Shown here piece after piece: positions 1 through 64,000 of a stretch of DNA of 64,000 nt. The stretch comes from Sabellastarte sp. h YS-2021 (taxonomy: Eukaryota > Annelida > Polychaeta > Sabellida > Sabellidae): positions 20,851,160 to 20,915,159 of the forward strand of contig OZ024927.1 in NCBI GenBank assembly GCA_964017235.1. The letters run 5' to 3'. Within the stretch, counting starts at the first letter, position 1, and each line of letters begins with the position of its first letter. The notes beneath the pieces were generated by a model. The model did no database searches and had not been told where the DNA came from. It saw only the letters and a list, made by a program, of their open reading frames with translations. The position numbers and the translations under genes were made by a program.

Positions 1-61
1 ATATAGGTGTATTGTTTGCAAATACACAAACACCATTATATACTTAAAATAAGAATCTTAA

Positions 62-420
62 ATATTAATTTAAATATTAAGTTAAATTTTTATTAGTTTA
101 TACATCTTACCTGAAGGACAATTGGCTATGTTGCCTTGCAAGCCACATACATACATAGCTATAGTACATAGATGCGTAGTATAGACTGGTTCCCGATGAA
201 AATATTTCATTTGAAATATTCGGGTTGGTCGTCTGATGTTAGCTCACGCCAACATACAGCAATAGTGAGGATAAGGTAAGTATTTAACTTACAAAAAGTT
301 AAATTACAACAAAATTTTTACAATTTGTATGATATCCAAAGACAATCTCAGCTAAAAAAAATAGCCAGCCTCGGCAGGCAAGAACCCCAACCTGCAGGTA
401 CAGCTAAATGGCCAGCACAT
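62..420 (-). mobile_element. DIRS-0: decayed 3' end of an old DIRS-like element
   Basis: Bases 62-132 resemble the outer terminus of DIRS-a and DIRS-d: an AT-rich segment, then CATCTTACC and a GGACAATTG-like block. Bases 272-350 resemble the internal complementary region of the same family (GGTAAG followed by an AT-rich join), and 350-420 resembles the noncoding stretch beyond it. No coding sequence remains. The match was made by eye and is divergent, so this is a tentative relic. A plausible exon ending at the GTAAG near 112 was discarded because it falls in this relic. Confidence 0.4.
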
Positions 421-1169
421 TGAGATTTGGGAAAATCTTAGGAACAACTTCTGTTGTAAGAAGTATAGAGAACCCACGAGATGTTCCATAAAAGATTCAC
501 AGGCCATGATTTCTTACAAGTAGTTTCATATTTTGAAGCCAAAGAAACAAATATAAAGGAGATATAAGGCATTTTTGATATGACAACCCTCCTAGTTGGC
601 ATTAAAGATGTGATATGGGGGCCATTTTGTTTCCAAAACAAGGACACAATTACTCTTAGGCAAGCTTTCCTATCCATTTGCATTTTGTGCAAATCTGATG
701 AAGATAGCTGCAATATTTTAGGTTACAGAAAACATTAAAGATTTTAGGACAAACTTTTTAAGACCCAAAAATTTTAAAAGTGTTGCCATGGCAACAGTTG
801 CCGCTGGATATCCCCCAAAACCTCATCAGATGTAGATCCTCTTGGGGTCAACATCCCCTGAAAATTTGGTGAAAATCCGTGCAGGGGTTTACACTGAGGT
901 ACACCCACATGCTTTATGCCCGCCGCCACCACCGCCGCCGCCTGGATGGCGCAGGGGATGACTAACAGTAGTTAACAGTAGTAACAGAATTTTGAGGGCA
1001 AGCCTTGTGCAATAATGGATGTGTCAGGCCCACAATCATCGATGAAGGTGCATTCCTACATCCCATGACCCTATCAAAATTCCATTGTTGTGCTATTGTG
1101 TTATTTGTCTAGAAATTACCAGAATATAGAGTATGTACTATAAAAATCTGATGATTGCATCAGACTTAC
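421..1169. other. Noncoding stretch with a dispersed repeat
   Basis: No coding exon is seen. Bases 775-960 look like a dispersed repeat: GTTGCCATGGCAAC near 782, then a segment ending in a short CCG/CCA-rich run near 928-950. Similar GTTGCCATGGCAA text recurs near 20370. Confidence 0.4.
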
Positions 1170-1246
1170 CCAATTCAGTGTCCTCAATATCCTCAGGTAC
1201 TAAATCTTCACCTTCTATTGGATGGACTTTGGTGTGAGAGTGATAG
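1170..1246 (-). CDS. Candidate 3' exon of the host membrane-protein gene
   Basis: A segment of 77 nt is bordered on the minus strand by a good acceptor (pyrimidines then CAG) and a strong donor (GTAAGT). One frame is open through it and gives an acidic tail-like peptide rich in Asp and Glu (GEDLVPEDIEDTELG), plausible for the cytoplasmic tail. That frame needs an entering phase of 2. Neither the 17305-17531 exon nor the candidate exon at 1518-1681 supplies this phase directly, so either another small exon exists, or a different donor is used, or the tail is broken. In the other two frames a stop follows within 13 codons. Confidence 0.45.
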
Positions 1247-1517
1247 CTGAAAGAAGTGAGTTAATTAATGAAAATCAGTAGTTATGGCAAGCTTGGTGAC
1301 CTTAAAACTGGTTCCATTAAAACCTAGGTTCTAAAGTGATTAAGTGCTATAAATGTTTCATTTTCATCTGATAAAATTACTCAGTCGATTTAGTCTATTT
1401 TTAAAAACTTGGTCATAATTATTGTGGTTGATAGACTTAACCTTTTTCTCTGCAATGTTTGATGCTTTTCATTGACTGTAACAAGTAAAATGTGTCTGAC
1501 AGTTTGCAAGATCCCAC

Positions 1518-1681
1518 CTGTGGGGTGAGGGTATTTATTGTTGATATATTTTGTGTGACTTCACTGCTCAGATGCTTTTCAGATAATATCCGTTCTTGTT
1601 GGAATTTGGACTTCCTGTATGTGGACATTAGTGCCTTGGAGGATGTTCTCATTAATAATAAATTAAGTACAGCAATATAAA
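1518..1681 (-). CDS. Candidate tail exon of the host gene, next to a transposon end
   Basis: Open for 54 codons in the phase that continues the 17305-17531 exon (entering phase 1, leaving phase 0 at CAG followed by GTGGGA). The predicted peptide is hydrophilic and Ser/Lys/Glu-rich, like a cytoplasmic tail. Its acceptor AG lies only two or three bases from the terminus of DIRS-a, so the pyrimidine tract of this acceptor would be supplied by the transposon. Phase to the next candidate exon (1170-1246) does not fit. The exon may be real, cryptic or lost. Confidence 0.35.
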
Positions 1682-1683
1682 CT

Positions 1684-1902
1684 GGAAAATTTAATAAGTA
1701 AATTAAATTTTTATAAGTTAATACCTTACCTAGTGGACAGATGCAATTGTCCGGCGCCCTGCCGGTCTCGCCAAACGTTAGAAAAAAACGTCCTGAGCTG
1801 GGCTCTGGCCGGGACCGGTACTGTTCATTCGCCAGGTGGCCGTGTAGCCTACCTGCCGGTATACTGCGCATGCTCGTGCATGCGCTCTTCCTCTTTTTGT
1901 TG
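1684..1902. repeat. DIRS-a left inverted terminal repeat
   Basis: Reverse-complementary to 13947-14139, including the blocks GCCAGGTGGCC and CTGAGCTGGGC and the CTTACCTAGTGGAC end motif. The outermost AT-rich bases differ between the two ends, as in DIRS elements, where the ICR carries both. Confidence 0.85.
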
Positions 1903-1923
1903 CCTAGCCTAGAATGTCCCCTT

Positions 1924-3440
1924 TTATATGGCCTTTCCAATACTCCTGGACCCACTTTGGATTATGGCAGACCAGGGGTAAAGATAGTGGAAGGTTTTTT
2001 TTTTTTTTGAAAACCATCTACAGACTACACAATATGTACAATAAGAGTGCTGGAAAATTGGTTTACTTGCTCTCATGGATCTGTGGGCTGCCACTACGGG
2101 ACCCAAATGATACAGCTCAGAATCTGCCCAAGCCAAGTCCTTTAGATAGAACTGGGTAAAGGTGTTGTGGGCTTTCCAATGACAGGCTGAGAGGATCTGG
2201 TCCAGTGAAACCCCTCCCTGAAAGGCCTGAGAAGCTGCAAAGGCCTGAACATCATGGGCTCTAATCTGATGTAAATTCTGGGCCGTTTGGTCTGAGAGCT
2301 GATAACACAACAGCACTGTTTGTTTAATCCAGGAAGAGATAGTGGCAGGGACAATGTCCTTTTGAAAACCCTTCCTGAAAGACACGAACACCAAGTCTTT
2401 TCCTTTTCGGAGGTCCTTGGTCCTGTCTAGGTAATATCGTAAGGCCCTTACTGGACAAAGTGACTTGTCTTCTGACAGGGACTTGTCCAGAGTAGAGAGT
2501 AGGGGGCCAAAGCTGGGATGACTACCGGAGCCACAGAGGCCGGGCCATCCCTAGCTAGTTGATTTTTGGAGAGAAAACTGGGTGAAGGGTAAAGTGAGAC
2601 CTGACTCCAGTTTTCTTGGTGCCTGATATTTTTGTATAGCCAGGCATGGATTTCACTTCTTCTTTTGCCTGAGCCCAGGGCTAGAAGAAAGACTGTTTTA
2701 AAAGTCAAATGCTTGAGAGAGGCCTTTCGCAAAGGTTCAAAGGGAGCCTTAGTTAGCTGGTGGAGTACCAGCGAGAGGTTCCAAGAGGGCACACCCCGTC
2801 TTCCTTTAGGTTTATCTCTATGAAAGCTATCTAGAAGACGAGTTAGGTTTTCATCCTTTCTAATGTTCAACTTATCATTGCCCACCATGTCTGCAATGGC
2901 CGTCCTATAGCCTTCAATGGTACTGGGTTGCAGATTCCTCTCTTTGAAAAGATGCAGGAGGAAATCCGCAATTTGGTTCACAGAGGGCGACCTGAAGTCC
3001 ACCTCGTGTGACTCATACCATTTAACAAAAATGGCCCACTTTGACTTGTACACGGCTCTCGTTGAGCCTCTCTGAGGAGCCTCAATTCTTTCTGCCACTT
3101 CATCAGAGAACCTTTGTTTCTGGATGGCAGAGATTCTAGGAGCCAAGCATGCAGATTCAGATTGCTGAGGTTCCTGTGAACTAGTCCGTTGAACGGTTGA
3201 GTCACCAGGTCCTTTACCAGTGGGAGACTGAAGGGAATCTGAACCGACAAATTCACCAGGTCCCAAAACCAGGGCATGTTTGGCCACCCTGGGGCAATGA
3301 GAATCATCCTGCGACAGCCCTGATCCATCATCTTGGAGATCACCTGGGGAATCAGGGAGACTGGCGGAAAGGTGTACACGTCCATATTCTCCCATGGTAG
3401 ACTGAGGGCGTCTACTGATCCAGCACCGCTGATACAAACT
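1924..3440 (-). pseudogene. DIRS-a tyrosine recombinase, frameshifted, catalytic Arg lost
   Basis: The YR ran from about 3430 downwards. The first part (to about 2450) covers the SAM-like N-terminal domain and the first catalytic motif GSGKRRSE. A frameshift near 2480 moves the rest into another frame (from 2394), which holds SSWIKQT, the HxxR box, ACHWKAHNTF and FYLKDL. The HxxR box reads HDVQAFAAS; every other element here has HDVR or HDIR. The second catalytic Arg is therefore replaced by Gln. The 5' part is cut off by the insertion of DIRS-b at 3441. This is a dead recombinase. Confidence 0.88.
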
Positions 3441-3628
3441 TGAAAATTTTAATTACTTAAATGTAGCTTTTATAAGCTACAAGCTTACCATGTGGGACTC
3501 AATGCTGTACTCGGATGGCCACAAGGCATCATGGCCAACGTCTAAGAAAAATAGACATTTATAGTTGGCCGTAGCCTCTCGTTGTCATCACGTGATATCT
3601 TCTGACCAATCGCCCTACTTTCTCGTTG
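3441..3628. repeat. DIRS-b left inverted terminal repeat
   Basis: Reverse-complementary to 9616-9762 through CATGTGGGACTCAATGCTG, the GGCCACAAGGCATCATGGCC block and TATCACGTGATAT-like sequence. The outermost 40 bases differ from the right end. Confidence 0.87.
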
Positions 3629-3654
3629 AAATTTCCTAAAACCTACCCCTCAGC

Positions 3655-3748
3655 TGGTAAACTTGTAGCTTATAAAAGCTACATTTAAGTAATTAAAATT
3701 CTCAATTTTATTACGCTACAATAGCTTACCATGTGGGACTCAATGCTG
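3655..3748. repeat. DIRS-b internal complementary region (ICR)
   Basis: The left half is the reverse complement of the left terminus (GTAGCTTATAAAAGCTAC and following). The right half is the reverse complement of the right terminus (TTTTATTACGCTACAATAGC and following). Together they equal the two ends joined, the DIRS hallmark thought to template circle formation. The left half is shorter than in DIRS-c, where the ATGTGGGACTC block is present on both sides. Confidence 0.85.
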
Positions 3749-4222
3749 AATCCAACCGCCCGGTGGCAGGGTTACAGCTGAGACTGGAAGGAATGTCAAT
3801 TTTTCTTAGATTTGAAGTACTATATATATATTAGAATAGTGTTAGAAATACCAGTCTGAGTCCCATTTACAGTGCTCCAATCCCGAAGACTGGGCCTGTA
3901 AGGAGCCAAAAACCTATATAGAATGGAAGACAGTGCTAAAACTGTCAAGATGTTTTGATTGTGGGATGGAAGTGCAGCAGTGCTCACTTAGAGGTCTAAG
4001 GGTCCCTAGGGGCCCATCACGAGTGACATACCAGCCCAATGGTTTGAATTCTCATAAAATTTTTGCCACCTGAATATGAGATTAATGACAACTTAATAAG
4101 TCCTTAATACAAATTACTTTGATAAACTAAAAACAAAAATGACCTTACCCGTAACATCTTGAAGGTAAAAGAATACCTAGATCCTGGGAGAGACTCCTGA
4201 AGACTTGGTTGTAGCGGATGTG

Positions 4223-4243
4223 CCCCCCCCCCCCCCCCCCCCC
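4223..4243. repeat. 21-base C run (G run on the element's sense strand)
   Basis: An uninterrupted run of 21 C lies just 3' of the YR stop of DIRS-b. Shorter runs sit at the same place in DIRS-d (22660-22670), DIRS-e (31046-31056) and DIRS-g (63251-63260), so it belongs to the elements. Confidence 0.9.
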
Positions 4244-4294
4244 TTGTTTTTCTTTCTGAGGACAACTGGTCTGAGGGGAAGGATCTAGGACTTG

Positions 4295-5527
4295 TTATGC
4301 CGCCACTACGGGTCCCAGATACATATTGTTGTCGTTGTCTGACCAAGTAAGGTCTTTTAGGTAAAAATTTGTAAATGTGTTGTGAGCTTTCCAGTGACAG
4401 GCTTGCATGATTTGGTCCACCCATACCCCACCGTAAAAGGCCTTAGAGGCCGCGAAGGCCCGGATGTCATGCGCTTTAACTTGGACCAAGTCCAAGGCTT
4501 GTTGGTCTGCTTGTTTATAACAAAGTAGGATGGTTTGTTTCAACCATGAAGAGAGAGTAGCGGGTCTGATGTCTGAGGTATGTCCTTTCTTGAAGGAGAT
4601 GAAAAGGAGGGAACGAGACCCTCTCAGGTCTTTGGTTCGATCCAAATAGTACCTCGGGGCCCGCACCAGACACAGGGTCCTGTCTTCTTTGAATTGTCTA
4701 TCTACAATGGTAGTCAAAGCAGGAATAGTCACCGGAGACACACTTTGAGAACCTTCTCTTGCTAGTTGGTTTTTGGCTATGAAATCAGAAGAAGGGAACA
4801 AGGCGACCTTTTCCCATTGGCCTAGATTAGATACTTTGTTTGCAACCCAGGTATGGATTTCGCTGCGGCGTTTGCCCGAGGCCAAAGCTAGCAAGAAAGC
4901 AGTTTTGAGGGTAAGATGTTTGAGGTATGTGTCTTTCATAGGCTCAAAAGGTGCTTTTGTGAGCTCATTGAGAACAACAGAAAGGTTCCATTTAGGAAGG
5001 TTTCTGGAACTTTTTGGACGATCCCTGTGGAAACTGGAGAGTAACCTATGAAGGTCTGCATTGTGTGCAATATGGTGGGCCGCTGGGCCCAAAGTGTCAA
5101 CGATTGCAGTCCTGTAACCATCAATGGTCGAGGGGCGCCTGTTTAGGTCTTGGTACAGGTACATGAAAAAATCTGAGATTTGTTTCACAGATGGAGTGGA
5201 GAAATCCACCGAATTTTCTCTGCACCATTTTTCAAATAGGGCCCACTTTGACTTGTAGATGGTCCTTGTTGATGACCGCTGAGGAGCAGCAATTCTCTCT
5301 GCCACCTCCACAGAGAAGCCTTGTTCTTGGAGTTGTCCGCTCCTAGACACCAGGCGTGGAGGTTGAGCTGTTGTGGGTTGTTGTGGAACACATACTTGTG
5401 GGACTGTTTGAGTAGGGTCATTGACACTGGGAATTGTAGTGGGATCTCTGTTGAGAGCTGCACTAGGTCCCAAAACCAGGGCATCCCTGGCCAGCCTGGG
5501 GCTATTACGATGATCAGGCAATGGCAT
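4295..5527 (-). CDS. DIRS-b tyrosine recombinase (integrase), intact
   Basis: This 410-residue protein would integrate the circular DNA form of the element. The N-terminal core-binding-like segment covers about residues 70-185 (IYKSKWALF, STIDGYRTAI, LLSSFHRDR). The catalytic domain carries the first Arg in SGKRRSE (about 220-221), the HxxR box HDIRAF (353-356), CHW (377-379) and the Tyr nucleophile in NFYLKDL (389). The frame is open far upstream, but that part is antiparallel-free overlap with RT-RH. Met at 5527 is chosen because it precedes the conserved part. It overlaps the last 114 codons of RT-RH in another frame, as is usual for DIRS. Nothing in it looks broken. Confidence 0.88.
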   Translation of the reverse strand: MPLPDHRNSPRLARDALVLGPSAALNRDPTTIPSVNDPTQTVPQVCVPQQPTTAQPPRLVSRSGQLQEQGFSVEVAERIAAPQRSSTRTIYKSKWALFEKWCRENSVDFSTPSVKQISDFFMYLYQDLNRRPSTIDGYRTAIVDTLGPAAHHIAHNADLHRLLSSFHRDRPKSSRNLPKWNLSVVLNELTKAPFEPMKDTYLKHLTLKTAFLLALASGKRRSEIHTWVANKVSNLGQWEKVALFPSSDFIAKNQLAREGSQSVSPVTIPALTTIVDRQFKEDRTLCLVRAPRYYLDRTKDLRGSRSLLFISFKKGHTSDIRPATLSSWLKQTILLCYKQADQQALDLVQVKAHDIRAFAASKAFYGGVWVDQIMQACHWKAHNTFTNFYLKDLTWSDNDNNMYLGPVVAA

Positions 5528-7494
5528 TGCTTGATCTTTTGGATCACCTTGTGAAGGAGAGCCGTAGGAGGGTAAGCATAGGCAGTGAGACTCGTCCAGT
5601 TTATGTTCAGAGCATCTAAGTCCCAAGCCTTTGGGTCTGGGACAAGAGATACGTACATTGGAAGTTTGTGGTTCAGATGAGTGGCAAATAAGTCTACATG
5701 AGGTGTGAACCACTTTTGGCAGATCTGTTTGAACACCTGCGGATGCAGAGACCATTCTGTTGACTGCACCTGGTTGGACCTGGACAGAAGGTCGGCCATC
5801 ACATTCAGGCACCCTGGAATGTGCCTGGCTTTCAATGTTATGTGATAGTGATGGCACCAGGTCATAATCTTCCACAGGAGAGCACACATCTCTGCTGAAT
5901 GAGTTCCTCCTTGTTTGTTGATGTAGGCTACCACTGTTGAGTTGTCCGTAGCAACTAGCACTGTTTGGTTCTGGCACTGGTCCTTGAAGTCTCGAAGGGC
6001 CAGGGAGACCGCCTTCAATTCTAGGACATTTATGTGTAGCCTTTTTTCCCGATCTGACCACAGACCCTTTGTAGAATTTTGATCTAAGTGAGCACCCCAA
6101 CCTTCGTTTGAGGCGTCGGTAAAGAGTTGAATACTGTGGTCCTTGGGATGAAGGTCTGCACCTTTCATCACGTTTGAGGGATTTTGCCACCAGTCTAGGT
6201 GGGCTGCAATGGCTTCTGTCCAAGGAAGGAGGCTGTCCAGTGACTGAGGATATCTCCAGTGCTCCTTGAGATGAAACTGAAAGGGTCTCATGTGAAGGCG
6301 TCCCTCCGGGACCATTTTCTTTGTTGCGGCAAGCAACCCAATTAGAGACATCAAACATCTTGCAGTCAAAACATGTTTTGACTTGACTCTTAGGATCAAA
6401 TCCTGGAGTTTGAGCCATCTCTCTTGAGTGGGTTTTACAAGGGCTGAATATAGATGGCATTCGTAGCCCAAGAACGAAAACACCTGAGTAGGTTTCAGTT
6501 CTGATTTTTCCTGGTTGATTATCCAACCCAAGGATTGGGTTAGGTCTACCACTGCCTGTGTGTCCCTTTGAGATTCCTCCTGAGACTGGGACCTGATCAG
6601 CCAGTCGTCCAGGTATTGGTGAACTCTGAGTCCTCTGGAGAGGGCCATTAGTTTCACTTCCTTTACGATCATTGTAAAGACCTGGGGGGCTGTGGCTAGT
6701 CCGAATGGGAGGGAGGTGAACTGGAACACCTGAGACTTGTAGCAAAACCTTAGGTATTTCCTTGAGCTTGGATGGATGGGGATGTGTAGGTAAGCGTCCG
6801 ACAGATCTATCGACGATACCCACTCCCCTGGCATCAGGGAGGTCCTGATGGACTCTGGAGTTTCCATTTTGAACTTTTCTACGAGTAGAAAAGTGTTGAG
6901 CCTGCTTAGGTCTATGACTGGCCTCCACCTTTGGTGAGGCTTGGGTACTAGGAACAGGCTACTGTAAAACCCGAGAGATTTTACATTTTCCACCCTTTCG
7001 ATTGCGTTCTTTGACAGAAGAGACTGGATACAAGAGGCCAGGGCTTGGTCTTTTTGATGGGCCTTGTACTCTGACAGGATCAGAGGAAATCTGACCAAAT
7101 TTGGCTTTGAAAGGAATGGCAGTACATAGCCATTGGTGATAATGTTTAACACGTTTGGAGAACATTTGTTTGTTTGCCTGTCTCTCCTGAAAGAACGGAG
7201 GCGACCTTCTACTGGTGGACTGAGTGAGGCTTTGGGGGAGTCATTGGGAAGAGGGGTTTCCACGCCCTCTTTCCCTATTATGCGGTCGAAAACGACCCCT
7301 GGAGCCTCTGAAGTTCGGTTTCCCCCTTCCTGAGGAAAACAATTGGTTACTGCTTTGTGAGGAGTTGCCCCCATAGGGGCGTTTCCTGTAGGAGCCTCTT
7401 CTCTTGCTGTGGGGACCACGAAAGGGCTTATTTTGATAGGGTGCGAAACCCCGAGAGTCTTTAGAGGTGCCTTTTTTGAGGAGGAAGTCTTCAC
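5185..7494 (-). CDS. DIRS-b reverse transcriptase-RNase H, intact
   Basis: An open frame of 769 codons. RT motifs are present: FLVPKPHQRWRPVIDLSRLN (about 181-200), SIDLSDAY with the first catalytic Asp (230-234), SLPFGLATAP (261-270) and the YLDD box (294-297). RNase H follows with FTDASNEGWGAH (Asp 460), LELKAV (Glu 492), ATDNSTV (Asp 517) and RHIPGCLNVMADLLSR (Asp about 568). The last 110 residues (IAPGWPGMPWFWDLV onward) are shared by all elements here and overlap YR. The first 85 codons overlap gag: the gag stop TGA lies in CAATGAC and RT is read at +1, so true translation probably starts by recoding or internal initiation. Confidence 0.9.
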   Translation of the reverse strand: MKTSSSKKAPLKTLGVSHPIKISPFVVPTAREEAPTGNAPMGATPHKAVTNCFPQEGGNRTSEAPGVVFDRIIGKEGVETPLPNDSPKASLSPPVEGRLRSFRRDRQTNKCSPNVLNIITNGYVLPFLSKPNLVRFPLILSEYKAHQKDQALASCIQSLLSKNAIERVENVKSLGFYSSLFLVPKPHQRWRPVIDLSRLNTFLLVEKFKMETPESIRTSLMPGEWVSSIDLSDAYLHIPIHPSSRKYLRFCYKSQVFQFTSLPFGLATAPQVFTMIVKEVKLMALSRGLRVHQYLDDWLIRSQSQEESQRDTQAVVDLTQSLGWIINQEKSELKPTQVFSFLGYECHLYSALVKPTQERWLKLQDLILRVKSKHVLTARCLMSLIGLLAATKKMVPEGRLHMRPFQFHLKEHWRYPQSLDSLLPWTEAIAAHLDWWQNPSNVMKGADLHPKDHSIQLFTDASNEGWGAHLDQNSTKGLWSDREKRLHINVLELKAVSLALRDFKDQCQNQTVLVATDNSTVVAYINKQGGTHSAEMCALLWKIMTWCHHYHITLKARHIPGCLNVMADLLSRSNQVQSTEWSLHPQVFKQICQKWFTPHVDLFATHLNHKLPMYVSLVPDPKAWDLDALNINWTSLTAYAYPPTALLHKVIQKIKQCHCLIIVIAPGWPGMPWFWDLVQLSTEIPLQFPVSMTLLKQSHKYVFHNNPQQLNLHAWCLGADNSKNKASLWRWQRELLLLSGHQQGPSTSQSGPYLKNGAEKIRWISPLHL

Positions 7495-9389
7495 CTTCCT
7501 TCACAAGTTTAGGCTGGAACAAGGAAGGGTCCCAAAAGGATGAGTTCCTGAGTTCTTGGCGTCTCGTTTCCCCCAATTGAGGTTGTAAGAGGGTCATTTC
7601 AGCTTCGCGCCTAAGCAAGCCGGTATTAGCCATAGAATATAATTCCTTCTGGAGAATATGGGCTAGGGATTTGCTGAGGCATGTAAGGGCCCTGTGTTGG
7701 ATAAGAACTGTCTTATTCCAAAAATCCATGTATTCACAGACTTCCTCATATCCGCACTTTGCTGCTTTTTCAGGATTGGCACCTTTTTGAATGTGTATTA
7801 ATCTTCTTGACAGTTGACTTATGTTGAATGAATGTTGACACTTCTCAAGGGAAGCATTGCAAGAAGAAGAAGTTTTAGCAAAGGCAGCGGTGAAATTGAG
7901 GGTTGAGATATTTTGCCTAGCCTGATGCTCCAACTCCTTGAGAATTGGTAGGGGGACCTTGCCCATAGGGGCCCCAGAGGGTTTAGGAGTAATACAGATT
8001 TTGGCAAAATCTGTATTCAACTCCTGATATTTGTCCTGATAACAGGGCTGTCCCACCCTGTACCACTTAGAAGTGGATGGAGGAGGCTTGATGTATTTAC
8101 CCTCGGGTAAATTAGCAGCCTTAAAGTCATGTTGAAATTTATCAAAGGCGTCCTTGATAACTGAGCTAAGTGGAAGAATAGAGGAAGGACCTCTTGACGG
8201 CCTGAGCTTTTGACTTTCTGAGCTCTTGACGGCCTTTTTCATCGTCCAGACCCATGACTGAAGTTGAGGACCTAGGCATAGACTCCCTGGGGTCAGGGAG
8301 GGAAAGAATGCGCCTGAAGGTGTCGACCTCTTCAGTGTACTGTGAGGGAATGTCAGACAGAGCTACTTCCCTATAATAAGGGGGGTCTGGATCATGTTGA
8401 GGGAGGTCTTGATCAGAAACAGCCCCTGAGGGCTGAGCCCCAGAGGGCTTAGAAGACCTGTGTCTGGCTACAGGGGACTGATCTTCCCCTGAGGAAGATG
8501 ACACATATCTGGACCTTGATTTGTGTTTACTCTTATCAGAGTGCTTTTTAGGTTTGGTAGAAGGGATCCGAGGTTCATCGGATTCCTCATTAGATTGATC
8601 CGAGGCAGACCTGGATTCAATTTCATGCCTACTGCGAGAGTGGCTTTGCTTTTTGGGTTTGTCCGAGACCTTTTTCGGAGGTAGTTCAGATGTAGCAACG
8701 TACTGATCCGAGGTATCATCCTCGGTTTGAATGTTAGTTCTAGGTCTCGGAGGGGGTAGGTCCAGATTAACAGCAGTACTGGATGTACCAGGTTTGGAAG
8801 CAGGAAACGAGGTCTGATCCACCTCTGTTTGCCTTTTAGCAGTCAACTCCTCTCTGAGTGACTGAAAAGCTTCCAACATGGATGCCTGGAAGGAACCCAT
8901 TTGTTGCTGTAAATGAATATTTAAAGAATTTCCCAGGGATTTTTCAAGATTTGTTTCAATTTTTTGTTGCAAGGCAGTACCTGGGGTGGGTGGGACAGAT
9001 TTGGCTGGTGTTTTAAGTGATAAAGAACTGAAAGGAAGGGGCTGAGGATGGGGGGAGGTAAAAAGATTGTCAGCAGCACTCTCGAGGTCTGCATTTGAGC
9101 CATTGAAGGAATCCCCGTCGCCTTCGCCCAAGAGATCAAGTTCATCATCTTTTGTACTAGTTTCCGCCTTTTGTTTTTTAAGATAGCGTTTCCTGTGCTG
9201 AATTTTCTTCATCTGGTCATCTGTGAAAGATGCACAGATATCACAGGGCGTTTCAAAGGTGACACAGGGGTCATCACCCTTGCCAGCCTCCCTACAAGTA
9301 GGGCAATAGTTGTGTAAGTCGAAACTAAAACAAAAATGGCGGCATTTCTGAGCTCTCGGTTTGTCTTTATTCGTTTGGTGGATGGACAT
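7241..9389 (-). pseudogene. DIRS-b gag, one 19-bp frameshifting insertion
   Basis: Structural protein read from Met 9389. The N-terminus has a Cys/His motif (CRHF...HNYCPTC, GDDPC, PCDIC) shared with the gag of the other family. The middle is Ser/Lys/Arg-rich and disordered, followed by an alpha-helical stretch (from about 8170) and an Arg/Gly-rich tail. The frame from 9389 stops at 8166. The remainder reads in a second frame, 8242 to 7241. DIRS-c keeps the two parts in one frame; compared with it, DIRS-b has 19 extra bases near 8187-8226, a partial duplication of TGAGCTCTTGACGGCC-like text. Apart from that the protein is open, so the lesion may be recent. Confidence 0.82.
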
Positions 9390-9615
9390 TTTAAATGCAA
9401 TAAAAGACGTACAATGTAAAGGGCCTGAACCGAGGAAAACTCAAAACACGCGAAAATATGAAATATACTTATCCTGTCAAAATAAAAATTTTACAGAATG
9501 ATCTATGTTATATAATAAAAGAAATATCCAAAAAAGAACCTCCAACAATACGTAAAAGCTGAGAAATAAATGAAAATGTCTGTATATTTACAAACAGCTA
9601 CCAGTTCAACGTGGC

Positions 9616-9762
9616 CAACGAGAAAGTAGGACGATTGGTCAGAAGATATCACGTGACAACAACGAGAGGCTACGGCCAACTATGACGTTGGCCATGATGC
9701 CTTGTGGCCATCCGAGTACAGCATTGAGTCCCACATGGTAAGCTATTGTAGCGTAATAAAAT
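9616..9762. repeat. DIRS-b right inverted terminal repeat
   Basis: Partner of 3441-3628. It ends GCGTAATAAAAT and is followed directly by the resumed RT-RH sequence of DIRS-a. Confidence 0.87.
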
Positions 9763-11645
9763 GAGGCAATTTGTGATTGAACCGGGTTGCAAACAAGTCT
9801 ACTTGTGGTCGGACCCATCTGGAACACAAAAGATTGAACAGCTGCTGAGATAGGGACCACTCTGTTTGAATCACTTGATTGTGTCTGGAAAGCTTGTCCG
9901 CTATCACATTCAAGCGACCTGGAATGTGTCTTGCCCTCAGGATTATTCACCTGGGATGGCACCAGGACAGAAGCCTCCATAGGAGGGCACAGAGAGAGCC
10001 TGACTTCATACCACCCTGTTTGTTTATGTAAGAGACCACCGTTGTGTTGTCTGTTGCAATAAGAACAATCTGGTCCCTGCACAGATGCTCAAAACTCTTT
10101 AGGGCCAGAAGGACTGCCTTTAGCTCTAAATAATTGATGTGGAGGCGACTTTCTATGGCTGAACAAACGCCTCTTGCAGTGGAGTCCCCTAAGTGTGCAC
10201 CCCAGCCTTCATTTGAGGCGTCTGTAAACAGCTGAAGAGCGTGCTGAAGAGGGTGCAAAGGTTGGCCCCTTAGTACATTGTTCTCGTCCAACCACCAATC
10301 TAGGTGTGGATGGAGTGACTGAGAACCGGTATGATCTTTTCTAGAACCTCGGGGACGTGCCACTGACGCTTCAAGTGCCACTGAATGGGCCTCATATGAA
10401 GACGTCCCGACCAGACTTGTTTTTCTGTGGCTGTAAGCAGTCCTATTAAAGACATGAACTGTCTGACTGTGCAACTGCTCCAGTTCTTGATGAAGTATAA
10501 CTTCTCTTGAAGAGCTATCCACCAGTCCTGAGTGGGTAGAACCCGACCGGATAACAGGTTGAACCAGTAGCCTACGAAATTGAAGACCTGCTGGGGTTCT
10601 AGCTCCGATTTCTTCATGTTGACTGCCCACCCTAACTGCTGGCACAGGGCCAAGAGGGTCTGGGTATGTTGTAGGCAGGTTTCCGGGCACGGGGCTCTCA
10701 GTAACCAGTCGTCTAGGTACTGGTGGATACGAATACCCTTTGCTTGTGCCATCAGCTTCACTTCTTTGACCACCTTTGTGAACTCGAGGGGAGCTGTGGC
10801 CAAACCAAAAGGGAGAGCTGTGAACTGAAAGGTTTGATTGTTCAGGAAAAATCTGAGGTATTTTCTGGACTTCTGGGAGATTGGGACTTGGAAATACGCA
10901 TCGCTGAAATCCAGAGAGGTCACCCATTCTCCTTTCTGTAAGGACAACCGGAGTTTCCATCTTGAAAGAACTGGTCCTCAAGTATAGATTTAGCTGACTT
11001 AGATCCAAGATTGGCCTCCATTTTTTGTTGGGTTTGGGAACTAGGAAGAGTCAGTTGTAAAAGGCCTGAGACGACTTGACAACTACTTTTTCCACTACCA
11101 ACTTTTCTGTGAGACTGACCAAGGCTTCTTTTAGAAACCGGCTTTTGGTGGGATTCACGTAACCACTTTGAACCAAAGGAAACCTTGTCAAAAGGGGCCT
11201 CTGTTTGAAGGGAAGAGTGTAACCGTCCCTCAGAACTGAGACCACCCGATTCTTGCCAAATATGCCAAAACTGTTGAAGTCTTCCCCCTACATTCTGTCC
11301 GGCGACAGCATTGGGGACATTGGGAGCAATTGGGACAGAAAGACATGGACTTACACAAGAAACACCTTTGACATGCTTTATTTTGATCAGACATTGACCG
11401 GGACTTACTCCTTTCTTTTGTGGAGGCCCGTGTGAATGAACAGTAGGAACATGATTTACAACAGGATAACACACATCCAGGAGACTTAAGGTCTTTGACA
11501 CAACTGAACTTGTTACTGTCTGTGTAATTGAACATTCTGAGATTTGACTCTCTGACATAACTTTGTATTGAAACTTTGGGTCCAACTGAACTGGCTTTAC
11601 ATGAATGGAGGTTGGACCAACCCAATAATTGTCATTTAAATGGCT
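9763..11645 (-). pseudogene. DIRS-a RT-RNase H remnant
   Basis: RT-RH spread over several frames. Recognisable parts are the N-terminal block GGRLQQFWHIW (about 11290), DGYTLPF (about 11225), FLVPKPNKKWRPILDLSQLN (about 11040), LDFSDAYF (about 10910), HQYLDDWLLRAP (about 10720), LFTDASNEGWGAHL (about 10230) and ATDNTTVVSYINKQGG (about 10050). There is a TGA in FYN-stop-LFLVP near 11051, a frameshift near 10955 and further shifts before the RNase H part. The C-terminus was split by DIRS-b; its end lies left of 3441. Confidence 0.87.
11230..11634 (-). other. DIRS-a gag stop and in-frame Cys-rich readthrough extension
   Basis: The gag frame ends at TGA (11632-11634) in AAATGACAATTATTG. Reading on in the same frame gives about 133 codons without a stop, with a Cys-rich core (LSCCKSCSYC, QRCFLCKSMSFC, NCSQCPQCC, ECRG) that aligns Cys for Cys with the extensions in DIRS-d and DIRS-f. 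The RT frame runs at +1 across the same bases. Zinc binding is inferred from the CxxC pairs; readthrough is inferred from the CAA-TTA context. Here the upstream gag is broken, so this copy is a fossil of the arrangement. Confidence 0.65.
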
Positions 11646-13834
11646 TGTATGACTGCGATTTGGAGAAACGAGGGTTGAAACCCCGTCCCCTTCCACGTCC
11701 CCTGGAACAACTCCTACTGAACTATCTCCAAGGCTGTTGCTGCTGTTGGGAGGTCTGTTCAGATGAGGCAGAAGGTTTCCTATCCTTACGGTCGTAAGGT
11801 CTATACCTGTGTGACCCGGTCCGGGTCCCTGAGCAACACTGCTGGCTTCATGTTTTTGTATATCTTGTTCTGCTGTCATAATGGCAGCATCCGGGAACAG
11901 CCCGTAACCAAACATGGGAGCATTACGTAACAGGTTCATGGTATCTTGCTTAACTCCCAGTTTAACATAGTCCAGATAAGAGTCCCTTATAAGTAAGATC
12001 AGGTTTGACATGTGCACAAATAAACTGTCCGCCAAATGCTGAAAAGACGTGCCCATGGCCACGGATACCCATTGATGGAAAGCCACGAGGTCACGCAGGT
12101 CATTCAAAGCATTGGTAACGTCCTTGGGTGCCTTGCCCTTGTTAAGGCGGGAACACAAAAGGGCAATATTTTCGGACAACTTGTCTTGCAGCTCTGTTGA
12201 ACATCTACTAAAGCCCGCTGCATGATTGATAATATAACTGTCTTCTCTGGCAGCCCTTTCCCACCGACGAAGAGATTCCTGGGCGATTGGTCTGGAAGGT
12301 GGGCCTGTAGAAGGTATGCGGAAGCCCTAGTGATCCTGGGGAATTGGGAGTTCACCTTGGCCTCAGTATTACACCAATTAAAGACCGAGCGGCCTGGACG
12401 GTGAAGGCCATCAGATTTCAACAAATGCATTTTGTACCACTTTTCTTGCGACTTCGGCACCTTGATAAACTGGTCACGTTTAAGACCTGCCAAATCTTGT
12501 GATCTTGAGGGGTAGCCTTCTGCCACAGTGAGATTTAATCGCTCCAATTTCTGGCATAGCCAGTTATCTGGGGGCATGGCAACAGATATCCGTGTAGGTT
12601 TTCTGGGATTTTTGCCCTTCCAGGGATTATTGGACTTGTCTGGCTCAGAATAATCAGTTTCAAAAGCGGGAATGTGATGCCAGCCCATGTAAGATCTAAT
12701 AGAACGGACTGTCTCCCTATATGACATATCCTCAGTTTGTTCCGGTGGTTCAGTGGAATCTGATAATTGTCCATCATCTGAGCCGGAGAATGAAGCTGAT
12801 TTGTTCATGTCATCGTCAGAGATCTGCTCATAATGAGCAGTATATGTAGCCGGTGGGAAAGCACAGGCACCGGTACCGGTAAATGTTTGGTCTTGGTCCG
12901 GTTGTGAAACAGTAGATGATGGCCGGTAAAGAGAACCGATAGTAAGTCTATCAGAGCCTGAGGAAGGCTGACTACTATCCCCTTCAGATAAAGCCGGTTG
13001 ATGAGCAGACTCCGGACTGGAGCTGGTATCAAACGGAGAGGAAGAAGAACGTCCTTGTTTCTTGGTAGATGATTTTGACACAGGTGAAACAGACCGGTCA
13101 CGTTTCTTCTCAGAACTACCACCACATTTTTTATCTGGTTTAGAGTCAGTGGTAACAACTTTAGAATCAGTTTTAACAGACTTTTCCGAAGGTTTATCCT
13201 TTCTTGATTTATGAGACTTTTTCTTGCTTTTTGGGTCCACAGACTTGTGTTTTACTGAGGCATCAACAGCTACCGGAACCTCAGCCGGTCCGGTGGGACG
13301 GGTAGCTGGACCCAAGAAGGGAGTCTCAGAAATGAGAAGTTGAGTATCCACTGGCTTAACTGCAGAGACAGGGGTGGAAAAGACATTGCCCCATGACAGA
13401 AGAGCCTCCATGCGTGCAAATTGCTCTGCCCATTTATCTGAGATAGCGGATAACTGTTCTGCAGTAACAAAACTAGAAGTCTGAGCAGAAGATGGAGGCG
13501 AGCAGGAGGGGTGAGCAGAAGGCTGCGCAGACTGACTACTTGGCGACTGAAAGGTCGGCTCATTATCCACCGGCTGTAAAATAGTAACGTCTTTAGGAGA
13601 GACGAGTAAACCAGCCTTCTTGTCTTTTCTGATTTTGTAAGACAGAGTTGCTAACATTTCCTTCTGCGCATCAGAGAATCCGTCACATATCTTGCAGGGT
13701 TTATCTACTACACAATTGTCTTCACCAGTAAGCTTATCATGACATCTTGCGCACTTGTCGTGCAGATCAAAGCTTGCCATAACATGGCCACATGAACCCC
13801 TCCGTTGTCCTTTTTTATCTCCTGGAGATGCCAT
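11632..13834 (-). pseudogene. DIRS-a gag, frameshifted
   Basis: Starts at Met 13834 (MASPGDKK). The N-terminal Cys/His box is clear (CGHVMASFDLHDKCARC, then C and CKIC), followed by a Lys/Ser-rich disordered region and the conserved block SYMGWHHIP, DNWLCQKLERLNLTVAEGYP and RDQFIKVP. A frameshift near 12318 moves the helical C-terminal part into the 12179 frame. A further shift near 11810 and a TAG near 11730 damage the Gln/Arg-rich tail. The original frame ends in SQSYKPFK followed by the TGA at 11632. Confidence 0.85.
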
Positions 13835-13946
13835 GATAATTATAAACAACACTGCTAAAAATATTTTCACCAAACTGTAGTTAACACATATATATAATCA
13901 AAATGAAATGTTTCTTTTAAACTTCAAGCATTTCGTTTACACGCCA

Positions 13947-14139
13947 AACAAAAAGAGGAAGAGCCGCATGCGCAGTATACCGGCAGGTAGGCTACACGGC
14001 CACCTGGCGAATGAACAGGACACAACCGGTCTCGGCCAGAGCCCAGCTCAGGACGTTTTTTTCTAACATTTGGAGAGACCGGCATGGCGCCGGACAATTG
14101 CATCTGTCCACTAGGTAAGATGTATTAACGCAATAAAAT
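13947..14139. repeat. DIRS-a right inverted terminal repeat
   Basis: Partner of 1684-1902, just upstream of gag. It ends TTAACGCAATAAAAT, and DIRS-c begins at the next base. Confidence 0.85.
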
Positions 14140-14327
14140 TGAAAATTTTAATTACTTAAATGTAGCTTTTATAAGCTACAAGCTTACCATGTGGGACTCA
14201 ATGCTGTTCTCGGATGGCCACAGGGCATCATGGCCAACGTCTAAGAAAAATAGACATTTATAGTTGGCCGTAGCCTCTCGTTGTCGTCACGTGATAACTT
14301 CTGACCAATCGCCCTACTTTCTCGTTG
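14140..14327. repeat. DIRS-c left inverted terminal repeat
   Basis: Nearly identical to 3441-3628 of DIRS-b and reverse-complementary to 17107-17272. Confidence 0.85.
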
Positions 14328-14387
14328 AAATTTTCTAAAACCTACCCCTCAATTGTAAACAGCGGGGAGTCAGGGTGGGACTCTTCT

Positions 14388-14491
14388 GAGTCCCACATGG
14401 TAAGCTTGTAGCTTATAAAAGCTACATTTAAGTAATTAAAATTTTCAATTTTATTACGCTACAATAGCTTACCATGTGGGACTCAATGCTG
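14388..14491. repeat. DIRS-c internal complementary region, complete
   Basis: GAGTCCCACATGGTAAGC on the left and GCTTACCATGTGGGACTC on the right enclose the joined AT-rich outer ends. It is a better preserved ICR than that of DIRS-b. Confidence 0.87.
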
Positions 14492-14891
14492 AATCCAACC
14501 GCCCGGTGGCGGGATTACAGCTGAGACTGGAAGGAATGTCAATTTTTCTTAGATTTGAAGTAATATATATATAAGAATAGTGTTAGAAATACCAGTCTGA
14601 GTCCCATTTACAGTGCCCCAATCCCAAAGATTGGGCCTGTAAAGAGCCAAAAATCTATATAGAATGGAAGACAGTGCTAAAACTGTCAAGATGTTTTGAT
14701 TGTAGGACGGAAGTGCAGCAGTGTGCATCTAGAGGTCTAAGGGTCCCTAGGGGCCCTTCACGAGTGACATACCAGCCCAATGATTGGAATTCTCATAAAA
14801 TTTTTGCCACCTGAATATGAGATTAATGACAACTTAATAAGTCCTTAATACAAATTACTTTGATAAACTAAAAAACAAAGGAGCCTCTTCT

Positions 14892-16883
14892 CTTGTTGTG
14901 GGGACCACGAAAGGGCTTATTTTGATTTTGGTGCGAAACCCTGAGAGTCTTTAGAGGTGCCTTTTTTGAGGAGGAAGTCTTCACCTTCCTTCACAAGTTG
15001 AGACTGGAACAAGGAGGGGTCCCAAAAGGACGAGTTCCTGAGTTCTTGGTGTCTCATTTCCCCTAATTGTGGTTGTAAGAGGGTCATTTCGGCTTCGCGC
15101 CTAAGCAAGCCGGTATTAGCCATAGAATATAATTCCCTCTGGAGTATATGGGCTAGGGATTTGCTGAGGCATGTAAGGGCCCTGTGTTGAATAAGAACTG
15201 TCTTCTTCCAAAAATCCATGTACTCACAGACTTCCTCATATCCGCGCTTTGCTGCTTTATCAGGATTGGCACCTTTCTGGATCTGTGTCTTAATCTTCTT
15301 GACAGTTGACTTAATGCTATGTTGATACTTCTCAATGGAAGCATTGCAAGAAGATGAAGTTTTAGCAAAGGCAGCGGTGAAATTGAGGGTTGAGATATTT
15401 TGCCTAGCCTGATGCTCCAATTCTTTAAGAATTGGTAGGGGGACCTTGCCCATAGGGGCCCCCAGAGGGTTTAGGAGTAATACAGATTTTGGCAAAATCT
15501 GTATTCAACTCCTGATATTTGTCCTGATAACAGGGCTGTCCCACCCTGTACCACTTAGAAGTGGATGGAGGAGGCTTGATGTATTTACCCTCGGGTAAAT
15601 TAGCAGCCTTAAAGTCATGTTGAAATTTATCAAAGGCGTCCTTGATAACTGAGCTAAGTGGAAGAATAGAGGAAGGACCTCTAGGTCTGAGCTCTTGACG
15701 GCCTTTCTCATCGTCCAGACCCATGACTGAAGTTGAGGATCTAGGCATAGACTCCCTGGGGTCAGGGAGGGAAAGAATGCGACTAAAAGTGTCGACCTCT
15801 TCAGCGTACTGTGAGGGAATGTCAGACAGAGCTACTTCCCTATAATAAGGGGGGTCTGGATCATGTTGAGGGAGGTCTTGATCAGAAACAGCCCCTGAGG
15901 GCTGAGCCCCAGAGGTCTTAGAAGACCTGTGTCTGGCAACAGAGGACTGATCCTCCTCTGAGGAAGATGACACATATCTGGACCTTGATTTGTGTTTACT
16001 CTTATCAGAGTGCTTTTTAGGTTTAGTAGATGGGATCCGAGGCTGACCTGGATTCAATTTCATGCCTACTGCGAGAGTGGCTATGCTTTTTGGGTTTATC
16101 CGAGACCTTCTTCGGAGGTAACTCAGATGGAGCAACATACTGATCCGATGTATCATGAGGGTCAGGTCCGAGACGAGGAGGAAGTGCTGGACCGTAGTTC
16201 ACATCCATATCCTCGGTTTGTATGTTAGTTCTATGTCTCGGAGGGGGTAGGTCCAGATTGACAGCAGTACTGGATGTACCAGGTTTGGAAGCAGAAACCG
16301 AGGTCTGATCCACCTGTGTTGGCTTTTTAGCAGTCAACTCCTCTCGGAGCGACTGAAAAGCTTCCAACATGGATGCCTGGAAGGAACCCATTTGTTGCTG
16401 TAAATGAATATTTAAAGAATTTCCCAGGGATTTTTCTAGATTTGTTTCAATTTTTTGTTGCAAGGCAGTACCTGGGGTGGGTGGGACAGACTTGGCTGGT
16501 GTTTTAAGTGATAAAGAACTGAAGGGTAGGGGCTGAGGACGGGGGGGTGAGGTAAAAAGATTGTCAGCAGCACTCTCAAGGTCTGCATTTGAACCAGTGA
16601 AAGAATCCCCGTCGCCTTCGCCCAAGAGATCAAGTGCATCATCTTTTGTATTAGTGTCCGCCTTTTGTTTCTTTAAGTAGCGTTTCCTGTGTTGAATTTT
16701 TTTCATTTGGTCATCTGTAAAAGATGCACAGATATCACAGGGCGCTTCAAAGGTGACACAGGGGTCATCACCCTTGCCAGCTTCCCTACAAGTAGGGCAA
16801 TAGTTGTGTAAATCAAAGGAAAAACAAAAATGGCAGCATTTTTGTGCTCTCGGTTTGTCTTTATTCGTTTGATGGGTGGACAT
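14892..16883 (-). pseudogene. DIRS-c gag, truncated and frameshifted
   Basis: From Met 16883 the N-terminal Cys/His box (CCHFCFSFDLHNYCPTC, CDIC) and disordered region match DIRS-b gag. Compared with DIRS-b there is a 32-bp deletion between two GATCCGAG copies near 16035, which shifts the frame, and one extra C in GGGGCCCCC near 15460. An in-frame 54-bp segment near 16160-16213 is absent from DIRS-b. Gag stops being homologous at about 14892, where the large deletion joins it to the 3' noncoding region. Confidence 0.82.
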
Positions 16884-17106
16884 TTTAAATGCAATAAAAG
16901 ACATAGAAAATAAAGGGCCTGAACCGAGGAAAACTCAAAACACGCGAAACAAGAAATATACTTATCCTGTCAAAATAAAAATTTTACAGAATGATCCATG
17001 TTATATAATAAAAGAAATAGCCATAAAAGAACCTCCAACAATACGTAAAAGCTGAGAAATAAATGAAAATGTCTGTATATTTACAAACAGCTACCAGTTC
17101 AACGTG

Positions 17107-17272
17107 GCCAAAGAGAAAGTAGGGCAATCGGTCAGAAGTTATCACGTGACGACAACAAGAGGCTAGGTCAACTATAAATGTTTATTTTTCTTAGACGTTG
17201 GCTATGATGCCCTGTGGCCATCCGAGAACAGCATTGAGACCCACATGGTAAGCTATTGTAGCATAATAAAAT
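17107..17272. repeat. DIRS-c right inverted terminal repeat
   Basis: Partner of 14140-14327. It ends GCATAATAAAAT, after which host intron sequence resumes. It has small internal losses relative to DIRS-b, near 17165. Confidence 0.83.
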
Positions 17273-17304
17273 ATTGCTATTTAGCACTGACTTTATCAAA
17301 TTAC

Positions 17305-17531
17305 CAGTCATTTCACTCTCCTGTACAGATGTAAATACAAATGATGGATTGCTTGAAGATTTCTGACAGACAAACCTGTTTCTGAATTTCATCACCCCCA
17401 CTGTAACCAGAATAAGCAGCCAGCAGGAACCCACAGTGATGAGAGTGATTTTCAAAACATCCAGAATATCACACCAGGGACCGTCATGCCAGTTGTCACA
17501 TTCACAGGAGTAACCATTGAAGGATTGTGAT
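17305..17531 (-). CDS. Host gene exon 19 (visible count): EGF end, transmembrane helix, tail start
   Basis: Enters in phase 2 and leaves in phase 1. It encodes the second half of an EGF-like domain (YSCECDNWHDGPWC), then the hydrophobic helix ITLITVGSCWLLILVTVGV, then a basic stop-transfer stretch (MKFRNRF) and a Ser-rich tail. Acceptor TTTCAG, donor GTAATT. This exon fixes the topology: everything encoded upstream is extracellular. Confidence 0.87.
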
Positions 17532-17859
17532 CTGAAACAAGAAACATCTGATTTTATCTGAAACAGTACATATTTAATGTAAAATATATTAAATAATTGT
17601 GACAATAGTAGGAAGCTACAAAGAAACTAAAGTATTGATTTTGGAATGTCCAAAATGCTACACAGGTCTGAAGACTAAAATAACAACCAAATTCTGAGAA
17701 CTGTGGTACCCCACTTCAGGATATATTTGAATGACATATATTACATTGTTCTGTTTTTGTTTATTTAGCAATATGTTGTGTGTATATTACATTTATTGAA
17801 GAAAGTCTTCCTGTAAATATTTAGCATTGATTGAGATCCTCTAAAGGGTATCTTTTGTG
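17532..17859. other. Intron, nothing recognised
   Basis: AT-rich sequence 5' of exon 19 with no open frame or repeat that I can identify. Confidence 0.4.
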
Positions 17860-19240
17860 GCCCTACAAAAATTCAAAATAACAAAATAATACAACTTCAA
17901 ACTAGAACAAAATCTGCAGGCCTTGGGACATCCTCCAAAAGCTTTAAAACTTGGTGGCGGCCATCTTAAAAAAAAGATGACAGACACATTTTTTTTGTGA
18001 GAAGTTGTTCCCCTTGACCCTAAAATGAACACAGGAAACTTGAACTTGATATGTCTAATGGGTTTGCTGTAATGACAAGCCATAAAGTTGATAAGTGCTC
18101 AGCAGCAAATTTTCAAAATTTGTTACAAGAGTCACATTTTTTTAATATGGCAAAAAATATTTCTATAGGCTGGTGTAACATGTGGGCAAAACACAATGCG
18201 AACATTTTTGAGACATCTGGAGCAAGCACTCAGGTATTTAGCATGGCATCAGTGAAGTCATGTATTACAAAATTGCCACTGGCGGCCATTTTTTAGCAAC
18301 TTCGTCCAAAATCAATAGCATTCCTTTAATAACTTATATCAATGACTGTACAAAGTTTGAAGACAATTGGTCAAAGCCATCTGGACTTAGAGGAGATAAG
18401 CTTTAAAATGGGTGGCGTAAAATTTCTAAGACAATCGGTGAAAGCAGTGTGGACTTAGAGTGCACACAAGCTTTCAAACTGATTGTAGGCCATCTTAAAA
18501 ACAAAATGGCGGACACAGAATTATTTTTTTTCAAAAGTTGTCCCCCTTGACCCTAAAATAAACACAGGAAACCTGATCTTGATATATCTAATGGTTTTGC
18601 TCCAATGATGTACTACAGAGATGACAAGTGCTGGGTCAGCATTATGTCAAAATTTATTACAAAAGTCAAATTTTTTATAATATGTCAAAAAATGTTCCAT
18701 ATGGGATAAAACTTGTCAATGGGAACATTTTTGAGAAATTTGAAGCAATGCCAAGCCTTGTGGTACTTAACATCACATCGGTAAAAATGCGTTTTACAAA
18801 ATCGCCTCCAGCAGCCATGTTTTAAAATCAATTTTACCCAAAAACAATAGGCTTCCTCCAATGAGTAATATCAATGACTACAAAGTTTGAAGACAATCGG
18901 TTAAAGCAATCTGGACTTAGAAATTTTACGCCACCCATTTTTAATGCTTGTCTTCTCTGTTTTCTTTTCAAAAGTTGTCCCCCTAGACACTAAAACAATC
19001 ACAGAAAACCTGAAGATGATATCTTGCACTGTTTTGCTGTAATGAAGAAAAGTAGAAAGTGAAAGAAAAAATTTTTGACAAAACCATAAGGACATCCGAT
19101 GAAATCAGATGTCTTAATAAAAGTGTCCACATTGTACACTTAATCATGGCCAAATCTTTAAGTGGTGTAAATACACTCGGACAGATACACATTTTACCCT
19201 GATTTGGTGAAAATTTGATGAAAGGTCTGCAATATAAAAT
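17860..19240. repeat. Two-and-a-half copies of a repeat of about 500 bp
   Basis: Two long copies (about 17930-18400 and 18470-18930) share GGCCATCTTAAAA, GTTGTCCCCCTTGACCCTAAAAT, ACACAGGAAAC and GATATATCTAATGG. A partial third copy follows from about 18930. Units are joined by text resembling AGTTTGAAGACAATTGGT. There is no coding frame. It directly abuts the tandem-repeat element at 19246. Confidence 0.7.
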
Positions 19241-19245
19241 CACAC

Positions 19246-20092
19246 AAGAGGGTCAAAGATGCCCCAAAAGGTGGGTTGTGCAGGCAGCAATAAGGTTAGC
19301 GACTGCTGTAATTACATTTAGAAACAAGGAAAGAAATGTTAGGTCACCCAGTTAAGGTGAATGTGTTAGACGTGCTAAGAAATGTAAAACTTGTAATCTA
19401 GGTTACATAATTGTATCTATGCTATAAACGGACAAATGAAAGGACGGAATTACACCAATTTCGAAAGCAACTTAGCTATGATGGTGATGTATCTCCCTGT
19501 CAAGTTAGAATTCGATTGGACAAAGTGTTTTTGAGTTAGAGTCCGGAAATGGAAATGCTGACGGACAAACGAACAAATGGAATTACACCAATTTCGAAAG
19601 GAACCTAGCTATGATGGTGATCTATCTCCCTGTCAAGTTTGAATTTGATTGGACACAGCGTTTTTGAGTTAGAGTCCGGAAACAGAAATGTTGACGGACA
19701 GACAAATGGACTAAAAACAGACAAACGAACAGACAGAATTACACCAATTTCGAAGGGAACCTAGCTGTGATGGTGATCTATCTCCCTGTCAAGTTTGAAT
19801 TCAATTGGACAAACCGTTTTCAAGTTAAAGTCCGGAAACGGAAATTCTGACAGACAGACAAACAGAAAAAAACCCGGACAAATGAACAGACGGAATTACA
19901 CCAATTTCGAAAGGAATCTAGCTGTGATGGTGATCTATCTCCCTGTCAAGTTTGAATTTGATTGGACAAACTGTTTTTGAGTTAGAGTCCGGAAACGAAA
20001 ATGTGGACGGACAGACAAACGGACAGACGGACGTCGGACACATCAATCTAATAGGTGGGTTGGTTACACGCAACCCACCTAAAAACTAAACA
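19246..20092 (+). mobile_element. Tandem-repeat-cored element (pearl/Helentron-like), copy 1
   Basis: Starts near GCCCCAAAAGGTGGGTTG and ends with a hairpin, GGTGGGTTG-GTTACACG-CAACCCACC. In between are a unique leader and about four tandem units of 135-160 bp, each containing GAATTACACCAATTTCGAAAG, CTAGCTATGATGGTGAT, TCAAGTTTGAATTCGATTGG and GAGTCCGGAAAC. Copy 2 at 47730-48968 has the same layout. It has no coding capacity. The family assignment rests on structure only. Confidence 0.6.
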
Positions 20093-20725
20093 ATTTCTAT
20101 AAAATAGTTGTTAAGATGACAGTTTTTGCTGTATCATGCCCAAAACCTAACTAATCCCAAATCTATTTGGAGTGCAGATTTGCAAAGAAGGATTTAGTCT
20201 TTGGCAAGGACTATTGGCCTTTAAAAATGCCTCTGAAAATGCATGGCAATAATTTTCATTGGACCATGTTCAAAACTGAATAAGGGCTTTGGAGTTCATC
20301 TTTTTTTCACCAAAGTTGGTGAATCTCTATCGAAGGGTTCAGTCAAAAATTGGAATATTCAAAAAACCTGGTTGCCATGGCAAATGTTCCCATTAGGACA
20401 TGTCTAAAACTTAGAAAGACACACATCTTTTGCTTCATGTCATATACCTGTTTGTCATAAACATCAGTAGAATAGCAATAATTTTGAGGCATTTAGAAAT
20501 TCTTCTTTGGCTTTCTTTTCATGTTTTCTTAAAATTATTTGTAAGAAGGAAAAAAATTTGCTGAGACTATTCTAAGAAGATACTAAAGACACCTGTTTGT
20601 CATAAATATCAATAGAATAGCAATAATTCTTAGAACTATCTGAAAGAAGGAAAAAATAAGTTTCCTGGGAATATTCTAAGATGATAAGAATTAGAATACA
20701 AGTGTGTGCAAGCTGAAGTCATTAC
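20093..20725. other. Intron with weak dispersed-repeat sequence
   Basis: Contains GGTTGCCATGGCAAATG near 20370, resembling 780-800, and two copies of an ATACCTGTTTGTCATAAA-like segment near 20445 and 20588. No exon is seen. Confidence 0.35.
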
Positions 20726-20925
20726 CTCTTGTTATCTTCACAGAGAGGGTCATCTTCACCTGTACATACTCCGTACAATCCACACGGACTGTACAATGTG
20801 TACACATGGACATTCAGTGGCTGACTGTACATGTTGAATGTTAATGCATTCTGAGCTCGCCCAATGAAAGTCACAAGGTCATCACCATGGTAACCTGGGG
20901 AAGTCTGGAGACCAATCCTGTATAT
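20726..20925 (-). CDS. Host gene exon 18: Cys-rich lead into the EGF-like domain
   Basis: Enters in phase 0 and leaves in phase 2. It encodes a beta-rich end of the preceding ectodomain (IGRAQNALTFNMYSQPLNVH) and the first EGF cysteines (SPCGLYGVCTGEDDPLCED), which pair with exon 19. DIRS-d lies in the intron upstream (20926-28684). Confidence 0.85.
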
Positions 20926-20984
20926 CTAAAATGATTAATTACATCATTTTATTGTGTTGTTTTCAGATTGGACAGAATGAGTCA

Positions 20985-21203
20985 TGTCACAGCCTATCTA
21001 GAAAAACTCCACTGGCTCAAGACTCACCTGTTTAGACAAGCTTATCCAACACTGTAGTCATCCTCCCCTTGTGGGCACTTACTGGGTTACAATTTTGCTT
21101 GGCTTAAGGATTATCCCTTTTTGGATTCCAGTGCATTAGGGGATCTTCATCATTCTAATTTGGGCTACACAAATATTTCTATTATTATTATTATTATTAT
21201 CTA
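20985..21203 (+). mobile_element. Non-LTR retrotransposon 3' end with (ATT)n tail
   Basis: Encodes the end of an ORF2-like protein (LEKLHWLKTHLFRQAYPTL), then a short 3' UTR and a tail of ATT repeats at 21178-21200. It is 5'-truncated. The same 3' UTR occurs inverted at 30078-30180. Confidence 0.65.
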
Positions 21204-21539
21204 TAATTTTATGTAGCATGTGTGTTTTTTCATACAGACATTACTTCAGACATTACCTTTCTGAAAAATATAAAAAAATCATGAAACTAATAATGACTCA
21301 AGAATCAAATAGCAATATCTTGACATTAAAGTCCAAGTAATATCATTAATTGATAAACTGTAAAATTCAATCAATAATATGATATGGAATAACAAGAAAA
21401 CTGAGATTGTGGGCCCCAAAAGATTGGTTGCACAATCCGTATCAGGGATGGTAACACATACCAGTACTTGCTATGTCTACAGGATGGATGTATGCCGGAT
21501 GTATGCACCATGATAGCTGTGGTTCTGGTCCTGGACTTA
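21204..21539. other. Intron, nothing recognised
   Basis: AT-rich, with no coding or repeat signal that I can name. Confidence 0.35.
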
Positions 21540-22129
21540 TCAAAATTGTATTGGGTTCTGTCCTTCCACTTTGTCAAGTTTGAAATCGATTAGCAGATCC
21601 ATCTTTAAGCTACCGTCTGCAAACAGAATTTCAAGATGGTGGCCATCTTGTTTTTCCAAATGGCACCAATTTTGAAAGCAACCTAGCCTGGGTGCTGTCC
21701 TACCATCCTGTGCTATCACTCTGTGTAGACTGGACACCAGTCCATTTTTACAGAAAAAGATACTGCATTGTATTGGCCAAAATGACCTTGACATACAGAA
21801 GTACACTTCCATCAATACATTGTTATTTGACCAATGGAAAAAAAATGTTAATTTTAGTTATTTTCCTTGGGGTGACGATACTATTGTGAAAATGGACATT
21901 AAGGTAAAAAGTTACATTGAGCATGTTCAGGGCTTTGGTCTTTCTTCCGTTGTCCAGTAAAAACTGACCCCTAAAATGGCCAACTGGAAAGTAAGAAGTC
22001 GGAGAATAAAATGATGGGCAATACCAGATCCTTCTTTGCTCTAAAAAGAGGAGATGGGAACCAGACAACCACTTTGTTAAGTTTGAAATGGATTTGCGGA
22101 AGTGTCTTCGAGCTAGAACCCCTGGAAAT
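21540..22129. repeat. Diverged tandem array interrupted by DIRS-d, left part
   Basis: Units contain TTCAAGATGGTGGCCATCTT, TTTTCCAAATGGCACCAA and CAACCTAGCCTGGGTGCTGT. The array resumes at 28048 on the other side of DIRS-d. Its units resemble those of the elements at 19246 and 47730 (CACCAATTTTGAAAG, CCTAGC), so it is probably a diverged relative. Confidence 0.6.
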
Positions 22130-22340
22130 TGCAAATTTAATAAGTAAATTAAATTTTTCTAAGTTAATACCCTATCCAATGGACAATTGCTTTACGGGTC
22201 GGTGCGACCGGTCCCGCCAAACGTCAGAAAAAGACGTCCTGTATATACTACCGGCAGGACCGGTCACAGAGTGTGCATTTGCCAGGTGGCGCATCGTACT
22301 TCATTTCCTGTTTACACCTCTTGACGTCATAGCATCTTTT
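22130..22340. repeat. DIRS-d left inverted terminal repeat
   Basis: Reverse-complementary to 27891-28047 through AGATGCTATGACGTCAAGAG, GCGCCACCTGGCGAATG-like sequence and TTGTCCATTGGATAGG. Confidence 0.87.
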
Positions 22341-22404
22341 TCGTGTCTAATCCTAGTAAGACCCCTAGTAAGCTGATAGCGGGGCCGGTTGGGTGGGCCT
22401 TGCC

Positions 22405-22499
22405 TGTCCATTGGATAGGGTATTAACTTAGAAAAATTTAATTTACTTATTAAGTTTGCAATTTTATTGCGTTAATACATCCTATCCAATGGACAATTG
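22405..22499. repeat. DIRS-d internal complementary region
   Basis: TGTCCATTGGATAGGG on the left and CCTATCCAATGGACA on the right flank the join TTTGCA-ATTTTATTGCG near 22459. This is the reverse complement of the two element ends placed head to tail. Confidence 0.88.
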
Positions 22500-22659
22500 T
22501 TGAATAACTACCGCTTGGTAGGCGGGTAAGCAGCTAGGGACTTCTGTGAACTCATAACAAAACAAAATAGTACAGGCCCATTTGACCTAGGGTCAGAGAA
22601 CCCTGACAGGTCAAGGTCGGCCACCAACTCACCTGTTAACCGGGAGTCTACCGACGTTG

Positions 22660-22670
22660 CCCCCCCCCCC
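22660..22670. repeat. 11-base C run in DIRS-d 3' noncoding region
   Basis: Followed by TTTTTCTTTCC. Same location as the runs in DIRS-b, e and g. On the sense strand it is a purine tract ending in G11. Confidence 0.85.
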
Positions 22671-22867
22671 TTTTTCTTTCCTTCCAGTCGGTTTGAGAAG
22701 GGAAAGACAGAGAGAGAGGGGCTGAGTTCAGTCCCAGAAGAAATAAACTAAGTCTCAGTTTTTTTTTGTTTTTTTTTTGAAAATATATGTACATTCAACA
22801 TATTTACACTATGTACATATCTAACATATTTACAATATGTACATATTTACATATATACAACATCCCC

Positions 22868-24080
22868 TCACTTCTGGGCCTGGTGGTGCACCTGCTGGGC
22901 AGCCACTACAGGTCCCAGGTGGAAAAGCTCTGAGTCAGCCCAGGCAACATCCTTCAAATAAACTTGGGTGAAGGTGTTGTGAGATTTCCAGTGGCAGGCT
23001 GACAAGATCTGATCTAAGGAAATCCCTGATTGGAAAGCCTTAGATGCAGCAAAGGCCCTAACATCATGGGCTTTAACCTGATGTAAGGTGAGGGCCTCCT
23101 GGTCAGAGAGCTCATAGCACAGAACCACAGTCTGTTTGATCCATGAGGAGATGGTGGAAGGTGAGATGTCTTTATCAAAACCCTTCTTGAAGGAGACAAA
23201 GACTAACTCCTTATTCTGCCTGAGGTCTGCAGTCCTGTCCAAATAGTAGCGCAGGGCTCTAACTGGCCATAGGGACCTGTCACCCTTGAGTGACCTATCC
23301 AGAGATGGTGCCAGGGCTGGAATAACCGCTGGAGCCACACTATCTGGACCTTCCTTAGCCAGCTGGTTCTTGGATAGGAAGCTGGGTGAGGGGTACAAGG
23401 ACACCTTAGACCAGTCTGACTGGTGCCTGATGTTCTTATGTAACCACGCATGGATCTCACTCCTGCGTTTACCTGAGCCCAAGGCCAGCAAGAAAACAGT
23501 CTTGAAAGTTAGATGTTTCAAGGAGGCCTCTTTCAGGGGTTCAAAGGGAGCCTTTGTGAGCTGATGTAAAACCAGTGAAAGGTTTCAGGAGGGGATGCCC
23601 CTCCTGCCCTTAGGTCTGTCTCTATGGAAACTATCCAGGAGACGAGTGAGATTCTCATCTTTGCTGACATTAATGGTGGAATTGCCCAGTTTGTCAGCAA
23701 TGGCGGATCTGTAGCCATCAATAGTGCCTGGTTGTAACTTCTTCTCCTGAAACAAGTGCAGGAGGAAGTCAGCAATGGCCTTCAGAGGTGGTGCCCTGAA
23801 GTCCACCTGATTACTGAGGCACCACTTTGTAAAAATGGTCCACTTTGCCTCATAGACAGATCTGGTTGATCTTCTTTGAGGAGCCTCAATTCGTGCTGCC
23901 ACTGCCTCAGAGAAGCCTTGCTCCTTGATTGCTGAGGCTCTAGGAGCCAGGCATGTAGGTTCAGATTCGACAGGTTCCTGTGTAGGACCTGGTTGAATGG
24001 CTGAGACACTAGGTTGGGTATGCTGGGCAGACACAGTGGGATCTGGCTTGACATTGCTACCAGGTCCCAAAACCAGGGCA
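22868..24080 (-). pseudogene. DIRS-d tyrosine recombinase, one premature stop
   Basis: All YR motifs are present: STRSVYEAKW, TIDGYRSAI, GSGKRRSEI, HDVRAFAAS, ACHWKSHNTF and VYLKDVAW (Tyr nucleophile). A TGA at 23585 replaces the Trp of PSWNLSLVLHQ: the plus strand reads TTTCAGG where DIRS-f has TTCCAGG, consistent with a single transition. Without that change the frame would be open to the stop at 22868. The start is uncertain because the frame overlaps RT-RH. Confidence 0.87.
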
Positions 24081-26118
24081 TGTTGGGCCACCCTGGAGCA
24101 ATCAGAATTATTCTGTTGCAGGGGTAGTCCTGGAGCTTCTCCACCACTTTGCCCAAGATGGCTGCCGGTGGGAAGGCGTATGGGTCCAGGTCCTCCCAGG
24201 AGAGGCTGAGTGCATCCACTGCCCAAGCCTGGGGGTCTGGTACCGGTGATACAAACTGTGGTAGTTTGTTGTTGAACCTGGTGGCAAACAGGTCCACTTG
24301 TGGCTGATGCCACCTTGAACATACAGCTTGGAACACTTCTGGATGAAGTGACCACTCTGTTTGAATGGTCTGGCCAAGCCTGGATAGCTTGTCTGCGATC
24401 ACGTTCAGCCGGCCGGGGATGTGACGTGCCCTGAGGGTTACTTGCTGCCTGGTGCACCAGGACAGTATTCTCCACAGTAGGGCACACAGAGAGCCCGATT
24501 TCATGCCCCCTTCTTTGTTGATATAGGCAACCACTGTTGTGTTGTCTGTAGCTACCAACACTGTTTTGTTGAAGACTAGGGTTCAAAACTCTTTTAGAGC
24601 TAGAAATACTGCTTTCAGCTCCAAGTGGTTTATGTGTAACTTGCTCTCTGGTAGGGACCACTGTCCCCTTGCAGTGTGCTCGTCTAAGTGAGCACCCCAC
24701 CCTTCTTTTGATGCGTCTGTAAAGATTTGCAGAGCATGTTTTAGAGGGTGTAATGGTTGACCTAGAAGCACATTGCTTTCCTCCAGCCACCACCTTAGAT
24801 GGGGTTGGAGGGATTTGGGGACCGGGATCACCTTTTCCAGTGACTCTGGGACCCTCCAGTTGTTTTTCAAGTGCCACTGTATGGGTCTCATGTGTAGTCG
24901 CCCTAAGTGGACTTGTGTTTCTGTTGCTGTGAGTAGACCTATGAGGGACATGAATTTCCGGACCCGGCATACCGGATCCGACAGTATTGATCTGATCTTG
25001 TCTGTCAAGGCCTGCCAACGTTCTTCTGTTGGTCTGACCTTGCCCTCTTTCAGGTCGAACTGGTAACCTACGAAGTTGAAGACCTGTTTGGGAACCAGCT
25101 CTGACTTTTCCTTGTTCACCAGCCACCCTAATTCCTGACAAAGTGTGACTAGGGTTTGAGTATGCTGGAGACAGGTGTGGTGGGTAGAGGCTCTCACCAG
25201 CCAGTCATCTAGGTACTGGTGGATCCTTATACCCTTCTGAAGTGCCATGAGTTTGACCTCTTTGGCCACCACTGTGAACTCCATGGGAGCTGTGGACAGG
25301 CCAAAGGGAAGGGCTTTGAACTGGTAGGACCGACCCTGGAGGTGAAAGCGCATGTACTTCCTGGACTGACTGTGAATTGGTATGTGGAAGTATGCGTCTT
25401 TGAAATCTATGGATGTGACCCACTCCCCTGCTTGGAGGGAGGTTCTTATTGTCTCTGGGGTTTCCATCTTGAACGTCCCTGTGTTTAAAAAGGTGTTCAA
25501 GGTGCTCAGGTCTAGGATCGGTCTCCACCGGTTGTTGGGTTTGGGTACCAAAAATAGCCGGTTGTAAAACCCCAGTGAGTTTTGATTTTCCACCGGTTCG
25601 ACTGCATTCTTGTTTATCAGCTGATACAGTGCCTCTAAAAGGAAGGACTGTTTGGTTGGATTGTGGTAGTTGCTTATTACAGTCGGTGACCTTGTCAAGT
25701 GGGGTCTGAACCAGAAGGGGAGAGTGTAACCCTCCCTCAGTGTGTTTACTACTTTTGGACTTGAACCCAGGGTTTCCCATTTCTCCCAACACTGCTGTAA
25801 CCTGGCCCCTACAGGAGGATCTATAACAGCATGTTGGGCATTGGTGACAAGATTTACAGAACTCAAGTGACCTACACAAAAAACATTTTTCACATATTTT
25901 ATTTTTGTGTACAATTGACATGCATTGGGATTTACGCCTTTCCTTTGTGGCAACCCGGTGACAATAGGAACACTTGCAACACAAGAGTCTACATTTAAAG
26001 TCACTTTGCTGTTCTTCTGGTCTGTCACTGGTGGTGGGTTCAAACCCTCCATCTTGTCGGATACAATTACAGAGTCCTTCAATCCGACCACATTTGAAAC
26101 ACAATATTTGTCATTTAT
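23782..26118 (-). pseudogene. DIRS-d RT-RNase H, broken in RNase H
   Basis: RT is open from the gag junction to about 24583: GARLQQCWEKW, REGYTLPF, FLVPKPNNRWRPILDLSTLN, SIDFKDAYF, ALPFGLSTAP, HQYLDDWLVRAS, then RNase H FTDASKEGWGAHLDE and LELKAVFLALKEF. A TGA at 24583-24585 stops it. Downstream, ATDNTTVVAYINKEGG, RHIPGRLNVIADKLSR and the IAPGWPNMPWFWDLV tail remain open to 23782 and overlap YR. Confidence 0.88.
25600..26113 (-). other. DIRS-d gag stop context and Cys-rich extension
   Basis: The ancestral gag frame has TGA at 26111-26113 in AAATGACAAATATTG; the codon pair after the stop is CAA-ATA, one base away from the CAA-TTA of the sister elements. In that frame follow CFKCGRIEGLCNC, DFKCRLLCCKCSYC, EKCFLCRSLEFCKSC and HQCPTCCYRSSC. 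The Cys pattern matches DIRS-f and DIRS-a. Because of the gag deletion, the surviving gag frame now leads into RT rather than into this TGA. Confidence 0.6.
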
Positions 26119-27765
26119 GCTTCTTAAATCGTTTGGCCGGCTTTTGGTTGAAGTTTGAGGCTTTACCTCCACCTTTCTGACCAGTTTGCTGGTCTCTGAT
26201 TTGTTTCCAACCCGGTGTAGTGGGCTTCCGGTCCGGCTGGTGTGAAGATCTAGTATTGGAGGGAACGCACTCTTGCCCTTTGATGAATCTGACCGGAGAG
26301 ACTTCAGCTGGGTAACCATGGAATCCTGTACTTTAGTCAGGCATCTAGATAAACCAGCAGCGTGATTACACATCATGGATTGCTCCCTGAACGCCTTCTC
26401 CCACCTTTTAAGGGTATCCTGGCTGAACGTACAGGAAGCTGGAGCAGAAGGTAAACTTCTTCGTGCGACCCTAGAGAACATGCTGTTCAGCTTTGCCGGT
26501 TCCGGAGACCAGTGGGATACAGCCTGGGTAGACCCGTCTCCCTTCTTAACTGCTTGCATATCATACCACTTTGAAGAGCGGGGAGTCTTTACAAACTGGT
26601 CACGTAGCAGTCCACTGGTTTCAGAATTTCTAGAAGGATAACCTTCAGCAATAGTTACATTCAGTTTCTCCAGTTTTTTGCAGAGCCATTCATCGACCGG
26701 CAATTTAACTGACACTTTACCGGTAGTCTTCACTCTGGAACCGGCAAAAGTGTTATCATCCATAGAAGCAGCTGAGTTGTCATAATCCGGGATGTGATGC
26801 CAGCTCATGAAACTTCTCACCCCTCTAATGGTTTCCCTGTAATTGGCGTCTTCAGAGTCCTGATCTGTAGCCGTGTCCGGTAAATCACCCCATCCAACTC
26901 AGCCTCACTATCAGATTCCCTAGCAACCTCAGAGTTCTGGCCAATGGGAGGCGACTGGTTATGCAGCGTAGTTTCAGCACCGGCAGGCAGAACCTCAGGA
27001 CCCGCACCAGGAGCCTGTGCAGGATGGGTGGCCGTCCATGCACTGGGAACCAGTAAAGGTTGGGTGGCTAACACTTCAGAGGTACCGGGGCCCTGAACAG
27101 GGTGGGTAGCACTCTCAACTCCATCTCTCCCAGCTTCTGTACCGGGAACCCCCAGCGGAGGTTGGGTAGCCGTCAACTGCGTAGCAACGTCACCAGTGCC
27201 CTCAGAAGACACTTGTAGAAGCACCCGGATCAAAGAAAGGGTGTTCTCTGGGCACCACAGAGGCAGAGTTCACCGGTCTCACCGGAACAGCAAAGGACTG
27301 GTTTACCAGCATAGCTTCTAGACGTGAAAATCTCTCACTCTACTTGTCATCAAGGGACTTGAGGTCGTCTGAAGTAGGTTTGCTGCTGTGTTTCCGTTTA
27401 CTAGACCTTGGGGAGCCATCAGAACGCTCCTTCTTGTGTTTTGGAGTAGAATCAACAGAGGGCGACTTGTCACAGCTAACTCGTCCCAACAGTGTAACTT
27501 CTGAAGGGTCCACTAGAGTGGGGGTCATGCTTGCATTACCTTCAGTCTTCTTCTGCTCAGAGCGTTCCTTCCTTTCCTTGTAAGTCGGAGTTGCTAACTG
27601 TTGGATCTGCGCAGGCGTAAATGCCTTACAGATCTGGCAATCCAGCTTCTTGACACAGGGGTCGTCTCCCACCCCCTTGTCACGACAACGCACGCATTTC
27701 TTATGGTTGTCGAAAAGGGCCATAACGTGCCCGCAAGAACCTTGTTTCTGTCCAGGAGACGACAT
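26114..27765 (-). pseudogene. DIRS-d gag, degraded, C-terminal part fused to the RT frame
   Basis: From Met 27765 (MSSPGQKQGSCGHVM) with the Cys/His box CGHVMALFDNHKKCVRC, CQIC. A TAG replaces Trp at about 27340 in LDDK-stop-VERFS. After frameshifts near 27200 and 26850 the conserved block SFMSWHHIP, DEWLCKKLEKLNVTIAEGYP and RDQFVKTP is open. The helical segment present in DIRS-f (about 100 residues after SSKGK) is missing. This deletion puts gag in the RT frame, giving one 745-codon frame, 26820 to 24583, covering gag C-terminus, RT and RNase H start. Confidence 0.83.
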
Positions 27766-27890
27766 AATGATCAGTAAGGCTGTAGAATTACTCCGTACTA
27801 ATAAAAAACACGAAACTTGGAAGAGTTCGTTGTAAAACTTCAAAAACGTATCTCTGAAGAAAATCTTCTGCACACTCTTTCGCGCCAAAC

Positions 27891-28047
27891 AAAAAAGATG
27901 CTATGACGTCAAGAGGTGTAAACAGGAAATGAAGTACGATGCGCCACCTGGCGAATGCACACGTCTTTTTCTGACGTTTGGCGGGACCGGTCGCGCCGAC
28001 CGGTAAAGCAATTGTCCATTGGATAGGATGTATTAACGCAATAAAAT
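27891..28047. repeat. DIRS-d right inverted terminal repeat
   Basis: Partner of 22130-22340, immediately upstream of gag; ends TTAACGCAATAAAAT. Confidence 0.87.
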
Positions 28048-28380
28048 GGCAATTTTAAAGTGGTAGCCATCTTATTTTTCCAAATGGCACCAACTTATAA
28101 AGTGACCTGGCCTAGGTGGTGCCCTACCACCCTGTTAAGTTTTCAATTCAGCAGAAGCATCTTCGAGTTAGCGTCCTGAAATGGAATTTCAAGATGGTTG
28201 CCATCTTGTTTTTCCAAATGGAACCATTTCAAATGCAACCTGGCCTAGGTGATGCCCTACCACTACTTTAGAGTCCTGAAACAGAATTTCAAAATTTTCC
28301 AAATGGCACCAAGTTTAGAAGCAACCTAGCCTAGGTGGTGTCCTACCACCCTGTTTAGTTTCAAATCGATCGGTGGAAGC
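28048..28380. repeat. Diverged tandem array, right part
   Basis: Continues the array at 21540-22129 after DIRS-d; about three units containing GCCATCTTGTTTTTCCAAATG and CAACCTGGCCTAGGTG. Confidence 0.6.
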
Positions 28381-28478
28381 ATGTTTGAGTTAGAGTCCAG
28401 AAACCAAATTGTTGACAGACATCTGACACATCAATCTAATAGGCGGGTTGGTTACATGCAACCCTCCCCAAAATACCT
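28381..28478 (+). mobile_element. 3' end of a pearl/Helentron-like element
   Basis: Contains GAGTTAGAGTCCAGAAAC, CTGACACATCAATCTAATAG and the terminal hairpin GGCGGGTTG-GTTACATG-CAACCCTCC, as at 20040-20092 and 48890-48968. It probably closes the array 21540-28380. Confidence 0.6.
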
Positions 28479-28684
28479 CAAAATGAAAACAATCCTTGAA
28501 ATCAATAGAACCACAAGTATGTGGTCAGAATTTGATCTAAAACTCTTGCCAATCGTAGTTGCAATATAGCAATGTCATCTGTTCGTTGTGATTCCTATGA
28601 TTCTTCTGCATAGGTTAAATCTATAATAGAATGTTAATATTGTATCTTTCATTTTTTGTATTATCTTAAAAACACAAAACAAAC

Positions 28685-28959
28685 CTTCAAGTTAGTTTCA
28701 GCACAAGGCAATCTTGGTCCATTATAATCCCTCTGACGACTGTCTGTAATGTCATCAGTAACCACAGTAACATTTTCTTTATCCTGGTTCTGCCATATAA
28801 GGTCAAGGCTATCTTCAGTGTTAAGGTCACAGATAAAGAGTGCTCCAATGGATTTGTGGGTTGTATTGGCTTCAAACTGAATTGTCACTGTTTCTAAAAT
28901 GTTAAGCGTATATACTGTAACCCTTTGAGCTAATTTATCTTGTGTGGTGTATCTTGTAC
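28685..28959 (-). CDS. Host gene exon 17
   Basis: Enters in phase 1 and leaves in phase 0. Encodes a beta-sandwich-like ectodomain stretch (VTVYTLNILETVTIQFEANT, GALFICDLNTEDSLDL). It has two Cys and two N-glycosylation sequons (NTTH, NVTV). The cadherin/Big-like module lies just upstream in exon 16. Confidence 0.83.
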
Positions 28960-29245
28960 CTGTAACATGACCCAACATATCATACTCAAAGCATTGTTTT
29001 CAGATAAATGAATCTTTGCAATTATATTGAAAATATCTTTGACAGAAGTTAGCATGACATACCACATTTTCAAATATACTAGGTTATCTGTGATAAAATA
29101 TTCATTGATAATGTTGAGAGGATATCCCTTCTTGAGACTTTATAAAAGTGCCTTGAAGGAGGTATTTAAATCTTACCACAGAGTGTGCCCATACTATGAC
29201 TTAGTAAGAACACACGACTGCAAGAAAAGTTCGCCTGAAACTAAC

Positions 29246-29741
29246 CTGTGAAGAGTCTCCAGTCAGATCCATCTTTGCTCAGTCCCTCCTCCAGTTCCAG
29301 AAACAAGGCAGGTGCCACAGGTGTCTCCCGCACCTGAACTCTGATAACCTGCTGCACCTTTTTACCTTCAATCCCCACAGGTAAATCTATCTCCTCTAAT
29401 ATTACAGTGAACTCATCCCAACCAATAAAAAACTCATCTGGGTCATACACCAGCCAGCCATCTAATGACATATTGGCCAATCCATGTTCTGGCTCTTGAA
29501 GCAGGGAAAATTCCACTTTGTCATTTTCTCTGTCATAATATTCCAGCTGAGTGGAAATATCTGTGTTTCTGTCAGTTGATAGAAGTTTGCTCAGGAGTAA
29601 AGGAGGATGATTCAGGGGTGTGGATGTGACAATATAAAGTGCAAACATGTGTGGATCTCGGAAGTAGATGGTGGTTGATTGAACTGAAGTGTGCCTTTTC
29701 TGAATCCATTGGCTTGTTTTGTCTCTTACTGGCCCAGCAAA
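29246..29741 (-). CDS. Host gene exon 16: cadherin/Big-like module
   Basis: Enters in phase 0 and leaves in phase 1; 165 codons. The segment EYYDRENDKVEFSLLQEPE, then HGLANMSLDGWLVYDPDEFF and IGWDEFTVILEE follows the pattern of cadherin-like or bacterial-Ig-like repeats (a Pro-x-His-Gly turn, a D-G-x-x-x-Y-x-P strand, then F-x-G-x-D-x-F). Function beyond an extracellular beta-sandwich is not inferred. The intron before it (29742-37144) holds DIRS-e. Confidence 0.85.
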
Positions 29742-30077
29742 CTAGAATAAAGAGTAGACAAACTTAAACATTGTTGCTGTTTGGGAGTAGTAAATTGTAT
29801 AGTTTAATGGGAAAAAAACAATTAAATGAAATACACTGTATTTCCACAGCTTGAGTTGTGCTGTCACAATCTAAATACAGATCTAAAGTGGAAAATTTAT
29901 CAATGTAAAGATATTAAGTATCAGAAAGAAATGATATGGAATTTGAGCTTAATGTTTTAGGTCATCTAATAGTTAGTAACTGAGATTATTAGGTGTCAAC
30001 TGAAGATAAATAAACCTAATCAGATTCTGTTACTGACATGCAATTTCAGCAAAAAATAGTGCTACCTGAAGTTCCAT
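29742..30077. other. Intron, nothing recognised
   Basis: AT-rich, no exon or repeat identified. Confidence 0.35.
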
Positions 30078-30345
30078 AACAATAATAATAATAGAAACAT
30101 ATATACAGTGCAAATTGATGGAGATCCTCTAATGCATTGGAATCCAAAAAGGAACAGTACAAAACCAGGCAGAGGTGAAAATCCAGAATCTATCTAATCT
30201 AATGTGGACTTGTACAGCGCTTAATCTCCACCACTGATGGACTCTAACACAGAAAGCACCCAGGAGGGAGGGATGACTATGGTAGTGGGTATGTCAATCT
30301 GAACAGATATGTCTTGAGTTGGCTTCTGAAACTGGAGATGGTCTG
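30078..30345 (-). mobile_element. Two fused non-LTR retrotransposon 3' ends
   Basis: From 30078, an (AAT)n tail and reverse complement of the 3' UTR seen at 21110-21200. From 30187, a second 3' end with an (ATCTA)n-type tail, the GCGCTTAATCTCCA segment also found at 52585, and coding text for SFRSQLKTYLF. Both are 5'-truncated, minus-strand insertions. Confidence 0.6.
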
Positions 30346-30533
30346 TTGGGATCTAACAATTTTTAGAAACCTGTTCCATTATTATCCAAATATTCAGCTT
30401 GAAACTATATTTCCATATAATTTAACTTAAATTTCTACATTTTGCAATATTTGAAAACTGTGTTATCCAAATAACATCTTTCCCACACAACATGTTCAGT
30501 TAATGGAGGGTCCCACTGTGTTTTCTTTCAAAA

Positions 30534-30762
30534 TGGAAAATTTAAGAATTAAATTAAATTTTTATAAGATAATATCTTACCTAGTGGACCGGTGCAATAG
30601 TCCGGCGCCTAGCCGGTCCCGCCAAACATTAGAAAAAAATGTCCTGAGCTGGGCTCTGGCCTGGACCGGTAGTGTAGTATTCACTCGCCAGGTGTCACCG
30701 GACACCCAGCTCCCCTACTGCGCGTGTGCGCGCATGCATACTTCCTCTTTTCGTTGCCTACC
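30534..30762. repeat. DIRS-e left inverted terminal repeat
   Basis: Reverse-complementary to 36729-36924, long and well preserved (CGCGCATGC, GCTGGGTGTCCGGTGACACC-type block, ACCGGTCCACTAGGTAAG). Confidence 0.9.
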
Positions 30763-30811
30763 AAGTAAAGTCCCCTTGATTTAAGCGGGGAAGGTAGGGT
30801 GGGACTCTCCT

Positions 30812-30908
30812 TGTCCACTAGGTAAGATATTATCTTATAAAAATTTAATTTAATTCTTAAATTTTCCATTTTATTGCGTTAATATATCTTACCTAGTGGA
30901 CCGGTGCA
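30812..30908. repeat. DIRS-e internal complementary region
   Basis: GTCCACTAGGTAAGATA on the left, CTTACCTAGTGGACCGGTGC on the right, with the join TTTTCC-ATTTTATTGCG near 30867. Matches both termini joined. Confidence 0.9.
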
Positions 30909-31045
30909 GAATAACTACCCATTGGATGGCGGGTAGATCAATCAAAAATTCAGGGGACTCACTATGGGAGATAACTCCCAAACCTCATATAGACCGAGGT
31001 AACAACCCTAGACCGGTTCCTAACCCTCTCGGTTACATTACATTA

Positions 31046-31056
31046 CCCCCCCCCCC
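31046..31056. repeat. 11-base C run in DIRS-e
   Basis: Between YR and ICR, followed by TTTTCTTTC; equivalent to the runs in DIRS-b, d and g. Confidence 0.85.
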
Positions 31057-31187
31057 TTTTCTTTCAGAAATCTGACACTCATGAAGAGGGGAGGAGAGAA
31101 GAGTCCCAACGAGTCCTGAGGAAGCAATAGGGGAAATTCCATTTGGTCCCTCATCTATCCTGAGAGGTAAGGTAGACTGCAGAGACA

Positions 31188-31190
31188 TTT

Positions 31191-31215
<25 letters not shown>
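31188..31215. repeat. 28-base T run just after the YR stop
   Basis: On the sense strand an A28 run about 30 bases downstream of the DIRS-e YR stop. Shorter A-rich tracts sit at the same point in DIRS-a (1994-2007), d (22760-22780) and f (53742-53766). Confidence 0.85.
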
Positions 31216-31221
<6 letters not shown>

Positions 31222-31244
31222 ATATTTACAAAGAAGACTCAAAC

Positions 31245-32441
31245 TTAATCTCTAATCTTTTGAGCTGCTACCACCGGGCCCAGGTGGTATAGCTCAGAGT
31301 CTGCCCAGGCTACATCCTTTAGGTAGAACTGGGTGAATGTGTTATGAGACTTCCAATGGCAGGCTGATAGAATTTGATCTAAGGGTACGCCTCCCTGAAA
31401 AGCTTTGGAAGCCGCGAAAGCCCGGACATCATGAGCCCGAACTTGATGCAAATTTTGAGACTGCTCATCCGAGAGTTGGTAACATAAGCCAATCGTTTGT
31501 TTGATCCAGGAAGAGACAGTGGCTGGCACAATGTCTTTCTTGAAGCTCTTCCTAAAAGAGACGAAAACCAACTCCTTGTCTGACCGAAGGTCCTTGGTTT
31601 TGTCTAGATAGTAACGCAAGGATCTCACCGGACACAAGGTCCTGTCCTCCTTAAGAGACTTGTCCAAGGTCGGAGCAAGAGCCGGGATTATAACCGGGGC
31701 TACACAACCCGGACCCTCCTTAGCCAGGTGGTTCTTGGAGATGAAACTTGGGGAAGGGTACAGGGAGACATTAGACCAATCCTCCTGATGCCTGATGTTC
31801 CTATGTACCCAGGCATGAATCTCGCTTCTTCTTTTGCCCGACCCTAAGGCAAGAAGGAAGACCGTCTTAAAGGTAAGTTGTTTAAGGGAAGCCTTCCTAA
31901 GAGGTTCAAAGGGAGGTTTCGTGAGCTGATGAAGAACCAAGGAAAGGTTCCAGGAAGGAACACCCCTCCTACCCTTAGGCTTGTCCCTATGGAATCTGTC
32001 CAACAGTCTGGTAAGATTCTCATCCTTACCAATGTTTACCCGGCCATTTCCTATCTTGTCGGATATAGCGGTCCTATAGCCATCTATCGTGCTAGGTTGC
32101 AGATGTTTCTCCTGAAATAGGTAGAGCAGGAAGTCAGCGATCTGCTTTATAGAAGGAGACCTGAAGTCCACCTTATGTTCCTCACACCATCTGACAAAAA
32201 CGGACCACTTTGATTCGTAGATGGCTCTGGTTGAACGTCTCTGAGGAGCTTCAATTCGTGTTGCCACTTCTTCAGAGAAGCCTGCCTGTTGGATGGCAAA
32301 GGCCCTAGGAGCCATGCATGCAGATTCAGACTGTGAAGGTCCCTGTGAGGACACTGATTGAAGGGTTGAGTCAATAGGTTCCCTACTCTCGGCAGACTTA
32401 GGGGAATCTGTACTGACATGCTGACCAGATCCCAAAACCAT
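31245..32441 (-). CDS. DIRS-e tyrosine recombinase, intact
   Basis: Open for 398 codons from Met 32441. The frame is also open upstream, where it overlaps RT-RH, so the start is a guess. Motifs in order: RRSTRAIYESKW, STIDGYRTAI, LLDRFHRDKPKG, PSWNLSLVLHQL, GSGKRRSEIHA (first Arg), RYYLDKTKDLR, SSWIKQTIGLCY, HDVRAFAAS (HxxR), ACHWKSHNTF and FYLKDVAW (Tyr). No lesion is seen. It would act in the nucleus on the circular element DNA and could supply the function to other copies. Confidence 0.88.
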   Translation of the reverse strand: MVLGSGQHVSTDSPKSAESREPIDSTLQSVSSQGPSQSESACMAPRAFAIQQAGFSEEVATRIEAPQRRSTRAIYESKWSVFVRWCEEHKVDFRSPSIKQIADFLLYLFQEKHLQPSTIDGYRTAISDKIGNGRVNIGKDENLTRLLDRFHRDKPKGRRGVPSWNLSLVLHQLTKPPFEPLRKASLKQLTFKTVFLLALGSGKRRSEIHAWVHRNIRHQEDWSNVSLYPSPSFISKNHLAKEGPGCVAPVIIPALAPTLDKSLKEDRTLCPVRSLRYYLDKTKDLRSDKELVFVSFRKSFKKDIVPATVSSWIKQTIGLCYQLSDEQSQNLHQVRAHDVRAFAASKAFQGGVPLDQILSACHWKSHNTFTQFYLKDVAWADSELYHLGPVVAAQKIRD

Positions 32442-33302
32442 GGCATGTTGGGCCACCCTGGTGCAATGAGAATGACTCTGTGGAATCCTTGATCCATCAA
32501 CTTGGAGACCACCTTCCCTAGGAGAGCCACCGGGGGAAAAACATAGGCATCCAGATCTTGCCAGGGGACGCTTAGAGCATCCACTTTCCAGGCTAGTAGA
32601 TCCGGAACCGGGGACACAAATCTGGGAAGTTTGCGATTGAACTTGGTCGCAAATAGGTCCACCTCCGGCTTGTGCCATCTTCTGCAAATCTGGTCGAAGA
32701 CTTCCTGCAGGAGGGACTATTCCGTTTGTATCACCTGACCGTGCCGGGACAACTTGTCTGCAATGACATTGAGGTGACCCGGAATATGCCTTGCTCTTAA
32801 TACAATCTGCCTCTGGTTGCACCACATCAGCAGCCTCCAGAGGAGCGCACAGAGAGAGCCGGATTTCATACCGCCCTCCTTGTTTATGTAAAAGACCACT
32901 GTTGTGTTGTCGGAACACACCAGAATGGTCTGGTTCCAACACAATCGCTCGAACTGTTTTAGGGCTAGTAAGACGGCCTTGAGTTCCAGCAAGTTTATAT
33001 GCAAGGCGCTTTCTTGTGTGGACCAAAGGCCTCTTGCTGTGAAGTCGCCTAAGTGAGCACCCCAACCTTCGTTTGAGGCGTCGGTAAACAGCTGAAGAGC
33101 GTGTTGAAGTGGGTGTAAAGGCTGACCTTTTAGGACATTGTTTGGGTTCAACCACCACCTCAGGTGTGGATGAAGGGACTGAGGCAGAGGGATAATCTTT
33201 TCCAATGATTCCGGGACATGCCAATGCCTCTTCAGATGCCACTGGATAGGGCGCATGTGGAGTTGTCCGGCTACTACCTGTTTCTCTGTGGCTGTTAGTA
33301 GT

Positions 33303-33443
33303 CATGAACTGTCGGACCGAACACACCTGTTGATTGAGGAGGTCGTTGATCTTTTGGGACAGAGCCAAAGGGAAGGGACATGAACTGTCGGACCGAACAC
33401 ACCTGTTGATTGAGGAGGTCGTTGATCTTTTGGGACAGAGCCA
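33303..33443. repeat. 76-bp tandem duplication in DIRS-e RT
   Basis: CATGAACTGTCGGACCGAAC begins at 33303 and again at 33379, each followed by the same text to GGGACAGAGCCA. 76 is not a multiple of three, so the RT frame is lost. Confidence 0.92.
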
Positions 33444-34124
33444 TCCACCTCTCCTGGGTCGGTTTGACCAGCCCCTGAGAGAGGTCGAAACGGTAACCTA
33501 CAAAGTTGAAGACCTGCTGAGGCACCAACTCCGACTTGGTCATATTGACTACCCACCCTAACCTGTGGCATAGGTCCAAGAGGGTCCGGGTATGAAGTAG
33601 GCACGTTTCCGGGCACGGGGCTCTCAGCAACCAGTCGTCGAGGTACTGGTGGATCCTGATACCCCGAGCCTGTGCCATTAACTTGACTTCCTTGGCCACC
33701 TTTGTGAACTCCAACGGAGCCGTTGAGAGGCCAAAGGGGAGGGCTGTGAACTGATAAGCTTGACTGTGGAGGAAGAACCTGAGGAATTTCCGCGACCTTT
33801 GTCCTATTGGGATATGGAAGTAAGCGTCGCTGAAATCCAGAGACGTCACCCACTCCCCTTTTTGAAGGGAGAGTCGGATGGTCTCTGGTGTCTCCATCTT
33901 GAAAGATGAAGTTGCTAGGTAACAGTTCAGTCGACTTAAATCTAGGATGGGCCTCCATTTCCTGTTGGGTTTTGGTACAAGAAACAAGCGGTTGTAAAAG
34001 GCCAGGGAGGATGGGGTTGTCACCTTTTCTACCGCCTGTTTCTGAAGGAGTGCCTGTAAGGAGTCCTTTATGTGCTTGTTTTTGACCGGATTTGCGTATC
34101 CACTGATAATTACCGGTGACCTTG

Positions 34125-34511
34125 TCAGGGGAGGTTTCTCTTTGAAGGGTAGGGTGTACCCTTCCTGCAGAATTGAAACCACTCTTTTGGTTGCACCCAG
34201 GGAGTGCCAGACCTGCCAAAACCTTTGCAGTCGGGCCCCCACAGGTGGATTTGGCACAACATGAGGGACATTTTGAACAGTTGGAACAAGGATTTACACA
34301 AGGATTTACACAGCAAACAGGTTTCACACACTTTATTTCTGTTTGGGTCTGACTGGGTCTTATATCTTTGTTTTCCGACAGCCCGGTTACAGAAGGTGCA
34401 TGACAGACAACATTTAAGTTTACAGTCTTGATTACATGTTTGTTTAAGTCCTGACACATTGGATCCTCCACACTTGACTTTAACTGAGGATCTACTAAAC
34501 AATAATTGTCA
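34125..34511 (-). other. DIRS-e gag stop and Cys-rich readthrough extension, itself frameshifted
   Basis: Gag ends TAT-AAA-TGA at 34509; the next codons are CAA-TTA-TTG. In frame follow VKCGGSN, QTCNQDCKLKCCLSCTFC and ETCLLCKSLCKSL. Then a one-base indel near a 12-bp repeat (ACAAGGATTTAC twice, about 34286-34309) moves the remaining cysteines (NCSKCPSCCAKSTCGG) into another frame. The 15-base block AAATGACAATTATTG is identical to that in DIRS-a. RT is at +1 (SLINDNYC). Confidence 0.62.
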
Positions 34512-36611
34512 TTTATAAGACTGTTGACGGGACAATCTGGAGAAATGACTGGAATTGCTGCCTCCACGTCCGCGACCGCGACCCCTTCCTCTATAAGAAA
34601 ACTGGCGCCAAGGCTGGCTAGACTGAGAGGAAGAGTGGCCTGATTGCCTACTATCTTTCTTGTCATACGGCTTGTAACGATATGACTGGTGTTTCCTACC
34701 AGAGTGCTGCCCTGTGCCCGGACCGGGACCTTGAGCACTTGGTGTAGACTCAAACTTTGCTATACCCTGTTCTGCTGCAGCTAGGATGTCATCTGGAAAC
34801 AGGGACGAACTGAACAGAGGAGCATTACGTAATCTGTTCCAAGAATCCGGTTTCAAACCGGGTTTAGCAAACTCAAGATAAGAATCCCTGCGGAGTAAGA
34901 TGAAGTTAGCTAGTTGAATGAACAAGCCGTCTGCAAGGTGTTGGAGTGAAGTTCCGAGTGCCACAGAGACACTTGAATGAAAAGAAGACAAGTCTTTAAG
35001 ATCTCCGATGGCATCTACAACCTCTTTAGGGGCTTTCCCCTTCACAATAACGTCATTAAGCAAACTGATGTGATTGTTCATCTTGTCTTGGATCTCACTG
35101 GTGCATCTGTTAAATGCTGCCGCGTGGTTGGTAATGTATGTCCCTTCTCTTGCACACTTTTCCCACCGGCGTAAAATATCCTGTGGTACCGGGCGAGAAG
35201 CGGGACCAGACTGAGGATAAGATGAGGCTTTAGCTACCCTAGAGTACTGAGCATTCAGGCGGGCCTCAGAGTCCGACCAACTAAAGATGGTTCTACCTGG
35301 CCTAGAAGAGGAATCTTGTCTAAGTCTATGCTGTCTGTACCATTTGGATTGGCTTTTAGGTGTACGGATGAACTGGTCAACCTTCAAGCCCGCTGATTCC
35401 TGTGACCTTGAGGGATAACCCTCAGCGACCCTGCAATTCAACTTCTCCATCTTGAGGCAGAGCCAGTCATCTGGGGGAAATTCCACTGAAACCTTGCCTG
35501 TCTTTCTAGGTTGTTTGCCTTTCCACGGGTTGTTTGAGGTATCCCCATCCGATACTGAAAGTTCAAAATCTGGGATATGAGTCCATCCTAAAAAGGCCCT
35601 GACAGCTCTACACGTTTCGCGATAGTTCATTTCTTTGTTTTGCTCTGTGGCTTCGGAGTCTGATATCTCACCTTCATCAGAGTCCTTGTTAGACTGGTCA
35701 TGGTTTGATTCAACATCAGAAGCGTCCGGATCAGCAAAGAAGGACTGACCGACACCGGAAGCACCGGTGACCGAAGCCGACAAGGTGGAAGAGCCTGAAA
35801 GGGTAGCTGGCTTGGAGATGGAATCACCACCGGAAGAAAGTGACAAAGCAGGGCCCGGAACGGGTATGTCCACTTTCGCCGGTTGCTCAGTATGTTGAGT
35901 AGGCAGGGAAGTGCTTACAGTGTGTTCCTTCACCGGAGCCGGTGCCTCAGACACAACTGTAGCAGTAGGAACAGTCTTTTTCTTTTTCAGCTTCTTTCCC
36001 GTGCCCTTATTCTTTGCATCCTTTGGATGTGAAATTTGCCCGTCTGAAGCCGGAGGCCTCACCGGACCGGTGGCTCCAGGCTCAGAGGGATTGAAGAATG
36101 GTTGTTCAGAAGTAGTAACGGCAGTATTGGTAACTGGGGCTTTAGGAGTAGAGAAGATGTTTGTTCTAGTAAGTAATGCCTCGAATCGGGCGAACTTTTC
36201 CTCTAATTTGTTGTTAAGATTGTCAAAGTCTTGCTTTGAGACAAATTCTTCGGGAGAATGATGGGTAATAGAGAAAACCTCTTGATCACCGGAACCGGAA
36301 GCTTGAACCGGAACGTCCTCTTCCTCTAGTTCATCTCCACCCAAATCTTCCTGGGGAACTACACCCACCACGGTAACCTTGGAGGGAGATACCAAAAGTC
36401 CGGACTTTTTGTCTTTTCTGATTTTATACTGAGGGGTGGAGAGCATAGAACGTTGTTGTTCGGTGAAAGAATCACAAATAGTACATAACTGGTTCTTCAC
36501 ACAAGGGTCATCCCCCAACTTTTTGTCTCTACACCTGGCACACTTTTTATGTCCATCAAATGCTGCCATAATGTGCCCGCAGTTACCGCTACGTTGTCCT
36601 GGTGATGCCAT
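34509..36611 (-). CDS. DIRS-e gag, intact (700 residues)
   Basis: Starts at Met 36611 (MASPGQRSG), chosen because MASPG or MSSPG starts the gag of every family member here. Residues 10-60 hold a Cys/His motif (CGHIMAAFDGHKKCARC, GDDPC, CTIC). Residues 75-330 are Pro/Ser/Thr-rich and disordered. About 340-480 is the conserved block MNYRETCRAVRAFLGWTHIP, DDWLCLKMEKLNCRVAEGYP and KVDQFIRTP. Then comes a helical region (HAAAFNRCTSEIQ, SLQHLADGLFIQL). The tail is Gly/Arg-rich (RGRGRGRGRGG), probably nucleic-acid binding. Presumed particle-forming protein. Ends at a UGA in a readthrough context. Confidence 0.87.
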   Translation of the reverse strand: MASPGQRSGNCGHIMAAFDGHKKCARCRDKKLGDDPCVKNQLCTICDSFTEQQRSMLSTPQYKIRKDKKSGLLVSPSKVTVVGVVPQEDLGGDELEEEDVPVQASGSGDQEVFSITHHSPEEFVSKQDFDNLNNKLEEKFARFEALLTRTNIFSTPKAPVTNTAVTTSEQPFFNPSEPGATGPVRPPASDGQISHPKDAKNKGTGKKLKKKKTVPTATVVSEAPAPVKEHTVSTSLPTQHTEQPAKVDIPVPGPALSLSSGGDSISKPATLSGSSTLSASVTGASGVGQSFFADPDASDVESNHDQSNKDSDEGEISDSEATEQNKEMNYRETCRAVRAFLGWTHIPDFELSVSDGDTSNNPWKGKQPRKTGKVSVEFPPDDWLCLKMEKLNCRVAEGYPSRSQESAGLKVDQFIRTPKSQSKWYRQHRLRQDSSSRPGRTIFSWSDSEARLNAQYSRVAKASSYPQSGPASRPVPQDILRRWEKCAREGTYITNHAAAFNRCTSEIQDKMNNHISLLNDVIVKGKAPKEVVDAIGDLKDLSSFHSSVSVALGTSLQHLADGLFIQLANFILLRRDSYLEFAKPGLKPDSWNRLRNAPLFSSSLFPDDILAAAEQGIAKFESTPSAQGPGPGTGQHSGRKHQSYRYKPYDKKDSRQSGHSSSQSSQPWRQFSYRGRGRGRGRGGSNSSHFSRLSRQQSYK

Positions 36612-36728
36612 GATATATATATGAACTAATAATCCACGTTTAAACAATCACCAAACAATATGTCACTTATAAAATAATAAAAAGTTTCTCTTATAACTTT
36701 CACGATTTCAAACACAATGGCGCCAAAC

Positions 36729-36924
36729 AAAAAGAGGAAGTACGCATGCGCGCACACGCGCAGTAGGGGAGCTGGGTGTCCGGTGACACCTGGCGAGTGA
36801 ATACTACACTACCGGTCCAGGCCAGAGCCCAGCTCAGGACATTTTTTTCTAATGTTTGGCGGGACCGGCTAGGCACCGGACTATTGCACCGGTCCACTAG
36901 GTAAGATATATTAACGCAATAAAA
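36729..36924. repeat. DIRS-e right inverted terminal repeat
   Basis: Partner of 30534-30762; ends TTAACGCAATAAAA at the host junction. Confidence 0.9.
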
Positions 36925-37144
36925 ACACTGTTTACATTCAGTACAGTCAATCACCAAATATAAGAACGTAGAATGTGTGAAACATTTGAATTCCCCTCCT
37001 TGAGGGGTACATTCTTATTTTCCATACAGGCTATTTTTTCTCCACCTCCCTGCTGGAGGCATGTTCTTATTTTCCACTTTCACTAAAAATGTCCACCAAA
37101 ATTAACTGTTACAGTAAAATTGTAAGAATTTATTATGATCTTAC

Positions 37145-37227
37145 CCATCCGGTTATGGATTTAGTTAGTGGATTAATTTCTGATGGCCTCTGAGATGATT
37201 CTTCTATATTCACCCACTGGAGGGAAT
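37145..37227 (-). CDS. Host gene exon 15
   Basis: Enters in phase 1 and leaves in phase 0. Short linker-like peptide (LQWVNIEESSQRPSEINPLT). Donor GTAAGA, acceptor TTTCAG. Confidence 0.78.
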
Positions 37228-37401
37228 CTGAAACACAAATCATATCTTGTTGTTTAAAAAATTAATTGATTTGGGTTTAACACTAGTTTCAACTCAATAT
37301 ACAGTACTGATCATCACAATTGGTTGTTGGACAGATCAACAACAGTATTAGATACCAATTATGTATTACAAAAGATTCTACACAGAAAACTATATGGCAG
37401 T

Positions 37402-37452
37402 GACAAGCAACTACCGGCTTTCTGATTTCAGGTCAAGGCAGGAATTGAAGGC
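37402..37452 (-). mobile_element. Decayed SINE fragment
   Basis: GCAACTACCGGCTTTC followed by a degraded promoter-box region, resembling 50195-50245 of the full SINE at 50069-50294. Confidence 0.4.
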
Positions 37453-38090
37453 AAACTTTAACATGCAAACTGTTATGATAAAAGTAATGTTAATTAAAGT
37501 GATGTTTATATCTAGTTTTATATCAACTTAACTTCAAATAAAAGTGACCATGATATTTGGTCACTTTAAGGTAGTGCAGTAACAACAAGGCTCGACTTGG
37601 TCATAGTCGGTCGTGAGGGTTGAAATTACGACGCGTCGGTTCATACATTATAAAAATCGATTTTTCATCAGAACCTTTATAGTATACCAAAATATTACCT
37701 ACCTTATAAAATCTTATGATAATTAGTGTTTTTAAAGAAAGCAATCACATTTTTAAGTTGTCACGGCTTTTAAGTGGAAACAACAATGGCTGCTTCCCTC
37801 AATTTTTTAACCGCAAATATAAATTCTCACGAGATTCAGTACTTTATTGGATAGGATCAAAGATCAAACTACAAAAATTCGTTTTTTATTTAAGAGCGGC
37901 TAATTAATAAAGTATATTTCTTCTGAAGTCCTTGATCAACACTAGTACGACTTTCGTCGGTTCACCGTCGCCAATTAGTTCCGACGCGTCGACTCTAGTA
38001 TTTCTTCACAACTTACAGCACTACTTTAAGGTGTATGACACATCTGAGTTTAAGAAACAGTAAGGTGACACTAATTTCTATTATACAGAC
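37453..38090. other. Intron with a short palindromic repeat
   Basis: Contains two CGACGCGTCG-like palindromes (ACGACGCGTCGG near 37628 and CCGACGCGTCGAC near 37981) about 350 bases apart in inverted contexts: AAGGTAGTGCAGTAAC at 37569 and its approximate complement near 38020. This suggests a short terminal-inverted-repeat element of about 460 bp (37565-38035). No exon. Confidence 0.4.
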
Positions 38091-38236
38091 CTGTATTCCA
38101 GAACAGAATGGCAAGGGACTGGTTGTCTGTGTCATAATCAACTCCACTATATGATAAGGAGATCTGCAGTGGTCCAGTCAACTCACTTTGTGGTAAGGGG
38201 CTCACTGATATGGAAATGTTGGTATACTCTACTAGT
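38091..38236 (-). CDS. Host gene exon 14
   Basis: Enters in phase 2 and leaves in phase 1. Encodes beta-rich ectodomain sequence (LVEYTNISISVSPLPQSE, LSYSGVDYDTDNQSLAILFW). The first 70 bases have two decayed copies in the intron upstream. Confidence 0.82.
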
Positions 38237-38313
38237 CTAAAATAGAAAAGGTATTCTGCTCAATAACAATTGAAATTGAAATTTTGAATGAAACGACCAA
38301 CTCATAGCTTCAA

Positions 38314-38458
38314 TCAACTCACTTTATGGTAACAGAGCTCATTACTACCGAAATATCTGTCTTAAAGTAATCTAAGAAAGACAGGATAATATGCAATGGT
38401 TCAAGTTCAAGGGGACCTACTAGAATGGAAATGTCTGCATAATCTACAATGCTGAAAT
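38314..38458 (-). repeat. Two decayed copies of the exon 14 acceptor and 5' end
   Basis: 38314-38383 aligns with 38184-38240 (TCAACTCACTTT, GGTAA, GCTCA). 38389-38458 aligns with the same exon part (GCAATGGTTCAAGT, ATGGAAATGTCTGC). Each includes what was the splice acceptor; frames are degraded. Confidence 0.6.
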
Positions 38459-38895
38459 AAAAATTGTCACTCATTATAAAAACACCATGCCATGAACACA
38501 TTTTACATATACTTACAAGGTAACACCAGTGTACAAGAGCGACATCTATAATAATTTAAATTACTCTCTTTGTCATAAAGCCCCAAAAATATTAAAGAGA
38601 AGATCTTCTAGCTCATCTCACCCAAACATAATTCTGGATGAGTTAATGACTCTACCATAATTCTGCCTGAATCATCTGACTTTGCAATCATTGTAGGCTT
38701 AATCATACGATGCAAACCATAATTTAAACTGATTTAGGGCTCTATAACAATTCAGACTTGATGCTAGTATTATTCTAATGGGTTCATTTGACTCTACCAT
38801 AATTCTTACTCAACATAATGGATGAATCTTATGTCTCTATACAATAAATACTGGCACTAATGAAAGGTTCTCACATTAACCTGCCTCCTACTCAC

Positions 38896-39040
38896 CTCCC
38901 GGCCATGAGTCTTGTTGTGTCTGCCTTTGTTCTTTCAGGATTCACTATGTAAGGTCTGTAGGTGATGTTAGCAGAAGTACCATAATCTTTCTCATAGAGA
39001 TCCAGGTCCACTGTAGTGCTGAACAAAGCACCTACTTTAC
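38896..39040 (-). CDS. Host gene exon 13
   Basis: Enters in phase 1 and leaves in phase 2. Ectodomain peptide GALFSTTVDLDLYEKDYG and ANITYRPYIVNPERTKADT with one glycosylation sequon. Clean GT-AG borders. Confidence 0.83.
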
Positions 39041-39347
39041 CTGTTGGTGAATACATGTTTGCACACATTTGTTCCAGTAACAATTCTGATTAGACTTTGC
39101 CTTTGGAAAAGATCCCAGCACTGACCAATTACTGCCTTAACATTTATTTCCAAAATAGATCTTTGGTTAAAATGAATGCATTGGCAACTGGAATGGAGAA
39201 CTAATTCAAGGCCAGGACATATTCAGCAAAATATATGTTAATAGTTAGGCAGTACAATCAATGTTCTGAAGACCCAACACTGATTTTTTAATTATTCTAA
39301 ATGCTCCTATAGCACACATGTAAAACAATGTAAAATTATAGCCTGAC
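39041..39347. other. Intron, nothing recognised
   Basis: AT-rich, no further signal. Confidence 0.35.
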
Positions 39348-39434
39348 CTTTTCCAGACAAGACCACTTTGGTTAGGTTGGATGTGTAATCCAGTGTAAAG
39401 TCACCCAGAGTTTGCACAGCATGGTCCTGTGAAC
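39348..39434 (-). CDS. Host gene exon 12
   Basis: Enters and leaves in phase 1. Short exon encoding SQDHAVQTLGDFTLDYTSN followed by LTKVVLSGK, a pair of beta strands. Confidence 0.8.
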
Positions 39435-40099
39435 CTGTGGAAATGCCAACATATTTAAATTCGACTTTTATATAAATCTTTGTGATATGACAATATTAGC
39501 TAAACCTACCTATAAAGATCTACACTCACACACCCTCACAAAATTCAATGACATATCATGCATTCGTAACCAAACTTTTCTCTGGTCATACGATGAGTTT
39601 TAGCCTTTATCAATGTTTAACCATATTTGTACTTTGTACAGATATGTAATGATCCATGGGATTGATTTAAAGTCACAATATCCAAATCTTTAAGATAGGT
39701 TTTGAAACATAATGGGATTAACTTAATGTCTAATATCATCTTCATCTGTCCAGCCCTGGCTTATAGGGTTAGAAATGCTGCAGGAAAATAAACAACGAAA
39801 TCATGAACTTACTATCAATTTTCACAATCACAAAACAAATTTCTTCAAATAAATATAAATGGCATTGGTAAATTTGGTGTTGATTTCTAATGGCAATTGT
39901 GCACTTATACATTGGGAATTGAACAGATTTAATTAACCATGAACTGTATATTTATTTTATTGGTGCATGTGTACACATAAGAATAATTATTTTTAACTTG
40001 TAGCCTATATTAATTATTGTTATGATGCTATTCTTTGAACACGGAATTGTTCATTAGGACAAAGAATCCCTCATCACCTCTAGGCTGTGGGTAATTGTC
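39435..40099. other. Intron, nothing recognised
   Basis: AT-rich, no coding or repeat signal that I can name. Confidence 0.35.
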
Positions 40100-40740
40100 A
40101 GCACATAACTATATTTAAAAAGAAACAGCATCAGAGATGCCCATACCCTTCAGCCTGAATTTGACACCATGGAAAATAGAAGTGGTAAAAAATACAAGCC
40201 TTAGGAGGCTTTCAGAACAGACAATGTAAGTTATGTAAAAGGGCAGGAGAAATAACACTTTAGAAAGGGAAAATGTATCTGACTACAAAGTACCAAAACA
40301 TATGTTTCAAAACATGCAGAGTCAAGGTCAAAGGTCATGCCAAGATCACATCAAGATGATGCACACTTACACCCCAACTACTGTCCCTGTCAAGTGTCAA
40401 CATCCTTCACCTTACAGTTTCCGAGATATAGTCATCACACTATGATGTTGCACACCTACACCTCCAGCCCATATCCCTGCCAAGTAACAAATTTCTACAA
40501 CTTACTTTCTGAGATACAGCTCGGACAAGATTTTAAAGGTGAGTGTCATTTTCCCACACCTGACAGTTTCTGAGACAATATTTTATAACGGACAGGGTCC
40601 ATAACTACAGCAAGATCAAATTTCATATTTTTTAAGGTCACACTTGACAATGGTGCACATTCACCCTGCAACCAACGTCCCCACCAAATAGGAATTTCCT
40701 ATACCTTATGGTTCCCACCACCCACCCAGCTGCCTGCGAT
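40100..40740. repeat. Dispersed repeat with units of about 110-130 bp, copy 1
   Basis: Begins with AGCATCAGAGATGCC, also at 51880, then tandem units with AAGGTCACACCATGATG-like, CACACCTACACC, CAAGTATCAACTTCCT-like and TTTCCGAGATATAG text. The same units flank DIRS-f at 52960-53214 and 59293-59560. Confidence 0.6.
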
Positions 40741-40855
40741 AACAATTAGGTGTAATCATTGAAACAAACCCAATCCTTGATGAATGTTACTACCTACAGC
40801 TGATACTGTGTACAAAACAAAAAGATAACAAAACAGTGACATAGTGATGACTTAC

Positions 40856-41009
40856 GTTTGATACAGACTGGGAAGACTTTGATGGTGGATCTTAGGTGAG
40901 CCATGTTCTGTGCATAGATATGATGGTACACACAGCGACCTGGTTCTAACCACAGTCTTCCAGGGTCAATGTACTCATTATCCAAGGTCATGTTGATCTG
41001 AGCTGCTCT
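40856..41009 (-). CDS. Host gene exon 11
   Basis: Enters in phase 0 and leaves in phase 1. Encodes AAQINMTLDNEYIDPGRLW, EPGRCVYHHIYAQNMA and STIKVFPVCIK; two Cys that could pair across the module. Confidence 0.83.
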
Positions 41010-41324
41010 CTATAAGATCAATATCTGTATTATGTTATATCCCACTGAGAAAAGATATGGCTGAAAACACATTCTAGTGGTGACAGTTTACTCTAGATTC
41101 AAGGTCATATAGATTTAATCTGCTTTGTGCAATAACAAGTCAACACAATTTTGTATATTCGTTATTGATACGACCTGTGACTTGGTGATGCGAGAGACTG
41201 GTTTTGCCTTTGAGAACCAGTCACAGTACAGGAAGATGTGGGAGACACCAAAATTTGATTTGATTACATAAATGTATCATGATACTGAAACGCTGGATGA
41301 AAGAAAAGAACAATCCGGTTCGTG

Positions 41325-41455
41325 AGAGGATGCCTTTTAATTTCCATGACTTTTTATGAATTTGTCATTTTCCATGACTTTTACAGGCCTGGAAAAACAA
41401 ATGGAATTCCATGACTTTTTCAAGTTTTCCATGACTGGATACACCCTGTAAGAAC
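41325..41455 (-). mobile_element. Terminal fragment of an unclassified DNA transposon-like repeat
   Basis: On the minus strand starts CAGGGTGTATCCAGTCATGG and continues with repeated CATGGAA and GTCATGGAAAA text. This kind of terminus recurs in many animal genomes. The other end was not found. Confidence 0.4.
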
Positions 41456-42302
41456 TAATAATAGAAATATATATAGTAAATACAGGTTCATAAAATCTAT
41501 TTACTTGGACTAGAACTATTCTCTACAACATGATGTAATAAATAGTGAGTCTGAACATAATTTCAAGGGACAAATTTATTCAAATCAAATGTCAACTTCT
41601 TTTGTACATTTTTTTTTAAAATACCATTTTACTTGCATAATTAGACATTGTGTTGACGAAGTATGAATACTTATGTATGTAAAGATTGATGCATTAACCA
41701 TGGTTGACAAAAGAAATGAGTAAGAATATTTACAAATATGTAAAGGTTTATTTATTTTACTTACTCATATGAAGATATACAATGGCCAAAAAACATCAAA
41801 AACTTGTCCCATACCTGTCCAGTGTTTCTAAAGGAAATATTGTCTTTTGATGCATCAACTACTCAAGGTAATACAAATGTAAAATTCGACTCACAACATT
41901 TTTTCACTTACCCAGGGATATTGTATGTATTTGCAAACCCAATGAAAAGCCAATATCAATGGATTGGAAGGTGTTGGGTTTGAGTCAAATGACAGATCTC
42001 CTGCATACTTATCAGATGTTTTAACCAATGATCCGAAGGCAATATCCCGTAGGTTCAATGTGTTCTGTATATATATTGAAGGATATTACGCCTTCTACCT
42101 AACTATGTGAATGAGTTATATACCATTATCAGGTGTAAACTGTATTTATTAAGTTGTGACTCATCAGAAACATTCTAAATGCTGTTCAGGCACTTGTAAT
42201 TTTTTACCTAAATGTAAGATTGAAGAGTTTAAGCCAATGAAATGTACAAGGATATTACAATTTTAACCATGAAAGGTTAAAATATTAATCAGTTGGTCCT
42301 AC
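41456..42302. other. Intron, nothing recognised
   Basis: AT-rich, no exon seen. Confidence 0.35.
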
Positions 42303-42460
42303 CTGAGCCAGCCAGGTGAGATGAGTGTCTGACCTTTGACCTCCAAACCAGAAGTAGCCATCTTCTCTGATTTCCAAAGAATTCCAATCATACAGTCTTC
42401 TATCTACTTCAACTCGGGAAGTGATGTATGTGTCTTCTGGTGACAAACCAGTACTCCATT
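42303..42460 (-). CDS. Host gene exon 10
   Basis: Enters in phase 1 and leaves in phase 0. Encodes EWSTGLSPEDTYITSRVEVD, then RRLYDWNSLEIREDGYFWFG and GQRSDTHLTWLAQ. Acceptor CTTCAG, donor GTAGG. Confidence 0.84.
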
Positions 42461-43663
42461 CTGAAGAAACAGAAAGTGATGAAGGTCAAATCATAAAGGA
42501 TACAGAGCACCATGAAACTGGTAAATACTAAGTCAAAGTCGCAATTGGAAAAAGCTTCCTGCAACCAAAAACGAAGTGGACCTGATGAAAATGTGAATTT
42601 AAGTGATTAGAAACTGCATAACTTTATGCATTTTAATGCGTTCTCTGTGGTAGTATATTTACTTAAGACAGCCTACAGGTTGGCCGAAGAGAAACTCTAG
42701 CGGTAACATTTACCTGCCAGAAAAAAATGCTTGTGGAGAAATTTCTCCTAGAAATAAACAACATTGTCAGAATTTTCATTATCAATGTACATTTCTGTCT
42801 TTCTAGCATTATATTAGAGCATTATAGCATTTTCTTCTAGCATTATATTAGAGCAGAAACAAAAGAGAGAAAAGAATCTCTCTAACTGTCTTCTCATTAC
42901 CATTAAATCCAATACATAGAGGGATATTTTTACAGGGACGATTTTTTTTTACTTTGAGGTGGACAAAACTTCTTAAATACTAAGAGGTTAAGTTTGCCAG
43001 ACAGTAAAATATATTTTAAATATATGTGCCAGGTGTGGATGGAAAAAAGTACCAAGTAAAATGAGCAGTTAGCTAAACTATTTAGGTGAAAGATCTAAAG
43101 TACAAAATATACAATGCATCAGAAGCTGAAGGAGAGAGGAATCAAGGCCACATAAAAACTGGCAAACCATAACGCAGCTTTGCAATCCATCACCCAGTGG
43201 TTAAGCTAGTGTCAAAATCTGAAGTAATGAAGATTCAGTTGACCAAAGAACTTGAAAAGTATAAACATCTGAATACATAAAAAACAGTTAACCACAATAG
43301 TGAACATGAAACCAGAAATTCAAGAACTTTAAAAGGCTTAGATGCATCATTATTCAAATATAAATTCAGATATGATTATTATCAAACAAGTTTCTGGTTT
43401 ACTACAAACCAATCCTAATTGTGACCTATGATGTCCATAAAAATGTGAAATGATATAATTTTTTCATCTTTTTTGGCCTTCTAATTATGGGTTCTTATTT
43501 AAATTTATGTTATTTATCAAAATCAGCCTTTTGCCCTAATCAATCATCTTTTGCTAATCAGTAAACAAATGATTCTGATTAATGTTCCTAATTACTGAGG
43601 GATATCTTTTTCGGTGATTTTCACATTTAAACTCTTTATGAATCTGCAGAAGCATCCACTTAC
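42461..43663. other. Intron, nothing recognised
   Basis: A short repeat TCTAGCATTATATTAGAGCA occurs twice at about 42803-42857. No exon seen. Confidence 0.35.
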
Positions 43664-44806
43664 CAAGCTTGTATACATTTTCCTCCAGAGTTCCACTGAA
43701 TGTTAGCCCAATTTTGTCTTGGTAGTCAGTCACAAACACTGATTGCACATCAATACGCTGCATGGTATCAGGCCAAAGGTCACAGAACAAAGGCTCTGAA
43801 GTGCTATTTGAAACATCAGGGGGGATAACATACACTGTCACACCAGCTGTTGAGGCAAAACTACTCAAACCCGCTGCATTAATGGCTTCCACTGTTATAA
43901 AGTACTTCTTTCCAAGCTGTATTATACCTTCCAGGTCATCAAAAACTATTGAAGTTTGACCTCCAACTGAGTGAGACTCAACAACATCAGTAGTATTAGG
44001 CAAAGTTCCAATGCCTACATTATATTCAAACACTGGACTTTCCTTGTCTTCAAAATCCCACCAGCCAGCAAGACTTGAGTTGGACCACTGATATTCCGTT
44101 GGTACCAATGGATCATACTCAGGATCTGTTGCCTCGATATCAACAAGAACTGGTGGTGTGATGTCGATTTGAACCCCTGGTGAAACTGACACTTTCTCTA
44201 AACCAGCATCATTTGTGGCTTTGATCAAGACATGAAACCTGTTAGCAATGTATGCTGAGTCATTGTAAGACTCTCCCTCATAGTCACTGAACCTTGAAAA
44301 AATCTGCTCCTCTGTTTCTAGTTCTCCTGGATCCAAGGTGAGGTTGGTGAGGTGAGCCGTTAAGATCAAGTATCCATCGTCCAGTTCTGGCTGACACTGG
44401 TCAGTGCACTTGTAATGGTCACAGGGCAAGTTACAAGAATGACACAACTCATAGGCTAAGTAATAAGGCACAATATTGTCAGTATAGCTGGTATTTCCCA
44501 CACCAATGTAGATCTGCTGTACAGCACTCTCCATGTCATAGAAGGCCTTCCCAAACTGACAAGGTCTCTCTCTGGGGACTGGCATGCTGAAATCTTTCAT
44601 CACAGTGCTTGTAAAATAGGGATTAAATGGGTCAGTAAACTCTGGGACAGTCCGATCATGTGACCAGTACCTGATCTTTGTTGTGTAGTTGTGAGGAAGG
44701 TTAATGCCCAGCATTTCACTCAGTCTCTCACCATTCACTGAGAAGTGGACATTCCAGCGGATGTCAATAGTAGTATAATCACGCTCCACTTCAAATTTGT
44801 AGGTGC
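43664..44806 (-). CDS. Host gene exon 9: large exon with FN3-like repeat and Cys-rich insert
   Basis: Enters and leaves in phase 1; 380 codons. It opens with CTYKFEVERDYTTIDIRWNV and has a dense Cys cluster (LAYELCHSCNLPCDHYKC, TDQCQP). It then contains one full FN3-like unit: RFHVLIKATNDAGLEKVSVS, the linker IDITPPVLVDIEA, WWDFEDKESPVFEYNVGIGT and KKYFITVEAINAAGLSSFAS. The EYNVGIGT / EAINAAG pairing recurs in exons 1-2 and 4, which argues for tandem modules. Several N-glycosylation sequons. Confidence 0.88.
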
Positions 44807-45609
44807 CTGAAAGTGTTTCATCAAAAACATATTAACACTGAATAAAATTTAAAATACTTCATTTTGTTGTACTCTTTTTGGATTATTATATATACATTTA
44901 TCCTGATAAAAGTGATTATAATTCTGTGGACTGAATAGTTGCCGAATATATAGTTGATAAACATAGTTAAATCAAATCAAATGAACAACAAGTTATCACA
45001 TAACATCCTAATCTTGTCCATCTCTTTCCATGGGCAGACTATTCATAAGTAGAACAAAGTATATTCACAGACGTGTAAGAGTACATTTTTCTCACAATAA
45101 TATAATTATATTGAAAAGAACATGAAAAGTAAAATCCATAAAAATAAAAATCCTTAAAAATCCATACATACTTTTGACAAATATCACCACACTGTCATGT
45201 ATATTTTCATTTTATATTGGTTGAAAATGGAATTTTTGTGCCATGTTGGGGATTTCTAATTATTTAGTCAAATCTTAATTACAGAAGTTTGTGTACCAAA
45301 TTTCATTTTCGGGACAGTTATTGAGCAACACATCAAACTTTTTCAAATGTTGTGGCATCACTACTACTATTAAAGTTGACTACATTTATATTCACAAGTT
45401 AAGCCTGGGACTTGACTAAAACCTTTGCTAAATATGACCCCTGATACAAGTTCTGGTACAATACGGGCCATTTTTGCGACTTACAACCAGGAGTTAAGGG
45501 ATTAACCGAGTAAAAATATTCTGACAGACAAAATAAAACTTCTACACTGGCTTACATGGCATATTACATGCTTTATATGATGCACCACATGATACATAGA
45601 TTGACTTAC
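44807..45609. other. Intron, nothing recognised
   Basis: AT-rich. A TAAAACTTCTACACTGGCTT-like fragment near 45535 may be a non-LTR relic, but is too short to call. Confidence 0.35.
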
Positions 45610-45764
45610 ACATTTGTTGTGTAGGGTCAAAGGTCAAGTAGATCCAGTTGGACTTAATCCCTTCAGTATCTCTGGCCCAGAAGAGAAGTGTCCACACCTT
45701 GGTTTTATTTCCTGCTGGGAAACCCAGAAAGTGAACTCCGATAGCATTTGTGTCAAAACCATCT
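45610..45764 (-). CDS. Host gene exon 8
   Basis: Enters in phase 2 and leaves in phase 1 at T followed by GTAAG. Encodes FDTNAIGVHFLGFPAGNKT, then VWTLLFWARDTEGIKSNWIY. Its last base and the first two of exon 9 make a Cys codon. Confidence 0.84.
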
Positions 45765-45982
45765 CTGAAGTGAAAATATAAAGAAAATTAATCATTTGTT
45801 AGGTGACCAGGAAAATGAATCTACCATAATAGAAAAGCCAAACAAAGGGTTAAATACATTTCAACTGAAAAGCTCGCTGATAACTCAGGTATTTATTTTT
45901 GTTCAAAGGGAATTCTCTTTAACAGAATTTTACTCAATGAGTTATGACTGTATTAACTAAGACCGTAAATAATTGAAATTAC

Positions 45983-46106
45983 CTGTAATTATGTTCTGGT
46001 TCAGTGATGTTCATGTAGTTCTCTGTAGTTGGTTTTGGAATCACTGTTGTGAACCCACCTGGTGTGTCTGTACTTCCCAAGGTCACATCAAGGTCACGGT
46101 CATAGC
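45983..46106 (-). CDS. Host gene exon 7
   Basis: Enters in phase 1 and leaves in phase 2. Encodes GYDRDLDVTLGSTDTPGGFT and TVIPKPTTENYMNITEP; one sequon. Confidence 0.82.
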
Positions 46107-46264
46107 CTATATATTTACAACAAAATGTCATACATAGTAAAAGAAAAAAAAAATGTGAGTATTCTGTTTTTCAAACATTAAAATTCTAATATTTGATTTT
46201 GAAATATAGATAACTTCATTTCATATTACTATTCATGTAACATTTATAAATACAGGAAGAAACA

Positions 46265-46860
46265 GCTAGTTATTCTAATTCTAATAGTATTTATATAGCA
46301 CCTAATCTCTATCTAAAGACAGACTCTAGGCACACCAAACAGAAAACTATAATCATAAACCTGAGACATAGCAAGGGTCAGCGCCACAGAGAGAATCCAG
46401 GGAAAGCAAAAGTTAGGGTGGATATGCTTGTGCAAAGGGATAGGTTTTGAGCTTCCTTCTGAATGAGTGGAGAGAAGTGGCCAAACGAACATCATCAGGT
46501 AAATCATTCCAAATCTTTGGAGCGTCATAAGCTAAACTGAGGCCAAAATGCTTTGAGGACTTATATATTGAAGTGCCAAAGTGAGGGATCTCAAATAACA
46601 CGCCATCAGTTGGGCTTTTGCGTGTGTTATAGACACTTTGTCTGGGTTTACGAAAAGGTGCAAAATATTTTGGATAACCACAATGTAGGAAATTGTAGAC
46701 CAGTAAGGCAGTCTTGAATATGGAACGGTGTTCAACAGGCAACCAATGGAGAATCTTCCTAACAGGAGTGATGGTGTGAATACTTGGTGGTGTTTGTGAC
46801 AATTCTGACTACGACGTCCTATGTCTGAACTGAATGCTGTAAAGGACTGGATTTTTGCCA
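46265..46860 (-). mobile_element. Non-LTR retrotransposon 3' end (reverse transcriptase ORF C-terminus)
   Basis: The minus strand encodes a 129-residue piece with the usual C-terminal landmarks of LINE ORF2: KILHWLPVEHRSIFKTALLV, YNFLHCGYPKYF, AYDAPKIWNDLPDDVR and SFRRKLKTYPF, then a stop and a TAGAAT-type tail at 46270-46285. 5'-truncated. A Jockey/CR1/L2-like clade is likely. Confidence 0.8.
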
Positions 46861-47143
46861 ACAATTATAATTGCTCTACTTAATCACGAAAAAAGTAGAC
46901 ACTTTCTGCCTTAAAATTTCTCCAATTTTTATCCTGGTAACATATTTCCCTTCTCATTTAAGATTCCACCTGACATTAGAGTCAACTCCGACTGATTTTC
47001 CTTCAGCATATGATTCCATTAAAAATTATATTAAACTGCACTATCAATGAGTCGTGCACAAATTTTCTTGTATATTCCACCAGAAATATAGCCATTAATA
47101 CAGGAAATAACAGAGTGATGTAGGTACCAATAATTTTCCCAAC

Positions 47144-47308
47144 CTAAATCTCCACTCTTGGCATGTTTAAAGAATTCTTCATCTGTTGGTTGGTCTTCTA
47201 CCACAGGAGGATCAAAGTCTACATATTCATCCATGAACCCATCACTCAAGGTCACACTGAATACTGAATGCCCCCCTCCTGAAATCTGTACCTTCAAAGA
47301 GTAGTCTC
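47144..47308 (-). CDS. Host gene exon 6
   Basis: Enters and leaves in phase 1. Encodes YSLKVQISGGGHSVFSVTLS and the acidic stretch DEYVDFDPPVVEDQPTDEEF. The VQISGGG motif recalls VHISGGC of exon 3, suggesting duplicated modules. Confidence 0.83.
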
Positions 47309-47515
47309 CTGAAAAATAGAAAATATTTACCTTTACGGGTGAAAATCCTTTTTTTGTCATAAAAAAGTTTTTTATATACTTAAGTCTACTACATTCATTT
47401 TAACTAGTAAAGATAATTCATTACCATTTGACTATATGTGCATGTGCATAAGACTAGATGATCTAGTAATGTGGGAAGTCTGAGAGATGTAGTCTGAGTT
47501 GTAACTAATACTAAC

Positions 47516-47669
47516 CTTCTAACATCTGCAATGTGTCAGTCATCATTGATCCTCCCTCAAGATGTAATGTGCTGATATTGTAGTGGAGATACATCATTAG
47601 AGCGCCATCCTCACGATTCAGTACATTTCTCTGATGATATTCTATATAAACATCCTCATAGAATCCACC
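47516..47669 (-). CDS. Host gene exon 5
   Basis: Enters in phase 0 and leaves in phase 1. Encodes GGFYEDVYIEYHQRNVLNRE and MMYLHYNISTLHLEGGSM. Acceptor TTGCAG, donor GTTAG. Confidence 0.83.
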
Positions 47670-47729
47670 CTGCAAGAATGTATAGCAGATATAAATATAT
47701 TCCACAAAATGTGTAAACAATATGTACAA

Positions 47730-48968
47730 GAGGGTCACAGATGCCCCAAAAGGCGGGTTGCACAGGCAGAAATAAGGTTAGCAACCGCTGTAATTACATT
47801 TAGAAAAGAAGAAAAGAAATGTTAGGTTACCCAGTTAAGGTGAATGTGTAAGACGTGCTAAGAAATGTAAAACTTGTAATCTAGGTTACATAATTGTATC
47901 TATGCTATAAACGGACAAACGGAAGGACGGAATTACACCAACTTAGCAACTTAGCTATGATGGTGATGCATCTCCCTGTCAAGTTTGAATTCGACTGGAC
48001 AAAGCGTTTTCGAGTTAGAGTCCAGAAACGAAAATGTGGACAGACAGACGGATGGACAGAAAAATGGACAAAAAATGGACAAACGGACAGGAAAACGGAC
48101 AAACAAACAGACGGAATTACACCAATTTCGAAAGGAACCTAGCTATGATGGTGATCTATGCCCCTGTCAAGTATGAATTTGATTGGACAAACTGTTTTCG
48201 AGTTGGAGTCCGGAAACGAAAATGTGGACAAACAGATGGATGGACAGACAAACGGACAAAAATGGACAAACGAACAGACGGAATTACACCAATTTTGAAA
48301 GGAACCTAGCTATGATGGTGGTCTATCTCCCTGTCAAGTTTAAATTCGATTGGACAAACTGTTTTCGAGTTAGAGTCCGGAAACGAAAATGTGGACAGAC
48401 GGATGAACAGAAAAATGGACAAAAATACGGACAAACGGACAGAAAAACGGACAAATGAACAGACGGAATTACACCAATTTCGACAGGAACCTAGCTATGA
48501 TGGTGATATATGTCCTTGTCAAGTATGAGTTCGATTGGACAAACCGTTTTCGAGTTAGAGTCCGGAAATAAAAATGTGGACTGACAGACGGATGGACAGA
48601 CAAACGGACAAAAAACAGAAAACGAACACACAGAATTACACCAATTTCGAAAGGAACCTAGCTATGATGCTGATCTATCTCCCTGTCAAGTTTGAATTCG
48701 ATTGGTCAAACCGTTTTCGAGTTAGAGTCCGGAAACGAAAATGTGGACAATCAGACGGATGGACAGACAAACGGACAAACAAACAGACGGAATTTCACCA
48801 ATATCGAAAGGAACCTAGCTATGATGTTGATCTATCTACCTGTCAAGTTTGAATTCAATCGGACAAACCGTTTTCGAGTTAGAGTCTGGAAACAAAAAAT
48901 GTGGACGGATAGACAGACGTCGGACACATCAATCTTATAGGCGGGTTGGTTACATGCAACCCGCCTAA
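47730..48968 (+). mobile_element. Tandem-repeat-cored element (pearl/Helentron-like), copy 2
   Basis: Leader from GCCCCAAAAGGCGGGTTGCA, then about six tandem units starting near 47931, 48113, 48281, 48467, 48637 and 48789 (150-186 bp), ending with the hairpin GGCGGGTTG-GTTACATG-CAACCCGCC. Between units lie GGACAGACGGA-type purine-rich runs of variable length. More units and better preserved than the copy at 19246. It lies in the intron between exons 4 and 5. Confidence 0.65.
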
Positions 48969-50054
48969 AAATTGCCATGCACATAAATACAATGAACTGA
49001 CAAACCAGATTACAATATACAAAAAAAATCTCAAATTAAAGATGGTGTACTAAGTTTAAAAATCATGTATTGAGTTCTTTTGTTAACTTTTACTATTATA
49101 AATTTTGCGACAGTGACAAATTGGACAATAAAAGGTTATTCCTTGTTTTGTTTTGCCACTGGTTAAGCTGTGTCAAAGCTCTTGTTATATTGAACAACTT
49201 GCCCATGTAATGTGGATGAATACATTCCCAGTAAGAATAAAAAAGGAAAAGCCAGAAAGAAAAGAAAAATCAGCTTTGAAGAGAAATTTAAAATGAAGGC
49301 AAGATTTAAGCAAAATTAGCAATTGTCAGTCTGTTATCAAGTGTACTCCTTTTATATGTACTTGTGTACATTTTTTATTTTGTTAAATATTAATTTTACT
49401 CCAATTAACAGTATCCCACAAAGACAAAAAATTTTTTATTATTCTCTTACTTGTTTTATTGTGACTTTTCTCTCACACATTGATATAGGAATAAAAGACA
49501 TATTCGAGTGCTTTATGATGGTTGAGTGCTTTAATACAGCCGATTGATAGTTTAAAACCATCATAAAACACGAAAATTTGTCTTTTATTCCTATTCTAAA
49601 ATGGTTAAATAAATATTCCAGTAAAAATAAATGGTAAATCTTACGCAAAAATCAAAACAAATGCAGCGCCATGTTAGCTGTTCCATCAATAGAACATACA
49701 TAGTGATATCTGTTGTAAAAAAAAGGATTTTTGTCACTCTGTTTTCATAGAATTTGTTTTGAAATATTGAGAGATTGTCACTGTAGATGCTTTCACTTTG
49801 TTGTAAGCTTTAAAACGATATTCTATTTATAAAAATAAAGCAAGAAATAACAATTTTATGAATGTACATAGAATTCAACAGCGTTACTTTATTTACCGTT
49901 CTATATACACGATTTCTGAACTGTGCATAAGACGTGTCCAAGGTCACTGCGCAGCCTACCATTTTAGAATATGTTTTAAACAATGGATTACAATATTTAA
50001 TGAATGGCGATGGTAATTCAATGAATAGAAAAAGAAATTAGTTTTATATAAAGA
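48969..50054. other. Intron, nothing coding
   Basis: AT-rich. A short inverted repeat surrounds 49478-49590: GATATAGGAATAAAAGACA and its near complement TGTCTTTTATTCCTATTC, with ATGATGG between, a possible small hairpin element. Confidence 0.4.
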
Positions 50055-50068
50055 CCGACCCCTATGAA

Positions 50069-50294
50069 TTATTTGGGGTTTTACGTCGCTTTCAACACTG
50101 TACAGGTCATATCACGATGGGTAGTTGGAAGGGCAGAGGAAACTAGTACATATAGTTCGCTAGGGTTCTGTACTGTAAACTGCCGACCAACGGCAAGCAA
50201 CTACCAGCTTTCCCACTTACGGCCATGACGGGGATCGAACCCCGGCCGCAGAGGTGGGAGGCAAGAGTGTTACCACTCTGCCACCATGGCCCCT
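50069..50294 (-). mobile_element. tRNA-derived SINE with target-site duplication
   Basis: The head (50221-50293, minus strand) is tRNA-like: GGCCATG pairs with CATGGCC as the acceptor stem, a GTGGCAGAGTGG A box, and CGGGGTTCGATCCCCG as T arm and B box. A body with CAACTACCAGC-type text and a 3' end GCGACGTAAAACCCCAAAT follow. A 14-bp direct repeat, CCGAYCCCTATGAA, flanks it (50055-50068 and 50295-50308, one mismatch). It lies in the intron just 3' of exon 4. Confidence 0.85.
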
Positions 50295-50360
50295 CCGATC
50301 CCTATGAAAGACCACTTTTTAGGATTTCCCTTTGGTTTTAATGTTTTAATTTTTATGTAC

Positions 50361-51598
50361 CTCAACATCTTCCAGTGCCACTCCATCCATCACATACCAG
50401 AGATCCTTGTTACCCTCATCTACTGGCACCAAGAACCTTGTTAGTGGACAGTCCAGTGTAGATCCCAGAGGTGACACAGCAAATACAGCCTCTAGGTCTG
50501 AGGTGGAAGATTGGTAGTACTTGGTTTGTGTCCAGTCTGAACCATCCTTCACCACACCTTTTTCTGGACCTGTACTATCCAGGAATATTGCAGTGGACCA
50601 GTCTATGGTTACAGATCCAGCCCGGTTAATCACAGTAATCAGAATCCTGTATGGAATATCCTGCTTGAAGTCCTGGGACAGGTAGATATGTTGGTCTGTA
50701 TTCTTTACATCTAGAGACTCACTGATGGGAGTCCAGCTTTCAGGATCTGATCCCAGACAATCAGATTCATTGAAGAGTTGCAGGTAAAAGTCTGATATAC
50801 CACTCTCATCATCTTTATAACCTTCCCATCTTACTCTCAGAGTGTCCCTGCTGGTGGTGTACTGTACATGTGTACCTATTCCATCAATCTGGATAATGCC
50901 CTTGTCAGGTGGAGTCAAGTCTACTGTAAACATTTGAGAGATACTGGAAATGCACTGACTTGCTTCATCTTCTGCAACAACAACTACATAATAATCTTTT
51001 GCATGTTCCAGATTTAAGTCCTTCTTTTCTGCAAAACGATCCTGTTTTTCATCTACCAAGGGCTGTACTTTGGCCCAGTTTTCAACCAATGGCAGTAAAT
51101 TGCTGCAAGGTAATGTAACATTATCCTCTGGGAATGCTGTGCTACCTATTCCCCATCTGTAATGGATGACTCTAAAATCAGACACATAACGACCCCAGTA
51201 GAAACTCAGTGAGTTGGAACTGTTGCTATAACGACTGAGATGTACCTCACCCGCCTCCATTCCTGCACTGTAGCCTACTTTTATACCATTAGACACACTG
51301 TCAACATGAGCCCCACTCTCACTATAACCTCTCACTGTGGCAAAGTATTCGACTCTCTTGGGTGTCAGTCTGAGACTCACAAAGGTATAGTTCAAGCTCA
51401 GTCCAACATCCACAAAATAGTGCACATTTGTCCTGGTTTCAGCATAACTAGGGTTGTCACCCAGGGCAACCTGGTAGTGTGTAATAATCTGCAGAGGGTC
51501 ATCGTCTGAACCAAATGGATCCCAGTTGACTGAGAGTTCCTCAGTAGATTCCTGGTAATTCCTGTCTTCACCGGGATATGGACCGTCTCTAACTTCAC
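50361..51598 (-). CDS. Host gene exon 4: largest exon, FN3-like repeats
   Basis: Enters in phase 1 and leaves in phase 0; 412 codons. It contains ITHYQVALGDNPSYAETRTN, YEFATV-type strand RVEYFATVRGYSESGAHVDS, SFYWGRYVSDFRVIHYRWGI, AKDYYVVVVAEDEASQC, the linker TVDLTPPDKGIIQIDGIG, RVRWEGYKDDESGISDFYLQ, PYRILITVINRAGSVTIDWS and another linker, DSTGPEKGVV. These are about three FN3-like units. The upstream intron (51599-60137) holds DIRS-f, and decayed copies of the exon's first bases lie just upstream. Confidence 0.9.
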
Positions 51599-51659
51599 CT
51601 GTAAAAAAGATAAAGAAGATCTAAATAACATAAAATATGAACAGTTTTTGCAAGAAAAG

Positions 51660-51876
51660 GAAAGGATTAGTAAATAGATTCCTGGACATTCTTGTAGTTC
51701 CTACCTTCACAAGGATATGGACCATCTCTAACTTCACCTGTGGAAAAATTAAGTATAATGCTGAACATAAAATAAGAACAGTTATTGCAAGAATTTACAA
51801 AGATCCTTGGTGGGTGGATTCCAGGTAATTGCTGTCTTCACCAGGAAATCAACTATCTCTAACCTCAGCCGTTAAA
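51660..51876 (-). repeat. Two further copies of the exon 4 acceptor and 5' end
   Basis: 51678-51743 and 51818-51875 align with 51549-51602 (GATTCCTGG, CTTCACCGGGATATGGACC, TCTCTAACTTCACC), spaced about 130-140 bases. The first keeps the acceptor CAG and about 23 codons of frame; the second is degraded. Another trace lies at 59626-59668, beyond DIRS-f. Confidence 0.72.
51705..51737 (-). CDS. Possible cryptic 33-nt exon of the host gene
   Basis: Inside the nearer exon 4 copy, CCACAG precedes and GTAGGA follows a 33-nt segment. It enters and leaves in phase 1, so inclusion between exons 3 and 4 would keep the frame and add 11 residues (EVRDGPYPCEG-like). No evidence of use is available from DNA alone. 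Confidence 0.3.
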
Positions 51877-52255
51877 AATAGCATCAGAGATGTCTGTACC
51901 CCACAGCCTGAGGAAATAGTTTTCAACACCATGCGATATAGAAGTAGTGAAACAGTACACAGATTGGGATACTTTCAGAGCAGTGTCAGTGTCCAAATAA
52001 TGTTTAAGTAGAGAAATAATATTTAAGAGAAAGAAACTGCATGTAAAGATTAAGTATTAAAACAAGACAATTCAGTAAACTAAAGATTATAAAGCTGTAA
52101 CATTTATTAATTAGAGAATAGCTGTCAATGGAAATATCACAATTATGCAAAATACATAATTTATAATAATCAGTTGCAGCAATCCATATCCTTACGGTTG
52201 CTGAGATATGCCCGGACAATATATTATTGGTAAAATTAAGGCAGGGTTAGAAATT
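51877..52255. repeat. Dispersed repeat, copy 2 (partial)
   Basis: ATAGCATCAGAGATGTCTGT and CACCATGCGATATAGAAGTAG match the start of the repeat at 40110. Its later part is interrupted by the non-LTR fragment at 52290. Confidence 0.5.
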
Positions 52256-52289
52256 AGCGCCGATCCATCGATCCGCAACCTACAGAAAT

Positions 52290-52622
52290 GCTATTTGGTT
52301 GAAAAGATTAAGATCCTGCCAATCTGTTTGTCCTAGAAGCTGTAGGACAATTATACATGCGCATTTTGCACATTTGAATTATGATTTGCATGTTTTCGAT
52401 ATTGTTCAGTTGCCTCCTTCAGAAAGAAGCTTAAAACTTACCTGTTTGCAAAAGCCTACCCACCATAGCCTCTCCCGTCACATCTGTGTCTCCTTGGTAC
52501 GACCTGGCTATGTCCCTTGATTAACGATAACTGCCTTGCTTTATGTTTAGATGCGCCTTAGAGTCCATCAGTGATGGAGATTAAGCGCTATAAAAGTCCA
52601 CATTAGATTAGATTAGATTAGA
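52290..52622 (+). mobile_element. Non-LTR retrotransposon 3' end with (ATTAG)n tail
   Basis: Encodes FRKKLKTYLFAKAYPP-like C-terminal text near 52417-52465, then a 3' UTR containing GAGATTAAGCGCTATAAAAG and a tail of ATTAG repeats at 52600-52622. 5'-truncated. Confidence 0.72.
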
Positions 52623-52959
52623 TGTTCAACCACACCAAAGTGACCTCGAACATGTGTATGAACATTTAAGTCCTTTCCCATTTTAATATTTGTTTTGCAT
52701 GGTCGAATTACGGTTTGAATGTTTTGTATTACCCACACATACAGATGTGGCAATACATGCTTGCGTGTGGTGTTGGGGCAAAACCTGTGGCTCACATGAT
52801 GAATACCATCTGTTATAATGGGAAGTTCCAAAAGTAAAACCCTTTATGAATTCTAATATGACCTTAACAGTGCTTAATCTATATCAAAAGATACTCAAAG
52901 GTGTAACAATCAAGATTTGAGTAAAAAGACATAAGATAGATATAAGAGAGATAAAATAG

Positions 52960-53214
52960 TATCAGATATCCCCGTAGGGAGATAAAATAGCATCAGATAT
53001 GCAAGATCAAAGGTCAAATCAAGGTCACACCATGATGTTGCACGCCGATAACCACCGACCAATGTCCTTACCAAATATCAACTTCCTACACCTTATGGTT
53101 TCCGAAATATAGCCTTGACAGGGCATTATAGGTCAAGGTCACTACGGCAAGGTCAAATGAAGGTCACACCATGACATTGCACACCTACACCCCCTAACCA
53201 ATGTTTCTACCAAA
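52960..53214. repeat. Tandem units, left of DIRS-f
   Basis: Units with CAAGGTCACACCATGATG, CACCTTATGGTTTCCG and ACCAATGTTTCTACCAA. They continue at 59293 with ATATCAACTTCCTACACC, showing that DIRS-f was inserted between CCAA and ATCAAC. Confidence 0.7.
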
Positions 53215-53400
53215 TTGCAAATTTAATAAGTAAATTAAATTTTTATAAGTTAATACCCTATCCAATGGACAAACGCCAGAAAAAGATGTCCTGTATATAA
53301 TACCGGCAGGACCGGTCAGGAGAGTGCATTCGCCAGGTGGCGCATCGTACTTCCTCTTCCTGTCTAGACAACGTGACGTCATAGCATCTTTTTCGTGTCT
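53215..53400. repeat. DIRS-f left inverted terminal repeat, internally deleted
   Basis: Pairs with 59095-59292, but between GGACAA and ACGCCAGAAAAAGA about 35 bases present in DIRS-d (TTGCTTTACGGG onward) are missing. Confidence 0.83.
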
Positions 53401-53409
53401 AATCCTAGT

Positions 53410-53475
53410 AAATTTAATTTACTTATTAAATTTGTAATTTTATTGCGTTAATACATCATATCCAATGGACAATTG
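53410..53475. repeat. DIRS-f ICR, left half lost
   Basis: Keeps AATTTAATTTACTTATTAAA, the join to ATTTTATTGCG and ATCCAATGGACAATTGC. The left TGTCCATTGGATAGGG part seen at 22405 in DIRS-d is deleted. Confidence 0.75.
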
Positions 53476-53855
53476 CTGAATAACTACCACTTGGTAGGCG
53501 GGTAAGCAGCTAGGGACTTATGTGAACTCAAAACAAAATTGTACAGGCCCATTTGACCTAGGGTTAGAGAACCCTGAAAGGTCAGGGTCGGCCACCAACT
53601 CACCGGTTAACCGGGAGTCTACCGACGTTGCCCCCTTCCCCTTTTTCTTTCCTTCCAGAGTCGGTCTGAGAAGGGAAAGATAGAGAGAGAGAGGGGCTGA
53701 GTTCAGTCCCAGAAGAATTAAACTTCCCAAGGGAAGCAAGTCACAGTTTTTTTTTTGTTTTTTTTTGAAAATATATGTACATTCAACATATTTACATTAT
53801 GTACATATCTAACATATTTACAATATGTACATATTTACATATATACAATATCTCC

Positions 53856-55072
53856 TCACTTCTGGGCCTGGTGGTGCACCTGTTGGGCAGCCACTACAGG
53901 TCCCAGATGGAAAAGCTCTGAGTCTGCCCAGGCAACATCCTTCAAATAGAATTGGGTGAAGGTGTTGTGAGATTTCCAGTGGCAGGCTGACAAGATCTGA
54001 TCTAAGGAGATCCCTGACTGGAAGGCCTTAGATGCAGCAAAGGCCCTAACATCATGGGCTTTAACCTGATGTAAGGAGAGGGCCTCCTGGTCAGAGAGCT
54101 CATAGCACAGAATGACAGTCTGTTTGATCCATGAGGAGATGGTGGCAGGTGAGATGTCTTTGTCGAACCCTTTCTTGAAGGAGACAAAGACTAACTCCTT
54201 ATTCTGCCTGAGATCTGAAGTCCTGTCCAAGTAGTAGCGCAGGGCTCTAACTGGACATAGGGACCTGTCACCCTTGAGTGACCTGTCCAGAGATGGTGCC
54301 AGGGTTGGAATGACCACTGGAGCCACACTATCTGGACCCTCCTTAGCCAGCTGATTCTTGGATAGGAAGCTGGGTGAGGGGTAAAAGGACACCTTAGACC
54401 AGTCTGACTGGTGTCTGATGTTCTTATGTAACCAAGCATGGATCTCACTCCTGCGTTTACCTGAACCCAAGGCCAGCAAGAAAACAGTCTTGAAAGTTAG
54501 ATGTTTCAAGGAGGCCTCTTTTAAGGGTTCAAAGGGAGCCTTTGTGAGCTGGTGTAAAACCAGTGAAAGGTTCCAGGAGGGGATGCCCCTCCTGCCCTTA
54601 GGTCTGTCTCTATGGAAACTATCCAGGAGACGAGTGAGATTCTCATCTTTGCTGACATTAATGGTGGAATTGCCCAGTTTGTCAGCAATGGCTGATCTGT
54701 AGCCATCAATAGTGCCTGGTTGTAACTTCTTCTCCTGAAACAAGTGCAGGAGGAAGTCAGCAATGGCTTTCAGAGGTGGTGCCCTGAAGTCCACCTGATT
54801 ACTGAGGCACCACTTTGTAAAAATGGTCCACTTTGCCTCATAGACAGATCTGGTTGATCTTCTTTGAGGAGCCTCAATTCGTGCTGCCACTGCCTCAGAG
54901 AAGCCTTGCTCCTTGATTGCTGAGGCTCTAGGAGCCAGGCATGCAGGTTCAGATTCGACAGGTTCCTGTGAAGAACCTGGTTGAATGGCTGAGACACTAG
55001 GTTGGATATGCTGGGCAGACACAGTGGGATCTGGCTTGACATTGCTACCAGGTCCCACAACCAGGGCATGCT
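53856..55072 (-). CDS. DIRS-f tyrosine recombinase, intact
   Basis: Open, about 400 codons; the start cannot be fixed because the frame stays open upstream through the RT-RH overlap. Motifs: STRSVYEAKW, GTIDGYRSAI, LLDSFHRDRPKG, PSWNLSLVLHQL (Trp kept, unlike DIRS-d), GSGKRRSEI, HDVRAFAAS, ACHWKSHNTF and FYLKDVAW. All four catalytic motifs are present. Likely still competent as a protein. Confidence 0.87.
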
Positions 55073-55183
55073 GGGCCACCCTGGAGCAATCCGAATTATT
55101 CTGTTGCAGGGGTAGTCCTGGAGCTTCTCCACCACTTTGCCCAAGATGGCTGCTGGTGGGAAGGCGTATGGGTCCAGGTCCTT

Positions 55184-57056
55184 TCAGGAGAGGCTGAGTG
55201 CATCCACTGCCCAAGCCTGGGGGTCTGGTACCGGTGATACAAACTGTGGCAGTTTGTTGTTGAACCTGGTGGCAAACAGGTCCACTTGTGGCTGATGCCA
55301 CCTTGAGCATACAGCTTGGAACACTTCTGGATGAAGTGACCACTCTGTTTGAATGGTCTGGCCAAGCCTGGATAGCTTGTCTGCTATCACGTTCAGCCGG
55401 CCGGGGATGTGACGTGCCCTGAGGGTTACTTGCTGCCTGGTACACCAGGACAGTATTCTCCACAGTAGGGCACACAGGGAGCCCGATTTCATCCCCCCTT
55501 CTTTGTTGATATAGGCAACCACTGTTGTGTTGTCTGTAGCTACCAACACTGTCTTGTTGAAGACTAGGGTTCGAAACTCTAGCTAGAAATACTGCTTTCA
55601 GCTCCAAGTGGTTTATGTGTAACTTGCTCTCTGGTAGGGACCACTTTCCCCTTGCAGTGTGCTTGTCTAAGTGAGCGCCCACCCTTCTTTTGACGCGTCT
55701 GTAAAGATTTGCAGAGCATGTTTTAGAGGGTGTAATGGTTGACCTAGAAGCACATTGCTTTCCTCCAGCCACCACCTTAGATGGGGGTGGAGGGATTTGG
55801 GGACCGGGATCACCTTTTCCAGTGACTCTGGGACCCTCCAGTTGTTTTTCAAGTGCCACTGAATGGGTCTCATGTGGAGTCGCCCTAAGTGGACTTGCTT
55901 TTCTGTTGCTGTGAGTAGACCTATGAGGGATATGAATTGTCGGACCAGGCAAAACGGATCCGACAGTATTGATCTGATCTTGTCTGTCAAGGTTTGCCAA
56001 CGCTCTTCTGTTGGTCTGACCCTGGCCTCTTTCAGGTCGAACTGGTAACCTACAAAGTTGAAGACCTGTTTGGGAACCAGTTCTGACTTTTCCCTGTTCA
56101 CCAGCCACCCTAGTTCCTGGCACAGTGTGACCAGGGTTTGAGTATGCTGGAGACAGGTGTCGTGGGTAGAGGCTCTCACCAGCCAGTCGTCTAGGTACTG
56201 GTGGATCCTTATACCCTTCTGAAGTGCCATGAGTTTGACCTCTTTGGCCACCACTGTGAACTCCATGGGGGCCGTGGATAGACCAAAGGGTAGGGCTTTG
56301 AACTGGTAGGACCGACCCTGGAGGTGAAAATGCATGTACTTCCTGGACTGACTGTGAATTGGTATGTGGAAGTAAGCGTCGTTGAAATCTATGGATGTGA
56401 CCCATTCCCCTGCCTGTAGGGAGGTTCTGATTGTCTCTGGGGTCTCCATCCTGAACGACCCTGTGTTTAAAAAGGTGTTCAAGGTGCTCAGGTCCAGTAC
56501 CGGTCTCCACCGGTTGTTGGGTTTGGGTACCAAAAATAGCCGGTTGTAAAAACCCAGCGAGTTTTGATTTTCTACCGGTTCGACTGCATTTTTGTTTATC
56601 AGCTGATACAGTGCTTATTACAGTCAGTGACCTTGTCAAGTGGGGTCTGAACCGGAATGGAAGAGTATAACCCTCCCTCAGTATGGTGACTACTTTTGGA
56701 CTGGAACCCAGGACTTCCCATTTCTCCCAACACTGGTTTAACCTCGCCCCTACAGGAGGATCTAAAACAGCATGTTGGGCATTGGTGACAAGATTTACAG
56801 AACACAAGTGACCTACACAAAAAACATCTTTCACATATTTTATTTTGGTGTACAAGTGACATGCATTGGGATTTAAGCCTTTCCTTTGCGGCAACCTGGT
56901 GACAATATGAGCATTTGCAACATGAGAGTCTACATTTAAAGTCACTTTGCTGTTCTCTGCTGCCACAGGTACTGAGTCCAAGTCTCCCTGACCGGTAACA
57001 CATACAGAATTCATCTGACCGGTCACAGAATTTACACAGTAATTGTCATTTATGAG
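55184..57056 (-). pseudogene. DIRS-f RT-RNase H, broken at several points
   Basis: The RT start (SLINDNYC, GARLNQCWEKW, REGYTLPF) runs at +1 to gag. A 41-bp deletion near 56613 shifts the frame. RT core is open in the second frame from 56533 (VPKPNNRWRPVLDLS, SIDFNDAYF, HQYLDDWLVRAS) into RNase H (IFTDASKEGW), where one base is lost near 55676. ATDNTTVVAYINKEGG and RHIPGRLNVIADKLSR follow from 55549, and a stop at 55184 replaces Trp before the conserved tail (124 codons, 55144-54770). Confidence 0.88.
56599..57048 (-). other. DIRS-f UGA-CAATTA site and Cys-rich readthrough extension of Gag
   Basis: Gag ends CAT-AAA-TGA (57046-57048), followed directly by CAA-TTA, the STOP-CARYYA context known from tobamovirus-type readthrough. 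The gag frame then stays open for 148 codons with a dense Cys array: CKFCDRSDEFCMC, DFKCRLSCCKCSYC, CERCFLCRSLVFCKSC and CHQCPTCCFRSSC. Cys positions agree with DIRS-d and DIRS-a. The RT frame overlaps it at +1. I infer a Gag variant carrying a zinc-binding domain; no translation evidence is available. This is the best preserved copy, since the upstream gag is intact. Confidence 0.68.
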
Positions 57057-58980
57057 ACTTGGACCCCTTAGCCGGCTTCTGGAAGAATGTGGAGGCTTTG
57101 CCACGACCTCTCCTCGCTTGCTGCTTGTCTTTGATCTGTTTCCAAGCAGGGACGTTCTTCTTGTCGGTGTGATGGCTAGTAGATTTGTCACTTGCTGCAT
57201 ATGGGTGGAAGCGACCTTGGTGTCGGTGTGAGGTACTGGAAGAATGCCTCTCCTCACTCTTACTGATTTCCTCTTCAGCTTTTGCTATAAGCTGGTCCGG
57301 GAATAAAGCATTCAGATGAACTGGAGACGTTCTCAAGGCGTGCACAGTGTCTTGCTTCACCCCAGCATGTAAATAGTCCAAGTAACTATCCCTGCGAGCA
57401 AGGGTGAAGTTGGCCATGTTGATAAAAACTGCTTCTGAAAGATCTTGCATAGTCCTGGCCATTGTTTGAGATACTGACCGGTTAAAAGTGGTCAGATACT
57501 CCAGTTCACTAACAGCTTGCTTCACCTTCTCAGATGACTTCCCTTTACTGTCCAGACGCAGGGTTTTTAACTGAGAGTTCATAGAGTCTTGAACCCTGGT
57601 CAAACACCTTGACAAACCAGCAGCCTGGTTGCACATTATTGTCTGTTCACAAGCTGCCCTCTCCCAGTGTCTGAGGAGATCCTGACTGAAAGCTCGAGAG
57701 GGTGGAGCAGAAGGCAAATTTCTTCTTGCAACCCTGCTGAAAGAATGGTTGAGTTTAGCAGGATCCGGTGACCAGGTACGAACTGTAGAACTCTCACTGT
57801 CTGTTTCAGCATGCATCCCGTACCATCTAGAAGGTCTAGGGGTTTTGATGAACTGATCCCTGAGGAGTCCAGTGTTGTCAGTGTTTCTAGTGGGGTAGCC
57901 TTCTTTGATTGTGAGGTTAAGACTGGACATCTTCCTGCACAACCAGTCGTCCACAGGAAGTTTCACACTGACTTTACCGGTTGGCTGGACACGTGTACCG
58001 GCAAAGGGGTTGTCATCTGCAGTAGAGGACACAGATTCGAACTCAGGAATCCTGTGCCAGTTCATGAAACTTCTCACACCCCTCATGGTTTCCTTGTAGT
58101 TAGCCTCCTCAGTGGGTTTAGTCTCAGGGTCATCTCTGGAGGCATCCTTGTCTGCTGACCGGTCCCGGTGGATGTCACCATCCTGGGAACCGGTTTCGCT
58201 GCACTGGTCAGCTTCACTGTCAGAGGCTGCACTCAGATCTACTTCACCGGTGGGCTGAACCTCTGGGAACGAACCGGGGGCCTGAACAGGCTGGGTTGCT
58301 ATCCCTGCACCGGGAGCCCCAAGGGGCTGGGTGGCAGTCTGCATCTCCTCTACATCAATACCGGTGGCCTGGTCAAGGCAGGGACCGGATTTCTCTACTG
58401 GCAGACTGATCTCCACAGGTAGATTGCTGGTGGTGGCACCAGGGTCAAAAAATGGCTTCTGAGTGGGAGTCACATCTGAAGCTGGCTTCACAACCGGTTC
58501 AACCGGCACTGTGAAGGTCTTGGCTAATAACATCGCCTTAAGTCTGGAAAACCTCTCTGCCCACTTATCATCCAGTTGTTTAAGATCTTCAGTTGAAGGT
58601 CTGCTGCTTGAAGATCTCTTCTTGCTGGCAAAAGGCTTGGGAGACTCACTACGTTTCGTCTTCTTGGTAGGGGTCAACTGCACAGCCTTGACCTTTTCCA
58701 CTTTACCCAGTACGCTAACGTGTGCTGGGTCCACGAGAGTGGGGGTGGATGAGGTCGTAGAATTGGAGGTCGTCTTCTTCTCTTTTCTGTCCCTGTAGGT
58801 TGGTGTAGCCAACTGAAGGGTCTGCTCAGGGGTAAACCCTTTACAGATTACGCATTCCTTCTTCAGGACGCAGGGGTCGTCGCCTAGCCCTTTGTCCCTA
58901 TACCGTGCACACTTGGAGTGGGAGTCGAACCCAGCCATAGCATGTCCGCATGAACCTCTTCTTTGTCCTGGTGATGACAT
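57046..58980 (-). CDS. DIRS-f gag, intact (644 residues)
   Basis: Starts at Met 58980 (MSSPGQRRG). Residues 11-45 form a Cys/His motif (CGHAMAGFDSHSKCARY, GDDPC, CVIC). One Cys of the usual CARC is Tyr here. A Lys/Ser/Pro-rich region follows, then the conserved block NYKETMRGVRSFMNWHRIP, DDWLCRKMSSLNLTIKEGYP and RDQFIKTPRPSRWYG, a helical domain (LTTFNRSVSQTMARTMQDLS, FINMANFTLARRDSYL), and a basic His/Lys/Arg/Ser tail ending SKSHK before the UGA. Likely the particle protein. Confidence 0.87.
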   Translation of the reverse strand: MSSPGQRRGSCGHAMAGFDSHSKCARYRDKGLGDDPCVLKKECVICKGFTPEQTLQLATPTYRDRKEKKTTSNSTTSSTPTLVDPAHVSVLGKVEKVKAVQLTPTKKTKRSESPKPFASKKRSSSSRPSTEDLKQLDDKWAERFSRLKAMLLAKTFTVPVEPVVKPASDVTPTQKPFFDPGATTSNLPVEISLPVEKSGPCLDQATGIDVEEMQTATQPLGAPGAGIATQPVQAPGSFPEVQPTGEVDLSAASDSEADQCSETGSQDGDIHRDRSADKDASRDDPETKPTEEANYKETMRGVRSFMNWHRIPEFESVSSTADDNPFAGTRVQPTGKVSVKLPVDDWLCRKMSSLNLTIKEGYPTRNTDNTGLLRDQFIKTPRPSRWYGMHAETDSESSTVRTWSPDPAKLNHSFSRVARRNLPSAPPSRAFSQDLLRHWERAACEQTIMCNQAAGLSRCLTRVQDSMNSQLKTLRLDSKGKSSEKVKQAVSELEYLTTFNRSVSQTMARTMQDLSEAVFINMANFTLARRDSYLDYLHAGVKQDTVHALRTSPVHLNALFPDQLIAKAEEEISKSEERHSSSTSHRHQGRFHPYAASDKSTSHHTDKKNVPAWKQIKDKQQARRGRGKASTFFQKPAKGSKSHK

Positions 58981-59094
58981 AGTTGTAGATAATACTTCTA
59001 AACTACTTCAAAGTTGAAATAAAACAGATGAATTCGGTATAAAAAATTTCCAAAATTTCCTTGTCGTTGAAAACACGTCTTCGCTCTCCACGCG

Positions 59095-59292
59095 CCAAAC
59101 GAAAAAGATGCTATGATGTCACGTTGTCTAGACAGGAAGAGGAAGTACGATGCGTCACCTGGCGAATGCACTCTCTTGACCGGTCCTGCCGGTATTATAT
59201 ACAGGACGTCTTTTTCTGGCATTTGGCGGGACCGGTCGCGTCGACTGGTAAAGCAATTGTCCATTGGATAGGATGTATTAATGCAATAAAAT
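59095..59292. repeat. DIRS-f right inverted terminal repeat
   Basis: Contains AGATGCTATGATGTCACG, GCGTCACCTGGCGAATGCAC and AATTGTCCATTGGATAGG; ends AATGCAATAAAAT at the host junction. Confidence 0.87.
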
Positions 59293-59560
59293 ATCAACTT
59301 CCTACACCATACGGTTTCAGAGATATAGCCCCGACAAGATTTTCAAATCAAGGTCACTACAGGAAGGTCAAAGGTCAAATCAAGGTCACACCATGATGTT
59401 CCAACCTACACCCCCTAGCCAATCTACCTACCAAGTATCAACTTCCTACACCTCACAGTTTCTGAGGTACATCCCGGACAAACTTTTCCCGCCGCCCGCC
59501 CACCCATCCGGACATGATGGGTGAAAACAATACCCCGACAGACCTTAAGGACTGTGGGGT
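59293..59560. repeat. Tandem units, right of DIRS-f
   Basis: Continuation of 52960-53214, ending near CACCCATCCGGACATGATGG and TGTGGGGTTAAAAGG. Confidence 0.68.
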
Positions 59561-59625
59561 TAAAAGGTAAAGAAAATACAGAATAAGATAGAATATGAAC
59601 ACTTCTTGCAAGAAAAGTTCCTCAG

Positions 59626-59668
59626 CAGATTGCTAGTAATCCCTGTAATTTCTATCTTCAAGAGGAGC
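59626..59668 (-). repeat. Remote decayed copy of exon 4 5' coding text
   Basis: On the minus strand TTGAAGATAGAAATTACAGG, then TCTGCTGAGGAACTT aligns with TGAAGACAGGAATTACCAGG and TCTACTGAGGAACTC of exon 4. DIRS-f now separates it from the other copies. Confidence 0.5.
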
Positions 59669-60137
59669 TTAAGACAGGCATAATACTTGAAAGAAGCAGC
59701 ACAAGATTTCCCCTGTGAATTCATTTGTGCTTGTGTAAATGTCATGTCATGGTCATGCAATGAGATAGCTGCAAAGTGTATTGTAGTAGATACAACTCTC
59801 TCATTTCCAGTAATCAATGGCTAGTTTTTCATAAATATTTAAGATACAAACAGCTTTACCTGCAAATACATTGAATTTCTATAGCATGTCACAGACATTT
59901 TTGCAGTGCTTTTTCTTATTTTTGTATGATCAAACTCCTTTCAAGGCAGATATTACAAGACAAAGTTGAAAGGTTTGATTGAGGGCAAAACATTTGTAAA
60001 CACTTCATGACAACAGAGCAGGGCTAATGATTCAGTTCTCTCATTAACAGCCACTCAGTCAAGCATAAATTGTATTGTAGTATTGCCAGTGTACTAGTAC
60101 TGCACACCCCTCTGATGATAATGGCACTATACTGTAC
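59669..60137. other. Intron, nothing recognised
   Basis: No exon or repeat identified. Confidence 0.35.
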
Positions 60138-60372
60138 CTGGCCTTGGTGGCTGTGTGTACACCAGCACTCCATTAGACTTGGCCCTGAGTGTTCTGTTGA
60201 TAGCATCCACTACCTCTACCACTGTGTAGTAGGTCCGGAAGTTATACAGTGAAAGCTCGTCATTTGCAAACCTGGTCTGATAGAATTCTGTCTCGTTGAC
60301 AATCTCATTATCAAGCAGATCAAATGCCCACCATTTAGCAGATATGATAGGACAACCACCAGAGATATGAAC
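60138..60372 (-). CDS. Host gene exon 3
   Basis: Enters in phase 0 and leaves in phase 1. Encodes VHISGGCPIISAKWWAFDLL, TRFANDELSLYNFRTYYTVV and EVVDAINRTLRAKSNGVLVY, the closing strands of an FN3-like unit, ending in a PPRPG linker into exon 4. Confidence 0.86.
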
Positions 60373-60594
60373 CTTCAAAAAGATGGGAGAAGGCTAAAGG
60401 TATTGCTGGTTGCACTGTATTGCCACTGGTATATACAACATGACCAAAATTGTGGACAAGAACCAAAACATAAAAGAGGAAAAGCAGTCTGTGTCCAGGA
60501 CTGTTTGAGATGACTGGGAATATACATTTCTAAATTTATTTATGTGCATTTTATCTATTTCAGTCTGAGTTTGTCTGGATTAAAAAGTAACGTT

Positions 60595-60700
60595 AAAGTT
60601 GGGATTTTACGTCATGTTCAACAGCCAGGGTCATATTGGGACAGGGCCTCAGCATTGCCACTTATGGGAGTTAAACCCACCAATATCAGGACTGAATTAA
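60595..60700 (-). mobile_element. Decayed SINE
   Basis: GGGATTTTACGTCATGTTCAACAG and CATATTGGGACAG-like text resemble the 3' half of the SINE at 50069-50294; the promoter boxes are degraded. Confidence 0.45.
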
Positions 60701-61083
60701 TGTTATCAAAAAATTCCAATAACCAGCATGCATTTTTGTAAATTTTCGGTCTTTAATGATGGTTTGTTTTCTGATGGTATTTTCATACATTTCATATTTA
60801 ATTTTTAAGAATTATTTTATTTTACATTAGAATGCAAGTTTTTGGTTATCCAGGAAATTTAACAGTTTTTATTGGTGGTATTTGAAAAATGTGCTAGTCA
60901 TATATACAATTCTGCTACTCAATTATGCAATACATAGAGCTTATGTCTCCCACAGCTATGATTTTCACTTTTAATGTACATACACAATGTTACTGTCAAA
61001 AAATATGTTGTAAAATAGGATCTAGTAAAACATAAGAACATGTATAACATTATACAATAATGATTGCAGTTTACAGACTGTAC
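60701..61083. other. Intron, nothing recognised
   Basis: AT-rich, no signal. Confidence 0.35.
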
Positions 61084-61245
61084 CTGACCAGCAAGTATGG
61101 AGAGGTCATTCTGGTAGTCTATATCTCCGTTATCATCCAGTCCATCCCATACATCAATGGTAGGGGAAGGGCTGATGTACACTCCAGATGACACACTACC
61201 AGATACCAGCTGGGCCTTGTTGACTGCACGTACACTAGCAAAAAC
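61084..61245 (-). CDS. Host gene exon 2
   Basis: Phase 0 on both sides; 54 codons. Encodes VFASVRAVNKAQLVSGSVSS and SPSPTIDVWDGLDDNGDIDY. ASVRAVNKAQL is the partner strand of the GVGTGPG unit in exon 1. Confidence 0.86.
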
Positions 61246-61849
61246 CTAGAATGATATAAAAGTTGAAGCTGTCAGTTTTCAGACTCTAGGCTTTGGAATG
61301 ATTGGTCTACTGGTATATCCTGTAAAAAATCCCCACCCTGTGTATCAAAAAATGCTTAAAAATAATCCACATAACACAATATTTTACCCAGTTTGCCTTC
61401 TGTTTTTCGTGGCAAATGACTAACTGCATAAAATTTTTGAAACATCAGTAAGAATCTGGCAGAACATGGATTTAGATCTACTAATGCTGAACTAAAAGTA
61501 GCTCTAAATTATTAGAAAAAAGTGTGAAATGTGACACTGACTTAATCAAAATTCAACATGTTTCTGGTTTTTACTCCTATTAGTTTTCCTCATTTGAAGC
61601 AGTTGTAATGACCTCCAAAGTGGATCACATTGTGACAGGATATTTTCTTTATTTTCAAGAATTTTCTTTGTTTATGTATTTTAGAAAGGGTTACACAGAT
61701 TTTTTTATAAATTTAAAACAAAAGTCACCTGACAGTAATAAAGAATTCTTAAGCCTTTAAAAATTCCATACTAGGAAAAAATAAAGAACAGTTTCTAAAA
61801 ACAAAGAATAATTTTATAAGTTAAAAATATTTGCTAAAAATAAAGAAAA
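61246..61849. other. Intron, nothing recognised
   Basis: AT-rich, with no exon. Confidence 0.35.
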
Positions 61850-62290
61850 GATATTATGTCAATTTTTCAAGATAATTTTTCAAGTCAATTTTTTGAGATA
61901 GTTATCTCAATTTTTTTCATATTATGTCAATATTTCGAGATATTATGTAAATTTTTTGAGATACTAAGTCAATTTTTTTAGATATCTTATCTCAATTTTT
62001 GGAGACATCAAGTCAATTTTTTAAGATATTATGTTAATTTTTGGAGATATTAAGTCAATTTTTCGAGATATTATGTAAATTTTTTGAGATGTTAAGTCAA
62101 TTTTATGAGATACTTATCCCAATTTTCTTAGATATTCTGTCGATTTTCGAGATATTTTGTCAATTTTTCTCCAAAAATTGAGATAACTATCTAAAAAAAT
62201 TGACTTAGTATCTCAAAAAATTGAGAGAGTATCTCAAAAATTGATTTAATATCTCAAAAAATTGAGATACTATGTCACTAAATTGAAAAA
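61850..62290. repeat. AT-rich minisatellite in two inverted blocks
   Basis: From about 61856 to 62170, imperfect units of about 20-25 bp on the pattern GAGATATTATGTCAATTTTT. From about 62170 to 62285 the same unit runs inverted (AAAAATTGAGATA, TTGACTTAGTATCTC). The two blocks can fold into a long hairpin. Confidence 0.82.
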
Positions 62291-62526
62291 AAAATTTTTT
62301 TTACTTGGGCCTAATACTCTTTGCAAAAAGTGGTAAATCTTAGTATATATTTTTAATACACCCAATAGTGTATAGCACACTCATTGAGGTATTTATCTCT
62401 ATTTTGTTGATAAGTTACAGGCACTTTAATAAAATCGGTGATTGATGCAGTGGTAATAGTAATTGACACCTAATCTATACAACAAAATTTTTGCCCTATT
62501 AAACTGTTCAAAGAACATAAACTGAC

Positions 62527-62641
62527 CTGAGTTCCTGGTATCAAGGTCAACCCATGTAGAAACACACTGCTACCAGAACCCACATTATTGAATGCGGCCA
62601 CATCACCCTTTCCTGGCCCTGTACCCACTCCAACTTCATAG
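62527..62641 (-). CDS. Host gene exon 1 of the visible part
   Basis: First base completes a codon from an unseen upstream exon; leaves in phase 0. Encodes YEVGVGTGPGKGDVAAFNNV and GSSVFLHGLTLIPGTQ, the front of an FN3-like unit continued in exon 2. The intron upstream contains DIRS-g, which reaches the window edge. Confidence 0.85.
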
Positions 62642-62986
62642 CTGAAATATTATATTGTGTATTATAACAAGCTAGAAATGTGCTATAAACTCCAGACCCT
62701 TTCTACTTTCTCACAAAATTGCAAATTTAATAAGTAAATTAAATTTTTACAAGTTAAAACCCTATCCAATGAACAATTGCTAATATGGCCAGTGCAGACC
62801 AGCCCGCCAAGCCTCAGAAAAAGATGTCCTGTGTTTCCACTGGTTGTGCCGGCCTAGTACTGCACACTGGCCAGGTGGAGCATCATACTTCCTTCCTGTC
62901 TAGACAGCATGAAGGCATCTTTTTCGGTATCTAACCCTATTACACCCCTAGTACGCTGATAGCAAGGTCAATGGGAGGGTCTTGTG

Positions 62987-63080
62987 TGTCCATTGGATAG
63001 GGTACTAACTAATAAAAATTCAATTTACTTATTAATTTTGCAATTTTATTGTATTAATACATCCTAACAAATGGACAATT
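62987..63080. repeat. DIRS-g internal complementary region
   Basis: TGTCCATTGGATAGGGTA on the left, join TTTTGCA-ATTTTATTG near 63039, ATGGACAATTGC on the right; slightly diverged. Confidence 0.8.
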
Positions 63081-63369
63081 GCTGAATGATTACCGCTTGG
63101 TTGGCAGGTATGATACTAGGGACTTAAGTGAACTCACAAACAAAAACTAACAAATTTTTTCTCAAGGCCTGGGTGGAGCTTGAGGAGAGGAAACCCTTTA
63201 AGGCCATGATCAGTTATCAGCAGCCGGTTACCGGGGCTATACCAACGTTGCCCCCCCCCCTTTTTTACAGATCTGCTCTGAGATAGTCGAAGAGAGGGAT
63301 GAGTCCCATAAGAAGTAGAAAGAAACCTCCCAAAGGAAGTGTGTCAGAGTTTTATATATATATAATAAT

Positions 63370-64000
63370 TATATATATGCCACATCCTTCAGGTAAGATT
63401 GCGTGAAGGTGTTATGTGACTTCCTGTGGTAGGCTGATAAGATTTGCTCTAAGGAGACTCCCGAGTGAAAGGCCTTTGAAGCAGCAAAGGCCCTGACATC
63501 ATGGGCTTTAACCTGATATAAAATGTGGGCCAGCTGGTCAGAGCTCATAACATAGGATCACAGTCTGCTTGATCCATGAGGAGATAGTGGCAGGTGAAAT
63601 GCCTTTGTCAAAACCTTTCTTAAAGGAGACAAAAAACCAACTCCTTATTCTGCCTGAGGTCCTGTCCAAATAGTAGCACAATGCTCTCACTGGACATAGG
63701 AACCTGTCAGTCATGTGGAACCTATCCAGAGTTGGGCCCAGGGCTGGTATAACCACTGGTGCCACACTGGACCCTCTTTGGTCAGCTGATTCTTGGAAAG
63801 AAAGCTGGGTGATGGGTACATGGACACCTTTGACCAGTCATATTGGTATCTAATATTTCTGTTTTGCCAAGCATGTATCTCACTTCTATGCTTGCCTGAC
63901 CCAAGGGCCAAGAGGAAAACTGTCTTGAAGGTCAAATGCTTCAAACAGGCCTCTTTAATTGTTTCAAATGGAGCCTTTGTCAGCTGGTGCAAAACCAGGG
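63370..64000 (-). pseudogene. DIRS-g tyrosine recombinase fragment, broken
   Basis: C-terminal YR text in several frames: HQLTKAPFETIKEACLKHL, GSGKHRSEIHAW (first motif changed from KRRSE to KHRSE), RALCYYLDRTS, SSWIKQTVILCYEL and HDVRAFAAS. The CHW box reads YHR and the nucleophile region reads SYLKDV. The end is cut by a TA-rich microsatellite at 63351-63377. At least two frameshifts. Confidence 0.82.

Follow-up and report, generated by a model that had tools for sequence, protein, structure and literature searches.

DIRS1-like retrotransposons carry ORFs for Gag, for an RT-RH-MT protein (pol), and for a tyrosine recombinase (YR). The YR ORF overlaps pol and has its recombinase domain at the non-overlapping end, and the accessible sections of PMC3266345 describe neither readthrough, nor a frame shift, nor a Cys array in these elements; the molluscan DIRS elements covered there have no long pol/YR overlap. 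DIRS ORFs or their overlaps are also described in PMC2685390, PMC9210276, and PMC5633606. In the parts of these four papers that are open, readthrough is not described and the mode by which the three overlapping ORFs are expressed is not stated, while those of PMC8547959 and PMC12440569 contain nothing on DIRS readthrough. Within the accessible sections of the open-licence literature, we found no description of readthrough in a DIRS element, nor of a recombinase expressed by reading through a stop.

The DIRS1-like elements described here, from the sabellid annelid Sabellastarte sp., share the layout of Gag, pol, and overlapping YR ORFs. Behind their gag stop stands the same CAAUUA hexamer that follows the stop in viruses with type I readthrough, such as tobamoviruses (UAG-CAA-UUA), benyviruses, and pomoviruses (PMC3542737, accessible part). 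Unlike in those viruses, the stop is UGA instead of UAG, the element is a retrotransposon, and a stem lies downstream. Natural cases of CARYYA generally come with UAG according to the same part of that review, and in an OPRL1 reporter CARYYA behind UGA gave about 15% readthrough, with UGA and UAG performing similarly (PMC4132726, accessible part). Gammaretroviruses likewise place an enzyme ORF in frame behind the gag stop and make a Gag fusion, but their signal combines UAG-G and a compact pseudoknot and the enzyme joined to Gag is pol (PMC3542737 and PMC5009743, accessible parts), whereas here the signal is UGA-CARYYA, the fused enzyme would be the recombinase, and RT is in another frame. The Candida element Tca2 is also a retrotransposon with UGA between gag and a downstream ORF; it differs in being an LTR element with pol behind the stop, and its junction alone directed no readthrough in S. 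cerevisiae (PMC2194720, accessible part). Judging from sequence comparison, we consider the gag UGA of this DIRS1-like group to be probably a programmed readthrough site that makes Gag-YR.

The gag stop codon and the frame behind it

The window, that is the whole stretch of 64,000 nucleotides analysed, holds several DIRS elements, and all features given here lie on its reverse strand. In DIRS-f, the gag ORF spans positions 57046..59007 and gag runs from its first ATG to its terminal TGA over 57046..58980. The TGA (57046..57048) is preceded by AAA and followed by the codons CAA TTA CTG, the first six bases of which (57040..57045) form a CARYYA hexamer. As the initial annotation had stated, the same frame then stays open for 148 codons (57045..56599) and leads into a Cys array. 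It had also read the related junctions correctly: in our alignment, CAA TTA TTG follows the gag UGA of DIRS-a (11632..11634) and of DIRS-e (34509..34511), and CAA ATA TTG follows the gag-frame UGA of DIRS-d (26111..26113). What it had observed in the sequence was thereby confirmed, and its interpretation found support in part.

The Cys array of DIRS-f occupies positions 56746..56934, and 21 columns, 13 of them Cys, are invariant among 11 aligned sequences. Aligned translations bear out that the Cys spacing is common to DIRS-a, DIRS-d, and DIRS-f; in DIRS-e the post-UGA frame is broken within the array. A strict pattern of our own definition matches 58 of the 74 stop-free copies. The array may bind zinc, and its predicted structure is poor (mean pLDDT 46.6). 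Another Cys-rich motif, CGHxMAxFDxHxKCARxRDK, is common to the N-termini of the Gags at 57046-59007, 34509-36647, and 12104-13897 and is distinct from the post-UGA array.

The frame behind the UGA is the N-terminal part of the YR ORF. When the post-stop protein was compared with the window's genome, better-preserved copies proved to have a frame that stays open for 1080-1090 codons after the UGA. In one of these, L078, it runs for 1080 codons directly from the UGA and contains a match to Phage_integrase (residues 870-1053; E 5.2e-4, 20.3 bits). DIRS-f has the same tyrosine recombinase domain at 53940..54491 (E 2.4e-4, 21.4 bits), and both matches lie below the curated Pfam cut-off of 27.1 bits. 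The initial annotation had taken the 148 codons for a zinc-binding tail of Gag. We dropped a stand-alone tail since in other copies the frame continues to the recombinase, and the readthrough product would thus be Gag-YR.

The post-UGA frame of DIRS-f (56599..57045) stops at 56599 because of a deletion of about 41 bp (1083 bases compared with 1124 in copy L010). The deletion also joins the RT frame to the YR frame, which accounts for an ORF of 1142 codons at 53856..57284 that follows the RT frame up to the deletion and the YR frame beyond it; what remains of the RT ORF beyond the deletion lies at 55667..56614. In DIRS-d, the YR frame keeps its length of 1080 codons with two internal stops (26110..22868). 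Frames of at least 1000 codons were present at no fewer than 26 of the 150 places listed, two of these 26 having a stop within the matched stretch, and at no fewer than three in another listing of 150 places. The YR frame measures exactly 1089 or 1090 codons in many copies (e.g., C7:97547579 and C18:44065824), which suggests a recently active family.

RT and RNase H are found in the ORF that overlaps YR, the arrangement of DIRS1-like elements, and in the copies L098/L099 the RT frame is open for 787 codons over the YR frame. Protein searches returned 58 and 40 relatives, some of which have precomputed matches to PF00078, PF17917, and PF13456, which we take to be the RT/RNase H accessions of Pfam. 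A Pfam search (E up to 1) of the post-UGA frames of DIRS-f, DIRS-d, DIRS-a, and DIRS-e gave no match, a sequence search of the PDB brought no useful match (best E 0.6), and a search of viral_contigs yielded no relative of the YR frame.

Conservation of the stop context and of a downstream stem

Copies of the junction were collected from a single genome, the window's own (1.79 Gb). The set comprised 39 stretches from a DNA search, 30 loci from a search with the YR-frame protein, which is biased towards open YR frames, one copy picked for its long frame, 20 of 150 places picked for their spread, and four DIRS elements of the window. After identical junctions were merged and one copy without a junction (L042) was dropped, 86 distinct copies remained.

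AAA-TGA was present in 86 of the 86 copies and CARYYA directly behind this in-frame stop, as in type I readthrough, in 82, counts obtained with a junction finder that itself required part of the motif around the stop. An alignment of 43 rows on which the motif was not imposed showed TGA-CAA at the junction in 41; the other two rows are L042 and L043, the latter having TGA-CAA in a misaligned position. The hexamer was CAATTA in 68 of the 82 copies, CAATCA in eight, and CAGTTA in six, and the four copies without CARYYA were L059, L077, L085, and DIRS-d. On a tree of the 86 copies, internal substitutions per site amounted to 0.33 at positions -3 to +8, as against 2.39 upstream and 2.46 downstream. 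Within the hexamer, four internal changes were inferred, namely two from A to G, one from T to C, and one back from C to T, all of which keep CARYYA, although the related copies and uneven sampling mean that these are not independent events. Five terminal substitutions also fell within it, two of them preserving CARYYA, and L059 is gapped there. The conservation of the stop context exceeds chance.

A caveat of the initial annotation was that the residues NDNY, encoded by the same bases in the RT frame, could by themselves preserve this context. That caveat is weakened by substitutions in RT that leave CARYYA intact: the six CAGTTA copies read D-S-Y (N to S) and the eight CAATCA copies read D-N-H (Y to H).

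A stem follows the hexamer, its start 13-22 nt downstream of the UGA in f-like, d-like, and a-like copies and in DIRS-e. The 5' arm of DIRS-f, TGACCGGT (57018..57025), pairs with the 3' arm, ACCGGTCA (56989..56996), across a loop of 21, as in the other f-like copies. The d-like stem is GTCGGAT/ATCCGAC (loop 19 in most), the a-like stem is GGTCCAAC/GTTGGACC (loop 24), and DIRS-e has its own 7-bp stem, GATCCTC/GAGGATC (loop 17). A perfect stem of at least 5 bp was present in 73 of the 86 copies and absent from 13. When mismatches and G-U pairs were allowed in the best register, at least seven of eight pairs were kept in 19 of 21 a-like and 62 of 64 f/d-like copies.

Compensatory changes indicate that the structure is conserved. 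They were counted in the 46 indel-free f/d-like rows among the 53 distinct f/d-like and e rows (six rows with indels and e being left out, besides the 17 a-like rows outside these 53), where five of nine stem pairs change on both sides. Cells with a double change numbered 19, compared with a shuffled mean of 3.7 and 1-3 in slid controls; the number of double-change pairs alone was less striking, being reached by 48 of 500 shuffles. The stem was first noticed in single folds, then sought by a UGA-anchored search, and then counted, so this covariation is not a blind test. With dinucleotide shuffling, the observed stem was matched at its own position in 0-6 of 3000 runs for L078, L086, L098, L030, and DIRS-a, in 16-44 of 3000 for DIRS-e, DIRS-d, and L046, and anywhere nearby in 9-260 of 3000. 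Shuffles of RT codons reached the stem in 10-209 of 3000 runs, the highest value belonging to the f-like stem of L078. RNAalifold returned no structure for eight mixed sequences, and the single folds did not stand out (z -0.2 to -1.35). DIRS-f (53856-59200) contains 14 occurrences of the palindrome ACCGGT in its 5345 bases, whereas the 16,001 bases of the window at 37000-53000 contain none, and part of the f-like stem may reflect this abundance.

The stem could stimulate readthrough, although its spacing of 13-22 nt exceeds that of type II readthrough signals, in which the structure lies roughly 8 nt from the stop (PMC3542737, accessible part). Another conceivable role for a stem behind a UGA present in every copy would be to help decode it as selenocysteine. 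We regard this as extremely improbable, since CARYYA is described as a readthrough context in the accessible part of the same review and no SECIS family matched the window at 51000-59400 (E up to 1), where one unrelated weak match was obtained.

Constraint on the recombinase frame

The RT frame spans the same bases as the hexamer and the Cys array and is conserved as well, which raises the possibility that both patterns are by-products of coding for NDNY and the residues that follow. We assessed this with RT-preserving shuffles, in which synonymous RT codons were redrawn and the RT protein was kept. Over 780 codons of L098/L099 there are no stops in the YR frame, whereas 2000 shuffles gave a mean of 39.8 and a minimum of 22; the third frame has 67. 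In L078, up to the first stop of the RT frame (codon 404), there are again no YR-frame stops against a mean of 16.6 in RT-preserving shuffles. Over the first 50 YR codons, ahead of the Cys array, the probability of finding no stop was 0.006-0.03 in the nine of ten copies for which it could be computed, which speaks for entry of translation at the UGA.

A comparison of L078 with L098 on their RT-protein alignment points in the same direction for the Cys region. Across the RT core (codons 160-700), differences amount to 0.53-0.57 at RT position 3, the usual pattern for RT. At codons 82-115, by contrast, differences amount to 0.545 at YR position 3 and 0.212 at YR position 2, and YR identity is 0.667 against an RT identity of 0.364 (RT-frame alignment). 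Of 1000 simulations that preserved RT and shared codons at the measured level of 0.15, none reached the YR identity or the Cys matches observed at codons 48-115, and with sharing raised to 0.5 the Cys count of codons 82-115 was reached by one of 1000. Over the RT core, the YR identity of the spacer was reached by one of 1000 runs at a sharing of 0.15 and by 504 of 1000 at 0.3, which suggests that the spacer is kept open with hardly any conservation of its YR sequence in its own right.

Among the 38 copies of the close f family, a test by codon-position class fails to tell the frames apart in the Cys region (p 0.48 and 0.215), whereas control stretches of RT give a clear RT pattern. On the 86-copy tree, raw rates of internal changes per site in the Cys region were 1.85 at YR position 3 compared with 1.30 and 1.37 at the other positions. 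The initial annotation had let its reading depend on whether the Cys codons are constrained once RT coding is modelled. The RT-preserving shuffles and simulations reveal such constraint, on the Cys codons and on the post-UGA frame, and reject the null that RT coding alone explains the YR frame; the codon-position test in the f family, taken alone, does not distinguish the frames. Coding constraint behind the stop, a feature of type I readthrough, is therefore present, with the f-family values as given. Together with the YR-type differences at codons 82-115 and the RT residues that change under a constant CARYYA, the shuffles and simulations make a by-product of RT coding very improbable, and we disfavour it.

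Entry into the recombinase and reverse transcriptase frames

The best-preserved family has no AUG ahead of the Cys array. The YR frame of L098/L099 has no AUG until codon 206, which lies past the array, and that of L078 has its first at codon 111. Eight of the 85 copies scanned have no AUG within the first 120 YR codons, and 34, many of them f-like, have one at about codon 15, so that an internal start is excluded in some families only. The YR might accordingly be made from a message of its own, by splicing, an internal promoter, or an internal AUG or non-AUG start, with the UGA as an ordinary terminator. The AUG at about codon 15 would suit such a message, and the UGA junction of Tca2 can harbour promoter activity and holds no sufficient readthrough signal (PMC2194720, accessible part).

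DIRS-b (4295-7243), which belongs to a different DIRS family in the window and of which we have one copy, is relevant here. Its gag ends in TGA, YR shares the frame of gag, RT occupies the +1 frame, and a single YR-frame stop (TAG, codon 94) is present where 26.7 are expected in 680 codons. Its junction reads UGA-CTCCCC and so does not contain CARYYA, its YR frame has an AUG at codon 26, and neither a stem of 5 bp in the stretch scanned nor a Cys array was found. The layout thus does not depend on hexamer, stem, and array, and either another context is used in DIRS-b or its YR can be expressed otherwise. The preservation of the layout there favours a separate message. Nevertheless, L098/L099 offer no AUG in their first 205 YR codons, the YR frame is kept free of stops right from the UGA, and the context of the stop is conserved. 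We therefore hold a separate YR message to be improbable for the group with CARYYA.

Relative to gag, RT occupies the +1 frame, so that AAA TGA CAA TTA becomes AAT GAC AAT TA. there. Going upstream from the UGA, nine copies (L010-L015, L056, L063, and L064) have 47 or 48 open RT-frame codons before a stop closes the frame, so that entry into RT must lie, in these copies, near the end of gag or beyond it. Upstream, the RT frame is no more open than in gag-preserving shuffles (nine copies tested; lowest 136 of 2000, in L078). Behind the UGA, over codons 1-115, it is only slightly more open than in YR-preserving shuffles (P(0) 0.01-0.24, with one stop in L086), which argues weakly for a +1 slip. 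Such a slip on AAA-UGA-C would be a plausible way into RT, and the site can be likened to the AAA-UAA sites of Euplotes.

The conserved UGA might serve this frameshift exclusively: ribosomes would pause at UGA-C, the lysine tRNA would slip from AAA to AAU, and YR would be made by other means. The invariant AAA-UGA, the start of RT in the +1 frame at that very place (GAC AAU ...), and the RT entry close to or behind the UGA in the nine copies would all fit. This would leave the openness of the YR frame from the UGA onward and the conservation of the Cys array unexplained, the RT frame behind the UGA exceeds its shuffles by little, and CARYYA is described as a readthrough signal (PMC3542737, accessible part). 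We consider a site for the +1 slip alone unlikely.

In the reading that we favour, a minority of ribosomes would decode the UGA in its CARYYA context, perhaps helped by the stem 13-22 nt downstream, and would continue in frame through the Cys array, the RT-overlapping spacer, and the tyrosine recombinase, giving a Gag-YR fusion. RT in the +1 frame would need a separate entry, and a +1 slip at the same codon may give Gag-RT. As a more tentative extension, which we hold possible but doubtful, the junction might be a three-way switch in which termination yields Gag, readthrough of UGA-CARYYA yields Gag-YR, and a +1 slip on AAA-UGA-C yields Gag-RT, with the shared 3' stem helping to set their ratios. 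Fusion to Gag would then package both enzymes, which are encoded by one stretch of bases in two frames.

A Gag-YR protein made by readthrough would be a direct and testable answer to how the recombinase of these elements is expressed. If true, it would place a readthrough signal best known from plant viruses in an animal-type retrotransposon and would attach an integration enzyme to Gag by a route other than Gag-Pol. It would also account for a YR frame that is kept open along nearly the entire RT gene.
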